The translations under genes were made by a program, and so were the position numbers. From NCBI RefSeq assembly GCF_026151205.1, contig NC_087073.1:15457837-15521836 (forward strand): 64,000 nucleotides of DNA. Reading direction: 5' to 3'. The notes beneath the pieces are model-generated. The model did not search any database and was not told where the DNA came from. It saw only the letters and a list, made by a program, of their open reading frames with translations. Below, one piece after another: positions 1 through 64,000 of the stretch. The stretch is from Bolinopsis microptera (lineage: Eukaryota > Ctenophora > Tentaculata > Lobata > Bolinopsidae). The stretch's first letter is position 1. Every line of letters begins with the position of its first letter.

Positions 1-701
1 TAGTTGTATGGCTATGAGACAGATAATCTGAGCAAGTTTGGGCGAATTTTTATGTGCCAAACTTGAGATATGACTTTAAACTCATGAAAACATCTCAAAT
101 TGGCGGTTTCGGAACGATATTTGACGAAAGTCGATTATTTTGAGATCCTACTGATAAATTTTCTTTAAACTTTCCAGATAGTTGTATGGCTATGAGACGG
201 ATATTCTGTGCGATTTTGTGCGAATTTCTATGTGCCAAACCTGATATATGACTTCAAACACAAGAAAATATCTCAAAATGGCGGTTTGTAGCGGAACGCA
301 GGCACATATTTCGAGATCCTACTGATAAATTTTCTTTAAACTTTCCAGATAGTTGTATGGCTGTGAGACGGATATTCTGTGCGATTTTGGGCGAATTTCT
401 ATGTGCCAAACCTGAGATATGACTTCAAACACAAGAAAATATCTCAAATTGGCGCGTTCTAGCGGAACGCAGGCACATATTTCGAGATCCTACTGATAAA
501 TATTCTTTAAACTTTCCAGATAGTTGTATAGCTATGAGACGGATATTCTGTGCGACTTTTGGTGAATTTCTATGTGCCAAACCTGAGATATGACTTCAAA
601 CACAAGAAAATATCTCAAATTAGCGCGTTTTAGTGGAACGCAGACACATATTTCGAGATCCTATGCTGATACATTTTCTTTAAACTTTCCAGATATTTGT
701 A

Positions 702-2588
702 TGGCTATAACAGTCCTCCATTCCTCTTCATCCTTCTCCTCCTCAGTCCTCCTCCTCCTTCTCCTCCTCAGTCTTCCTCTTCCTTCTCCTCCTCAGTCCT
801 ACTCCTCCTCCTCCTCCTCCTCCTCATTCTCCTCTTCAGTCCTCCTCATCCTCCTCTTCCTCTTGATTATCTGTCTAATAGCCCTCCTCTTCAGTCCTCC
901 TCCTCCTCCTCTTCCTCCTCCTTCTCAGTCCTCCTCCTCAGTCTTCCTCCTCCTCAGTCATCATCCTCCTCCTCCTCCTCGGTCCTCCTCCTCCTCGTCA
1001 GTCCTTCTTCTCCTCCTCATCAGTCTTCCTCCTTCTCTTTCTCTTCCTCCTCAGTCCTCCTCAGTCCTCCTTCTCCTCCTCCTCCTCTTCCTTCTCCTCC
1101 TCCTGTGTCCTCATCCTCCCCCTCCTTCTGAGTCTTCCTCCTGAGTCCTCCTGAGTCCTCCTCCATCTGAGTCTTCCTGATTCCTCCTCCTCCTGAGTCC
1201 ACACCCTCCTGAGTCCTATTCCTCCTCCACCTCCTCCACTTCCTCGTCCTCTTCAGTCCTCCTCCTCCTTCTGAGTCTACCTTCTCCTACACTTCCTCCT
1301 CCTCCTCAGTCTTCCTCAGTCCTCATCCTCCTCCTCCTCAGTCCTCCTCCTCCTCAGTCATCATCCTCCTCCTCCTCAGTACGCCTCCTCCTCATCAGTC
1401 ATTATCCTCCTCCTCCTCATCCTCCTCCTCCTCTTCCTCCTCTTCCTCCTCCACCTCAGTCCTCAGTCCTCCTCCTCTTCCTCCTTCTCCTCCTCAGTCC
1501 TCCTCCTCCTTCTCCTCCTCATCAGTACTCCTCCTAAGTCTTTCTCCTCATCCTCTGTCCTATTCCTCCTCCTCCTCCTCCTCCTCCTCCTCCTCCTCCA
1601 CCTCAGTCCTCAGTCCTCCTCCTCTTCCTCCTTCTCCTCCTCAGTCCTCCATCTCCTTCTCCTCCTCATCAGTACTCCTCCTAAGTCTTTCTCCTCATCC
1701 TCTGTCCTATTCCTCATCAGTCCTCCTCCTCCTCAGTCCTCCTCCTCAGTCCTCTTCCTCCTCATTCTCCTCTTCAGTCCTCCTCATCCTCATGCTCCTC
1801 TTCCTCTTGATTATCTGTCTCATAGCCATACAACTATCTGGAAAGGGGGATCATGTGTATTTTCAAAGTCTTCCTCCTCCTCAGTCATCATCCTCCTCCT
1901 CCTCAGTCCTCCTCCTCCTCGTCAATCCTTCTCCTCCTCCTCATCAGTCCTCCTCCTCCTCCTTCTCTTCTTCCTCCTCGTCAGTCCTCATCAGTCTTCC
2001 TTCTCCTCCTCCTCCTCTTCCTCCTCCTCCTCCTCAGTCCTCCTCCTCATCGTCAGTCCTTCTCCTCCTCATCAGTCCTCCTCGTCAGTCCTCCTCCTCC
2101 TCCTCCTCCTCCTCCTCAGTCCTCCTCATTCTCCTCGTCCTCCTCCTCTTCTTCAGTCCTCCTCTTCCTCCTCCTTCCCCTCCTCAGTCCTCCTCTTCCA
2201 GTTCTCCTCCTTCTCTCTCCCCTCCTTCTCATCAATCCTCCTCCTCAGTCCTCCTCAGTCCTACTCCTCTTCATCCTCCCTCCTCAGTCCTCCTCAGTCC
2301 TCCTCCTCAGTCTTCCTCATCCTCATCCTCCTCTTCCTCCTCAGTCCTCCTACTCCTGAGTCCCCCTGAGTCCTCCTCCTCTTCATCCTCATCCTCCTCC
2401 TCCTCCTGTGTTCTCATCCTCTTCCTCCTTCTGAGTCCTCCTCCTGATCCTCCTGAGTCCTCTCGAGTCCATCTCCTCCACATCCTCCACTTCCTCGTCC
2501 TCTTCAGTCCTCCTCCTCCTCCTTCTGAGTCCACCTCCTCCTACACCTCCTCCTCCTCCTCAGTCTTCCTCCTCCTCCTCCTCCTCCT
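702..2588. repeat. Polypyrimidine core of satellite copy 1
   Basis: Almost pure C+T on the + strand, mostly TCC and TTC triplets with recurring TCCTCAGTCC, so the complementary strand is almost pure purine. Islands of the 171-bp subrepeat are embedded, for example around 865-890 and 1805-1845. Equivalent cores lie at about 3694-5574 and 6853-8721. Confidence 0.9.
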
Positions 2589-3218
2589 ATAGCCATGTAA
2601 CTATCTGGAAAGTTTTAAAAAATTCTATCATTTAAATCTCCAAATATATGCCTTTGTTCCGCTAAAAACCGCCAATTCGGAGATATTTTCTTGTGTTTGA
2701 AGTCATATCTCAAGTTCGGCACATAGAAATTCGCCCAAAATCACACAGATTATCCGTCTCATAGCCATACAACTATCTGGAAAGTTTAAAGAAAATGTAT
2801 CAGTAGGATCTCGAAATATGTGCCTGCATTCCGCTAGAAACCGCCAATTTGGAGATATTTTCTTGTGTTTGAAGTCATATCTCAGGTTTGGCACATATAA
2901 GGTTGCCCAAAATCGCACAGATCATTCGTCTTATAGTCATACAACTATCTGGAAAGTTTAAAGAAAATTTATCAGTAGGATCTCGAAATATGTGCCTGCA
3001 TTCCGCTAGAAACCGCTAATTTGGAGATATTTTCTTGTGTTTGAAGTCATATCTCAAGTTTAACATATAAAAATTCTCCCAAACTCTCACACATTATCCG
3101 TCATATAGCCATGTAACTATCTGGAAAGTTTAAAGAAAATCTATTTGTCAGATCTGGAGAAAATCAAAAATATATTCTAAGTTATTCACTAAAACACTCG
3201 ATTTTCGAACTTTTTATT

Positions 3219-3278
3219 TGGAACAGATTTGTCGAAAGTCCTTCTGTTGGACTTTCTGTTCCATTTGTTCCGCGGAAC
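3219..3278. repeat. Hairpin-forming junction between satellite copies
   Basis: GAAAGTCC is followed by GGACTTTC, flanked outside by GGAACA and TGTTCC, giving nested inverted repeats. Next comes the perfect palindrome GTTCCGCGGAAC. The same junction recurs near 6207-6266. The last copy ends at 9379 inside the first arm, where unique sequence begins. Confidence 0.75.
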
Positions 3279-6200
3279 AATATTTGACGAAAGTCGATTA
3301 TCTTGAGATCCTACTGATAAATTTTCTTTAAACTTTCCAGATAGTTGTATGGCTATGAGACGGATATTCTGTGCGATTTTGTGCGAATTTCTATGTGCCA
3401 AACCTGATATATGACTTCAAACACAAGAAAATATCTCAAAATGGCGGTTTGTAGCGGAACGCAGGCACATATTTCGAGATCCTACTGATAAATTTTCTTT
3501 AAACTTTCCAGATAGTTGTATGGCTGTGAGACGGATATTCTGTGCGATTTTGGGCGAATTTCTATGTGCCAAACCTGAGATATGACTTCAAACACAAGAA
3601 AATATCTCAAATTGGCGCGTTCTAGCGGAACGCAGGCACATATTTCGAGATCCTATGCTGATACATTTTCTTTAAACTTTCCAGATATTTGTATGGCTAT
3701 AACAGTCCTCCATTCCTCTTCATCCTTCTCCTCCTCAGTCCTCCTCCTCCTTCTCCTCCTCAGTCTTCCTCTTCCTTCTCCTCCTCAGTCCTACTCCTCC
3801 TCCTCCTCCTCCTCCTCATTCTCCTCTTCAGTCCTCCTCATCCTCCTCTTCCTCTTGATTATCTGTCTAATAGCCCTCCTCTTCAGTCCTCCTCCTCCTC
3901 CTCTTCCTCCTCCTTCTCAGTCCTCCTCCTCAGTCTTCCTCCTCCTCAGTCATCATCCTCCTCCTCCTCCTCGGTCCTCCTCCTCCTCGTCAGTCCTTCT
4001 TCTCCTCCTCATCAGTCTTCCTCCTTCTCTTTCTCCTCCTCCTCAGTCCTCCTCAGTCCTCCTTCTCCTCCTCCTCCTCTTCCTTCTCCTCCTCCTGTGT
4101 CCTCATCCTCCCCCTCCTTCTGAGTCTTCCTCCTGAGTCCTCCTGAGTCCTCCTCCATCTGAGTCTTCCTGATTCCTCCTCCTCCTGAGTCCACACCCTC
4201 CTGAGTCCTATTCCTCCTCCACCTCCTCCACTTCCTCGTCCTCTTCAGTCCTCCTCCTCCTTCTGAGTCTACCTTCTCCTACACTTCCTCCTCCTCCTCA
4301 GTCTTCCTCAGTCCTCATCCTCCTCCTCCTCAGTCCTCCTCCTCCTCAGTCATCATCCTCCTCCTCCTCAGTACGCCTCCTCCTCATCAGTCATTATCCT
4401 CCTCCTCCTCATCCTCCTCCTCCTCTTCCTCCTCTTCCTCCTCCACCTCAGTCCTCAGTCCTCCTCCTCTTCCTCCTTCTCCTCCTCAGTCCTCCTCCTC
4501 CTTCTCCTCCTCATCAGTACTCCTCCTAAGTCTTTCTCCTCATCCTCTGTCCTATTCCTCCTCCTCCTCCTCCTCCTCCTCCTCCACCTCAGTCCTCAGT
4601 CCTCCTCCTCTTCCTCCTTCTCCTCCTCAGTCCTCCATCTCCTTCTCCTCCTCATCAGTACTCCTCCTAAGTCTTTCTCCTCATCCTCTGTCCTATTCCT
4701 CATCAGTCCTCCTCCTCCTCAGTCCTCCTCCTCAGTCCTCTTCCTCCTCATTCTCCTCTTCAGTCCTCCTCATCCTCATGCTCCTCTTCCTCTTGATTAT
4801 CTGTCTCATAGCCATACAACTATCTGGAAAGGGGGATCATGTGTATTTTCAAAGTCTTCCTCCTCCTCAGTCATCATCCTCCTCCTCCTCAGTCCTCCTC
4901 CTCCTCGTCAATCCTTCTCCTCCTCCTCATCAGTCCTCCTCCTCCTCCTTCTCTTCTTCCTCCTCGTCAGTCCTCATCAGTCTTCCTTCTCCTCCTCCTC
5001 CTCTTCCTCCTCCTCCTCCTCAGTCCTCCTCCTCATCGTCAGTCCTTCTCCTCCTCATCAGTCCTCCTCGTCAGTCCTCCTCCTCCTCCTCCTCCTCCTC
5101 CTCAGTCCTCCTCATTCTCCTCGTCCTCCTCCTCTTCTTCAGTCCTCCTCTTCCTCCTCCTTCCCCTCCTCAGTCCTCCTCTTCCAGTTCTCCTCCTTCT
5201 CTCTCCCCTCCTTCTCATCAATCCTCCTCCTCAGTCCTCCTCAGTCCTACTCCTCTTCATCCTCCCTCCTCAGTCCTCCTCAGTCCTCCTCCTCAGTCTT
5301 CCTCATCCTCATCCTCCTCTTCCTCCTCAGTCCTCCTACTCCTGAGTCCCCCTGAGTCCTCCTCCTCTTCATCCTCATCCTCCTCCTCCTCCTGTGTTCT
5401 CATCCTCTTCCTCCTTCTGAGTCCTCCTCCTGATCCTCCTGAGTCCTCCCGAGTCCATCTCCTCCACATCCTCCACTTCCTCGTCCTCTTCAGTCCTCCT
5501 CCTCCTCCTTCTGAGTCCACCTCCTCCTACACCTCCTCCTCCTCCTCAGTCTTCCTCCTCCTCCTCCTCCTCCTATAGCCATGTAACTATCTGGAAAGTT
5601 TTAAAAAATTCTATCATTTAAATCTCCAAATATATGCCTTTGTTCCGCTAAAAACCGCCAATTCGGAGATATTTTCTTGTGTTTGAAGTCATATCTCAAG
5701 TTCGGCACATAGAAATTCGCCCAAAATCACACAGATTATCCGTCTCATAGCCATACAACTATCTGGAAAGTTTAAAGAAAATGTATCAGTAGGATCTCGA
5801 AATATGTGCCTGCATTCCGCTAGAAACCGCCAATTTGGAGATATTTTCTTGTGTTTGAAGTCATATCTCAGGTTTGGCACATATAAGGTTGCCCAAAATC
5901 GCACAGATCATTCGTCTTAAATAGTCATACAACTATCTGGAAAGTTTAAAGAAAATTTATCAGTAGGATCTCGAAATATGTGCCTGCATTCCGCTAGAAA
6001 CCGCTAATTTGGAGATATTTTCTTGTGTTTGAAGTCATATCTCAAGTTTAACATATAAAAATTCTCCCAAACTCTCACACATTATCCGTCATATAGCCAT
6101 GTAACTATCTGGAAAGTTTAAAGAAAATCTATTTGTCAGATCTGGAGAAAATCAAAAATATATTCTAAGTTATTCACTAAAACACTCGATTTTCGAACTT

Positions 6201-9200
6201 TTTATTTGGAACAGATTTGTCGAAAGTCCTTCTGTTGGACTTTCTGTTCCATTTGTTCCGCGGAACAATATTTGACGAAAGTCGATTATCTTGAGATCCT
6301 ACTGATAAATTTTCTTTAAACTTTCCAGATAGTTGTATGGCTATGAGACGGATATTCTGTGCGATTTTGTGCGAATTTCTATGTGCCAAACCTGATATAT
6401 GACTTCAAACACAAGAAAATATCTCAAAATGGCGGTTTGTAGCGGAACGCAGGCACATATTTCGAGATCCTACTGATAAATTTTCTTTAAACTTTCCAGA
6501 TAGTTGTATGGCTGTGAGACGGATATTCTGTGCGATTTTGGGCGAATTTCTATGTGCCAAACCTGAGATATGACTTCAAACACAAGAAAATATCTCAAAT
6601 TGGCGCGTTCTAGCGGAACGCAGGCACATATTTCGAGATCCTACTGATAAATATTCTTTAAACTTTCCAGATAGTTGTATAGCTATGAGACGGATATTCT
6701 GTGCGACTTTTGGTGAATTTCTATGTGCCAAACCTGAGATATGACTTCAAACACAAGAAAATATCTCAAATTAGCGCGTTTTAGTGGAACGCAGACACAT
6801 ATTTCGAGATCCTATGCTGATACATTTTCTTTAAACTTTCCAGATATTTGTATGGCTATAACAGTCCTCCATTCCTCTTCATCCTTCTCCTCCTCAGTCC
6901 TCCTCCTCCTTCTCCTCCTCAGTCTTCCTCTTCCTTCTCCTCCTCAGTCCTACTCCTCCTCCTCCTCCTCCTCCTCATTCTCCTCTTCAGTCCTCCTCAT
7001 CCTCCTCTTCCTCTTGATTATCTGTCTAATAGCCCTCCTCTTCAGTCCTCCTCCTCCTCCTCTTCCTCCTCCTTCTCAGTCCTCCTCCTCAGTCTTCCTC
7101 CTCCTCAGTCATCATCCTCCTCCTCCTCCTCGGTCCTCCTCCTCCTCGTCAGTCCTTCTTCTCCTCCTCATCAGTCTTCCTCCTTCTCTTTCTCCTCCTC
7201 CTCAGTCCTCCTCAGTCCTCCTTCTCCTCCTCCTCCTCTTCCTTCTCCTCCTCCTGTGTCCTCATCCTCCCCCTCCTTCTGAGTCTTCCTCCTGAGTCCT
7301 CCTGAGTCCTCCTCCATCTGAGTCTTCCTGATTCCTCCTCCTCCTGAGTCCACACCCTCCTGAGTCCTATTCCTCCTCCACCTCCTCCACTTCCTCGTCC
7401 TCTTCAGTCCTCCTCCTCCTTCTGAGTCTACCTTCTCCTACACTTCCTCCTCCTCCTCAGTCTTCCTCAGTCCTCATCCTCCTCCTCCTCAGTCCTCCTC
7501 CTCCTCAGTCATCATCCTCCTCCTCCTCAGTACGCCTCCTCCTCATCAGTCATTATCCTCCTCCTCCTCATCCTCCTCCTCCTCTTCCTCCTCTTCCTCC
7601 TCCACCTCAGTCCTCAGTCCTCCTCCTCTTCCTCCTTCTCCTCCTCAGTCCTCCTCCTCCTTCTCCTCCTCATCAGTACTCCTCCTAAGTCTTTCTCCTC
7701 ATCCTCTGTCCTATTCCTCCTCCTCCTCCTCCTCCTCCTCCTCCTCCTCCTCCTCCACCTCAGTCCTCAGTCCTCCTCCTCTTCCTCCTTCTCCTCCTCA
7801 GTCCTCCATCTCCTTCTCCTCCTCATCAGTACTCCTCCTAAGTCTTTCTCCTCATCCTCTGTCCTATTCCTCATCAGTCCTCCTCCTCCTCAGTCCTCCT
7901 CCTCAGTCCTCTTCCTCCTCATTCTCCTCTTCAGTCCTCCTCATCCTCATGCTCCTCTTCCTCTTGATTATCTGTCTCATAGCCATACAACTATCTGGAA
8001 AGGGGGATCATGTGTATTTTCAAAGTCTTCCTCCTCCTCAGTCATCATCCTCCTCCTCCTCAGTCCTCCTCCTCCTCGTCAATCCTTCTCCTCCTCCTCA
8101 TCAGTCCTCCTCCTCCTCCTTCTCTTCTTCCTCCTCGTCAGTCCTCATCAGTCTTCCTTCTCCTCCTCCTCCTCTTCCTCCTCCTCCTCCTCAGTCCTCC
8201 TCCTCATCGTCAGTCCTTCTCCTCCTCATCAGTCCTCCTCGTCAGTCCTCCTCCTCCTCCTCCTCCTCCTCCTCAGTCCTCCTCATTCTCCTCGTCCTCC
8301 TCCTCTTCTTCAGTCCTCCTCTTCCTCCTCCTTCCCCTCCTCAGTCCTCCTCTTCCAGTTCTCCTCCTTCTCTCTCCCCTCCTTCTCATCAATCCTCCTC
8401 CTCAGTCCTCCTCAGTCCTACTCCTCTTCCTCCTCCCTCCTCAGTCCTCCTCAGTCCTCCTCCTCAGTCTTCCTCATCCTCATCCTCCTCTTCCTCCTCA
8501 GTCCTCCTACTCCTGAGTCCCCCTGAGTCCTCCTCCTCCTGTGTTCTCATCCTCTTCCTCCTTCTGAGTCCTCCTCCTGATCCTCCTGAGTCCTCCCGAG
8601 TCCATCTCCTCCACATCCTCCACTTCCTCGTCCTCTTCAGTCCTCCTCCTCCTCCTTCTGAGTCCACCTCCTCCTACACCTCCTCCTCCTCCTCAGTCTT
8701 CCTCCTCCTCCTCCTCCTCCTATAGCCATGTAACTATCTGGAAAGTTTTAAAAAATTCTATCATTTAAATCTCCAAATATATGCCTTTGTTCCGCTAAAA
8801 ACCGCCAATTCGGAGATATTTTCTTGTGTTTGAAGTCATATCTCAAGTTCGGCACATAGAAATTCGCCCAAAATCACACAGATTATCCGTCTCATAGCCA
8901 TACAACTATCTGGAAAGTTTAAAGAAAATGTATCAGTAGGATCTCGAAATATGTGCCTGCATTCCGCTAGAAACCGCCAATTTGGAGATATTTTCTTGTG
9001 TTTGAAGTCATATCTCAGGTTTGGCACATATAAGGTTGCCCAAAATCGCACAGATCATTCGTCTTATAGTCATACAACTATCTGGAAAGTTTAAAGAAAA
9101 TTTATCAGTAGGATCTCGAAATATGTGCCTGCATTCCGCTAGAAACCGCTAATTTGGAGATATTTTCTTGTGTTTGAAGTCATATCTCAAGTTTAACATA

Positions 9201-9379
9201 TAAAAATTCTCCCAAACTCTCACACATTATCCGTCATATAGCCATGTAACTATCTGGAAAGTTTAAAGAAAATCTATTTGTCAGATCTGGAGAAAATCAA
9301 AAATATATTCTAAGTTATTCACTAAAACACTCGATTTTCGAACTTTTTATTTGGAACAGATTTGTCGAAAGTCCTTCTG

Positions 9380-9933
9380 GGGACCAGTTCATGTCGAACG
9401 TTCGTGTAACGCGCGGCGACGTTTTCACGATTAAGGTACTCTTTTTCTGACCTTGCTGCACGTACGTACGTACGTTACATTACGTACCTTATATTATGCT
9501 TTATTTAATTGTTTACCAAACGTATTGCATTGCGATCGTTTTTGGGGTTTTCATCGGTATTCCGAGTATCACCTTTGACCAGGAAGCTCAGGGCTGGTTG
9601 AAGCAAAAATCGGACGCAATTTATACTAAAATACATACAGTGTAGTGTCAAGGGGCAGTTGACTTACGTCTTACACTTTTCCTCTTCTGGCCCGTTCCAT
9701 TTCCCTAAAAAAATAACATTACTCTAAATTTACCAGGATATCGTACAAACCGGACGTTTTGTTCTTCGAAAAGGCTTAAAATTTGGGAGATTCCCGCCCC
9801 CACACAGCAGGGTCTGCAAGGGCGGTTGTTACGCCTCTGATTATGGGGCAGTTACTAACATTTTTGATTCTTCATCTAGTGGCCTGTTTCGCATTTTTAA
9901 TTCTCTTAAAAAACTTAACACAAACATTACCAG
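9380..9933. other. Unique sequence between the satellite and the HECT exons; no gene seen
   Basis: Presumed intron of the HECT ligase gene. I translated it looking for the preceding HECT exon and found none. An alternating ACGT run occurs near 9459-9473. Confidence 0.5.
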
Positions 9934-10639
9934 GCTGTAAGGTCGTTCGATAACGAGTTCAGAGCAAGACTTCTGCAGTTTGTGACCGGGACTTCCAGGG
10001 TGCCCATGAACGGATTTAGAGAACTTCAAGGTTTGTCAATTCCCCACAGATTTAGTAATTCATTAATTCTATACTGGAAAAATTCCAACAGTCTTTTCTG
10101 TGTGTGATTAGAGATATATGGTGAACATCAATTACAACATTTCCCGGTAGTTGGTACTTTTGAGTCTTGACTCGTTGTACTGATGAATGAACCGTATGAA
10201 CTTCAAAAGTCAGCTAAACTCTATTGTATTGCTTAATCACACTATCTCAGGATCTAACGGACCACAAAAGTTTTGTATTGAGAAATGGGGGACAAATCAG
10301 GATCTTCCAAGGGCGCATACTTGGTAAGTAACAGTTGTACTTGAGGTGGGGGGGGGGGGGGGGGTTGGAGGACGATTTAGACTTGAGTCCCAGTTTGTGC
10401 GCTAAATATACTAAATCTTTAAAAAATTGTCACATTCACGTTTCTGAGTTTTAGTTACATTATAATCCTACAAAGGAAGACAAAATTTGATTTTTGAACT
10501 GATAGTATGACAGCTTGTATGTGACAACGCGAGGCAGCCGCTGTCAATGATATGCAGAGAAATACCATGATTTTGTTAAGGATTGTTGCATCCTTATAAG
10601 TTACTGAACGATTTCTGAGAAATGCCCAAAACTAATTTT

Positions 10640-10672
<33 letters not shown>

Positions 10673-11175
10673 TTGTTGGTATACTGCCAACTCAAGATGA
10701 AACTTAACATAATATTTAATAATATGTAAATATTATCTGATCAAACTGGTAGAATTTACTCACGTTGTTTCAAACTTTTACTCAATTTTTTATTAAACCT
10801 CAAATTATGCTGGTTATTTATCAAAACCAGCGTTTCACAATTCATTAAAATCAAATCTTAAATATCAATAATTTTAAATAATATGTAAATAGCATTTTCT
10901 AGAACTTACTGGATTTTGACATGTCTCAAACTAGTGCTCTATTTCTAATGAAAAGTTAAAAGGTTCTAATGAAAAGTTAAAAGGTTGCTTATGAAAACGT
11001 AATTCAAGTTTTAGCTTTTAAAACTTAACAGCTTTTCTTTAATAGCTTTACGGTTAAATGAACGTTTAATTTCAGTTTCAACCGTATTGACCTACCGATG
11101 TACAGCGATTACCACACTCTGAGGGAAAAATTACGAGTAGCTGTGGAATGCACAGGTGGATTCGACATAGACTAA
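9934..11175 (+). CDS. Nedd4-family HECT E3 ubiquitin ligase, last three exons (5' part outside the window)
   Basis: Encodes the C-lobe of the HECT domain, which accepts ubiquitin from an E2 on a catalytic cysteine and passes it to substrates. Exons by splice sites: 9934-10030 (phase 0 in, 1 out; donor GTTTGT), 10251-10323 (donor GTAAGT) and 11076-11175, stop TAA 11173-11175. Phases join exactly. Exon 1 encodes [17 protein letters not shown], a hallmark of Nedd4-type ligases. Exon 2 encodes [14 protein letters not shown], and the catalytic Cys codon is split TG|T across the last intron before FNRIDLP. The protein ends CTGGFDID, close to the acidic C-termini known in Nedd4, Itch and WWP proteins. 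The N-lobe, WW and C2 exons are not seen; the next sequence upstream is the satellite. An ATG at 10285 lies in another frame and is not a start. The family call is confident; the orthologue is not. Confidence 0.93.
10348..10364. repeat. Poly-G run (17 G) in the last HECT intron
   Basis: Uninterrupted G tract 25 bases inside the intron. It is one of a series of long G or C runs in the window. Confidence 0.9.
10641..10671. repeat. Poly-C run (31 C) in the last HECT intron
   Basis: Uninterrupted C tract. With the poly-G at 10348 it makes a G-tract/C-tract pair about 280 bases apart in one intron, so G17 and C31 could pair in the pre-mRNA. Confidence 0.9.
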
Positions 11176-12141
11176 AATCCGGACTAGATTAAAAAGTTAG
11201 AAATATTTATCTTCCCCTGCTAGAAACTAGCCGGCTGTGAACTAAAACAGAGCAGTTGGCAAAGTTGAACAAACTAAACCTCACATTTTTGAAAGACTTA
11301 TGTTTAATGCCTAATGGAGAGAATGTAATGTTATAAAAGCAATTTATAGCTGAGCTCAGTTAAAGATGTTTATAGCTGGCAAATTTTTATTTCTTATTGG
11401 AAGTATAGATTAGCCCTGGATTTTCTTTTTATGTTTAGAATGTTGATGATCAGAATTTACTTTTTTATTCGTTATAAAGTTATAAATGATACACGATATT
11501 GAGATCTCGTTGTGGTCCACTGTGAGAGACTGCAAGTGTAATATATAAATTAAACTCGCTGGGATGAAGTTGACCTGTTTTAACAAGCAAGGATATGAGA
11601 TTGTTTGAGAGCTCTTGACGTTGGGTCGGTGGTGGCAGCTATACCTACCACGACATATAGCACTGTATCTACCACTGCTTAGGTCAGCCAATTTGTAACT
11701 TTCTAGATTTTATTAATTATGTTATGTGGTGCAAGTAGTGTTCAGCTAAGTTGAGCTGCTTAGCTTGCCATTTATGAAATTATGTTCTTTCCGTACGTTT
11801 GTTTGATTGGGGTTCACTGACTTGATATTTCATCTTTTAACCTAGCAAACTAATTGATTTTAGAATTAATTGATTTGATAATAAGCGGAGGTTCTCGCTA
11901 ATTGTAGTGTACATAGCTGTGTCGAGAACCTCGTTTGATGTAATAACTTAGCGTTGATTTGACTTAGATTTCTTCGATACGAATGTTTTTCTTCGTTTAA
12001 TACAAACATCTCAGTATCATCTTGCACTACTTGATCAATTAACGAAAGTTTAATTATTCTGTTTTTCATAAGAATATGGAATTTCAGCACACAGTCAACT
12101 CCAATGATTGATATGCTTGTTCGCAATTATGGACCATAGCG
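11176..12141. other. Intergenic region between the HECT and WD40 genes
   Basis: Holds the HECT 3' UTR and the WD40 gene promoter. No convincing reading frame. An ATTAAA near 11189 is a weak polyadenylation candidate for the HECT transcript. No repeats seen. Confidence 0.4.
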
Positions 12142-15100
12142 ATGAATTCTATCACAATGCTTTCAAATTTTCAGGTTAAATCCTATGAAAGAAGTCCTCA
12201 AGGAGGGCCCTTGAAATTATTTTCAGATCAGAGATTTGGCATGAACGGGGTGAACGGACTAAAGGATGAGGATGACACGGACGACACCTCCTGCTCCGGC
12301 TTTTACAATCCTGAGTATTACGACTCCAATGACGGTTAGTTATCTTCCAATTGAATAATAATTTGATAATTTGATATGCTGACTTCTCAACTCCTTGGTC
12401 CATGGTTGTGATAGGAATTTGGTCGTAGTATGTTAGTCATTGCTAAGTAAATTTTCAGCTTGTAAAGCTATAACTTATAGATTTTTTCAGAACACTCTAG
12501 CTCCGGCTTCTAAGGGGCATTTTGATGCTCCTTTAGAAGGGATTGCTCATTTGTGATTGAATTGTGAGAAATTTGGTCGTCGTGGCTCTCATTGCGGCCC
12601 TCATAACATAATACTTTTAATTTGAGCAAAGTAAATTAAGATGAAGTTAGCACTTAGCAAACTGATCAGATTGATGATGACATAACATTGACTTGCATAC
12701 CCTCGGCCTCTTATTACAACCCGTGCAATCTGCAACCCCGGCAATTGCAACTCCCCCAGTTTTACCTTTGGTCACTGATGTAAGACGCTTATCAAAATCG
12801 AGAATTACTATACGGCACATACTAAAGATCTGGTCTTAAGTGTAAGAAACTCATTCAATTGATTGATGGACGATATTAATCTCTCGCTGCGTGACCAAAA
12901 CTCGTGCATAATCAATATCGGCATTATTTTCTCTACTTTAGAATGAAGATGTCCTCGAATTCACGCCATTCTTTGATTTTGCACAGTATATATTTCTTCA
13001 AAAAAATTTAAATAGAGGTTGTTTTGTAAGATTCTCAACGTTGTCTCATGAATATGAATGTCAAACATAATCTTGATGATTGACTCAAATTGTAACTTTT
13101 TGAACAATCTTGTTATGATTTGACTTGTTAGAGCGGAGTAGGTTCACAGATGTACATGTTACCCTTGTTATTATATCCCACTTAGTAAATATGAATTTAA
13201 AGTTCTGGTCTCAAGTTGAATAGAACCCGTGATTCGTACTGCGACTTTCTGAAGAAGCATCCGCCCTTTATTTTAACCCAACATTCGATCATTCCTTCAT
13301 GCTAGGTCGAACACGGGTCGAACACGTGCTGATCACGTTGCAATCGAATAATCAGATTGTATTAATCAATAGTTAATCATTTTAAATGTGCCCCGGTTCA
13401 ATATAATATTACCGTCTCAGTCTCACGGCTGCAGCTACAGTTCAAATATTATTTGTATGTTTGTACCGAGTTTTCTCGACCAACCAAAGTCTAGAACTGT
13501 CCACTACCAGCCAATTGTCGTTCGTATTTAATCTCGGTGAATAGCCAAACTGTACTGGTCATATTATATTAATACTATCGGTCGAGCTAGGGGGTGACCC
13601 GCCAGCCATTTCGCTCTCGTATACTTACAGACATGGAAATAGAAAACCGCACCTTCGTATTAATCGGTAATCGACCGCAACAAATATTATATATTCTTAT
13701 TACATGTATAATAAATATATTTTAAATGTGCCGTACTGCTTTATCTGTTTCTTACATTTGAAACTTCCGTCCTCGGTCCTGATTAAAGTATCCACTGTTC
13801 TCCAGCGGTGGATTATTCCTAAAAAGTGTCTAAAAGGTCCCCCCTCTTCGTTCACAAGCTGCTCATAAGCATACCAAGCTAGCATATTGTGTTAAGTTAA
13901 ACTATTAACGATATCTGTACTCTTTTGATAAATTTAATCGAACAAGATGATAAACTTTATAGCGCCTCGTACAGCTCTGAATTAATATTGTTTAGTTTTA
14001 GCGAGCAAGGTCGAGCTGGAAGTGATCGAGCCATTAGTGGACCACTACTAGTGGTTTACGGGCTGTTTTGTACAATTTCATCGGTGTACAGTTATACACG
14101 ACTTCCCCTTTAAATATATGCACTGTGTGGTTAGATATTATATTAGGAAAAAGATCACCGCCACCCCGTTCTGATCATCATGATTGTTACAAGAGTTTTA
14201 CAGATGGAATTTAAATGTTCTTTACTAAATCCGGTGCTTGTTATCTCGGTTTACAGTGTGGCACGTTTATCGTAGAGTGTGGTCCGGTCACACAATGCAT
14301 TTCGCACGTATTGTAACCATTGTAACCAGTTGTAATAGTGATGAGCTGAGACACTAATCTCTTTTGATCCGCAGTTATATTGCTTTTTTAAACTTGCTGC
14401 AAGCAAATGAGGTTTGAAAAATTGTTACAGTGGGATCCAATTTGTTGAAAATAAGGCGGTTAATAAGTACAGTTGATAGTCACCGGCTGACTGTAAAGGG
14501 AAGATATAAAGAGCTCCGACAATGATTATGTCATACAGTAGACGATTTTATGTTTTTAAACGCATGCAAGAGAATGTGATTAGCTAGGTAATTGTAACTG
14601 GGAACTAATTTATAAATAATTATTAATTAATTAGTCAAGCAAGCACAAAGGACGTTCGACAGGAGTGGGCGTGTATCAGTATACCCTCCAGATGTTCCTA
14701 ATTTTAAACAAAATAAGTGGCCCAAGTTCAACTAATCACATGCTAATGATTTGATGTTCTGCTTCTTCCTTGTAATTTCATATTTAACCTTCACAGGGCC
14801 TACTATCTGCACAGCGTTTGCCGTTTAAACTCAGATCGTTTACGATATCCATGACTACGCACCGTGAAATGTATGAAATTGCCTGGTTTATTATATTATA
14901 CTCAAATTCATGATGAATCTAGGATTTACGCTTTTGGCCTACACAGGATTTAAAATGCATATATTTTAAATAATGGTTTTGCGGTTTTTACGGGTTTAAT
15001 TTAGATAACGGTTTGCGGTTTTGACATTTCTTTGATCTTTTGTGAATCGTTCTGAATAGTAGATTTAGCAGCACAATTGTGGATTTACTAAAAACATATG

Positions 15101-18100
15101 AAGCAACACATACCACTAATACATCGCTCTTCTTAGAGAAACTTGTGGTAAAAACGGTTACTAATACTATATATAGTAACCGTTTTTTGGTCAATATTCT
15201 CGAACCTCCTAATCGTCACTGAAAGTGACATGCAGTTATAGTTATACGTCAAACGGGAGGTCGATTTATGTGGGATTAGTCTCATTATTTGTGCTCCTGT
15301 ATGCTCTAATTCATTGTGTTTAACATTGCACCTGGTCGCCGGTCGGGCTGCTGCTCAGCTGCTGGTTATTGTTGTGGTATATTCGTGAACACCTGCTATT
15401 TATCTTTATGTTCTAGCAATTGATCGGGTTTAACATATATTTACATCGTAGATTTGGTATTGATATCCCTAATCTTCTTCACTATACTCCATCTGTTTAA
15501 ATTCTAGGTGAGTTTAGCTATTTTAAATAAATAAATAACCTTATTTGCGTATTGAATAGGTAACTTGTGCGGAATGAAATACTCTACAGCTTAACTTTGT
15601 GATAACCTGTGTTAATTTCAGACGACATGTTCAAGAAATCAAAATGGGGAAAGGTTCGAGAGTTTGTGTTTACTCGTCCAAAGCCTACAACTTCAGCCTG
15701 GTCGAGGGTATGTCTCTTATATTTAGGGAAGGAAACCACTTTTTCCAGCAATCTTCTTCGACAAAATCTCAAGATTTTTTATCGAAGATACGTGTAATTC
15801 TCGACATGCCAAGAAATTCAGAAACTTTCGAAATAATTGTCTCAGCTTTTTTAAATAGGCTTCATTCGGATGAAGCCCACTACAAAAAAATTCTAAAATT
15901 CCAAAGTGTCAATCCAATGCCCAATCGACTCCGCTTTTTATAAGTCGTTATGGATTGTAACTAATATGTTTTAAGTAATATTATAAATGAAAAAAATACT
16001 AGTAAAGGGGGTATAAACTATAAAAACTGACGGTCGTTCTTACCGGCACTGTGATATCTGACTCTTAAACATATCTCCGTCGCCCGCGGTCCTGGAAATT
16101 CCTTACTTGTTTTAATTTTATAAATCTTGAAACTGTTACTTTGTATCAATGTCTAACTATTTCTAATCTTTTAATAGGTTTTCGGCTCACTTAAGGTAAC
16201 CAATTCAAGTTTTAAAGATTTAACGAACTTTTATGTAATTAAATTCAGAGCGTATGTGTTGTTATTGTAACTTTTAATTCTGTTGCATGTGATCCTAAAT
16301 CTCTTTGATCTGAAAGATAATTACTTATACCTGCCAGAGGCACATATTAGTTTTTACGATTTTAAGAAATTTCTAGCTTTTCGTACAACAGAAAGTTGGT
16401 GGATCATGATCACGAGCGAAGTTTCTAGATTTTATATAGCCTATCTGTGACTGCATTTCTTCCCATTTCTTTTTGGAAGCCCTTGATCTACGTCACACCC
16501 TACAGTGAATCGTGATGTACTGAAATCAGGAGCTTACTGTAACGAGGCCAATGCTACAAAGCATTCAGGGTTTAAGTCCTGGGCAGTATCTAGATAGCCA
16601 GACTGCAGACATCTTATGAACAGTTGTCCATGGACAGTTGTCCACAAACGTCAAACATCTTATGACATCATATGACCGCATAACAGTATACAGACACTGG
16701 ATCAAGCAAAAGGCATGTCGGGCTATCTGGATACTGCCCTATGCTATCAGCAGCTCCAGAGTTGGATTTCTAGCTATTTCCTTCAGTTAACAACGCAGCT
16801 ATAGCTATGGTTTATAACAGTGTTTAATTGCAACTTTCCGTTCGTTTGTGACTGGATCCCTTTGATCCTGTTTGATCTGGTATATGAGCATGGCACGATC
16901 TGGTTTTACAACTGTTGAAGCGTTTTAAGACATTGCTAATAATGCAAACTCTACGTTTTTTGTAGTTATAGAACTCAACAAGGCAACATTTAATGTCTGC
17001 ACACTTTAAATTTTGAAATGATCCCCTCTATAACTCACATAATTTCGTTCTTAAATTAGCAATTGTGCTTCGTTTGACATCCACTTTGATTGGGGTCAAT
17101 GGGTCATATTTCGATTATCAATAAGCTCTAACTTTTTCGAATAACAATTAACAATCGTGTGTATGTAACACATGGCAAATATTTTGAACAAGTAATAAGT
17201 ATTAGTACAGCACACGTTCGACTAACAGATAAACCCCCCTGTTTCAAGATTATCTCCGTCATCGCTCCACTGTCATGGATTACCTGGTAAGTTGGCTGGG
17301 ACTTCATCTTTTTGCGGGATCTCGTCCTATAATAAAGGGAACAGTGTAAACTTGTATAGCTAGGCACGATGGTAAAGCCTAGGGAGCTGCAATGAAATAT
17401 AACTACAATATGTACTTTTTTAATTCTATTACGCTTCAATACCGACCAATGCACTGCAGCAGGATCTATTGAACGGTTTTGTACTAGATCACTGTGTACG
17501 GGCACTGTGTTCACTGCTTATCTTCTTATTGCACTGAACCCTCATCGGAGAGGGATAAAGCCTCGACCTGTATTGGATGTTTTTAGTTACCCGCGTGTTT
17601 CTGCAAGGGTATTCATTTAGAACTTTAAATTTCTGTGAAATCCCAGAAATATTTGTGTTTCTTTGTTCAACAATTTGGATTGATATTAAAACAGTGGCAC
17701 CAACGTCGGCCTAAAATGTAATAAAAGTTATTTATAACTCTTATTTATTATAATATATAACTATAAATAGTAATGTCGTCCATGCTTTTTCTCACATAAT
17801 GTAATAGAAATGTGGTAGATTTTGTCAACTTTTAAGTATCCTGCTTATGAGGAAATATGTTGATATAATAGAGGATATAGGATTTAATCGGAGCCATAGG
17901 TACTATTTATACTAAAATCTAAATTTAGATTATTCATATTATGTTTATAAATAAATACTAAAGATAATACCGACAATTATACATGCTCTCAGCTCAAATC
18001 GTTAGATGGTCTAATATCAGCAATATGTCTCAATATAGAAAGAAATCTCGTTGCTCTTTGTCGACGAACGATAATAATACAGTAAAAGTCGAAAGCAAAA

Positions 18101-20312
18101 ATTAAGCAATCACGGTCACCTGACGGCACAAATTGCCTGATAATATCAGCAACGCGTGTGGTACTGCCACTGAATAAGTAATCAACCTCACGATCCTGGT
18201 CACGGTAGATTAAATGTCACAATTCTATGGTTAGGCACTAGATTCAGCAAGCACATTATCAGTCGAATCGAGTTTATTTTGTAGGATCGGGTCCTCTACA
18301 GGTCACAGTGCAAATTGAACACGCTGTATAGACGCGAAGGTGAGGTGGTAATTGTAGGAAGACAAAAAGTACGAGTTTTACTTTTTCAATTTGATTACGC
18401 ATCAATTGCGACTACTCCACTGCAACCGCATCTATTCATCGGCTTTCAATAGAGCATTCATATTCTATAATCTGTAAGTATACAAAATTATTAATAATCA
18501 ATGATTATTGTTTATATTATGTACAGTAAAACCCCGATTTACCGTTTGAGGTAAAGGAAACAGCCGCGGTAAATCGGGGTTTGCGATACATCGGGGTTTT
18601 GTTAGTATACATTGTGCATGTTAAGCCATATTTGGGGGAAGGCAATGGCCGCGGTAAATCGGGGTTTGCATTAAATGGGGGTGCGATAAATCGGGGTTTT
18701 ACTGTATAATATCTAACGGGTGGTAATTAAGCAGGTTAGGGATTTTCACTTTTTTCATGATCAGGTAATAAACAGAAACCTTTTGGAAATCGTTGTTTAC
18801 TGTCGAATTGTTTGCTGGAATATCAATAAAGCGAAAAGTAAAACATGAACTTTACTAATTCATGAATGATGCTAGATTAAAATCACGTCACTCCGTTAAC
18901 AGTAACACATAAAACTTTTAAAAAATAGATTCTTGAATCTTCTAAACGGTGGAGGATATATCTGGCTTCGGTTCTGTTTGCACTTCTATACTTACTTACT
19001 TGTACTTGAAAAGGTCTCCTACTAGTATAGTCATTGAAGTGGCCTGCACCACACAGTAAATCCTTATTCCGATGTATGAGACCTCTGCGATATACCCTGT
19101 TTGTTGCTCTGCATCTTCCATTGTGATATCATCGACTTCTCAACTCATGTGAAGATAGTCGCATCCTCAAGGACACAATATGATAACCAGTTCTTGCGAG
19201 GTCTACTTCTAGACCTTTTGCCATGCTTTGGACCTTTGGGATCCAGTACAGAAGATTGTTGGGTATTCTCTCTTCTAGCATCCTCACCACACGACCAAAC
19301 CATCTGAGTCTATAGCTGCTCGTACAAAAATATCAACAGGGGCGATGTTGGCCCGCTTGAGTACGTCAGCGCTTTTCATCTGCGTCTGAGTAGTATTCCA
19401 TACCTCACTTCCATGAAGCAGTATAGTTTATAGCACAGCCGCCTTATAAATCCTGATTTTAGTTGGTGTCTTAACGGGGGGGGGGGGGGGGGGGGGGGGG
19501 ATCATGCACTTAGTACTGGACGTGACGTTGGTGGGTGGGTCATTTTTTATCCCAAAAACACAGTAAGTTCATGGTACTAACTGGTGGGTCTACTGCCCAT
19601 TTTCCAGAAAAAACAGTTAGTACATGGTACCAAAGGGGGTGTCTAACCCCAAAAAAACCCATTTTACCTCAAATTTCAATTTTGGGAATCGGTTTTGAGG
19701 TTTTTTAAAGTTTTTATTTGGGTTTTTTTTTAATTTTTAAAATTTTGTAAAGTCTTCCTTTAAAGTTAACGGGGGGGGGGGGGGGGGGGGGATCATGCAC
19801 TTAGTACTGGACGTGACGTTGGTGGGTGGGTCATTTTTTATCCCAAAAACACAGTTAGTACATGGTACTAACTGGTGGGTCTACTGCCCATTTTCCAGAA
19901 AAAACAGTTAGTACATGTATGGTACTAAAATTGGTGTCTAACCCCAAAAAAACCCATTTTACCTCAAATTTCAATTTTGGGAATGGGTTTTGAGGTTTTT
20001 TAAAGTTTTTATTTGGGTTTTTTTTTAATTTTTAAAATTTTGTAAAGTCTTCCTTTAAAGTTTAAATGAACTCTTTAAAAAGAAAGCAATTTCTGGGTAG
20101 GTATATTATTCTATATACCAAAAAACAGTTAGTACCACGATTTTTCGACAGTTAGTACCGCAAAAGGCGGCAAAAGGGGTGGGTGTCTTACGTATTATCC
20201 AAAAAACAGTTAGTACCGCAAAGGGGGTGGGTGTGTCTAGTGAAAATATCCAAAACTACACTTAGTCGACGTGATGTCCGACACTTGGTACCCGATCCCC
20301 CCCCCCCCCCCC

Positions 20313-20359
<47 letters not shown>

Positions 20360-23300
20360 CTTAAGACTTTTAAAATGACCGAAAAGACTCCTCACTCCAG
20401 AGGAAAGTCAGCTAAAACGTGACATTTTAACAGTTGTACTGTTCACGTGTGATAAACTAACTCCAAACAAACCTTAACGATCTCTATTATTTTACCTGGT
20501 TTAAGGTGTGAAGGGTGGGGTTCGAGTTTCTTTATCTTGCTTCCATATTTTTCATATCCACTTTTTATATTGTATGGGTCTTTAGAAACATAGACTCCTC
20601 TAAAGAAAGGCCATGCGAAACAAATTTAAACTGACACCGGTTTTCCGTCAAAATCATTTTTAACTGTTCTCATATTATTAAATCAGCTGAAATGTGCTCT
20701 AAAGCTTCGAAGTTAAAATCTTAATAAAATAAGTTTATTTAATAGAATCATGCATACTTGACACGTCGACACGATCATTAGTTTTTTGCGGTCATCCACT
20801 CCTACAGCCTTGTTTTGTTAATCGTTTCATTGTTGAAGATATTTAGGCGAGCATTCTGGTCAAACTGTATGTGATCTTAGCAAGTACTATCCTCATCTAG
20901 GCAACCCTTCATATCTATTCGCGTTGAACTTGTGACGTTAAACGTCTATTTATTCATCAATTTCCATCCTGCTGTCGGAATTAGAACCAACTTCAATACA
21001 ATTTTAATATCCTAGAACCTCATGATATAAATGATAAAGTGTCGTTTATATCCTTGATACTGCTAGTCATTAGCGAGTTTATTCCTTGATGGGCAATTAT
21101 TGGAGTAAAAGTACGGATTGTAGGAAAGTAGCTGCGTCTATAGAGGACGCCATAAAAACATTCAGCAATTAGCTCTTCTTCTTTTAAAATGATGTTGCAC
21201 GGAAAGTACTTAACCATCTTCCTTAACAATTTGTCACTCAAAACCACTCTCTTGAATGTCTTAATAAGTATATACCACTTTTTAGTTTTACCACTCCCAC
21301 GAAAAGCTGAACTTTGAATTTGGAGGTTTTAGCGTTATTCTATTATAATAGAATAACGCTAAAACCTCCAAATTCAAAGTATATATAATTGAAGTTTAGA
21401 GGTTTCAACGGCCAGATTTCCAGTGGTATTGTTAAACCTCAATTCGCTATTGTCAATGAACATTGAAGAATGGTGGTCGCCATGTTTTCAAACATGGTAC
21501 TTTTACTAATTAGTGTGTCAATCTCAATGACAGTTTAAAGTTATGCTGGCAAAATATCATCAAAACAGTGACGTTCCACCTCGGTTATTTCTCATGATTC
21601 TCAATACCATTTGACTGTTGTAATCTAGATTTATTGTGCACGAGTGGTTCCCTTTGTGGGTTGTTTGCTTGCCACCGTGCCACCGTGCCACCGTGCCACC
21701 GTGCCACCGTGCCATCCGCCCATTCTTAGCAGCACCACATAACCTCAAATATTTAATATTGGCTAACCTGCAGTGGTTTTCAATCCGTTTTAAAAACAAA
21801 ACAGTCAGACGCAAAATCAATTTTATTTCAGCAGATCGTCTAATTTTGTATGAAACTTTTTGAAGGTAAGTTTGCTTCCTGCATTTATTAACAAATTTGT
21901 AAAAATTTATAAGATTTTACTAAGTCTTTATTTTCAAACAATAATTTATTGTTTGAAAATAAAACTTTTACAAAATCAATTAACAATAAGATTGAATAAT
22001 TATCATTCTTGTTTTCCAATGCAGACGACACTTGAAGATTTCACGGTTAGCTGTTTAATTTCCCTTCTCCTGACGTACAATCAAATTCCATTCCGTCTTA
22101 TTATAACTAGACTCTCAAAAAAAGTAGTACTGATGAACGTTTTACTTATCACTTCACTATGACTCATCTTACTGCTTACGTTGGCTCCTCGTACGAATCT
22201 ACTGGTGGTTGACTTGCATACTATCTTGCATGTTTATCACCAATGATTGTTAATTTTCAGATCTACTTTTCGTCGAATATTCTCGCATTATGGCACCTTC
22301 CTATTTGCGCTGAAATAAGACCTTTAATTAGTACGCAATTTGATATGCTATCTTCCTTATCTGATCCGATTGGTCAAGCTGCAATCGTAAATTGCACCGC
22401 GATGATGCCAAGCCGGCATTAGCGATGCTTACGTACGACACAAATATTGCAATTGGAAATCTGAAGGATCTGTAAAACACATTGTAAATATGAAATTTGT
22501 CATGCAATCTTATCCATGTGTTCGTGCCTACGGAGAAGATTAATTCGGATACTGTGTGAAACTCAGCTATTTTGTAAAACACACGTCAGTCTTTCCACTT
22601 GATTACATAGTTTCGTCTTTAATCTTCATTAAGTGGAGATCTTCAATTTAGCTGCTGTTCAAGACAGAGAAGGAAAATTGCCGGGTAATCTAGCTCTCTC
22701 TCCCTCCGAAACACTCCGACATGACTGAATCAGCTTATAGTTTCGGCTACTACCCAACAGTACGATGTTTGTTTTAGTACTTAAATAGCTTTCATATCAT
22801 GATATTTTTCAGTGACTAAAATAATGTCCTTTCCTTTCCTTTCCTTTCCTTTCCTTTCCTTTCCTTTCCTTTCCTTTCCTTTCCTTTCCTTTCCTTTCCT
22901 TTCCTTTCCTTTCCTTTCCTTTCCTTTCCTTTCCTTTCCTTTCCTTTCCTTTCCTTTCCTTTCCTTTCCTTTCCTTTCCTTTCCTTTCCTTTCCTTTCCT
23001 TTCCTTTCCTTTCCTTTCCTTTCCTTTCCTTTTCTTTCCTTTTTGTCTTACAGACTTTTTTGCAGTATGGTAGTCTAATTGTCTGATCGTTAAGCAAGAT
23101 TATTTTAGGATTAACCTATCGTCACGCTTGATTACTGATTAGGTGTAGGATCGAGAGTTGTTAACGATTGATCATAAGTAAGCTGCATGTTATGCTCGTG
23201 GAAACGCTTATCGAATATCGACCAGTGCTACGGTTAATGATAATGAATACTTCTTGTCACGACCATGTCGTGGTGGACTGAATATGGCTACTTTGGTGTC

Positions 23301-26300
23301 AAATTAATGAATGTAACAAATTTTAGTACAGCAGCGTTTATAGATTAGCTTTTGCTTGTACGCTGTCGAGGGTTTCATATTTTGTCACAGAAAACAATTA
23401 CTTTGATCTTATGTGAAACCCTTAGCATAAAACTTTTGAAGTTATAAAATCTTGATAGGAGAAAAACTTTTGATATTTTGACTAATCAAAACTAAAACAG
23501 TACTCAGGAAGGAAAGAAGAAGATAGAACTAAGTTTATGTATCGTTATGACAAGTCCCTCTCTGCTCAGTAATCTATAATTACAAATCCTTTTCTCTTCA
23601 GGTGGACATGCACGTGTTGTTCCCAGACCTGTACCAACCGAAGGAGACGGTAACCACAATGATGGCAGGCCGAGTAGTACCACCGACCAGCAACATCAAG
23701 AACAACCGCCAGATCTACATTGCATCTCAGTCAGTGGGCTTCTATAGCATGCACTTTCTCTCCAAAACCCCAACTATCGCACTGGGCTTTGGTAATGGCA
23801 AGATCAATATTCACGATCTGAACACGACTAAACGGTGTCATACTGTCGAGGTAAATCATTTTAGTTTCATTTTAAAACGATCGTTTTTGTAAGATTGAGA
23901 AATTTCAACTGGTCATCATATAAAATAAAATAAATTGATTCTTATATCTCGCTCATCTCAACAATAAATACCATAGATCTGAGTCGTTATATCAGAGCGG
24001 CTCTCTCAGAAAAATCACCAGTTCATGTTAAAAACTTAAAATCCAAAAACTAAGCAGTATTCAATTATTCATCGAACAGTTTTTAAAAGACATTTTTATT
24101 CTTACCCAGACCTTTAATAATACCATTTTGTAATAACCAATTTTCTACTGACTGCCAGTACTGCCAGTGCAAAGGAACCAAACAAGTTTGAACATGTTCA
24201 CATTTTGCAGGTGTCCCCCGACAACATGCCAGTCACCTGTATCAGAGACTATCTTCATTCAGATATTCACCGAGTTGTTGCAGGTATGTCTTGTCAAACG
24301 ATCACTTTTTAATTAACTGGGATTAACATTCACCATTGATGCTTGTGACCAAATAAATTATATTCAATTTACCAGACTAGGTTTATTTTCAAGCGGTATT
24401 TTCAAACTAAAATTTAACTACACATTTAAAATGTTTGACCTCGGTATTCGGACACAATCCTGCGGCTACTAATGACCGTTAAGATGTTTTTATATTCTAA
24501 CACTGTTTTTATTTTGCGCTTGTTATTTTGTAACTGTGCTTGCTCGTGCGCCGCCACCCTGGCATGGCTGTAAAATAGCTTCGTGCTACAACGGGGCAAT
24601 CACTACTTTAAAGTGTGCTCCATCAGAGTAAAAATATGATGGCATGCTTATGAAGTTGTGCTACTGCTATGAAGTGGACGTTGGTGTATTTATAAACTTG
24701 TCACTATATAGTGTTGTCACTATATAGTGTCTTTTGCACACTATATGGTGACAAAGATCAGCTGTCATTATAAAGTGCTTGTCACTATATAGTGCGATTA
24801 CCAGCTCCTTGTGGTTGGCACGAACTATTTTAGAGCGAGATTCTTTGATTTTGGAGCTGGTCTGCTCAAGAACAACTTTATAATATTCTATGAATAAAAT
24901 ACCGTTATTTATTTATAAACCTCGTTCTCTCAGGCACAGCAGATGGCTGGGTGAAGGGCTACACATTTGATTTGGAGGAGGGTTTGGAGGAGGTGTCGGC
25001 TATTAACGTGGATAGTGCTATCTACAGTTTAGATACTTCAGATAATTACCATATCTGTGCTCTTGATAACCGCCAAATTCAGGTATGCTTAATCGATAGC
25101 TTTAGATTCTTTAATATTTGGTTGGTTATGAATTTTATGTATTGTTTTGGAAATGGATGTCTTCAAATTTGAGTCGTTGGATCAACTGTATGTGACATCT
25201 CAAGTTTCTGCTACTTGTTATAATTATTTCTTGAAGTTGAATATCCTTCTATCTTTGCAACAAGTGTTAGTCACAATGGACGAGAGGTGCATCGTTAAAA
25301 ACTGTTTCCATGTCTACATAGCCACCACGTTAATTTATCTCAATAAACCAATTATTTGTAGTTGTGAAAATAATTTAAAACTAAGCGCGTGCAGCGGGGC
25401 TCTCCTAGTCCTAACATTTGTCGCAAAAAGAGAAGATTTAAAGAAATACTCATGATTAAGAATGTGTTGCCAGGTGTTGGATGCCCTCCGAGGCGAGTAT
25501 GTCCGTGATGTTGGAAGGATATCCACAGATGAATACAGCGAGGAGGAGGAAGTTGGACACCAGCAGAGGGTGACTTGTGTCCGGTTCCGGCCTGAAAATC
25601 CTTATCAGTGTGTCTCTGCAGGGTGGGACAGGTTGGTGCTTGATGAGGAAACAGTCACAGGGCCTTCTAGAACAAACTTAATAACCAACATTCTGTTCTT
25701 TATCACTGCCTATCGATCTAGCATATTGGTAACTTTGTCAACATAAGATTCCTTTACTAAACCTCGTTTCAGATCAGTGTATCTGTGGGACATTAGAATG
25801 GAGCCTCATAAGGCCGCAGTACGGTGCATGAAGGGCCCTAAAGTTTGTGGAGACGGGTTGGATATGCAGGGTGATATTCTCCTTTCCGCTTCATTCGCTA
25901 CAGAAAATGCTTTGCAGGTCAGTTCTTAATTTATCTATTCCCACGGAAAAAAATTCCCTGTTTTTAGTGTGCAATTCTTGTTTCATTTAAAATCGTTATT
26001 TTTATTAAATGTTCACATTAGCAAGTTAAATCTAAAATAACTCCTTACTGGTGTGCAGATGTGGGACCTAGGAAGCGGGAACCTGATAAAGTCTATCAAA
26101 TACAAAGAGACCGAGAAGTCAGCCGAGTACCTTTACTCCTGCAGATTTGTGGACTCTAGCCGGGTTGTTGCTGGAGGTTCTGGATCCAGAGACGCCAAGG
26201 TGGGATTTCGTTAAAGATTACAGATATTCCGTTTCTTTTTTCGTCAAGATCTTAAACACATCGACGCGAGAGAATTATCAAGATGCCTAATCACTATTCA

Positions 26301-26556
26301 GTGACTTAGTACCTTGATGAAATGTATGACTCTCTATGCCACTAACCTTTCAGCAGCAAATAACAGCGCTAGTGAGAATAATACTTATTTGAATCTCTTC
26401 TCCCAGGTGATAAACACGAAGACTGGAGTAATAGAAGGAGTTTTCTACGACACCAAGCCCATCCACAGTGTGGGATATACAGGAGGCAAGGTAGCAGCTG
26501 GCGGTATCTCCTGCTACGTCCACGTCGGAGACTTCAGTGTAGACGAGGTTATCTGA
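12142..26556 (+). CDS. WD40-repeat protein, nine exons, function unknown
   Basis: Exons: 12142-12334, 15622-15707, 23602-23850, 24211-24283, 24934-25082, 25474-25631, 25773-25917, 26059-26199 and 26407-26556 (stop TGA). All introns are GT-AG and phases join without error, giving 447 residues. Residues 1-90 are acidic and low in structure (KDEDDTDDTSCSGF). The rest is a beta-propeller: INIHDLNT near 165, GWDRSVYLWDIR near 300-310, and LQMWDLGSGNLIKSI near 350-365, each ending in the WD-type dipeptide of a blade. An acidic loop (DEYSEEEEVGH) precedes the VTCVRFRPENPYQCVSAGWD blade. WD40 propellers are scaffolds rather than enzymes. I do not recognise the orthologue. The start is uncertain: ATG 12142 follows an in-frame TGA at 12109, but a good acceptor (TTTTCAG) ends at 12174, so an upstream first exon is possible. 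Confidence 0.88.
12335..15621 (+). other. WD40 gene intron 1 (3.3 kb)
   Basis: AT-rich with no supported gene. The only structure noticed is a 13-bp-arm hairpin at about 15152-15187 (AAAACGGTTACTA and its complement). Short ORFs here lack homology and codon bias. Confidence 0.6.
16581..16749. mobile_element. Small inverted-repeat element (169 bp), MITE-like
   Basis: The 19-bp ends at 16581-16599 and 16731-16749 are reverse complements except for one base (GGGCAGTATCTAGATAGCC). The interior has tandem ACAGTTGTCCA-like motifs. No target-site duplication is obvious, so the class is unknown. Confidence 0.6.
18524..18704. mobile_element. Pogo/Tigger-like MITE, 181 bp, TA target site
   Basis: Ends CAGTAAAACCCCGATTTA and TAAATCGGGGTTTTACTG are inverted repeats and sit between TA dinucleotides (18522-18523 and 18705-18706). 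CAGT-plus-CCCCG termini and TA insertion fit the pogo group of Tc1/mariner. Internal copies of CGCGGTAAATCGGGGTTT show the TIR has been duplicated inside. No coding capacity. Confidence 0.8.
19473..20062. repeat. Two tandem copies of a 291-bp repeat that begins with poly-G
   Basis: GATCATGCACTTAGTACTGG follows a 25-G run (19476-19500) and again a 21-G run (19771-19791). The two copies align almost throughout, including the motif ACAGTTAGTACATGGTAC. No coding frame. Confidence 0.9.
20063..20356. repeat. Degenerate ACAGTTAGTAC repeats ending in a 60-base poly-C tract
   Basis: Continues the 291-bp repeat with further ACAGTTAGTACC motifs and GGGGTGGGTGTC boxes, then GATC followed by C from 20297 to 20356 with one T at 20313. 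The poly-C end mirrors the poly-G starts (G-run then GATC; GATC then C-run), so the whole 19476-20356 block is bounded by an inverted homopolymer-GATC terminus. Confidence 0.75.
21311..21380. repeat. Perfect 70-bp palindrome in WD40 intron 2
   Basis: Positions 21311-21345 are the exact reverse complement of 21346-21380, with no spacer; the centre is TATTATAATA. It would form a 35-bp cruciform or RNA hairpin. Confidence 0.95.
21671..21710. repeat. Octamer tandem repeat GCCACCGT x5
   Basis: Five perfect copies followed by GCCATCCG. Explains the WHGG-type low-complexity frame on the other strand. Confidence 0.9.
21927..21963. repeat. Near-perfect palindrome, 18-bp arms
   Basis: TTTATTTTCAAACAATAA, one T, then its exact reverse complement. 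Confidence 0.9.
22828..23038. repeat. Pentanucleotide microsatellite (TTTCC)n
   Basis: About 40 copies, pure except for one TTTTC variant near the 3' edge. All-pyrimidine on the + strand. Overlapping ORFs in both directions are artefacts. Confidence 0.97.
24701..24795. repeat. Cluster of CACTATATAGTG palindromes in WD40 intron 4
   Basis: The 12-bp perfect palindrome CACTATATAGTG occurs at 24702, 24718 and 24783, and an inverted variant (CACTATATGGTG) at about 24739. GTCACTATATAGTG pairs with CACTATATGGTGAC across a short loop. Confidence 0.85.
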
Positions 26557-27243
26557 GAGACCTCCAGACTGCTCAGTAGGGCTGGTGCTGGGGCTGGAGG
26601 ACACTGGTCCGCTGTTCCCAGCTGTTCGGACTAAATAGTTCTGATCGATCAAGCTTGATTTAAGAGTAGCATGTGTGGGTGCCATGCGTGCCCATCACGT
26701 TGGGAATCTCGCTAAGACTGAAGATGAAGATATCCTTCTCAAGCCGTTAGGACTAATCAAAATGCTGACGTGATCACGTGATATTAAGATCCCAGATGAG
26801 TCGTATTTGTGTTTTTGTTACACTTACAGATGCATTGATGCGGATGAGCATTCTCATCAGTCTCATCAGGAAATTGTCTGGAAATTAATTGAGAAAACAA
26901 GTGGCAGCTCACGGAGCGTACAAACAACTCAATATACTTTGCGGGGATATCATCAGAGATGAAGCAATGTTTTATTTTTATATTTAACTTTAAGAGGATG
27001 TTTAAAAATTTGAAAAGTATTCAAATTTCAAACTGTTAGTGAAGTTATCTCTTAAAACGTTTCTGTTAACTTTAATAGAAATTATTAAGAGGGATATCAC
27101 GTTTCAGGGTTGAGGTGAAATCGATTTTGATTGCGACAGATTTCAGGAATAGCTCAGGTTATGTCAAAAATTGAACTACTCAATTGATTGATATTTACAT
27201 CGCTTCTTTTTGATATATCACATTATTGGATGGCAGATTTGAG

Positions 27244-27249
27244 AATAAA
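27244..27249 (+). promoter_or_regulatory. Candidate polyadenylation signal of the WD40 gene
   Basis: AATAAA about 690 bases after the WD40 stop codon, followed by a T-rich run. No stronger candidate noticed nearer the stop. Confidence 0.4.
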
Positions 27250-27908
27250 GAATGTTTTTTGTTGTGAAATGATGTTATTAAAAGGTTGCAAGGAAATTTT
27301 AATCTTTATTTCTGGATTGTAACCTGCATGAATGTACGATAATATTATTTGTTACATTTTAATGAATCGTCTCCTTGATATCACCTACAAAATCATCTAT
27401 AATATAATATATGTATAATAACAACCCTGCGGACTAGTAATCAGTGAAAAACAATTTTGATCACGTGACATGGAAATATAACTCTTACTCTTAGGGTTGG
27501 GGTTTTGCCAATGCGCCTAGGGTTAGCGTTACGGTTATGGGTCGGTTTGAATAATTGATCAGATACACTACTCCCACTCAAAAAGGCTCAACTCGAGTTA
27601 AGCACTTTTTATTCGGTTTTTAAATCCACTCATCATCACCCACTATCCCACCAATTTGGTAGGATAGAATTTCTAATACAATTCACAAATTATTAATTGA
27701 TAAGTTAATACTACATATAACTAATTAATATGACTTTATGTGCTTAAGTACATGAATTTCAACACTTCATTTTAATTACCTGACACATATTTTTAAAACG
27801 GCCGCGTAAGTTTTAATGTGATCCCATCAAATTAAAGGAGGAATCTGGCCGGAATTATTGATTTGAGACTGGCCCGTATAACCAGCTACAATAATTACAA
27901 ATTATATC

Positions 27909-27993
27909 ATGGCTATTAAAAATCGACACAAAATAAAATGGTCGTTTAAAATTTAAATGACTATTTTATTTTGTGTAGATTTTTAATAGCCAT
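27909..27993. repeat. Inverted repeat, 35-bp arms with two mismatches
   Basis: 27909-27943 pairs with 27959-27993 around a 15-base AT loop. The arms begin with ATGGCTATTAAAAATC. Confidence 0.85.
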
Positions 27994-29557
27994 TTAAATA
28001 AAATGTTATATTGTAAAATGGTCATTTTCCTGACGTCGCGTTGTAATATTTATATATTAAATACATACGCGATGACCATCAAGGACTCTGGACTCGTGCC
28101 ATAATTCTTTGGCTGCAGGACTGATATTTTTTGTTAAAAGTATTTGGTATTATAATTCTAACTCACCTTTTTCAGAAAACATAAAATAATAAAGTGTTTG
28201 ACCATATTGGGACCCGAAATACTGGGAAACGTCGATAACTCCAACTTTCATTTTTGAGATAACTATAATATAAGCCCTTTTTATAAAATGCCGACGATCT
28301 ATAATAGTTATTTAAGAAATTTAGCTGGATTGATATGCACTATGCTGTAATGCTATTGCTGGCCTAAAACACGTTAAACTTAAAGCTAGTCAAGTGATAC
28401 TGATGGTGAAAGTTTTCCATAACCGACAATGTCCGGCGTTGTTCTGAGGAATCAGGAAGTGCGCTGCCGCTATTGTGTTAAACTGTGTGTCAGTGTGTTA
28501 CTGTTATAACGTGGACGCAGTATAGAATTTGATAAAGCAAGCAAAAAACTGAAAATGATCAATCACCAGTCTGAGTCACCAGTCAATTTCATCACCAATG
28601 TAGCTCACAAGGTGGTTTATCTTAAAATTTATAAAAGAAATTTGGATGAATTTCATTTGTCAAACGATGTCGTTTTACTTTCAACTCACTTTCAAGGTAC
28701 ATCTTATTAATATTATATCATTTATATTTGATAGGTTTTGCCTCTAGTATTACTATTATAGCGCAGGCTCAACGTGACCATAGCGACTTGCCATGCCGCA
28801 AAAATGCAATGCTTGAATGGCCACGCTACGACACTAAGCTAAATAGGGTTTGTACGGAAAGGGTTTAAAAAGGGTTTGTAAAACATAAAAAGGGTCTGTA
28901 CGTGAGAAAGACTTAAACTTCTACTTATATTAATTTAACGGGTGATACTCGTAAAATATTTTTTTCAATCGGCGCGTCCTGGTCGTACTGGTACATGGTA
29001 GGTTATAAACCTAAAAATATAAACGGACACGTTCATTTGAGTTTGAGGATATTGGTAAATATAAGTGACCCTATTAGTATTAAAAGGCACAGTGTAGTTG
29101 ACTTTGTCACACTATGAAATTACTTAAACCCTTGATGGTTAGGATAATCGTCTCATCCTCTAGGCTAACTTTGTCACATAACGATATCTTAATCAGGTGA
29201 TGAGATATCGCTTAAATACGGCCGGCACGGAAATGGTTACATTGTCACACTATAAACATGTGACGGAGTAAATATGGACCCCTTGCTGCCGTTTTTGACC
29301 AAATTTTTGAGTGTCCAGTTGATTGGATGGGTACATATGACCATTACCTACATATTTGACGACTTTTTTCGTTAGATGATGCATTCAGGTTTACTCTGTC
29401 ACACATTAAAGAAAATATGTGATGAATGTTTAGGGCACCCTGATAAGCAATGCTGAGTAGTGTAAGTTTATTTGATGGCCTGGAAGTGCTGGGAATTGTT
29501 ATTATATCATATAGTCGTAGTTTGGATCGATTAATACTTTACTTTTTTTAGGTAATA

Positions 29558-30328
29558 TACAGGGTGGGCCAAAAGTCAGTACCCATACGTTGGCCTTAAT
29601 AGCTCCGCCGTGTTTTATATTTGAGAGCTGTTGCTTTGCAGATGGCATACTGTACTTACTGGTTCGAGGATTCCGTCGTCAAAATTTGAAAATTCGAATA
29701 TTTTAGACCACGCCCATTCAATATTAAAACACCTATATTGTTTTCTCTGAACATGCTGAACGCCTAATTTTTTCAGAAACGGTAGATTATCAAATGTTGC
29801 ATATGATCTGAAAACATGAGGCAAAACGGATTAGAAATGACGAAGTTATCAAGCATTTTCTGTATCTCGTTAACAATATTGACTGGGTGATTATGTGACA
29901 CCGTGACACGACACCTTAATTGGGCACCCATAACAATTCCCATAATGTTTAACGGGGTAGTTAACGGGGGCACCTTATCACGTGATCAGGTAAACCAATC
30001 ACCTGATCACACGTAATGAATAAACTCGTTATGCTTCATATCTCGGTCATCTGAGAAGCTACAGTTCTAATTCTTTCAGGACAAACGTAATTCGAATGGC
30101 CAAACACAATTCAATATCATTTAGCTTGATCCGACTATCCAAACTATCAAATAAATGTGAAAATGAACCTCCATTTGAAAAAAATGAACGCGAATATTTT
30201 TCGAGTTGACAAATTCCTCGAACCAGTGGTGGTACTAAGTCATACCAGAAAGAAGTATTAAAATTGGGCACTCAGTGACTGAGCTATAAAGGCCAACATA
30301 TGGGTACTGACTTTTGGCCTACCCTGTA
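29558..30328. mobile_element. Mariner-like element, internally decayed, about 770 bp
   Basis: The 36-bp ends at 29560-29595 and 30291-30326 are inverted repeats with two mismatches, starting CAGGGTGGGCCAAAAGT, and lie between TA dinucleotides. That TIR style and TA target fit mariner/IS630 elements. On the minus strand, 29773-29973 encodes LTTPLNIMGIVMGAQLR and NEIQKML followed by HMQHLI, resembling the degenerate C-terminal end of a mariner transposase (P-x-x-x-P-x-D near a W-G-x-L block, then a GHxxHL end). The expected catalytic aspartate and tryptophan are not preserved. Confidence 0.75.
29773..29973 (-). pseudogene. Mariner transposase C-terminal remnant
   Basis: Minus-strand frame inside the mariner-like element. 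The spacing of PPLTTPLNI, GAQLRCRV, NEIQKML and HMQHLI matches the end of mariner transposases, but the block is broken and too short to be functional. Based on motif memory, not a search. Confidence 0.5.
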
Positions 30329-31089
30329 CCTGTAATAAATCCTATGCCAATTTTAACACACTATCTTGATACTGTTGGGGCAGGGAAAGTTAATTCTGTC
30401 ACATTTTCAGTGTCTTTGACAAATTAATCTAAATTTTAAAAATTGAGTTCTTATGTTCTGGACAATATTCTACCAATCGTTTCTGAAAGAATCTTGAATT
30501 CTAATAGAGTTATAGATCTTCAAAATAGGGGCAAGACATGTTTACTTTGTCACATCAGTTATTATAAGTGTTAGGTAATCGTCATCACATAAACATATAT
30601 TTTTTGTAGTTTGGATTGATTTATATAGGTAATAAAGCAGCCTATGCTAATTTTTACACACTATCTTGAAATTGTTGGGGCATGAAAAATTTAATTTTGT
30701 CACATTTTTAGTGACTTTGACAAATTTAGCCTAAAATTGTTAAACTTAAGCTCTGATGTTCTGGACAATATTCTAATAGAGATATAGAATATAGATCTTC
30801 AAAATAGGGGCAAGACATGTTTACTTTGTCACATCAGTTATTATAAAAGTTATTATAAGAGACTATTTCATTCTATAATCATTGTTTTTATCTATTTACG
30901 ATTTCGTATAATTTTTGTGACAATGTAAACATCAACTGATCTTAACTTGCATCAACTACATTGTCATCATATAAAATTTTCCCGCCTTTCAAACCAAAAT
31001 CAGATATAAATTATTCGCCCAAAATTTTAAATTTCATATATTGTGACAGAATTAACCTCATTTCCCAATAACCAAGTGCCTGTATTAGC
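30329..31089. repeat. Two diverged direct copies of a roughly 260-bp sequence
   Basis: The block starting near 30346 (ACACACTATCTTGA, then GTTGGGGCA) recurs near 30655. Both copies end with AAAATAGGGGCAAGACATGT followed by TTTACTTTGTCACATCAG. Spacing about 310 bases at the start and slightly less at the end because the second copy has a deletion. No gene. Confidence 0.8.
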
Positions 31090-31091
31090 TA

Positions 31092-31899
31092 CCTTATCGG
31101 ACCTTATTTGGACGGACATTACTTGAACGGACATAATTATGAACGGACATTAATATAAACGCTAGAAGGCAATCAAAACCATCAAAAATCCGAATTTTTT
31201 TCATCCTTTTTTGAAATTTTTGAAATTTTAGCAAATGATTTTTAAATCCATTTTCATACAATAAGCTTATCTGCGCTGTGTAGATAAGGTACGAAGGTAC
31301 CTACAGGACTAGATTAGATACTGTCGGTTACATACCTAGGGAGATATTATCCCGGTTTGTCTTCTACTTTATCGAGATGGATGGTATGGTAGAATTGGTA
31401 TCGTAGCTGAAATAAACCAACGAAGGTCGCCTATACCAAGTGGGAGGCTAGATATAAAACTTAAGCTGTACTTTAGGCATTCAAGTATCTCTCTAGTAGA
31501 GCAGTTGGGATCGTTCATTACCCGGTACGACTACGAGTTGGACAGACAACCAGTTGTAAGAGAAAATGTGGAGGTAGAAGAAGCCGAAGATCAACTTCAA
31601 GATAGTGATCATGCAATAATGTGATATTTACAATTAAGATTGTTGAAATTTTATAATACCTTGTTTTTATTAATTCAACAATATATTTTAGTCTAATGAT
31701 AGCTATTGAAATTGACTGAAATTAGAAAGTTGTCATATTCTGGACAAAAAGTTCGAAATTACAAAATTTTTGAAAAAAATTGAACGGACTTTAACTTGGA
31801 CGGACATTAATTGAACGGACTTTATTTGAACGGACATTAAGATGAACGTTAGGGCCTCCAGCGTTCAAGTAATGTCCGTCCAAATAAGGTCCGATAAGG
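31092..31899. mobile_element. TIR DNA transposon (808 bp) with perfect 38-bp termini and TA target site
   Basis: 31090-31129 is the exact reverse complement of 31862-31901. Taking the outer TA as target duplication leaves 38-bp TIRs starting CCTTATCGGACCTTATTTGG. GAACGGACATTA-type motifs repeat just inside both ends. The interior holds a broken coding remnant (31317-31624), so this is a non-autonomous derivative of a larger element. Perfect TIRs suggest recent movement. Confidence 0.9.
31317..31624 (+). pseudogene. Broken coding remnant with GYIPREI and RSPIPSG motifs inside the TIR element
   Basis: Frame starting 31317 reads DTVGYIPREILSRFVFYF and stops near 31403. After a frameshift, a second frame from 31424 reads RSPIPSGRLDIKLKLYF and continues to a TGA at 31622-31624 with an acidic C-terminus. 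I recall the pairing of GYIPREI with RRSPIPxGGLxI from multicopy proteins in invertebrate genomes, but cannot name the family. Frameshift plus stop make it a pseudogene. Confidence 0.55.
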
Positions 31900-32964
31900 T
31901 AACTATTCAAAATAACATATTTTAGGGCTATGCTTGGTAGAGCAACCATAAACTAATGAGTTGAAAGGGTTTTTAGGACACCTCACAGTAGAATAGAGGT
32001 ATGGTATCATGAGTGTGACAAAGTTACCCAAATATTGCCTTGTAACCGTTCGATCCGTGCCCATTAACCAATGTTGTATCATAATTGTTAGATTGACCTA
32101 ATTTACTATATTTCAGACCAAGGAATGATAATTAGACAACTGCAGTTAACTAAGTCACACAAAATGTGACATTTGAAACATTATAGTGCCTAACAACAAT
32201 AGATTTTCTTTCTGAGCGGTGCATATGGGAGTATGGGTTACGTGGCTAATGTTCAGAACTTCTGAACGTGCTAGGTTAATAGATGTCAAAATTAAGCCAC
32301 TATCGTCAAAAACGCTATTATTTTTGTTTGCCAATATCCTCAAACTCAAATGAACGTGTCCAACTCCAAACCTACAAATATTAATCCGCTTTCAGTTTTA
32401 CTAATTCACTCGCTAGCTATGCCTCTAGCGCGCTGTATGTTACAAATACAATTACTTGACTTGGGATTTTAGTATTTAGTATTTAGTTAATTTACTGTTT
32501 TGTAACCAAAAGAAACGGTCTCACCGGAAGTGCAACCCCAACCCTAGTAATCCTAACCAGGGGGATGTTTATTGTTTCGGAATCAGCTTTAAAAATAAAA
32601 TACATCCAAAAATACATCGAATGACACTATTTTTATTTGGTCAGGGGCCCCTCAATTCTGTAAAAATTGAAACTCCTTGACAAGTGATTCATTGGGACAA
32701 CTTAATCCACGGTTAAAATCCGAAAACGCTTCAATTTACGCACTGAACTATTTAGCGCTTGTGCGATATTTCAACAATTACAAAAATGTAAAATGTCGCA
32801 CTTCTGATCTCGAGCTAATAGTAATACAATCACAGTGCTGGCAAGCACGACCGGTGCATTTATTGTGGGTATACTATGTACCCCCTTTACTATTATACCC
32901 CATTTACTATTATACCCCCTTTACTATTATACCCCCTTTGGTACACGTTACAAGCCTCTTTCGT

Positions 32965-33015
32965 GCACGCGAAGCGTGCACTCCGGCCGGAGGCGGCGGC
33001 CGAAGGCCGCCGCCT
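32965..33015. repeat. Two GC-rich hairpins with GAA loops
   Basis: GCACGC-GAA-GCGTGC (32965-32979) and AGGCGGCGGCC-GAA-GGCCGCCGCCT (32991-33015), separated by the palindrome CTCCGGCCGGAG. A strong local GC spike in an AT-rich setting. Confidence 0.85.
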
Positions 33016-33224
33016 CCCGAGCGTACTAAATCACTCTACAGTCGATCTTCGAGATTGTTCTAAAAGGGCCCCCGACAGTTGAAATCAACTTCAATCGATG
33101 TATTTTCGGACGCTGATTCCGAATCACCCCCCATGATATAGGGTTAAAATGCTCCCCTGACGAGATATAGGTGAAAAACTGTCTCGATCACGTGATATGA
33201 CCGTATAAGGAAGTTAGTCTAATT

Positions 33225-33312
33225 TCTCGTTAGGGTTAGGGTTTCAGCATATGCTTTTGTTAAGGATTGGGTTAGGGTTAGGGTTGGGATCAGATAAGAG
33301 GGTTAGGGTTTC
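33225..33312. repeat. Interstitial telomere-like TTAGGG motifs
   Basis: GGTTAGGGTTAGGG-type motifs at about 33228-33244, 33267-33287 and 33298-33312, broken by unrelated bases. AACCCTA-type sequence in the other orientation near 32528-32545. Confidence 0.7.
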
Positions 33313-34816
33313 GAATAGTCGTTCAGGACCAGCTAGAGAACGGGTTGAAAAAGTCACGTGACAGTCGAGTGTAGAGTGATTAATTATCATCCGCCGCCTC
33401 CGGCAGGAGTTTTTCAGGCATTAAGACTCATCGGAAGTCGTTCAGCAGATTTATTTTTAGTTCAAAACATTCTAATTTGATGTAAAAGATGACAGGAATA
33501 AAAAATAGTTATGTTGAGATTTTTAAGAAATTTGCATAAAATACTCGCCAGCACTGTTATACGAAATTCGGTAAAAAACCCAAAATCGCCATATTCAGGT
33601 GCCTTAAAAACCATGTTAAAATTGAGTTAGAGATCTGAAATTTTTCAGGGCGTCTAGACGTTGACCAAATCGACTGCAAAAAAAGTTTCAGGTTTCAGGA
33701 ACATCGGGAAGTGGGTTTTCTAGAACCCCTGTTTTACGACAGATTGTCGTGATATCTATATATATACATATATACATATATATATATATATTCAGGGATA
33801 GACGCTTTGCCAGTCAATTGTAGCCTGTATTTAATTGTCCATAGATTCAAAAGTATAAAAGATACAGCCATTTCCGACCACAGGTCTTGAATATAATTGT
33901 TTACACTTTAGTTTACATTGTATAAACAAATTATTTGACGTCATGAACACCCCTTGATGACGTCATCAAGTTAACCGTTTTTAAAACTTGATTTTTGACA
34001 AAGTAATAACTTTTAAAAATGATTTTACACCATTAAAAAGTAATTGTATTCAAAATCTGAGGAAATTTTCATCTTAGATAATTGTTCAAGCATTCTGAAA
34101 ATCTACCGGAAAGTTTTTCTAGCTTGCTCCTTCATAAAGATATTCGTCATTGAAGTTTGTGCTTTTTTGAAGAATTATTTTATAAAAACGTCAATTTTGC
34201 GATTTAGTATTCTCTGGTGTTGGGCCATGCCTTGGGTTGTGGAGCTCAGTTCTGCTTTCTATAGGTATAAATTGTGCATTAGGCTAGTTTTAAAGTTAAA
34301 AATCGAAAAGTTGCACACGTGGGGACACGCCCAAATTGATAGAAAATTGCTAAAATCACTGAAAATTGCTGTTTTCGTCATTTTCTGTCAACTTTAGAGT
34401 GCCGTTGTGATTACAGTTCTTCTTGAAATACTTTGAAACTTTGCATGCTTATCAAGCTATATATAAAACAATTACATGCAAAAATTTACGGCGATTCAAT
34501 ATTGGATGCGCACGCAACGTCCGCTCAAAGTTTGCACGTGCGAAAGGTGAGAATTTTGCTCATTCGTGATTTCCAACAAATTTTGCTTTGCCACGACAGT
34601 TTAATGTCATTATAAATGAATTTAATGCCAACTTGAATGAGTATTAAGTGGCATATTCAGTCAGTGATCGACCGATATGCTTACCTAAACACAAGGAAAT
34701 GTTTTTAAAGGAAAAATTTCGAAATTGTTGAAACTTCCTCCTTATTAATGAAGATATCAGTTTATATTTCGACTTTATAAATAAAGTACCCTGACATTAT
34801 AATCAAAAAGAGATGA

Positions 34817-35328
34817 TATTTGACCAAAACCCATAATCATGGGTAGAGTGGACCGCTGCCAGTGTCTCTCTTTCCCAAACAAAAGGAAGTGATATTAATT
34901 TGATTGACCGTTCTCAAATGCAAAATGATACCGAGAATGAAATCGGTCGCTCGCTTTTCCCATTCATTTACAATTGTAATAGATTAAGAAGAACTACCCA
35001 AAGGCAGCTGTACTCGGCAATAAAGATTCAATAAACTTCAGCTAATTCAATAAGTAATAACTACCACCCTTACCCCGAAATACTAGGTATCAACTCGAAC
35101 GCAACCCAAAGAGATTTTTACAGCATCTGATTGATGTACCTAATCAATCGAAACTTATTACAATTCGTAAGCCGTGAATGAATGGGAAAAGCGAGCGACC
35201 GATTTCATTCTCGGTATCATTTTGCATTTGAGAACGGTCAATCAAATTAATATCATTTCCTTTTGTTTGGGAAAGAGAGACACTGGCAGCGGTCCACTCT
35301 ACCCATGATTATGGGTTTTGGTCAAATA
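34817..35328. mobile_element. Palindromic element with 155-bp inverted arms, about 512 bp
   Basis: 34817-34971 pairs with 35174-35328 as reverse complement, nearly perfect by eye. The arms start TATTTGACCAAAACCC and end beside CCCATTCATTTAC. A roughly 200-bp unrelated spacer separates them. TA at both outer ends is consistent with TA target duplication. No coding capacity; a foldback-type MITE. Confidence 0.9.
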
Positions 35329-35821
35329 ATACATAGGGAACCTGTGATTAGTGTTTGTATTTATAAAAACTGATCGAAGATATTGCGTAGTGACAACTGA
35401 CAGGCTAAGCGGCGAGTGCCGTCCTGCGTCCAGTAAACCTGTAAACCTAGTTCGCAATTCGATAAGCTACTACTACTAGTAGTAGTATTAATTATGCCGT
35501 GGATTTGTTCATTTATATTAGGTCCTTGTTTATATTGCCAGTACTATTACTGAGGGTGCAGCCCAGTCCCCAGGGCCAGACAATTAGAATTATCAATATT
35601 AAGCAAATCAATCAAAATAACATAATAATCAGTATCACATGCGATAAAAATAAGATATTTACCTTAACCAAAACTTTTTATTGAATCACGATTCACAAAA
35701 GTCGAATAAGTTTCACTCCATCAAATATTTTGCAATCAAGTTTATAAGATCCTACTATTTATTCGAATAAATAGGACAGTTAGAATTCAAACACTGGCTA
35801 TCACTTATCATACTAATGTAT

Positions 35822-35950
35822 CATACTATATATAAAGCGAGACGATATATATCTGTGCCATTTTACTGACACCACGGTATCGACTTTAACGCAACTTTCT
35901 GCAAAAAACCGTTTAGGGTTATATTTCACGGGTTCCTGCTAGTAACTATA
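35822..35950. repeat. Internally deleted copy of a dispersed AT-rich element
   Basis: Starts ACTATATATAAAGCGAGACG and ends GGGTTCCTGCTAGTAACTATA. Both ends match, in reverse complement, the longer copy at 54790-55100, but most of the interior is missing. Confidence 0.8.
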
Positions 35951-36066
35951 ACTGCTGGTGGAACTTTCTAAAAAATTTCAACTTCAAATATTTTCCTTTT
36001 CAATACTTAGGCACTCAAATAATATAAATGATACCAAACCGTTAAATGTTACTGTTAGTATAATCG

Positions 36067-39000
36067 CTAATGTTTCCTGATCATAAACTGAGCAAACCAC
36101 ACGAATGTAATTGTCATGATATAATGAGTTTCCAGGTGAGGAGAATCAGCTGAACTGGTCACTAACGCACTAACACACTCCGGTATCTCCTCACTCCAGG
36201 TGTTGTCACCACGGCATGTCAACTTACTGTGTCCCACCAACCTGTACCTGTAATTAAATAAGAGTTAACCTGCTGTGTCCCACCAACCTGTACCTGTAAT
36301 TAAGTGAGGGTTAACCTGCTGTGTCCTACCAACTTGTACCTGTAATTAAATGAGGGTTAACTTGCTGTGTCCTACCAACTTGTACCTGGAATTAAATAAG
36401 AGTTAACCTGCTGTGTCCCACCAACCTATACCTGTAATTAAGTGAGGGTTAACCTGCTGTGTCCTACCAACTTGTACCTGTAATTAAATGAAGGTTAACC
36501 TGCTCTGTCCCACTAACCTGTACCTGTAATTAAGTGAGGGTTAACCTGCTGTATCCCACTAACCTGTACCTGTAATTAAATGAGGGTTAACCTGCTGTGT
36601 TCCACCAACCTGTACCTGTAATTAAGTGAGGGTTGACCTGCTGTGTCCTACCAACTTGTACCTGTAATTAAATGAGGGTTAACCTGCTCTGTCCCACTAA
36701 CCTGTACCTGTAATTAAGTGAGGGTTAACCTGCTGTATCCCACTAACCTGTACCTGTAATTAAATGAGGGTTAACCTGCTGTGTTCCACCAACCTGTACC
36801 TGTAATTAAGTGAGGGTTGACCTGCTGTGTCCCACTAACCTGTACCTGTAATTAAGTTATGGTAAACCTGCTGTGTCCCATCAATCTGTACCTGTAATTA
36901 AATGAGGGTAAACCTGCTGTGTCCCACCAACCTGTACCTGTAATTAAATAAGGGTTAACCTGCTGTGTCCTACCAACATGTACCTGTAATTAAATGAGGG
37001 TTAACCTGCTGTGTCCCACCAATCTAATAATGTAGCCTTGACAGGTCTAATAATGTAGCCTTGACAGGTGACTTCAATGTTGATCTTTTGGTCCAGGGAC
37101 GAAACATAGCTGAATTTGAACAAACTATCTACAGTAACAATTTAATCCCTTTGATATCGATTGCCACCCATGCCAAGCCGGGTTGCAACGAAAGCTTAAT
37201 TGATAATATTTTAGTGAACTCTACTGAGCGTGTCTTAGGATCTGGAATTCTTGAATCCAAGATTTCCCGTCATAACCCAATCTTCTGTTTCATATCGTGT
37301 AATACTAAAGAGAGTCCAAATGATACCAAACTTAAACCTAAGTATGATTACTGTGAGTCTAATATAGAAAGCTTCCTTAATGATATTGGAAGGGATATCT
37401 ACCGATCGAACTTTTCGTATGATGAGGAAGGTTTTGAAAAATTTGTCGAAACTGTCCATGAAAAAATCGAACAGAATTTCAAATTGGACTCTACTGCTGG
37501 TTTTCAATCAAAACGCAATAGATTGATGAATCCATGGATCACTTCTGCGTTTATTAAATCTGTGTTTACTAAAGGCTTTCACTACAAGCGATGGAAGGCT
37601 TCGTGTACCAAAATCAACCCATTAGGTGAGGAAACTTTATATCTTAAGTATAAGGAGTATCGTTCTATCCTAAACAAAGCTATAAAATCTGCGAAAAAAG
37701 CCCACTATGGAAAAAAATTTGAACTTGCTAAAGGAAATATTAAAAAAACCTGGGAATTGATTAACGAACTCAGGGGTAAATCTAAAAAAGATATAAAAGC
37801 ATCATTCTTAATTGATGGTCGAATTGTAACTGAACGCCGTGAGATTGCTAACGGATTTAACATCTACTTCTCGTCTATTGCTCGTAATCTTAATTCAAAA
37901 GTTCAATCTTCTGTACCATCTCGTACGGTAACTGATGGCAATTTTATTAAGACGAAGTTTAAACAATACCTCAAGGGCAGAGAAAGAATAGTGAACTCTT
38001 TTTTTCTCAGCCCCTGTGACGAGGAAGAGATAAGTAAAATCATTGGTAGCCTTGAAAATGGGAAGGCAAGTGATATCTCTGTTAAAGTCTTAAAAAAGAG
38101 TGTAAATTATCTGTCTGGTCATATCTCTAGATTCTTTAATTGGTTCTTGGACAATGGGGTCTTTCCAAACAAGCTTAAAACGGGCTCTATTACACCAATT
38201 TATAAAAAAGGAGACTCACGATGCCTTGATAACTATCGACCTGTTTCTACATTACCGATATTTGGAAAAATACTTGAAAAAATAATCTATAATAGGTTAT
38301 ATAATTACCTCAGTGCTATGAACGTGATTTATGATCGACAATTTGGTTTTAGAAAACAACACTCAACATCTCATGCCGTAAACTATTCTGTCAATAAAAT
38401 ACTTAATGAGATTGAACAGAAAAATCATGTAATTGGAATATTTATTGATCTAAGTAAAGCATTTGACACAATTGAGCACGATAAACTCCTGCATAAACTT
38501 GAACACTATGGAGTAAGAGGTATTGCACTAAAAACTCTTGCTAGCTATCTAACAAACCGTAGCCAAGTAACTTCTTTTCAAACTGAAAAGTCGGACAAGT
38601 GTTCAGTTGAGTATGGTGTACCCCAGGGGTCAGTGTTAGGACCTCTACTATTTCTGATTTATATAAATGATATTGTGAGCTCCTCAAGCTTGGCTGAATT
38701 CGTCCTGTTTGCTGATGATACAAATATTTTTGTGATAGGTAGTTCAGCACAGGAAGCTTTTGAAAAAGCTAATCATGTAATGAAACAAGTCAGTAACTAT
38801 ATGGAGTCTAACAAGTTACATATAAATGCAGGGAAAAGTTGTTATATGCATTTTCAGCCAGGTTTGTCAAGAGCGACACAGACCTGTGCCAGAACACGGC
38901 CCTTTAACAGGAATCTAACGATTTTAATAGATGGCAAAAAGCTAGAAAAAGTTCAATGTACAAAGTTTCTTGGGGTGATAATAGACGAACAGCTAAGCTG

Positions 39001-42000
39001 GGAACCACATCTTAATCATTTATCTTTAAAACTGAACTCCAGTATTGTATCGATTAAGAGAATTTGCAAATTCATTCCCAAATCTGAATATTTGAAACTA
39101 TACAATGCTCTTTTTATGTCACATCTTAGCTATTGTATAAGTTGCTGGGGTGGGATCCCTAAACATAAGCTGAATAAAATCTTTGCAATTCAAAAACGAT
39201 GTATAAGACTGCTATTTGGTAACATTCCCAATTTTGATCATAAAGAATACTATTTAACCTGTGCACGTTCAAGAACTTATAACGAACATATGGCTAGCAA
39301 GAACTACTGTCTTGAACACACTAAACCGCTATTCACAGAGCAGAAAATTATGAACCTGGAGAATCTGCACATGTACCATACATTTATGGAATTATTCAAA
39401 ATTCTTAAATTTGATGTCCCCCAGTCGATTAAAGATCTTTTCAAGTTCTGTCCTAGAAATGAAAAACTTCGTCTGATTGTCCCATTACTGAGGTTGGATA
39501 TCTCCCAACAGAACTTTTTGTACACCTCTACGAAAATTTGGAATGACCTCAGCCCCTATGTATTCGAAATATGTGATGCTAATGTAGATGGGTTGATAAT
39601 CCCGGGTTCTTCCAAGAATTCAGACTTATCAGCTTCGTCAGGTGTTATTAAATCTAACCTTAAAAAGCACTTGCTATCCCTCCAAAATCGAGATGACCCT
39701 AATACATGGTAACTAATCTATATTATATCTCAAACTCTACATCCGGTACGGCTATGCACACATGATATCTCTCTCTGCCATGAAACATGGCTAACCTTTT
39801 AAACTGTGATTCAAAACCTAACGCTAAACTAAAACTCAACTGGGCTCTCCTTTGTCACCAAACTAAACCAATAAGTAATTTAAGATTATTATATTTTTCT
39901 ATATTTGTATACTGTAATTAGTATATTGACGTAGTGGATGGTTGAGGGGGTTTCAAGCACAGGTCACTCTCAAATCCTAAAGATAAGCAGTGGCCTTCGG
40001 CACTTGAAACCTCTTCAAACCTCCCCTGATTTATTTATTATTGATATTGTTTGATTGTGCCGTAAAAATAAATATTTGTTTTATTAAATATTTGTTTTAT
40101 TAATCTGTACCTGTAATTAAATAAGAGTTAACCTGCTGTGTCCCACCAAACTTTACCTAGATTCTTACCCATATATTTGAGGGTTAACCTGCTGTGTCCC
40201 ACCAAATTGCAGTTGGAATTAAATGCGAGTTAACCTGCTGTGTCCCATAATCTCATAATCAACTTGTAGAATCTTACCCATTTTTGCAGGAGAAAGGGAT
40301 TATATCACCAGGAACAAAAGGTGGTCCATCAGCTACTTTACTCGATGAAGCTGTTGTTTCTCCATATTGCACACTTTCCGTTATGTCTTTACACCCTCCT
40401 GTGGGAAATAAATAGGACATTAATTTAGCGCTGAACGTATCTTAAAGTCTTAACTAATTGTTTAGTACTATATATTATAAAGTTAGAACGGCATGGGCAG
40501 CGTTCCCCTACTAATGAAAATGCCTTTTCAAGCTTGCTATACAAATTTTAGTTGACGTAATGTTAAACGTAAAGTGAGCGGAAATATATCAGATTGATGC
40601 TAAACGTCAGTTGCTGTTGAGTAATTAGTTGGGGCATGAGTTCTCTGCGATAGTTGATTTATCAGCATCACAATACGATTACGTACGTAATGCTTACTGG
40701 GTGGCCCTAGTTCGCACGATATAAACGGTTTCAGCTGTTTTTAAACCAAGCTAAATGTCAATGCTCGTGGTTATTGGTTAATAATAATCCGTCTTTAAGA
40801 TTAAACAGTTAGTGATATTTGCGATCTAGAGATACGATTATCAAATGATGAAGTAGTTCGCTGTTTATTTGTCTCATGATACGGATTGAGTAACTCAGCA
40901 AATCGTTAGTTGCTTGTCACGCGTGAAATATCCTTAACAATATAGTCAGTGTCAGTGTAATACTATTACTAATAATTGCGCCATGAGTTGGCACAGAACT
41001 TTTTTCTCCGATTTTGATAAATTTGATTAAGTGGTAGCAGCCGTTAGAATCATATATTCAGCCCATACAAGTGCAGCTTGACGTGGCGGTTCGCGTAAAC
41101 TTGGGTTTAGTTTTTGATTAAATTTTACCTGGGGACCCCAGGCTAATATGTTCGTAGAAATTTGGCAGAATGACAGGCTGAGCGCCACCCAGTAAATTCA
41201 ATTTAAATGCTGTTGTAGATGTTCATGTAAAATTAAATGTCCTCAAGCCTATCGCCATCGGTAGCTTGTTTATAATTAGAAATAGATTCATAATTTGATG
41301 TCTAGACAGTGTTATTTTTATTAGTATTACTGCAGAGAGCAGGCGCGCTATTCCTATACTATCATAAAAGTCATGAAGTCCTGAGTATTATAATTGAGCA
41401 AGCGGTTTTGAAAACGCATGCCATAGGACCGTTATATTATAGTCTAGGCGGTGCACGATAAAAATAAACTTGCTCGGATTTTCAAAATTTTTGGACCGTC
41501 GTTTTCTAGAGACTGTGAGAATTTTCACAGTACCAAATTTATTATACCTTTATGGAATGATCAGTGAGTTTCGCCTAGGTGCCATATTTGATGGTGCGCG
41601 GCTTTTGGAGCAAAATTAAGTGTAAAAGTCGCGTAATTTGACGAAATTCGTTGATTTTTGTCGTATTATTCTGTCATATCTTCGGTTCCTGAACATGAAT
41701 CATGCTGAAAATTTGTCAGAACCTTCCAATCATACTTAACTACCGAACCTAATTTAGTTGGGAGAGATTGGCCTTGATTAAGAGGTCTAAAAATGACAAA
41801 ATAGGTATAAATTCGTTGATAACTCAAATTCTGAGCATCGAAATTGCTCAAACTAAATTAGGTTCAGTAGAACATAAGTGTTTACGTAAGCTGACCAAAT
41901 TTCAACAGAATTGTTATATGGGAAGTATTATAACTTTTCGATTGTTTCCAAAATAATGTGCTGGCCGAAATAAGAGCTAAAAACCATTCAATGGTCAGCG

Positions 42001-45000
42001 CGCGCGTCTTATCGTCGATGGCGCACTGACCGCGCGTATAATTTATACGCGCGGTCAGAAAAAGATGCAATTTTGTTCGTCAAATTTTTAATATTTACAT
42101 TAAAGTCGTCAGCCTTTAAACTGCCTTATGAATACCAATTATCTAGGCTGACCGACTGCTGGCAAATGCACAACCAATGTGCCATGTGACAATCAAGTTG
42201 TTCTACCAAGGTACATTAACATAAGGTTTTCATATTGCTTTCGTTTTTAATGATACTTATTTGTAATTTTACAGTTTTTCGTGGATTTAAGTACTACTAC
42301 TTGGCATATTATATTTATACGGTACACGATACTCATATTTTACATTCTATTTCTAACCATGGTGGTTATAATTCTGTACGTAGAGTCTGGAGTCGAATTA
42401 TAATAGACTAATATTAGTTACCTACCTAGTAAAGTGTTTCAACTTAAAATTCAAGTAACCAAAAGAAAGTTAACCACAGTACAATTATCATAAACTCTCA
42501 GTGCTCACTCATTGCAGCAAACTGTTTAATATTGCTATTAAATAATATAATAGTCATACTAACGGACACAAGTTAGGCGGTTGTTCTCGTCCACTGACCA
42601 CTCCACATCCAGCCCTGAACCACCAGTGGACACTTTCTGTTTGCACTGCAGAGTCTTGTAGCCAGTATCTCCCACTGCTTCTGTGTAACCGTTACCACAT
42701 CTTAGTGACACCTGTATCGGTGATTGTGTTCAGGACTTTGGATCTGGAGTTAAACGGGGTTTATGCTTTTAATACTTATATTAACAATAGCCACAGCCTA
42801 AGCACTAAGTACTGGTGTGTGGTGGACGAGTTCAGGTCCTTTTCCACCTTTTCGGGCCATCTCATACATATGTATTAAGATATTACATAACTGATAACTA
42901 ATATCCATAAACAATTAATCAACTTGAATAAATATGTTTCATCTTATAAACTATTTGAATCTTATAAACAAAACCTGCACCCGGACCACGTTTTGAGCTT
43001 TAAATTTCACGGCAGCGGTTTGGCTTAATATAATGTATATATATATAAAAGCTTAAGATACCGCGACGTGGCCGCGGTATTAAACCACGTAGTCTCAAAC
43101 CACGTGGCAGTCTCAATCCACGGTCTTAAACCACGCCGGCTTACTCCTAGCTACCACAGAATACTGCTCATTCCTGAGAGCACGCTATCAGGGTTAAGTT
43201 TAGCAAGGCTCTCATTCTCACCACGGTTGCACTTATACCTCTGCTATTACCCTCACAGCTTATACAAGTTACCTGGCCTTGTCAATGTCATGACGTCATG
43301 TTATCAAATAAAAATTATGTCATCTTAGAAATAGCCCCAGTAATCAGTGTGCTATAAATGATCAGTGTTACCCAATACTCACAGCTTATAAAACGAAAAG
43401 GAACCTGCAGGTGTTGTCATGTTATCATGTTATCAAATAAAAATTATGTCATCCTAGAAACAGCCCCAATAGCCAATATGCTATAAATGACTGAGGTGAC
43501 TCTAGAAGCCGATCAATAAGGTGTATATCCTCCCTGCCACGAGTCACTATATACTAGCCCCAACCACTGCACTCATATTATTTATTGATTTCTTTTCACA
43601 AAGCTGTTCACGTTCTAAAGTAATTAATGATATCTTTATGTTCATCTATATAGCAACTGAAGCAAAGAATAGTCCCCATAAAAATTGAACCGACCAGCCT
43701 GTTATCCGAGACATGACTTTTATTCAGTGACCCTTGATAAACAGATAATGATATGGTTGCGAATACCGAGTTTTAAAACCCGATGTGAGTCTCGGCTCGT
43801 GAGTATATGCTGCTAATTGATGATTTATAAACGTTAATAGTTTTTTCTCCGCCTTTTTGGGCCACCTCATACATAACTAATATCCACAAACAATTAATCA
43901 GCTTGAATAACTATTCTTCAAAAATCAAAATGACTTACATATAACTCAGCGTTGGGTTGAACTGGGGCTGAGTACTCCTCTGAGGTCACCAAACCAGGGG
44001 GATAAGTAACCTTGTAGCTGTACCGTGGTAACATGTGGCAACCCGCTGAGAGTTAGGGGGGGTAAGTAACCTTGTAGCTGTACCGTGATAACATGTAGCA
44101 ACCCGCTGAGAGTTACGGGGGGGGGGGGGGGGGGGGTAAGTAACCCTGTAGCTGTACCGTGGTAACATGTGACAACCCGCTGAGAGTTAGGGAGGTAAGT
44201 AACCCTGTAGCTGTACCGTGGTAACATGTGACAACCCGCTGAGAGTTAGGGGGGTAAGTAACCTTGTAGCTGCACCGTGGTAACATGTAGCAACCCGCTG
44301 AGAGTTAGGGGGGGGGGGGGGGTAAGTAACCTTGTAGCTGTACCGTGGTAACATGTGACAACCCGCTGAGAGTTAGGGGGTAAGTAACCTTGTAGCTGTA
44401 CCGTGGTAACATGTGGCAACCCGCTGAGAGTTAGGGGGGTAAGTAAACTTGTAGCTGTACCGTGGTAACATGTGACAACCCGCTGAGAGTTAGGGGGGTA
44501 ACATGTGGCAACCCACTGAGAGTTAGGGGGGTAAGTAACCTTGTAGCTGTACCGTGGTAACATGTGGAAACCCGCTGAGAGTTAGGGGGGTAAGTAACCT
44601 TGTAGCTGTACCGTGGTAACATGTGGAAACCCGCTGAGAGTTAGGGGGTAAGTAACCTTGTAGCTGTACCCGGTACCGTGTTAACATGTAGCAACCCGCT
44701 GAGAGTAAGGGGGGGGGGGGTAAGTAACCTTGTAGCTGTACCGTGGTAACATGTGGAAACCCGCTGAGAGTTAGGGGGTAAGTAACCTTGTAACCGTGGT
44801 AACATGTAGCAACCCGCTGAGAGTTAGGGGGGGGGGGGTAAGTAACCTTGTAGCTGTACCGTGGTAACATGTAGCAACCCGCTGAGAGTTAGGGGGGGGG
44901 GGGTAAGTAACCTTGTAGCTGTACCGTGGTAACATGTAGCAACCCGCTGAGAGTTAGGGGGGGGGGGGGGTAAGTAACCTTGTAGCTGTACCGTGGTAAC

Positions 45001-46642
45001 ATGTGACAACCCGCTGAGAGTTAGGGGGGTAAGTAACCTTGTAGCTGTACCGTGGTAACATGTGGCATGGCAACCCACTGAGAGTTAGTGCTATTCAATG
45101 GTGAGAATTTATGATTATTTCATAAATCATTTGCTCGAGCACAAAGTTTATTGAGAAATTAATGGACTAGTAATGCATTTTTAGCCTATATTCAAGTCAC
45201 CTTTATTAGGAAAAGATAGACTTATCAGCAATCCAATGTACCTACAACCCTATTAGCCATCTGGCTGACGTCTGTCTAACAGAGCTATAGCTGGGTGCAA
45301 TAAAAAATACAGAAGCAAGAAGATTTCAAATGGTTTTAAATGGTCCCAATGTAACGTCGTTACTAACGGCGCTCTCAGCTTTGTTACATATTTTAGTTTT
45401 TTTTGTGATACTATTCAAATATCGTATTTTTAACTTTGATAAATAGTGCTTTACCTGTGGCTGTTGTGAGTGAATGTCTTTCTTTTTTATTTTTTTGTTT
45501 TTATTTTTTCTTTAAAAAAATCCTTTTTTCTTTTTTTTATTTGACCCTATCGAAAATTGATAAAATGTTCGCCCTCTGAAAAATCTAATAATCTCCAACC
45601 CTAATTACCTTTAACCTGTTTCGCTAAAACTGACCACCTACACGAACTCACGCGAACAGTAGGTGTATCTGAGTTGAGAAGTGTCGGGGACCCCGGTAGC
45701 TGAGTATTTGTACCAAATGTTGGGGTGCCAGGCTCCATCTACTCCACATTGTACCACTATCCTTTGATCTGTATCTACCGTATCTACATCTACATCTGGC
45801 ACCCGTCTAACTCCGTTTGAAAATGTCTGCAAGGGAGAGAAAGGGTATCTAGATACTGATAATACGAACCCAAATTACATGAACACAATATGATTTAGGA
45901 AAAAAAACTTGCCTCCTGTGTCATTAGTGATTATACTATTATAGTATAGGGCCATGTGGATAGCACATGAATGCAACGTTTACATCAAAATTGTGTTTTT
46001 ATGCATGACCAAATCCGCTATCAAAATTATTTATCAGTTATCGAGTTAGTACATACTACATATTATAATGGTAACCATGAATAACACTCACAAAGCCAGT
46101 AGAAAGACACTTTACAGTGACAGTTGCCCAGGTGGCTCCCGAGTTTAGATTCCCGTTATTATCTGTTCCGTTACCATCCAGTTTAACACCGTACTTCCCA
46201 CCGTCCAGTGATGCTGGGGTACATGTGCTCTTCCCTGCAGTTACGAAATGGTTGAGTTATGAGTATTGAGCGATCTGTAACCTTATCAAGCAATTATGAA
46301 GGAGCTTTTGTCAGATATTTCTACGATTTACATTCGATAGGTACGCCTTTACGACATTCATTGATTAATATGCTCAGTCGTAGGAATAAATTGCCAGAGC
46401 ACCTCAATAGTTTAGTTAAACGGTCGTTTGATTTACGTATGCAGCTTATATTAAGATTATAATATGTGATATCATCTGAAACTGGAATCAGTTCTTGTTT
46501 TTCCCCCGGGCCCCGCATAATCGAATTGCCTCATGATTACAGCTATGAGTATGAGCTAAATCTTACGTTTTTAAACAATAATTAAACCTGATTTAAGAAG
46601 GGATGTCAGCAGCAACAGTACACCTGTTATCTTGATGCTCAT
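36067..46642 (-). CDS. CCP gene D: secreted three-module CCP/sushi protein
   Basis: Exons in transcript order: 46588-46642, 46092-46234, 45652-45826, 43939-44045, 42564-42711, 40278-40398 and 36067-36247 (stop TAG). Phases join exactly: 309 residues. MSIKITGVLLLLTSLLKS is a signal peptide. Module 1 has cysteines in exons 2 and 3 (STCTP, VKCLSTGF, VQCGVDGAW, TYC). Module 2 runs GCHMLPRYSY to LRCGNGYTE, LQC, W and LTCV. Module 3 runs GCKDITESV, PFVPGDIIPFSC, then LTCRGDNTW and PECV. Each module follows the CCP pattern of four cysteines with a GY after Cys2 and a Trp between Cys3 and Cys4. After Cys12 an extra tail ends in the hydrophobic YIMTITFVWFAQFMI, absent from paralogues A-C; it could be a membrane or GPI-type tail. 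Introns 3 and 6 hold minisatellites made from the gene's own acceptor sites, and intron 6 also holds an antisense retrotransposon. Confidence 0.88.
36242..37022. repeat. 46-bp minisatellite built from the 3' splice site and start of CCP gene D exon 7
   Basis: About 17 direct units in this block. Each, read on the minus strand, contains TTTAATTACAG then GTACAGGTTGGTGGGACACAG, the same acceptor and first bases as the real exon 7 at 36247. Units then return to GGTTAAC of the intron, where the real exon continues TAAGTTGACATGC. Four-unit blocks recur (units near 36500 and near 36690 share the same variants), so a higher-order repeat has formed. The array resumes at 40102 after the retrotransposon. 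Confidence 0.95.
37023..37068 (+). repeat. 23-bp direct duplication at the 5' edge of the retrotransposon
   Basis: 37023-37045 and 37046-37068 are identical (TCTAATAATGTAGCCTTGAC plus AGG). The second copy is in frame with the ORF (S-N-N-V-A-L-T-G-D-F-N), so the duplicated piece is element sequence. Confidence 0.95.
37061..39712 (+). CDS. Endonuclease/reverse transcriptase polyprotein of the non-LTR element, N-terminus missing
   Basis: Open for 883 codons to TAA 39710-39712, no frameshift. Residues 3-6 are GDFN of the apurinic-type endonuclease and residues 40-75 its end, but the usual SDH catalytic motif reads SRH near residue 70. The reverse transcriptase covers about residues 365-640, with PIYKKGD, NYRPVS, FGFRKQHST, IDLSKAFDT near 462, GVPQGSVLGPLLF near 519, and the catalytic FADD at 550-553. 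A C-terminal region of about 200 residues with spaced cysteines follows. The frame has no native start; it simply begins where the 5' truncation leaves it. The motif set fits the jockey/CR1 group. An intact RT frame in a truncated copy implies recent insertion, but loss of most of the endonuclease makes it non-autonomous. Confidence 0.92.
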   Translation: MTGDFNVDLLVQGRNIAEFEQTIYSNNLIPLISIATHAKPGCNESLIDNILVNSTERVLGSGILESKISRHNPIFCFISCNTKESPNDTKLKPKYDYCESNIESFLNDIGRDIYRSNFSYDEEGFEKFVETVHEKIEQNFKLDSTAGFQSKRNRLMNPWITSAFIKSVFTKGFHYKRWKASCTKINPLGEETLYLKYKEYRSILNKAIKSAKKAHYGKKFELAKGNIKKTWELINELRGKSKKDIKASFLIDGRIVTERREIANGFNIYFSSIARNLNSKVQSSVPSRTVTDGNFIKTKFKQYLKGRERIVNSFFLSPCDEEEISKIIGSLENGKASDISVKVLKKSVNYLSGHISRFFNWFLDNGVFPNKLKTGSITPIYKKGDSRCLDNYRPVSTLPIFGKILEKIIYNRLYNYLSAMNVIYDRQFGFRKQHSTSHAVNYSVNKILNEIEQKNHVIGIFIDLSKAFDTIEHDKLLHKLEHYGVRGIALKTLASYLTNRSQVTSFQTEKSDKCSVEYGVPQGSVLGPLLFLIYINDIVSSSSLAEFVLFADDTNIFVIGSSAQEAFEKANHVMKQVSNYMESNKLHINAGKSCYMHFQPGLSRATQTCARTRPFNRNLTILIDGKKLEKVQCTKFLGVIIDEQLSWEPHLNHLSLKLNSSIVSIKRICKFIPKSEYLKLYNALFMSHLSYCISCWGGIPKHKLNKIFAIQKRCIRLLFGNIPNFDHKEYYLTCARSRTYNEHMASKNYCLEHTKPLFTEQKIMNLENLHMYHTFMELFKILKFDVPQSIKDLFKFCPRNEKLRLIVPLLRLDISQQNFLYTSTKIWNDLSPYVFEICDANVDGLIIPGSSKNSDLSASSGVIKSNLKKHLLSLQNRDDPNTW
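39713..40101 (+). other. 3' UTR of the non-LTR retrotransposon
   Basis: About 390 bases between the RT stop and the junction with the minisatellite. AT-rich, ending in the 16-bp tandem repeat that is the likely template-recognition end. Confidence 0.7.
40102..40255. repeat. Distal part of the 46-bp splice-site minisatellite
   Basis: About three more units, increasingly diverged. One contains ATTCTTACCCAT, resembling the exon 6 donor region just beyond (ATCTTACCCAT at 40271), so this edge mixes acceptor- and donor-side sequence. It was contiguous with 36242-37022 before the retrotransposon insertion. Confidence 0.85.
41127..41193. repeat. Short dispersed repeat, copy 1 (67 bp)
   Basis: Starts ACCTGGGGACCCCAGGCTA and ends CAGGCTGAGCGCCACCCAGT. 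Related copies at 48536 and 49584. Lies in CCP gene D intron 5. Confidence 0.85.
42026..42058. repeat. GC-rich palindrome, 15-bp arms
   Basis: CTGACCGCGCGTATA, ATT, then the exact reverse complement of the first arm. In CCP gene D intron 5. Confidence 0.9.
42843..43920. repeat. Diverged direct duplications in CCP gene D intron 4
   Basis: GGGCCATCTCATACAT followed by AACAATTAATCAACTTGAATAA near 42863-42930 recurs near 43860-43910. A second pair (GTTATCAAATAAAAATTATG) lies near 43300 and 43429. No coding potential seen in this intron. Confidence 0.7.
43998..45088. repeat. 59-bp minisatellite built from the 3' splice site and start of CCP gene D exon 4
   Basis: Eighteen units. On the minus strand each reads CTAACTCTCAG then CGGGTTGCCACATGTTACC and CGGTACAGCTACAAGGTTAC, which is the acceptor and opening of exon 4 (44045 downward). 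A variable C tract (G on the + strand, up to 20 at 44117-44136) joins units. The copy at the lowest coordinate continues into the full exon; the others lie upstream in intron 3. Length differences between units come mostly from the C tract; one unit near 44495 is truncated. Confidence 0.96.
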
Positions 46643-47094
46643 GTTATTGTTGCACTGGAAACTAGCTCTCTGAATAGCTTATATATACCTCAGGTCATGC
46701 CAATTTAATATTCATTCTTGGCTGTGCTGACAATAAGTTGTTGATTTACTGACATGGATATAACATATAACCCTTTAATCGTCAGGATCAACTTTACTCG
46801 TTAACGTCTATTTATATTACTGTTAAAAATTTTATATTCTTAATTTAAATGGAGGCGATGTGATTATGTATACAAATACAATCTGTAAATTAAATTGAAA
46901 GAGTTATAATTGTATAAATTAATAGCCATCACAATAAAAATATTCCTGATTTTACATGAGAATGCTAGAATATCCGTTCGCGTTGCAGTTATTGATTATT
47001 TTATATGAGAATGCTAAAATATCCGTTCGCGATGCAGTTAATAATTATTTTACACGAGCTGAATTGAGTGGTCGAGAATGCTCAATTTCTCTCT
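46643..47094. other. Spacer between CCP genes C and D
   Basis: About 450 bases holding the 3' UTR of gene C and the promoter of gene D. ATGAGAATGCTA(G/A)AATATCCGTTCG occurs twice (near 46956 and 47006), a 50-base duplication. Confidence 0.6.
46679..46687 (-). promoter_or_regulatory. TATA box of CCP gene D
   Basis: TATATATAA on the minus strand about 38 bases upstream of the gene D ATG (46642). If initiation is about 30 bases downstream of the box, the 5' UTR would be only about 10 bases. Confidence 0.5.
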
Positions 47095-50000
47095 TCAATT
47101 TAACTGCACAGTCCCATTTTCAGGTGAAACATTCCAAACATTCCTTCTCTTCCTGCTGTTCTCGTTGTAAACACAGGTGGGGAGGTCACTGTCCCAAGTG
47201 TTGTCTCCCTTGCATACCAACGTCTCGTTTCCTACCAGCACAAAATCTGGGGAACACAATCTGGTTGATGGATATCTTAGAGCCTAGATATTTGCCAAAA
47301 CATATTCTTCAGCCTCGGTATTTGGAGACTTAAGGGGGTTTTATAATAGCAAAGTTGGTTCAAGGAATAAAAGTATACTTCTCGCTGATGACCGCATAGG
47401 TTATAGTTGATGGCTGGGTGTCTGAGTAAACGTTAAAACTTTAGATCCACTAAATCAGGACCATGCTGCTAATTCCTGTTTAATTCCTGTTTAATTCGTG
47501 TCAAATCCAGTTATACCAAGACAGGGAAATCAATAAAGCTAATTTGCTAAACTTTAAAAGTCAGTGCACTTTGGAGCTTGAGGTGGGAACTATACCTGTT
47601 GAACAGTGAAATGTCACTTTGTCTCCAGGTCGGAATGGTGGTTCACCCGTACTTGTGGCAGGTTGTGCTGTTGTTTTACCCCACCGTACTGACTTCGTTA
47701 TGTCATTGCAACCCTCTGAAGTTATATCAGAATTGAGAATTTTTTAGACACAGCATATCAATAAGAAATGCAATATCTATTACCTAAAATCTTGAATTAA
47801 GCTGGGGTTCCAACGGGGATATAACATTTGCACGATTAAGCGATCTTGGTGTGACATGTCTTATTAACGCAGGGAAATAGAAACGAGGGCTGATTTAATT
47901 AACATGATCTAGGACGGAGTAGTGGAACTATTTAGTCTACATACTGACACATCTTACGAAGGATGTCGTACTCCACTGTCCGGCGGTCCTGCAGCTAGCA
48001 ACAGTTCCTCCACCGTCTCCAACTGCTCGAGTGTATCCTGTCCTGCATGTTACTGTTGCCTGAAAAACAGTCCTGGTAACAACTTTATCAGCCCCTTCCC
48101 CTGTTCGGATTCTGCATTCAATATAAAAATACACAGGACGTGTCTTTCGCTTTTTTGAATATTTTCATGACTTATGTTGAATTTGATAGGTCAATAAATT
48201 AAAAGGTTCTAGGCTATCTTGAGGTGATGAACTTTGTAGAGAATCATCTTACCTTTCTTCAAATCGGTAACCTATTCCTTAAAATATTGCTCTCGTAGCA
48301 GAGCTCCATGTGCTAAATAGCAATCCTGATTTTATTTCTAATCAAGCGATAATACCTCAGGCAATCTCGAATGGGTATAAAAACAAAAAATTATGATTGC
48401 TAATTAACCGGAAGGGATCATTTGATTGGATATAATCGGGTTTTCAAGGTATCATAATTTGGTTTGGTTAAACAGTCCCTTTAAATCCACCAATAAAACC
48501 AATTTCTTAATTGGATCAACTATAAGCTGATATTTACCTGGGGACCCCAGGCTATTATGTTCATAAACGAATAGAGATTCGGCGGAATGACAGGCTGAGC
48601 GCCGCCCAGTAAAGCTGATATTTGTTTTGTCGCGTGATATCAGAAGCTGATCGATGTATAAAAGAGAGGACACGTCCTAATAGTAATAGAGATACGATCA
48701 GTATATTGACCACAGTAATTCTACAATCTCCTTACACGTTACTCTCTCCATAGCCATTCAGTCTCGTTTAACTTATCAACCAGGAGAATTGGATCGGTTA
48801 TAACCATCTTTTGTGCAAATACAAACAGAATGATGTCCATAGTTTTACTAAAAGCTGAGCCCATCACCTCAAACCAACTGCATGAGATATTCTCGTATGT
48901 GACTTGATTTTGCGGCAACCGTATTACGTTTAGGAGCCGCAGCCAGCGCCACAGAGCAACGTGAATGGCTGCTACTGCGTCGTGACGATTATATCTCGAT
49001 ACAATTAATATAACCGCACAGTTTTAATATTATAAATAATAATTAGCTAAAAGTGTATTTTTATTGTCTCCTTGAATAACTCACTTTTTTGATGCTATTG
49101 AATGGAGGTGTAAATTCACGATAATATAAAATGTCCGCTCTATGCTGCCCCGCGGGTGTTCGAACACTAAGTTTTAGAGAAATTGCTGTCCTAGAACTCT
49201 AGAAGTTAACCTACGTTGACTGGGGAGTTGGTCCGCGAGGGGATGATGGGAGGGCTGTATCGTTCACTCGTAACCATACCTCCACCGTAACTCACAACGT
49301 GAGTTTCACTCTGTATTACTGGGCAGCCAGCTGCAAACAATATTTATTATTCATCTGGGAATGTGATTATTCCAGGTTCCATGATTTGAGAATAATAATC
49401 CTTACGCAGGATCTATAATTCATGTTGAAATTTTCACTGAGAGCATCAAGGCTTTTCGTCACATGACTCACTCAGATCCTTTCTGGATCTTTTGGGAATT
49501 GCAGGAGTTATTGCTTTATTATATTATGTTATACTTACATATTGATGAAGCTGTTTATGGTCTTTAAGTGGTGTAGATTTATTACCTGGGGACCCCAGGC
49601 TATAATGTTCATAAACATATTTTGAAGATTGAAGATGCGGCAGAATGATGCAGGCTGAGCCACCCAGCTTAACCCAGTAACATATTTGTATTCCCGTTTC
49701 TACTTATGAGAGGGTTCCAGCTGTACCGGAACATGTAACCACTCTCTCCCGTTTCTACTTATGAGAGGGAAATATTTACGTGGGAGTGTACCTAGATTCA
49801 TGAGATGTGCTAATATTCTTCACAGTCAACGTACTCATTCCGATTAGTTTATATAATTATAGTAGTTATACGTACATGTTGTTGAGAGCTGAGAGGCTGA
49901 TCTCGAAGGTGATCCAGATCGTATCTTATAATGATCATGCTATGTCGGTTGTTTAACATCTCTTTCAAGAGCTGAACATCTGAAATATCACATAACGACC

Positions 50001-51972
50001 TAATGGTTTCCTTTCGGGAGCAAATTGTCGTTTGATTAAACCACAACTCAACTACTCAACTATAACTTAGCTTTTTAAAATTAAAGACATAATGCAGGTC
50101 TCCTAAACCACGGGTTAGGTGGTCCCATGAACAAGTTGTCTGTATAGCAGGGTTGCAGGTTGAGCTGATAAACAACGTAATCCAGTTGATATTGATAATC
50201 AAAGTGTTTTCTAGAAGGCTGGCGGACCAGAAGGTGCCAAGTGATGAAGTAATCTGACCATCAATCACAGTTGGTCTGCGACTTAAAATCTTTGACTAAA
50301 CTACTAGGGAGTATAAAAGTGGAGCGTTTTTATTGCCACTATTAGACGATCCATTTTTATTTTACATGAGCTGGTCGCAGGATCGCTTTCATTTGTTGCC
50401 AGTAATTGAGGAGTCAGTCAGTCAGAAGCCATAGAGATCATATCTTGACATCCAATCAGTGACGATTAATTGGTGCTGTGATCACAGCAGGAAGAGATCC
50501 TGTGAAGTGGCCCTCTCCTCTGCTTGGTGTTGCTCGAAGAACAAATCTAACAAGTGTCCCTATATCTATGCTAAATCACTCTTTCAGACACACTCTTTTC
50601 CTTGGAACTATTTCGAGCAGACTTATTTATGGTCAGTCACTGTGGCCAGCAAGGAAATGATTCCTCTCACATGTACATATCCTTTAGATTTTCGGAACCA
50701 TTTTACCAGAATTCTTCAGGATCCGGAGTTACCTCGACCCTCAAACATGGTGGAAGGGTCACAATTTAAAACATTACACTTTGAATCAATTACATCTTAC
50801 AATATACGTAATTTGGCCTTTAAAACCGCTGCTATTATTATATATGTGCGAAATCGGGAAAAAAAACTAGCTAAATAATGGAAAAATCAAATAAATGGAA
50901 TGGAAAATTATAGTCTCGAAAAGTCGAAAAAATGCGACTAAAATTGTTGTAGACTCAACATTTGCGAAATTTTTGACTAAAATTATGGTAACCAACATTT
51001 TTGTAACCAACATATTTTGTTGTGAACCAAATTTATATGCCTTAAGGTAATAGGTCTTTCTCACGGCGATTCGCAGTTCCATAACAATCACCATAATCAG
51101 AAACTGCATGATTTGCTGTGGTTGGCGCTTATTTATCTTTAATTATCGAAAACCCCAGTATTGACCAGCTGACGGTTTGAAACTAATGAGCATCTTTAGT
51201 ATCCGTTAGAATTCAGCTAATAATATCTTAGTCACCTGCACACATGTAGGTTATAGGTTCGCTTGTCAATGAGCCATCTGTCTTGTGCACCATCTCAATC
51301 CTAGGACTCCACTGATTCTTACTGGTACATCTCACTGGGACCCCTCCAGTTGAGTAGATAGCGTATGCTCCTATTCCTGGAATTAACTTAACTTCGTTCG
51401 TAAACGTCTGCAGGAATATGATAAATTAATATTCATTAAAAGTATGAAATTGAAGTAAATTATACCGAACTTTAATATACGGTAAATTTAAAATCGAGGG
51501 GTTTAGTAAGATTAATCAATCATACATATTTTGATAATGTGATTGGGTATCTTCTTTGGAAACGGTTTAATATAGAGCGTATCCCATTTTCAATATTTCA
51601 ATAAACATATTCATAAAATTGAACGCGATGACTTTAAAGCGACTATATATAGTATATAGTGTTTATTAGCACTTGCCACCGCGTTCATAGTTATACTACC
51701 GCGTTTATAGAATTATACTATAAAAACGATGGTACTGCGTTACAGAATCAGTTGCCCACCTCGAAGTTATGAGCACACTTTAAAGTGAGAGTTTGTCCGG
51801 ACACGTCTGTACCAGTCAGGTCCTCTATCTCCTTAGTGCCGTTGTAGAACGTTACTCCGTGCTTTTTCTTGGTAAATGAGGTGTAGCAGCTGGATTCATA
51901 GACGGGTATGATGAGGTAGATGAGAACTGGGAAGATAAAGATCTTCTTTGCTGGTTTTTTACATGATGTCAT
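47095..51972 (-). CDS. CCP gene C: secreted three-module CCP/sushi protein
   Basis: Exons in transcript order: 51760-51972, 51236-51407, 49215-49330, 47945-48059, 47596-47715 and 47095-47246 (stop TGA). Phases join: 295 residues. The first exon reads straight through a signal peptide (basic SCKKPAKK, hydrophobic IFIFPVLIYLIIPV) into ESSCYTSF. Module 1 ends CTSKNQW and YMC. Module 2 runs GCPVIQSETHVVSYGGG with VTSERYSPP, then VTCRTGYTRAVGD, SC, W and RCV. Module 3 runs GCNDITKSV, PPFRPGDKVTFHC, VCKGDNTW and PTCV, then a basic tail RKRRNVW. Exon 4 has a second acceptor at 48111, but only 48059 keeps phase with exon 3 and matches gene D. The first two exons could instead be joined by an unseen upstream exon through a cryptic acceptor at 51926; read-through gives the better signal peptide. 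Confidence 0.87.
48536..48611. repeat. Short dispersed repeat, copy 2, with 12-bp flanking duplication
   Basis: ACCTGGGGACCCCAGGCTA to CGCCGCCCAGTA, flanked on both sides by AAGCTGATATTT (48524-48535 and 48612-48623), a target-site duplication. Therefore a mobile sequence. Lies in CCP gene C intron 3. Confidence 0.88.
49584..49678. repeat. Short dispersed repeat, copy 3 (95 bp)
   Basis: Same ends as the copies at 41127 and 48536, with a roughly 20-base insertion in the middle and a small expansion before the final CCCAGT. In CCP gene C intron 2. Confidence 0.8.
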
Positions 51973-52584
51973 AACTGAGATATTATTTGGGGGTTTAATT
52001 TGTAAATGAGAGTCCAGCCTATTTTATTACTTTCATTTGCTATTAGTATGAACCAATTGCAATCAAGTATTTTCACACCGATTGTTATTAAGAGACCCAT
52101 ATTTGAAAGTTTACAAGATTAAACTTAGATATTTTAGTTTGGACAATTGTTCAAGCTAAAATTTCGAAAGAAAGCTGTGGTTAATTTGTTATCGATTTTC
52201 ATTTATTAAATATACCATTGTATAACTTGAAACTCTTTATTTTACACAGTAAAATCCCTATTTACCGTACACTGATACATTATGAGGGCACCTATAAAAT
52301 GTGAGTTTCCAAGAATTACCAAACGTACGCTCAATTCTTTAACTCCATAACGAATGTAGCACGGTTATAATAGTCTGTACGAATTCTCATAGCAGCACAT
52401 GTTATACTTGTTGGCTTGTTGCCAAGAGTCTAATAGTTCACTGAGTCCAGGAACTACCTCTCCCGTATATCAAGCTCTGCCAACTGCTTGATCCACGAGC
52501 TGTGATCACTGACCGACCATTCCTTAATGTTGATGTAGTATGCTCATTGATCATGGTTTATGAGAAAGGAGGATGGTGAGAGAC
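51973..52584. other. Spacer between CCP genes B and C
   Basis: About 610 bases, AT-rich, no gene. Holds the gene C promoter (no clear TATA box) and the gene B 3' UTR; AATAAA on the minus strand near 52202 is a possible polyadenylation signal. Confidence 0.5.
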
Positions 52585-55500
52585 TCAAGGTTTCACGCAC
52601 TCGGGCGAGTTCTCGTTCCATTTCAACAGTCCAGTACAGGTAAGAGTAGAGTAACCAACTAACACGTGACCTGGTTCACACCTGGTAACCAAGGTGAATA
52701 TTCATTTTATCTGTCAAAAACACTCTTAAGAGCATTCCAAGTGCAGGTGTGGCTGGAAAATACAGATCTTCAAGTTATAAAACTGTTATATTGGCAAAAA
52801 ATAACAACGGATGGTAATATAGCTCACGAGAAAGTGACAGTGTCTCCCGGTTTGAAGGGAGCCTGATTGGGAGTGCTGTTGGGGACGTCTGTAGTTACTC
52901 CACCACTTACAGACCTTGTTATGTCAGGACAGCCTCCTGCGCGGAAATTAACGATGATATCCTATAGATAACAGACAGAGAGTCGCAAAACATCAACAGA
53001 TTTTGGTTCAAATGAGGTTTGTCAAGGACAATGGACATGGTGTTAAAACACTTTTTGTCGCATTTTAGAACACTTTTTGTCGCATTTTATAATATTTGAA
53101 TCGGACTTTTTTGATCAATTAAATTATATAAATATTCATATTAATTATTTTTCAAAATTGGAATTAGAACTCGACGCACGGTAAACGCACAGTCACTTAA
53201 CGCACGGTAAACGCACGGTAAACGCACGGTAAACGCACAACCACTTAACGCACGGTAAACGCACGGTAAACGCACAACCACTTAACGCACGGTAAACGCA
53301 CGGTAAACGCACAACCACTTAACGCACGGTAAACGCACAACCACTTAACGCACGGTAAACGCACAGTCACTTAACTATTTACTTACTTAACATACGTAAC
53401 GGTATACTCACGTGTAAATGACGCATGGTTGACGAACTGTCTTAGTGAATGAATCTTGACCAACAGAAACTAAATTTCATTTAGCTCAATATTGACTGCT
53501 ACTTTATAATCAATTTCTGCAGCTCTGGACCAAGTTTATTAATAATTAAGTTCACAGACACATGTCAGGACAGACAACATAACGTTGGCAGGTATTCGCC
53601 TATTTAAAGGCAGTAAGATCAGTATATTAAAGTCATTATTGTAACGGTATATTAGAACCAGACAGAAAAAAGTGTGAAGGGCCTGAGCGGAACCCATCGG
53701 TTTCAGTTCCTTGTTTAACACTGCCGTACAGCAAGGACATTCACCGAGTTCTCCACAAGATGCTCTGTCAAATGTTGCTTATATATACCGAGAATCTACA
53801 GGAAATATTTCCTTGTAGGTTTAGAGGGTGATCTGTGAACAGATAATTACATCATTCAAAACTTAAAGGAATTAGAATTCCTATACTATCCCAAGTCCCA
53901 ACGAGCTACACCAAGCATAGCTTTAGACGAGAACAGCCGCGATAAATCAGCAGGCTAGCGCTCTTGGTTATATATTAAAGTCATTATTGTAACGGTATGT
54001 CAGTATGTGACTCAATCTATAAAGGAACCTGATGTTTGGGGCATCCTCCATAGCTTTGAGATTAAAAGCTTATAAAAGCTTTTAACTTCTAAATAAAACT
54101 TTTAGTTTCCGTTTTTAGCTTTAAAAATAGTAATTCCAAATTCATGGGGCAGATAAATGCACTAATAGTAATCGACAATTTTAATAGGCATGCACTCTTT
54201 GGATGGCCTTTCTCCGTCTGTTTTACATATGTCGTACTATATTTTGCTATCTAGACTAACTTATTTGTACATGATGAGTGATCAAGACTTACTGTGTGGA
54301 CATTGGAAAATGGAATCGTTACTTACTGACACAGTTAATGAAGTCTTCCTTTTTAGGGGACCAGTTCACTTCTTCGGTACTTTTCTTACACTGCGACTTA
54401 CTGCTGCCAACGTTGCCCGTAGCGATCGTATATCCAGGCTGGGGAAATTCGTTGTGACATATTTTACACATTTTACACATTTTACACATTTTACACATTT
54501 TACACATTTTACACATTTTACACATTTTACACATTTTACACATTTTACACATTTTACACATTTTACACATTTTACACATTTTACACATTTTACACATTTT
54601 ACACATTTTACACATTTTACACATTTTACACATTTTACACATTTTACACATTTTACACATTTTACACATTTTACACATTTTACACATTTTACACATTTTA
54701 CACATTTTACACATTTTACACATTTTACACATTTTACACATTTTACACATTTTACACATTTTACACATTTTACACATTTTACACATTTAAGATAACTAGC
54801 AGGAACCCGTATAACCCTAAAATGGTGTCAAGACTCAAGAGACTAAAATAATTATTATCTATTTAATTCGCGTTTTTGACACCACTGGGGGGTCCAAATT
54901 TGGGGCTGTAAAACTTCTATTTCTTGGCCAATTTTTTATTTTTTCATGCTGATTTGGAGGCCATTAAAGCATTTGGCCCAGTCAAAAAAGTTTCAGTTGT
55001 ATATCTTTTACGGTTTTTGGGGAAAGTAGCGTTAAAGTTGATGCCGTGGTGTCAGTAAAATGGCACGGATAAACATATATCGTCTCGCTTTATATATAGT
55101 AAGATTACAAAAGAATAATGATGGTGAGGAACTAAGAGTACCTGGCAAGAAAAGGAAATGAAAGAATCTTTAAGGTATGTGATAGGAGGACTACTGTCCT
55201 CAGATGTTACTATAGCTGCAGGATAGGATACTTTGTACTTGTCCTCTCTTACTGGAGGACAACCCTCTGAAATTGTGGCGACTGATTTAATTACCTTAAA
55301 CAACAGTATTATTTGTTTCTTCTTTGAAATAAACCAGATTTTCCGGCTGCCATGAAACCTGTGGTGTCAGAATCAGATATATGCCAAACACAGTGCGAGA
55401 GCTGCAGCATGATTACTGTTGTTCATGTTAATTTATCAGACTTGTCACATTTGGGAACCTTAATTACCTCTTCCTCTCAAATGGTGACTTCTTCATTCGT

Positions 55501-56221
55501 GAATTTTGTAATAAACTATTAACGAACTGTCGACAAATTAATGAATTCCTGAATGTTCCCCTTTGTAGGATCGCAGTTGTTTATAATTAACTTCCATATA
55601 TGGGCATTGACATACCATCACAAAACAGATACCGATCGTATCCCAAAACGGTCTTGGAGATGTCAGGCTTCATGTTGTTTCCCACTTCACAACTTATCTT
55701 GAGACCTTCATCATGGTCCAGGCTAAAGGTGTTGACCCCGTCTACTTTTCTTATTCCGTTGACAAATTGCTGAAAACATGTAAAGTGCTATTATTATTTT
55801 GATCCCAAAATAAGAAGACACACCTGAGCTTTGTTTCAACTTCATCACAACTTTTTAATACTATGACAGGTTATACCACAAACTTATAATAAATAATACG
55901 CCAAGTTTTAAAACCAACAAACACAATAAACAAATATAAACTTACGTATCCTTCTACACACTTGACAGTGATATACTCTCCAACTCCAAACCTTACCGTC
56001 AAGTTATTGTCCTCATTCGTTAAGTCTAAATCGTGAAAATAGGACACACCTTTCTGGACTATTACTTGAAAGTTGTAGGTGAAAGTACAGTCTGCTCTAG
56101 AGGTCGGCATCAAGGCCCAAATAACGGTTACTGAAATCAGGGATATGGTAATTTGAAGTTTGGAAACTCGAGGTATTGCAATTTTAGGCATTTTGAGTGA
56201 TGGAGTATACTTTCCCCGCAT
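52585..56221 (-). CDS. CCP gene B: secreted three-module CCP/sushi protein
   Basis: Exons in transcript order: 55946-56221, 55616-55769, 55142-55266, 54327-54438, 52828-52936 and 52585-52681 (stop TGA). Phases join: 290 residues, or 280 from the second ATG at 56191. The signal peptide has the hydrophobic stretch ITISLISVTVIWAL, then RADCTF. Module 1: DC, KCVEGY, SCEVGN, LFC. Module 2: GCPPVREDKYKVSYPAA with VTSEDSSPP, FSCQPGYTIATGN, QC, W, NCV. Module 3: GCPDITRSV, PFKPGDTVTF, SCEPGHVLVGY, LTC, W, PECV, ending three residues later. Cys2 of module 3 is the first full codon of the last exon. A cryptic acceptor at 56131 matches the intron position used in genes A and D, so an extra upstream exon is possible. 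Most similar to gene A by eye. Confidence 0.88.
53173..53375. repeat. Minisatellite of CGCACGGTAAA and CACAACCACTTAA units in CCP gene B intron 4
   Basis: An 11-base unit (CGCACGGTAAA) alternates with CGCACAACCACTTAA or CGCACAGTCACTTAA, giving compound units of 26 and 37 bases. No match to gene B exons seen. Confidence 0.92.
54460..54789. repeat. Nonanucleotide microsatellite (TTTTACACA)n next to CCP gene B exon 4
   Basis: About 36 pure copies. On the transcript strand this is (TGTGTAAAA)n, ending about 21 bases before the exon 4 acceptor at 54439-54440. HFT/CKM-type ORFs are artefacts. Confidence 0.97.
54790..55100. repeat. Dispersed AT-rich element, full copy (about 310 bp)
   Basis: GATAACTAGCAGGAACCCGT at one end and ATATATCGTCTCGCTTTATA at the other match the ends of the short copy at 35822 in reverse. 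Interior parts recur inverted at 58662-58812 and, diverged, at 57424-57620. In CCP gene B intron 3. Confidence 0.8.
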
Positions 56222-57170
56222 GTTTTGTTAGTTAGTTATACGTGTCAATTAAGTACTGCATTACCCTGCTGGCGACAAATTGATTTAATCCAGCTTTATC
56301 CTTGATTAATTTATAAAAGAAGAAAGGAAATGTCCTTACATGAAAGAAAGTTGATTGAAGATCCTTGTGTTGTCCTCTGAAGAAAATCCATAGCTGTGGT
56401 GTACAAAATGCTCATTAATATATATTTTTCTTTCATTTTTTCTTTGTAATTTTGTCTCTCATTTAATATTGAGGTTAATAAACATGGACTGTTTTAGATC
56501 TCACAGTCGGTGAAATTTAATTTACAAGGGGTCGCAAGGTCTAGTACAATATATATTATATATGTATATGCATTATGCAATGTACTAGACCATGTGTGTA
56601 TATGCAGTGTATAATGTATATGCAGTGTATATGCAATGGAATATCTTTCTCATCACATGGTATCGTTACATTACCGGCTTAGCAATTAAGATGTTAAAAA
56701 ATACTCAAAATTATGCTTAAAGTATCATATAGTAGAAATATTAGAAATACTAAAATATAGATCAGCAGATATTTCATTGGAATAATAATTTAAAGTCTAT
56801 CAAACATGAACCACGTTTTTCAGTAGGTTAAATATGCAGTTATATTTTATTTTAATTTAACACGCTCATATAAATCGAAATGTAGATGTTGTTAAAGTTG
56901 TAAATAAGGCCACCATAATAACGTTTTCTCTTGAGATTTCACACAAATCACAATCTCTGTTCCAATTTGTTTTGCGAGTAGTCTCCAAAAATGCCGAACT
57001 TGGAGCACCACTCATGCCGTTAACGTTTAATCGTAATTTTTACATCCGTTCAGCTCATGATTCTCCTTATTCCTCAATTTACTCGAAATTATAAATTAAC
57101 ATGATTTTCGGCTAGTTAAAATGTCACCTGCAGTGCACATCTAGGCACCTACAAGTGCATTTCTATCTAT
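56222..57170. other. Spacer between CCP genes A and B
   Basis: About 950 bases. Near 56540-56635 are nested ATGTATATGCA and TGCAATGTACTAGACC motifs, partly palindromic. AATAAA on the minus strand at 56846-56851 is a possible gene A polyadenylation signal. No gene. Confidence 0.5.
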
Positions 57171-60100
57171 CTAGACAGCTGCAATGTATACACATTCCGG
57201 TGTATTCTCGTTCCAAATGTTAGCACCGGTGCAAGTTAGGTTCTTGTAACCAACCAGGGTGTATCCAGGATCGCAGCTGAAAATGAATTATTATAGTTGC
57301 TTATCATTCCTTATTTATAGTTTCTTACCTTTCTTCTTCTTCTGCTTCTAAAAAATGTTTCTTGTCACTTCTTATTATATTTTCTTATCATTTATTATTA
57401 CTAAAACTAGCATGAACACTTTTATCCCCAAAGCGGTGCCAAGAGACAATAATATTTACTTATTTTACGATTTTAATACCACTTAAGGGTCCAAATTTCG
57501 GAATCCAAAGCTCTTATTCATTGGCAAATTTTTTATTACGTCATACTGGTCAAAACTCAAAAGGCAATAAAAGCATTCGACCTATCCAAACAAGTTTCAA
57601 TGGTATATCTTTGTCATTTTCCCTCGATTCAATCTTCCCTCATTTGATCATTACCGTAGTTCTGAGCGGCACACAATTACCTTAGACTACTACCCTACGA
57701 TAACCCTTTCTATGCATCTTTATTAGTGACATGACTTGCCTCCCTACAAAGATTAAGGTCCACTATCGCTGCGTCAATGTATCCAGGATCCTCCCTGACT
57801 AGTTTACCGTACTCTCAAAAGGTTTCCCACTATCCAAACATAATTTCCTCTAATAAATCTTTTTGCCTCACTGACTCTCATCATCTAACTCACAGATCCG
57901 GGTTATATATCTCTTCTAACTGAAGTCAACAAATAATAAATCACACCGTTTACATATAGTCTGGAAATATAGTGGACAGGAATTTTAAATGAAAGTTTAT
58001 AATTAGTTTTCAAATGTTAACTTACAAGAAGGTTACGGAGTCCCCAGGTCTAAAGGGAGGGGCTCCTTTGGTAGTGCTGGGCTTATCAGTTGTAGCACCA
58101 TTTGAAACCGCTTGTGTTATGTCTTTACAACCGCCTGAGAGGTTTTAGACGGTTTTAAAAACGGTTTTGATTTTCCGAAATAATAATAATGTTATAATGT
58201 GATTCATGGTCAATGGTCCAAAATTCTGTCAAACCGCGAAATTTCGATCAAGGAAACGGCAGAAAATCTTTTCTTCAAAAATATCTTTTTATATTCTGAT
58301 GATTTTCCGTTTATTAAAGCTTTCTTTGGAAGTAGAACTTTGAGTAAATCAATCGTGTCTTGTGCCATCCTCAGTGACCTTGTAAGATGGTTATTCAAGA
58401 AAAATTCAGCGAAATTTGGGTCGCTGAAAGCTGAAATTCGAATTTATCCTACCGGTAGGACATATTCAAAATATTCATCGCATTAAAGTTTTCTCCGGAT
58501 ATACTGCTAATTTCAGTACCTTGATAGCGATTTTGTGTTTATCAAAGCTTTCTTTGGGAATGAAACGTCAGTCGTGTCTTGTGCAATCCTCAGTGACCTT
58601 GTAAGATGAACGAGATCCGAGCCGGGATATGCCCTCCTCAAGCATCTGAAGACACAATGTTCAAATGCTTTAATGGCCTTCAAATCAGCATGAAAAAATA
58701 AAAAATTGGTCGAGGAATAATAATTATAGTGCCCAAAATTTGGACCCCCATATTATGGTGTCAAAAACGCGAATTAAATAGGTAATAATTATTTTAGTCT
58801 CTTGAGTTTTTTGGGTGAGACGGGTTTCTGGCCAGGAGTATCTGCTTTATACTCGGACGATGAGCCCTCGGTCCCCACAAAATCTTTAGAATTATAGTTA
58901 AGACTAGTAGTACAATTTGTGAAAGGAACTCATGGTCAGTCTATAAAACACATGAAAAGCAGTGTGCTCCATACCCCTTAGTCTCTAGCTTTGTTATCAA
59001 AACACGTGATTCGATCACGTGATGTTATCTCATTGTCAACAGGGTTTATTTGTTTGATTACGTGTCGTATTGTAATGTATTAACACAAGTTAACTAATAA
59101 TATTATGTATATGAGTACAGATTCGAAGTGGAACATCGAGTTTCGTTTTGGCGAGGTCTGGCGAGCTGGGAGCAACTTTCGAGATCGTCTGGAAGGGCTG
59201 ATCTAAAAGCAAGCTCTGATCAGTATTTGATCTTACTTGACTAACAGGCTAGTTAACGAATATATGACATCTAACTTTGCTCTGCAAATACATTATCTTT
59301 CGCCGCGATTTTCGAAATTTTCGCCGCGATTTTGCCTAATTTGGCATGTCACGCGGCACCGTGATTTTTGGCCTAAATAATCGCGATTTTCTTTTGTCCT
59401 TGGTTTCTGCTAGTGTAGTATAATTGCCCATGAGGTTTGATCGCATTTCCTCGCTGACAGGCTTAACACGTTAACAGTTTGGTAAATCCCACTTCATTAC
59501 TGGTAAAACATGAACAAAATTAAATGTGAGTTGACATTTTACGCTTTCATGCTCTTATAAGTGGTTTGGGTGTGGTGACCATGGGGATCTCAGTGTACGA
59601 TTGATGTAGACCACAAGGACAGAGGAATTATTTTGGTGCCCAATCTTGCAACATGAACAGGTTTTTCTCACGGGGTACTGTGATCATTCCACGCCCAATC
59701 TCTGTTTGACAAAGTAAGCTGTATAACTATAAGCTGTATTACGTTATTGTAAACTTCAATCACTAGGTAGTACAATTGCGCAGACTTGACCAGCTAGCTG
59801 ACATGATATTTTGCTCGTCTTGTAAATGTACGCGCGGAAGCGTACATATCACATAAGTATAACATAAGTATGTAACATAAGTATAACATAAGGGTATTAT
59901 ATGGAACTAGCGACAAAGATATTAAGGTGTTACTTACTAATACAGTCGATGATGTTGTCAGTAGACCATGCCACTGCCCTGGTGTCACTGTCTTTCTTGC
60001 ACAACACTGAGATCTTTCCAACGTTACCAACTGATCTTGTATACCCTGCGAGGATGTTGCTCGTAGGTATTTTCTCTGTTATATTCTCTACGCTTTAAAT

Positions 60101-61797
60101 CCACCTCTATCAATATTAACCTTTCTCTTTTTATAATTTTATCTCTCCCACCTCAAAGAGGTAAAAATCCCTTTCACCCTGGAATGGACCACCTGCTAGT
60201 TCCGCTTTAGAACTTCAAAAGTTTATACCATAAAATGCTTAACATAAAATCAACGCAACAGACCGCTGAAGTATTGAATATCAACCTTATGAGGCTAAAC
60301 TGGCTTCAAAGTTTAACCGTAAAGACGGCGCCTGGTATTTATTAATAGTTATTGACAAATATTACGAACCTGGTTGGCAAGCGAGAGACACGCTCATGAA
60401 GTTATTGGAGATAAGTGGCGGACTATTTTCCTCGCTGGTGACTATTGAAGCAGGGTACACCACTTCGTACCTGTCCTCTCTGTATGGTGTGCATCCCTCT
60501 GAAAAAAGGACCGGTCGGTATTGCCAGTGATTTTACTTTTAGGTTTAATCATATCAGTGCTTTGTTTGACTCTCCCAAATGGATACAATTACGTTTAGAT
60601 CAGTATAACTAGTTCAAGATTTAGGTCTTAGTCTCGACTCTTATATTCGCTGATTAACAATTTTCAGTAACCGATAAGAGTTGATATGCATATGATAATG
60701 ATAATATAATATGTTTACGCATGATTTTTACTGGGTATAAACCGAGGGTTCAACTTGGTTTGTTAACCGTAACTCACCGTCGCAGTACAAGACTCTTTCA
60801 TCCCCATTGAGATCCTCAAATATATTAGGGTGCAAGGCCCCAGTCTCCTCGTTGCAAGTCACCGTGATTCCCAATCCTTGGTCCATTGCAAATACGTTTA
60901 AACCTGTTGTTCGTCTTACACCATTTACAAATTGCTGCGAGCATATTATTGTTATATATAATTATATGCTACGTTACCAATCTGTATACCGACGTGATTC
61001 TTAATATTACTATAATTAGCTTTGCTGTAGTAACCGAAAACTTGACCCAACCAGCTCACAAGCAGTTAACAAGGTCAAGGAAAGCATTAACTTGCCACTT
61101 GCCAGTCAGCTCTCGGCTGTAATTTGCATCGGCCAATATCCAATTATGCGATATCAGCAGTCTTATCTAATTTTATATTTTGTGGGCCAAAAGAGACTCT
61201 TCCACGTCTTTAAATGTATTGCAAGTTAATACAAAGCTCAGTATGGTCCTTAGGACGGGCCTCGCGTGTTGGTATAAATATTCAACATAATTTGGTGCAT
61301 ATAATGCAGTAATATATAACGGGGTGTGGATCTAACAAAGCAGATGTTAGTCTAAAACTAGTCTTGACAGTGATGGAACTCCGTTTACTTAAGGCAAACA
61401 TTATAAAAATAGAAGTCAACTTACAAAGCCTTTGACTTGACATTTGATGACTGAAATCAATTCGTTTTCTTCATTTTCTGTAATATTTAGTTGGCCGGAC
61501 CCGTAGGTGGTCGTCTTCTTCTCGTTACAATCTTGCATTCCGATCACAGGTATTGAACAAAGCCAAAGTATAGTCGTGACAACTGCAATGCAATATCACA
61601 CAATTTTATTTTAAATGTTTGTTTTTTACAGACGTATTTATATGTAAATTGGAGCGTAACCTGATCAGATTATTGCCGTATCATATACGGCAGCGAAAAT
61701 ATTGCAGTGACAAATTCGTACGTATTTGTTTATTCTGTGCTAAGTGCTTACCAAAAATTGACCTCGACAATAATCCAGAATAGTTAATACTGGACAT
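57171..61797 (-). CDS. CCP gene A: secreted three-module CCP/sushi protein
   Basis: Exons in transcript order: 61752-61797, 61425-61582, 60778-60934, 60370-60498, 59938-60045, 58026-58134 and 57171-57276 (stop TAG). Phases join: 270 residues. Exon 1 (MSSINYSGLLSRSIF) plus the start of exon 2 (VVTTILWLCSIPVIG) make the signal peptide. Module 1: DCNEKK, IKCQVKGF, VTCNEE, YC. Module 2: GCTPYREDRYEVVYPAS with VTSEENSPP, ACQPGYTRSVGN, LCKK, W, DC. Module 3: GCKDITQAV, PPFRPGDSVTF, CDPGYTLVGY, LTC, W, PECV. Splitting each module between Cys2 and Cys3 is shared with genes B-D. No transmembrane segment after the signal. Intron 6 and intron 5 contain pieces of the dispersed AT-rich element. CCP modules usually bind proteins or glycans; the ligand here is unknown. 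Confidence 0.88.
57424..57620. repeat. Diverged copy of the dispersed AT-rich element
   Basis: GGTCCAAATTTCGG and AAATTTTTTATTACG blocks align with the copy at 54885-54960 in the same orientation. In CCP gene A intron 6. Confidence 0.65.
58250..58610. repeat. Two diverged direct copies of a 90-bp sequence in CCP gene A intron 5
   Basis: GTTTATTAAAGCTTTCTTTGG, continuing to CATCCTCAGTGACCTTGTAA, occurs near 58308-58387 and again near 58538-58606. The ORFs over it show no domain. Confidence 0.75.
58662..58812. repeat. Inverted partial copy of the dispersed AT-rich element
   Basis: Reverse complement of about 54830-54980, including TGGTGTCAAAAACGCGAATT. In CCP gene A intron 5. Confidence 0.8.
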
Positions 61798-62165
61798 AAA
61801 GACGTATTATCACACAAACTGATACTGACGATAACTACAACAGAAAGGATATTGCAAGTTGGATGTTGTCTAAAAATACAAGTGTGCAATTGTACTAAAG
61901 GAAATGACTGGACCCTAAAGTGAGGTATACCCAAATATTTAACTAGACACGATTATTATCCGTATACTTCACAGATAAATTGCTGTCTTATGATTCCATA
62001 CATACTGATTACTGATACCCAAATTTAGAAGTTAAATGTAAGCGTTTCTGTACCGAAGGGCAAATCTTTGGACGGAATTTCTCTTCAGTTATCAATCAGT
62101 TAATTATGAATGACATGAGATCCAATACTGAAAGTTAGATAAGGGCCGGAGAAAGCACCACAAAA
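61798..62165. other. Upstream region of CCP gene A, no gene seen
   Basis: Should hold the gene A promoter. No TATA box close to the ATG. The minus-strand ORF here overlaps gene A exon 1 in another frame and has no domain. Confidence 0.4.
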
Positions 62166-62968
62166 GCAGGCACGTAGCCAGGAGGTGGGGGGGGGGCCCG
62201 GGAAAATTGAACCCCAGAAAAAAAATAGAACCCCAGAAAAAAAATAAGCCCCCTAGTCCCCATGGTCGCCTGGTAACTGGGCTGTGTTTATGACTGCAGT
62301 CTGTACTGTTAAAACGGCAGGCAATTGCAGACTTCAGCATTTGACATTTCGTAAATTATTCCCAAATCCCATTATATTTATACATGTACTTATTCCATTC
62401 AATGTGGCAAGTACTGACTACTGAGTTCGGTAGGGACTGGTAAGACATTTTGGCATTTTCTTAGAGCTTAATTTCCAGCGAAAAATTAAAGAGCAGTAGT
62501 GCCACAGGGCCTAGATCGACCGTAAGAAATGTCAAAATCTTAAGACGATGAGGCCTGAGTAAGTCGTAAAACTAAATTCTGATTGGAGAATGCAGATTGC
62601 TGTTGTTCAGTTACCAAATTTACGTGAGTACTTGATTCTTTTCAGTATTAGTTTATTTCTGTCCTCCAAATTTCTTTAATGCCAAATGTCGTCTAATACA
62701 CCTTATTTCTCAAACATTTTCCGGGGGCTGCGCCCGCCGCCCCCCTAACCCCCCGCACAGGGGCTCCGCCTCTTGACCCCGCTGGGAGCTGCGCGCCGAG
62801 TTGGACTCGTCGACGGAACAAATATTTTACGAGTATCACCCGTTAAGACCCCTGAGCTGCCGGCTGCCGCAGCTTGCTCGCTTCGCTCGCTACGCAGCTG
62901 AGTTAATCGCGTCGGCTCGCTTCGCTCGCCGAGGCCCCCCCAAAGAAAAATTCTGGCTACGTGCCTGC
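62166..62968. mobile_element. TIR element, 803 bp, with 6-bp target duplication
   Basis: A perfect 16-bp TIR, GCAGGCACGTAGCCAG at 62166-62181 and its reverse complement at 62953-62968, flanked by ACAAAA on both sides (62160-62165, 62969-62974). Inside the left end is a G run, inside the right end a GC-rich block with repeated GCTCGCTTCGCTCGC. No intact transposase frame, so non-autonomous. Superfamily unknown. Confidence 0.8.
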
Positions 62969-62974
62969 ACAAAA

Positions 62975-63506
62975 GGGAAAATCATATTTATATTTGTCCA
63001 ATTATAGTCCTATTTTCAGGGATTGGGATGAAATTTCCTGAACCGAAATTTCATAGTTTTGACTGAATTTTGTCCAGTAACAGACTAGTCAGTTAGCTAT
63101 GATATACTTATATTTATAGATGACATATGACACAATTGAGGTGCCGGAAGTCTGATCATTCCAGTCGGAGGAAGCGGCTACCGGACAACTGAACCCAATT
63201 TGGACTTTTCCTAGACAGGGTAGCTTGGGAAAATAATTATAAACCCAATCAGACTACCTAATTAACTTTGAAACGACAACTGAACCCAATCGTCACTAGA
63301 AATCACTAACAGTTTAACAGGTTTCCAAATACCGTTCTAGTTTAGCTGCTGCATGGTTTCTAGTGCTATAATTTCGGAGACAAAACAGAGACAATATTTC
63401 ATTATGTTAATTTGAAAAGGTAATTCCTTCCACCATGTTACTGGTCCGGGGATATTCAGGATCCACCATAATGGTGCAGAAGTGGTTCCAAAACTCAGTC
63501 GGATAC
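62975..63506. other. Intergenic region between two TIR elements, no gene seen
   Basis: AT-rich. GACAACTGAACCCAAT occurs twice (near 63184 and 63273) in related surroundings. Confidence 0.5.
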
Positions 63507-63514
63507 TTGGGGGT

Positions 63515-63663
63515 CAGGGACAAAAGGATTTCGCGATTATTTTGGTCAAAAATCGCGGTACCGCGAAATTTAACAGGCTATACATTAAACTATACATAAA
63601 ATTTGTCACGGAGAATGGGAAATTTCGCGATTTCGTACATGCCGCGAAATCCTTTTGTCTCTG
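63515..63663. mobile_element. hAT-like MITE, 149 bp, perfect 8-bp target duplication
   Basis: Ends CAGGGACAAAAGGATTTCGC and its complement (one mismatch) over 21 bases, flanked by TTGGGGGT at 63507-63514 and 63664-63671. CAGGG-type ends and 8-bp duplications are the hAT hallmark. The TIR core TTTCGCG is repeated internally in both orientations. No coding capacity. Confidence 0.9.
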
Positions 63664-63685
63664 TTGGGGGTGGATCTAGGACCAG

Positions 63686-64000
63686 TCAAGTTAGCCAAAC
63701 CAAGATAACTACGTTCAAAGTATAGTGTACCACATCCATGAGCAAAGGATAAGTACTGGCAATGCGAATGGACAGAGCCTCAAACGCGTCATCAATAATG
63801 GACAATGGCACGAATGCCAGAAATGCCACAAGCCTAGAGGCTCGAGCAAATTCCTTGTCACTGCGGTATTGGACCTTCTGAACACTCTGACAAAGGTGAA
63901 AGAAGCAGTTCATCAAGTTGAACTTTTCTAACACCTTCGAAAAAGCGTTCATTGCTGCCTTCTCGAAATTAATCATTATGATACCATCATCAATATTACA
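63686..64000 (-). pseudogene. MULE-type transposase fragment (5' part outside the window)
   Basis: Minus-strand frame open from the window end to a stop at 63686. It reads MINFEKAAMNAFSKVL, then CFFHLCQSVQKVQ, then LAFVPLSIIDDAF, matching the DFE-x-A-x-x-xAF and GCFFHLxQ core of MULE transposases, where the D/E and C/H residues belong to the catalytic region; here the expected Asp reads Asn (INFE). After DVVHY the frame leaves the family pattern and ends. Probably a degraded copy; family call from motif memory. Confidence 0.65.

What the first reader, a model, noticed from the sequence alone, without database searches (positions are those of the whole stretch)
36242..40255. A second, independent splice-acceptor minisatellite in the same gene, before exon 7
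Units of 46 bp each contain TTTAATTACAG and the first 21 or so bases of exon 7, then jump back to intron sequence. Two unrelated acceptors of one gene having expanded in the same way makes chance unlikely and points to a mechanism, for example slippage between microhomologies (exon AAGTTGAC versus intron GGTTAAC at the junction). TTAAC about 17 bases before each AG could serve as a branch site, so every unit looks like a complete acceptor module. Each decoy also has CACAGCAG|GTTAAC, a weak donor, making a possible 24-nt microexon that would keep frame.
Basis: partly seen in the sequence, partly recalled or inferred. Interest (0 to 1): 0.9.

Follow-up and report, generated by a model that had tools for sequence, protein, structure and literature searches.

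The report
Repeated splice acceptors inside an intron
One intron of an animal gene (probably a comb jelly) is filled with repeated copies of its own splice acceptor and the start of the next exon; the same kind of repeat, called a mirage, was described earlier in amphioxus, where it does not disturb splicing.

Summary
On the minus strand, a seven-exon CCP/Sushi gene (309 aa) has 16 decoy copies of the exon 7 acceptor at exact 46-bp steps above the real one (36247), each with about 21 coding bases. A LINE of about 3 kb splits the array; about three degenerate units lie behind it, next to the exon 6 donor. The 40278-to-36247 join is supported by a Sushi domain spanning it and by an intronless paralog aligned across it without a gap; no RNA was available. 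Direct use of any of the 16 decoys gives a stop after 13 residues. The claim that two such arrays in one gene argue against chance is not supported: arrays cover 9.5% of sampled CCP loci and touch exon edges as random placement would (10 of 94 zones; null mean 7.9). Three other CCP exons in the genome have junction-spanning arrays, at acceptors and donors. This matches 'mirages', minisatellite-like duplications of intron-exon boundaries reported in amphioxus (PMC3087553), which RT-PCR there suggests do not interfere with splicing. Best reading: a mirage minisatellite seeded across the acceptor and tolerated because splicing to the 3'-most acceptor restores the mRNA. New member of a known kind, in what is probably a ctenophore.

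The parts
36067..36247 (-). Exon 7, last coding exon, second half of the third CCP; real acceptor just before 36247
   Evidence: Phases agree across 7 exons; Pfam Sushi spans the exon 6/7 join
36227..37022 (-). 46-bp mirage-type minisatellite: real acceptor module plus 16 decoys (22 nt intron tail + 24 nt exon head); units 5-8 and 9-12 are near-identical blocks
   Evidence: TRF, cutting, lag-4 differences 1,0,0,0
37023..40100 (+). LINE with reverse transcriptase inside one array unit; possible short target duplication AGATT (by eye)
   Evidence: 893-aa frame 37031-39712, RVT_1; flanks printed; ends approximate
40102..40247 (-). 5' remnant of the array, about three degenerate units; one holds a 14-of-15 copy of the exon 6 donor
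40278..40398 (-). Exon 6, first half of the third CCP; donor GTAAGA
42564..42711 (-). Exon 5
43939..44045 (-). Exon 4, start of the second CCP
43996..45067 (-). Companion array: 17 decoy acceptors plus the real one; unit mostly about 59 bp with 43 nt of exon 4
45652..45826 (-). Exon 3
46092..46234 (-). Exon 2
46588..46642 (-). Exon 1, signal-peptide-like start (by eye)

Best explanation
A mirage: a minisatellite seeded by a tandem duplication across the intron 6/exon 7 acceptor, which then grew by block duplication. A duplication of [intron tail + exon head] is silent if the 3'-most acceptor is used, because every extra copy, coding bases included, is then intron and is removed. Shown: unit anatomy, block duplication, gene model, and that among the acceptors tested only the 3'-most gives the full protein directly. 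Inferred: that RNA uses the 3'-most acceptor and that decoys are mostly silent.
For: 22 nt intron tail + 24 nt exon head in 16 decoys. Recent block duplication, units 5-8 against 9-12 differ by 1,0,0,0; inner units have near-identical partners while the real unit and units 13-15 do not (nearest distances 3 and 4,4,2), as reported for mirages, though inner unit 3 (distance 4) is an exception. 16 of 16 decoys stop after 13 residues, the one left of the LINE (40110) also stops early, and 17 of 17 decoys of the companion array stop early. Intronless paralog L042 aligns without a gap at both joins (36% identity over residues 8-275). Paralogs B, C and D lack a 46-bp array at this intron. Edge contacts at the random rate. 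Junction-spanning arrays at L053, L032 and L022. [quoted passage not shown]
Against: No RNA here. Decoy acceptor cores differ from the real one by only 0 to 2 of 18 nt, so the sequence does not say why they should be passed by. Arrays reaching at least 5 nt into matched exons were fewer than the null (2 against 5.6, P 0.08), so such arrays may not be wholly neutral.
Confidence: 0.76

Rival explanations
1. The decoys are used: single units as 24-nt in-frame microexons, or decoy acceptors giving a shorter CCP protein that ends in the last coding exon and so might escape junction-dependent decay.
For: 16 of 16 microexons keep frame; sites intact in nearly all units; exon 7 is the last coding exon. 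The amphioxus paper says AG/GT signals in mirages could serve as cryptic sites.
Against: 22-nt gaps between units; no 8-aa insert in the intronless paralog; no array in paralogs B-D; CAG|GTTAAC is weak (general knowledge); amphioxus RT-PCR suggests regular splicing.
Confidence: 0.12
2. Intron gain or shift from mirage repeats (the model of PMC3087553, after Rogers): apart from the LINE, intron 6 is repeats almost from donor to acceptor.
For: The remnant reaches close to the exon 6 donor and one unit holds a copy of that donor (0 of 1000 shuffles as good); intron positions differ among paralogs and one paralog is intronless; the model predicts repeats inside gained introns.
Against: The 22-nt intron part of the unit matches no coding sequence of the gene (shuffle P 0.33-0.78); paralogs B-D have an intron within a few codons, so an old intron later filled by repeats is simpler.
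Confidence: 0.08
3. Assembly error or a dead gene.
For: One assembly only, no reads; the amphioxus paper found a mirage misassembled in a genome draft, so copy number may be wrong.
Against: Open 309-aa frame over seven GT-AG exons; units differ from each other and the LINE sits inside one unit.
Confidence: 0.04

Closest known systems
[quoted passage not shown] the original Adh3 paper, Canestro et al. 2002, is not held and was seen only as a reference)
   Same: [quoted passage not shown] both kinds of boundary affected; AG/GT signals in many units; units of 10-160 bp; block-wise turnover with odd units at the edges; several loci in one genome
   Different: Another phylum (probably a ctenophore) and gene family; 16 and 17 decoys here against 3 and 6 units in BflGb6 haplotypes; splicing and length variation not tested here
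Minisatellite with multiple splice donor sites in the human gene 6-16 (IFI6/G1P3)
   Same: A tandem repeat carrying splice sites (only the title was seen, in the references of PMC2572611; the rest recalled)
   Different: Donors there; mainly acceptors with 24-43 nt of exon here
Potato RdRp intron gain by tandem duplication (PMC4974935, passages)
   Same: Duplication spans branch site, polypyrimidine tract, 3' splice site and exon start; cryptic GTAAG as donor
   Different: A single duplication giving a used intron; here an array without evidence of use
Internal tandem repeats changing exon-intron structure in human paralogs (PMC2812944, passages)
   Same: Minisatellites at exon-intron boundaries in recent paralogs
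   Different: About 30-bp units repeated 4 times; half in coding sequence

Membership tests
Mirage (intron-exon boundary minisatellite) | Tandem units each containing intron end, splice site and exon start | tested here: met
   16 decoys with AG and exon head; companion array
Mirage (intron-exon boundary minisatellite) | Minisatellite turnover: homogenised inner units, odd units at the edges | tested here: met
   inner unit 3 is an exception
Mirage (intron-exon boundary minisatellite) | Does not disturb regular splicing | not testable with these tools
   No RNA held
Mirage (intron-exon boundary minisatellite) | Length differs between haplotypes or somatically | not testable with these tools
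   One assembly only
Splice-donor minisatellite (6-16/IFI6) | The repeated sites are donors | tested here: not met
   Main repeated site is the acceptor; CAG|GTTAAC exact in 11 of 16 but weak
Intron gain by AGGT duplication (Rogers/Hellsten) | Intron is a copy of exonic sequence | tested here: not met
   Intron half of the unit matches no coding sequence
Intron gain by AGGT duplication (Rogers/Hellsten) | Intron absent from close relatives | tested here: inconclusive
   Paralogs B-D have one within a few codons; L042 is intronless
CCP/Sushi gene | Sushi domain above the Pfam cut-off | tested here: met
   PF00084, 45.4 bits against 20.7, residues 228-274

The most novel reading that the evidence does not exclude
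Mirages are not a cephalochordate oddity but a recurrent class in repeat-rich animal genomes, here probably a ctenophore; they offer the spliceosome dozens of near-identical competitors, and by supplying spare junctions they help to move or create introns, which would explain why tandem paralogs of this gene split the same codons at different places and phases.
Probability: 0.25. Interest if true: 0.65.

Novelty: new member of a known kind. Interest (0 to 1): 0.35.

Why it matters
It is a natural test of how a spliceosome chooses among near-identical acceptors, and it shows how coding sequence can enter an intronic minisatellite without harm, because splicing undoes a duplication across an acceptor. 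Finding mirages in what is probably a ctenophore would extend a phenomenon described in amphioxus to a distant animal phylum, next to paralogs whose intron positions differ, where the proposed link between mirages and new intron positions can be tested.

Tried and rejected
Rejected: a dispersed repeat (7 matches, all in the window; counts are lower bounds). The exon 4 array gave 7 matches: 5 here and 2 scraps of 31 and 26 nt elsewhere on the contig. Rejected: an exon-derived intron half of the unit (array 2, P 0.33-0.78; array 1, P 0.20-0.99).

Near arrays. Of 52 CCP loci, 14 had an array (period 10 or more, 2.5 copies or more) within 120 nt of the matched exon (L058 duplicates L008). On reading, L032, L053 and L022 span a junction. 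Not spanning: L036, L021, L008, L016, L009 and L015. L068 is ambiguous. L054, L055 and L065 were printed only in part; their arrays lie 69-100 nt away and I saw no spanning, but did not settle their junctions.

Controls and limits. One search used 47 loci, one per distinct matched exon. Dropped: loci of gene A (L001-L007, L038-L041, L043-L048, L064, L067), duplicates (L025, L057, L058, L062, L066), and L072 and L073. Some of the 47 overlap, so bases and arrays are partly counted twice (149,409 bases summed; 134,834 unique bases for 52 loci). Domain edges stand in for exon edges, so L022 counts as touching, not as reaching in. In 20 kinase loci (28 matched exons) no array of period 10 or more and 2.5 copies or more reached into a matched exon; two-copy repeats did (L079 inside, L081 at an edge). 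The kinase arrays near exons, L088, L085 and L080, do not span. CCP 3 of 47 against kinase 0 of 28: P 0.29.

Retention of AG in 16 of 16 decoys proves nothing: at 5.8% divergence its chance is 0.15.

Having read its passages I changed novelty from new variant to new member of a known kind, lowered interest from 0.45 to 0.35, raised the best explanation from 0.72 to 0.76, and lowered use of decoys from 0.15 to 0.12 and assembly error from 0.05 to 0.04; I moved the novel case from 0.2 (interest 0.7) to 0.25 (interest 0.65), since its statement is now wider.

Literature searches: (ten). Searches found no paper; one unrelated review (listing only).

Full report
Source. The window lies on contig C2 of a 264.65-Mb genome in 232 contigs. 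Its 13 large contigs sum to 258.07 Mb, 97.5% (lengths). Bolinopsis microptera has 13 chromosomes, 265 Mb and 346 scaffolds (PMC11797021, passage), with 97.23% of bases in the 13 (PMC10232365, passage). The species is probably this ctenophore; the number of sequences differs, and this is inference.

Gene model. Seven minus-strand exons give an open 309-aa frame with GT-AG introns and end phases 1,0,1,0,1,2. Pfam reports one Sushi stretch, residues 228-274, 45.4 bits, across the exon 6/7 join; the other CCP-like parts were judged by eye and by the paralogs. A paralog on C11 (L042) is one open 304-aa frame and aligns to residues 8-275 at 36% identity, with 23 gap positions in all but none at the exon 3/4 or 6/7 joins. 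This supports the 40278-to-36247 join, though it is not RNA.

Anatomy. Above exon 7 lie 16 decoy modules at 46-bp steps, each an intron tail with a branch-like site and acceptor, then 24 nt like the head of exon 7. A LINE splits the array; behind it are about three degenerate units, one with a 14-of-15 copy of the exon 6 donor. Apart from the LINE the intron is nearly all array. Units 5-8 and 9-12 differ by 1, 0, 0 and 0 bases.

Consequences. Direct splicing to any of the 16 decoys stops after 13 residues; the decoy left of the LINE also stops early; each of the 16 as a 24-nt microexon would keep frame; 17 of 17 decoys before exon 4 stop early.

Is it special to this gene? The unit was found only here. 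But three other CCP exons have arrays across a junction, with unrelated sequences: L053, 103 bp x 3.7, at an acceptor (two AGs in the unit are possible); L032, about 38 bp, at the acceptor, with a probable 33-bp donor-side array on the same exon; L022, 91 bp x 3.8, at a donor, the exon end supported by its paralog L021. Others abut a junction without crossing it. Over 47 loci arrays make up 9.5% of bases and touch 10 of 94 edge zones, null mean 7.9, P 0.27; those reaching 5 nt or more into the matched exon are 2 against 5.6. Two of 12 junctions in this gene at these rates has P 0.27 or 0.16. So the class recurs, but not beyond random placement in so repeat-dense a genome; if anything, deep overlaps are thinned.

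Mechanism. A tandem duplication across an acceptor gives tail-head-tail-head-rest; splicing to the last acceptor restores the mRNA, so the copies are hidden and can grow. That RNA does pass the decoys by is inferred; by sequence their cores are nearly as good as the real one.

What is known. [quoted passage not shown] The authors propose that mirages can create new intron positions. Every feature testable here is met. The present case adds a probable ctenophore, longer arrays, and paralogs whose intron positions differ, which is where that proposal could be tested; I have no evidence that arrays caused those differences.

Noticed in passing
window 42564-60498, paralogs A-D: The introns splitting CCP2 and CCP3 sit at different codons and phases around the conserved Cys-x-x-Gly in four tandem paralogs, with no indel seen by eye in the protein there: sliding, or independent gain.
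   Followed up: partly
L042 (C11:10422979-10423707): An intronless paralog with an open 304-aa frame and a hydrophobic C-terminal tail: a retrocopy or an older form.
   Followed up: partly
window 54457-54788: A 9-bp array of 37 copies ends about 18 nt before a gene C acceptor (exon from 54438) without crossing it.
   Followed up: partly
L016 1686-1891 (minus strand): An 11-bp array repeating a TACTAAC-like branch motif about 18 times lies just before an acceptor.
   Followed up: no
window 1-9277: Three units of about 3.1 kb, each a TCC-rich stretch of about 1.9 kb between 171-172-bp satellite copies that look inverted to each other (orientation by eye).
   Followed up: no
window 47470-47501: A short 11-bp repeat (2.9 copies) lies inside gene B's intron at the place that matches gene A's intron 6, away from its junctions.
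   Followed up: no
window 22827-23042: A TCCTT pentamer array of 43 copies, 99% matches.
   Followed up: no
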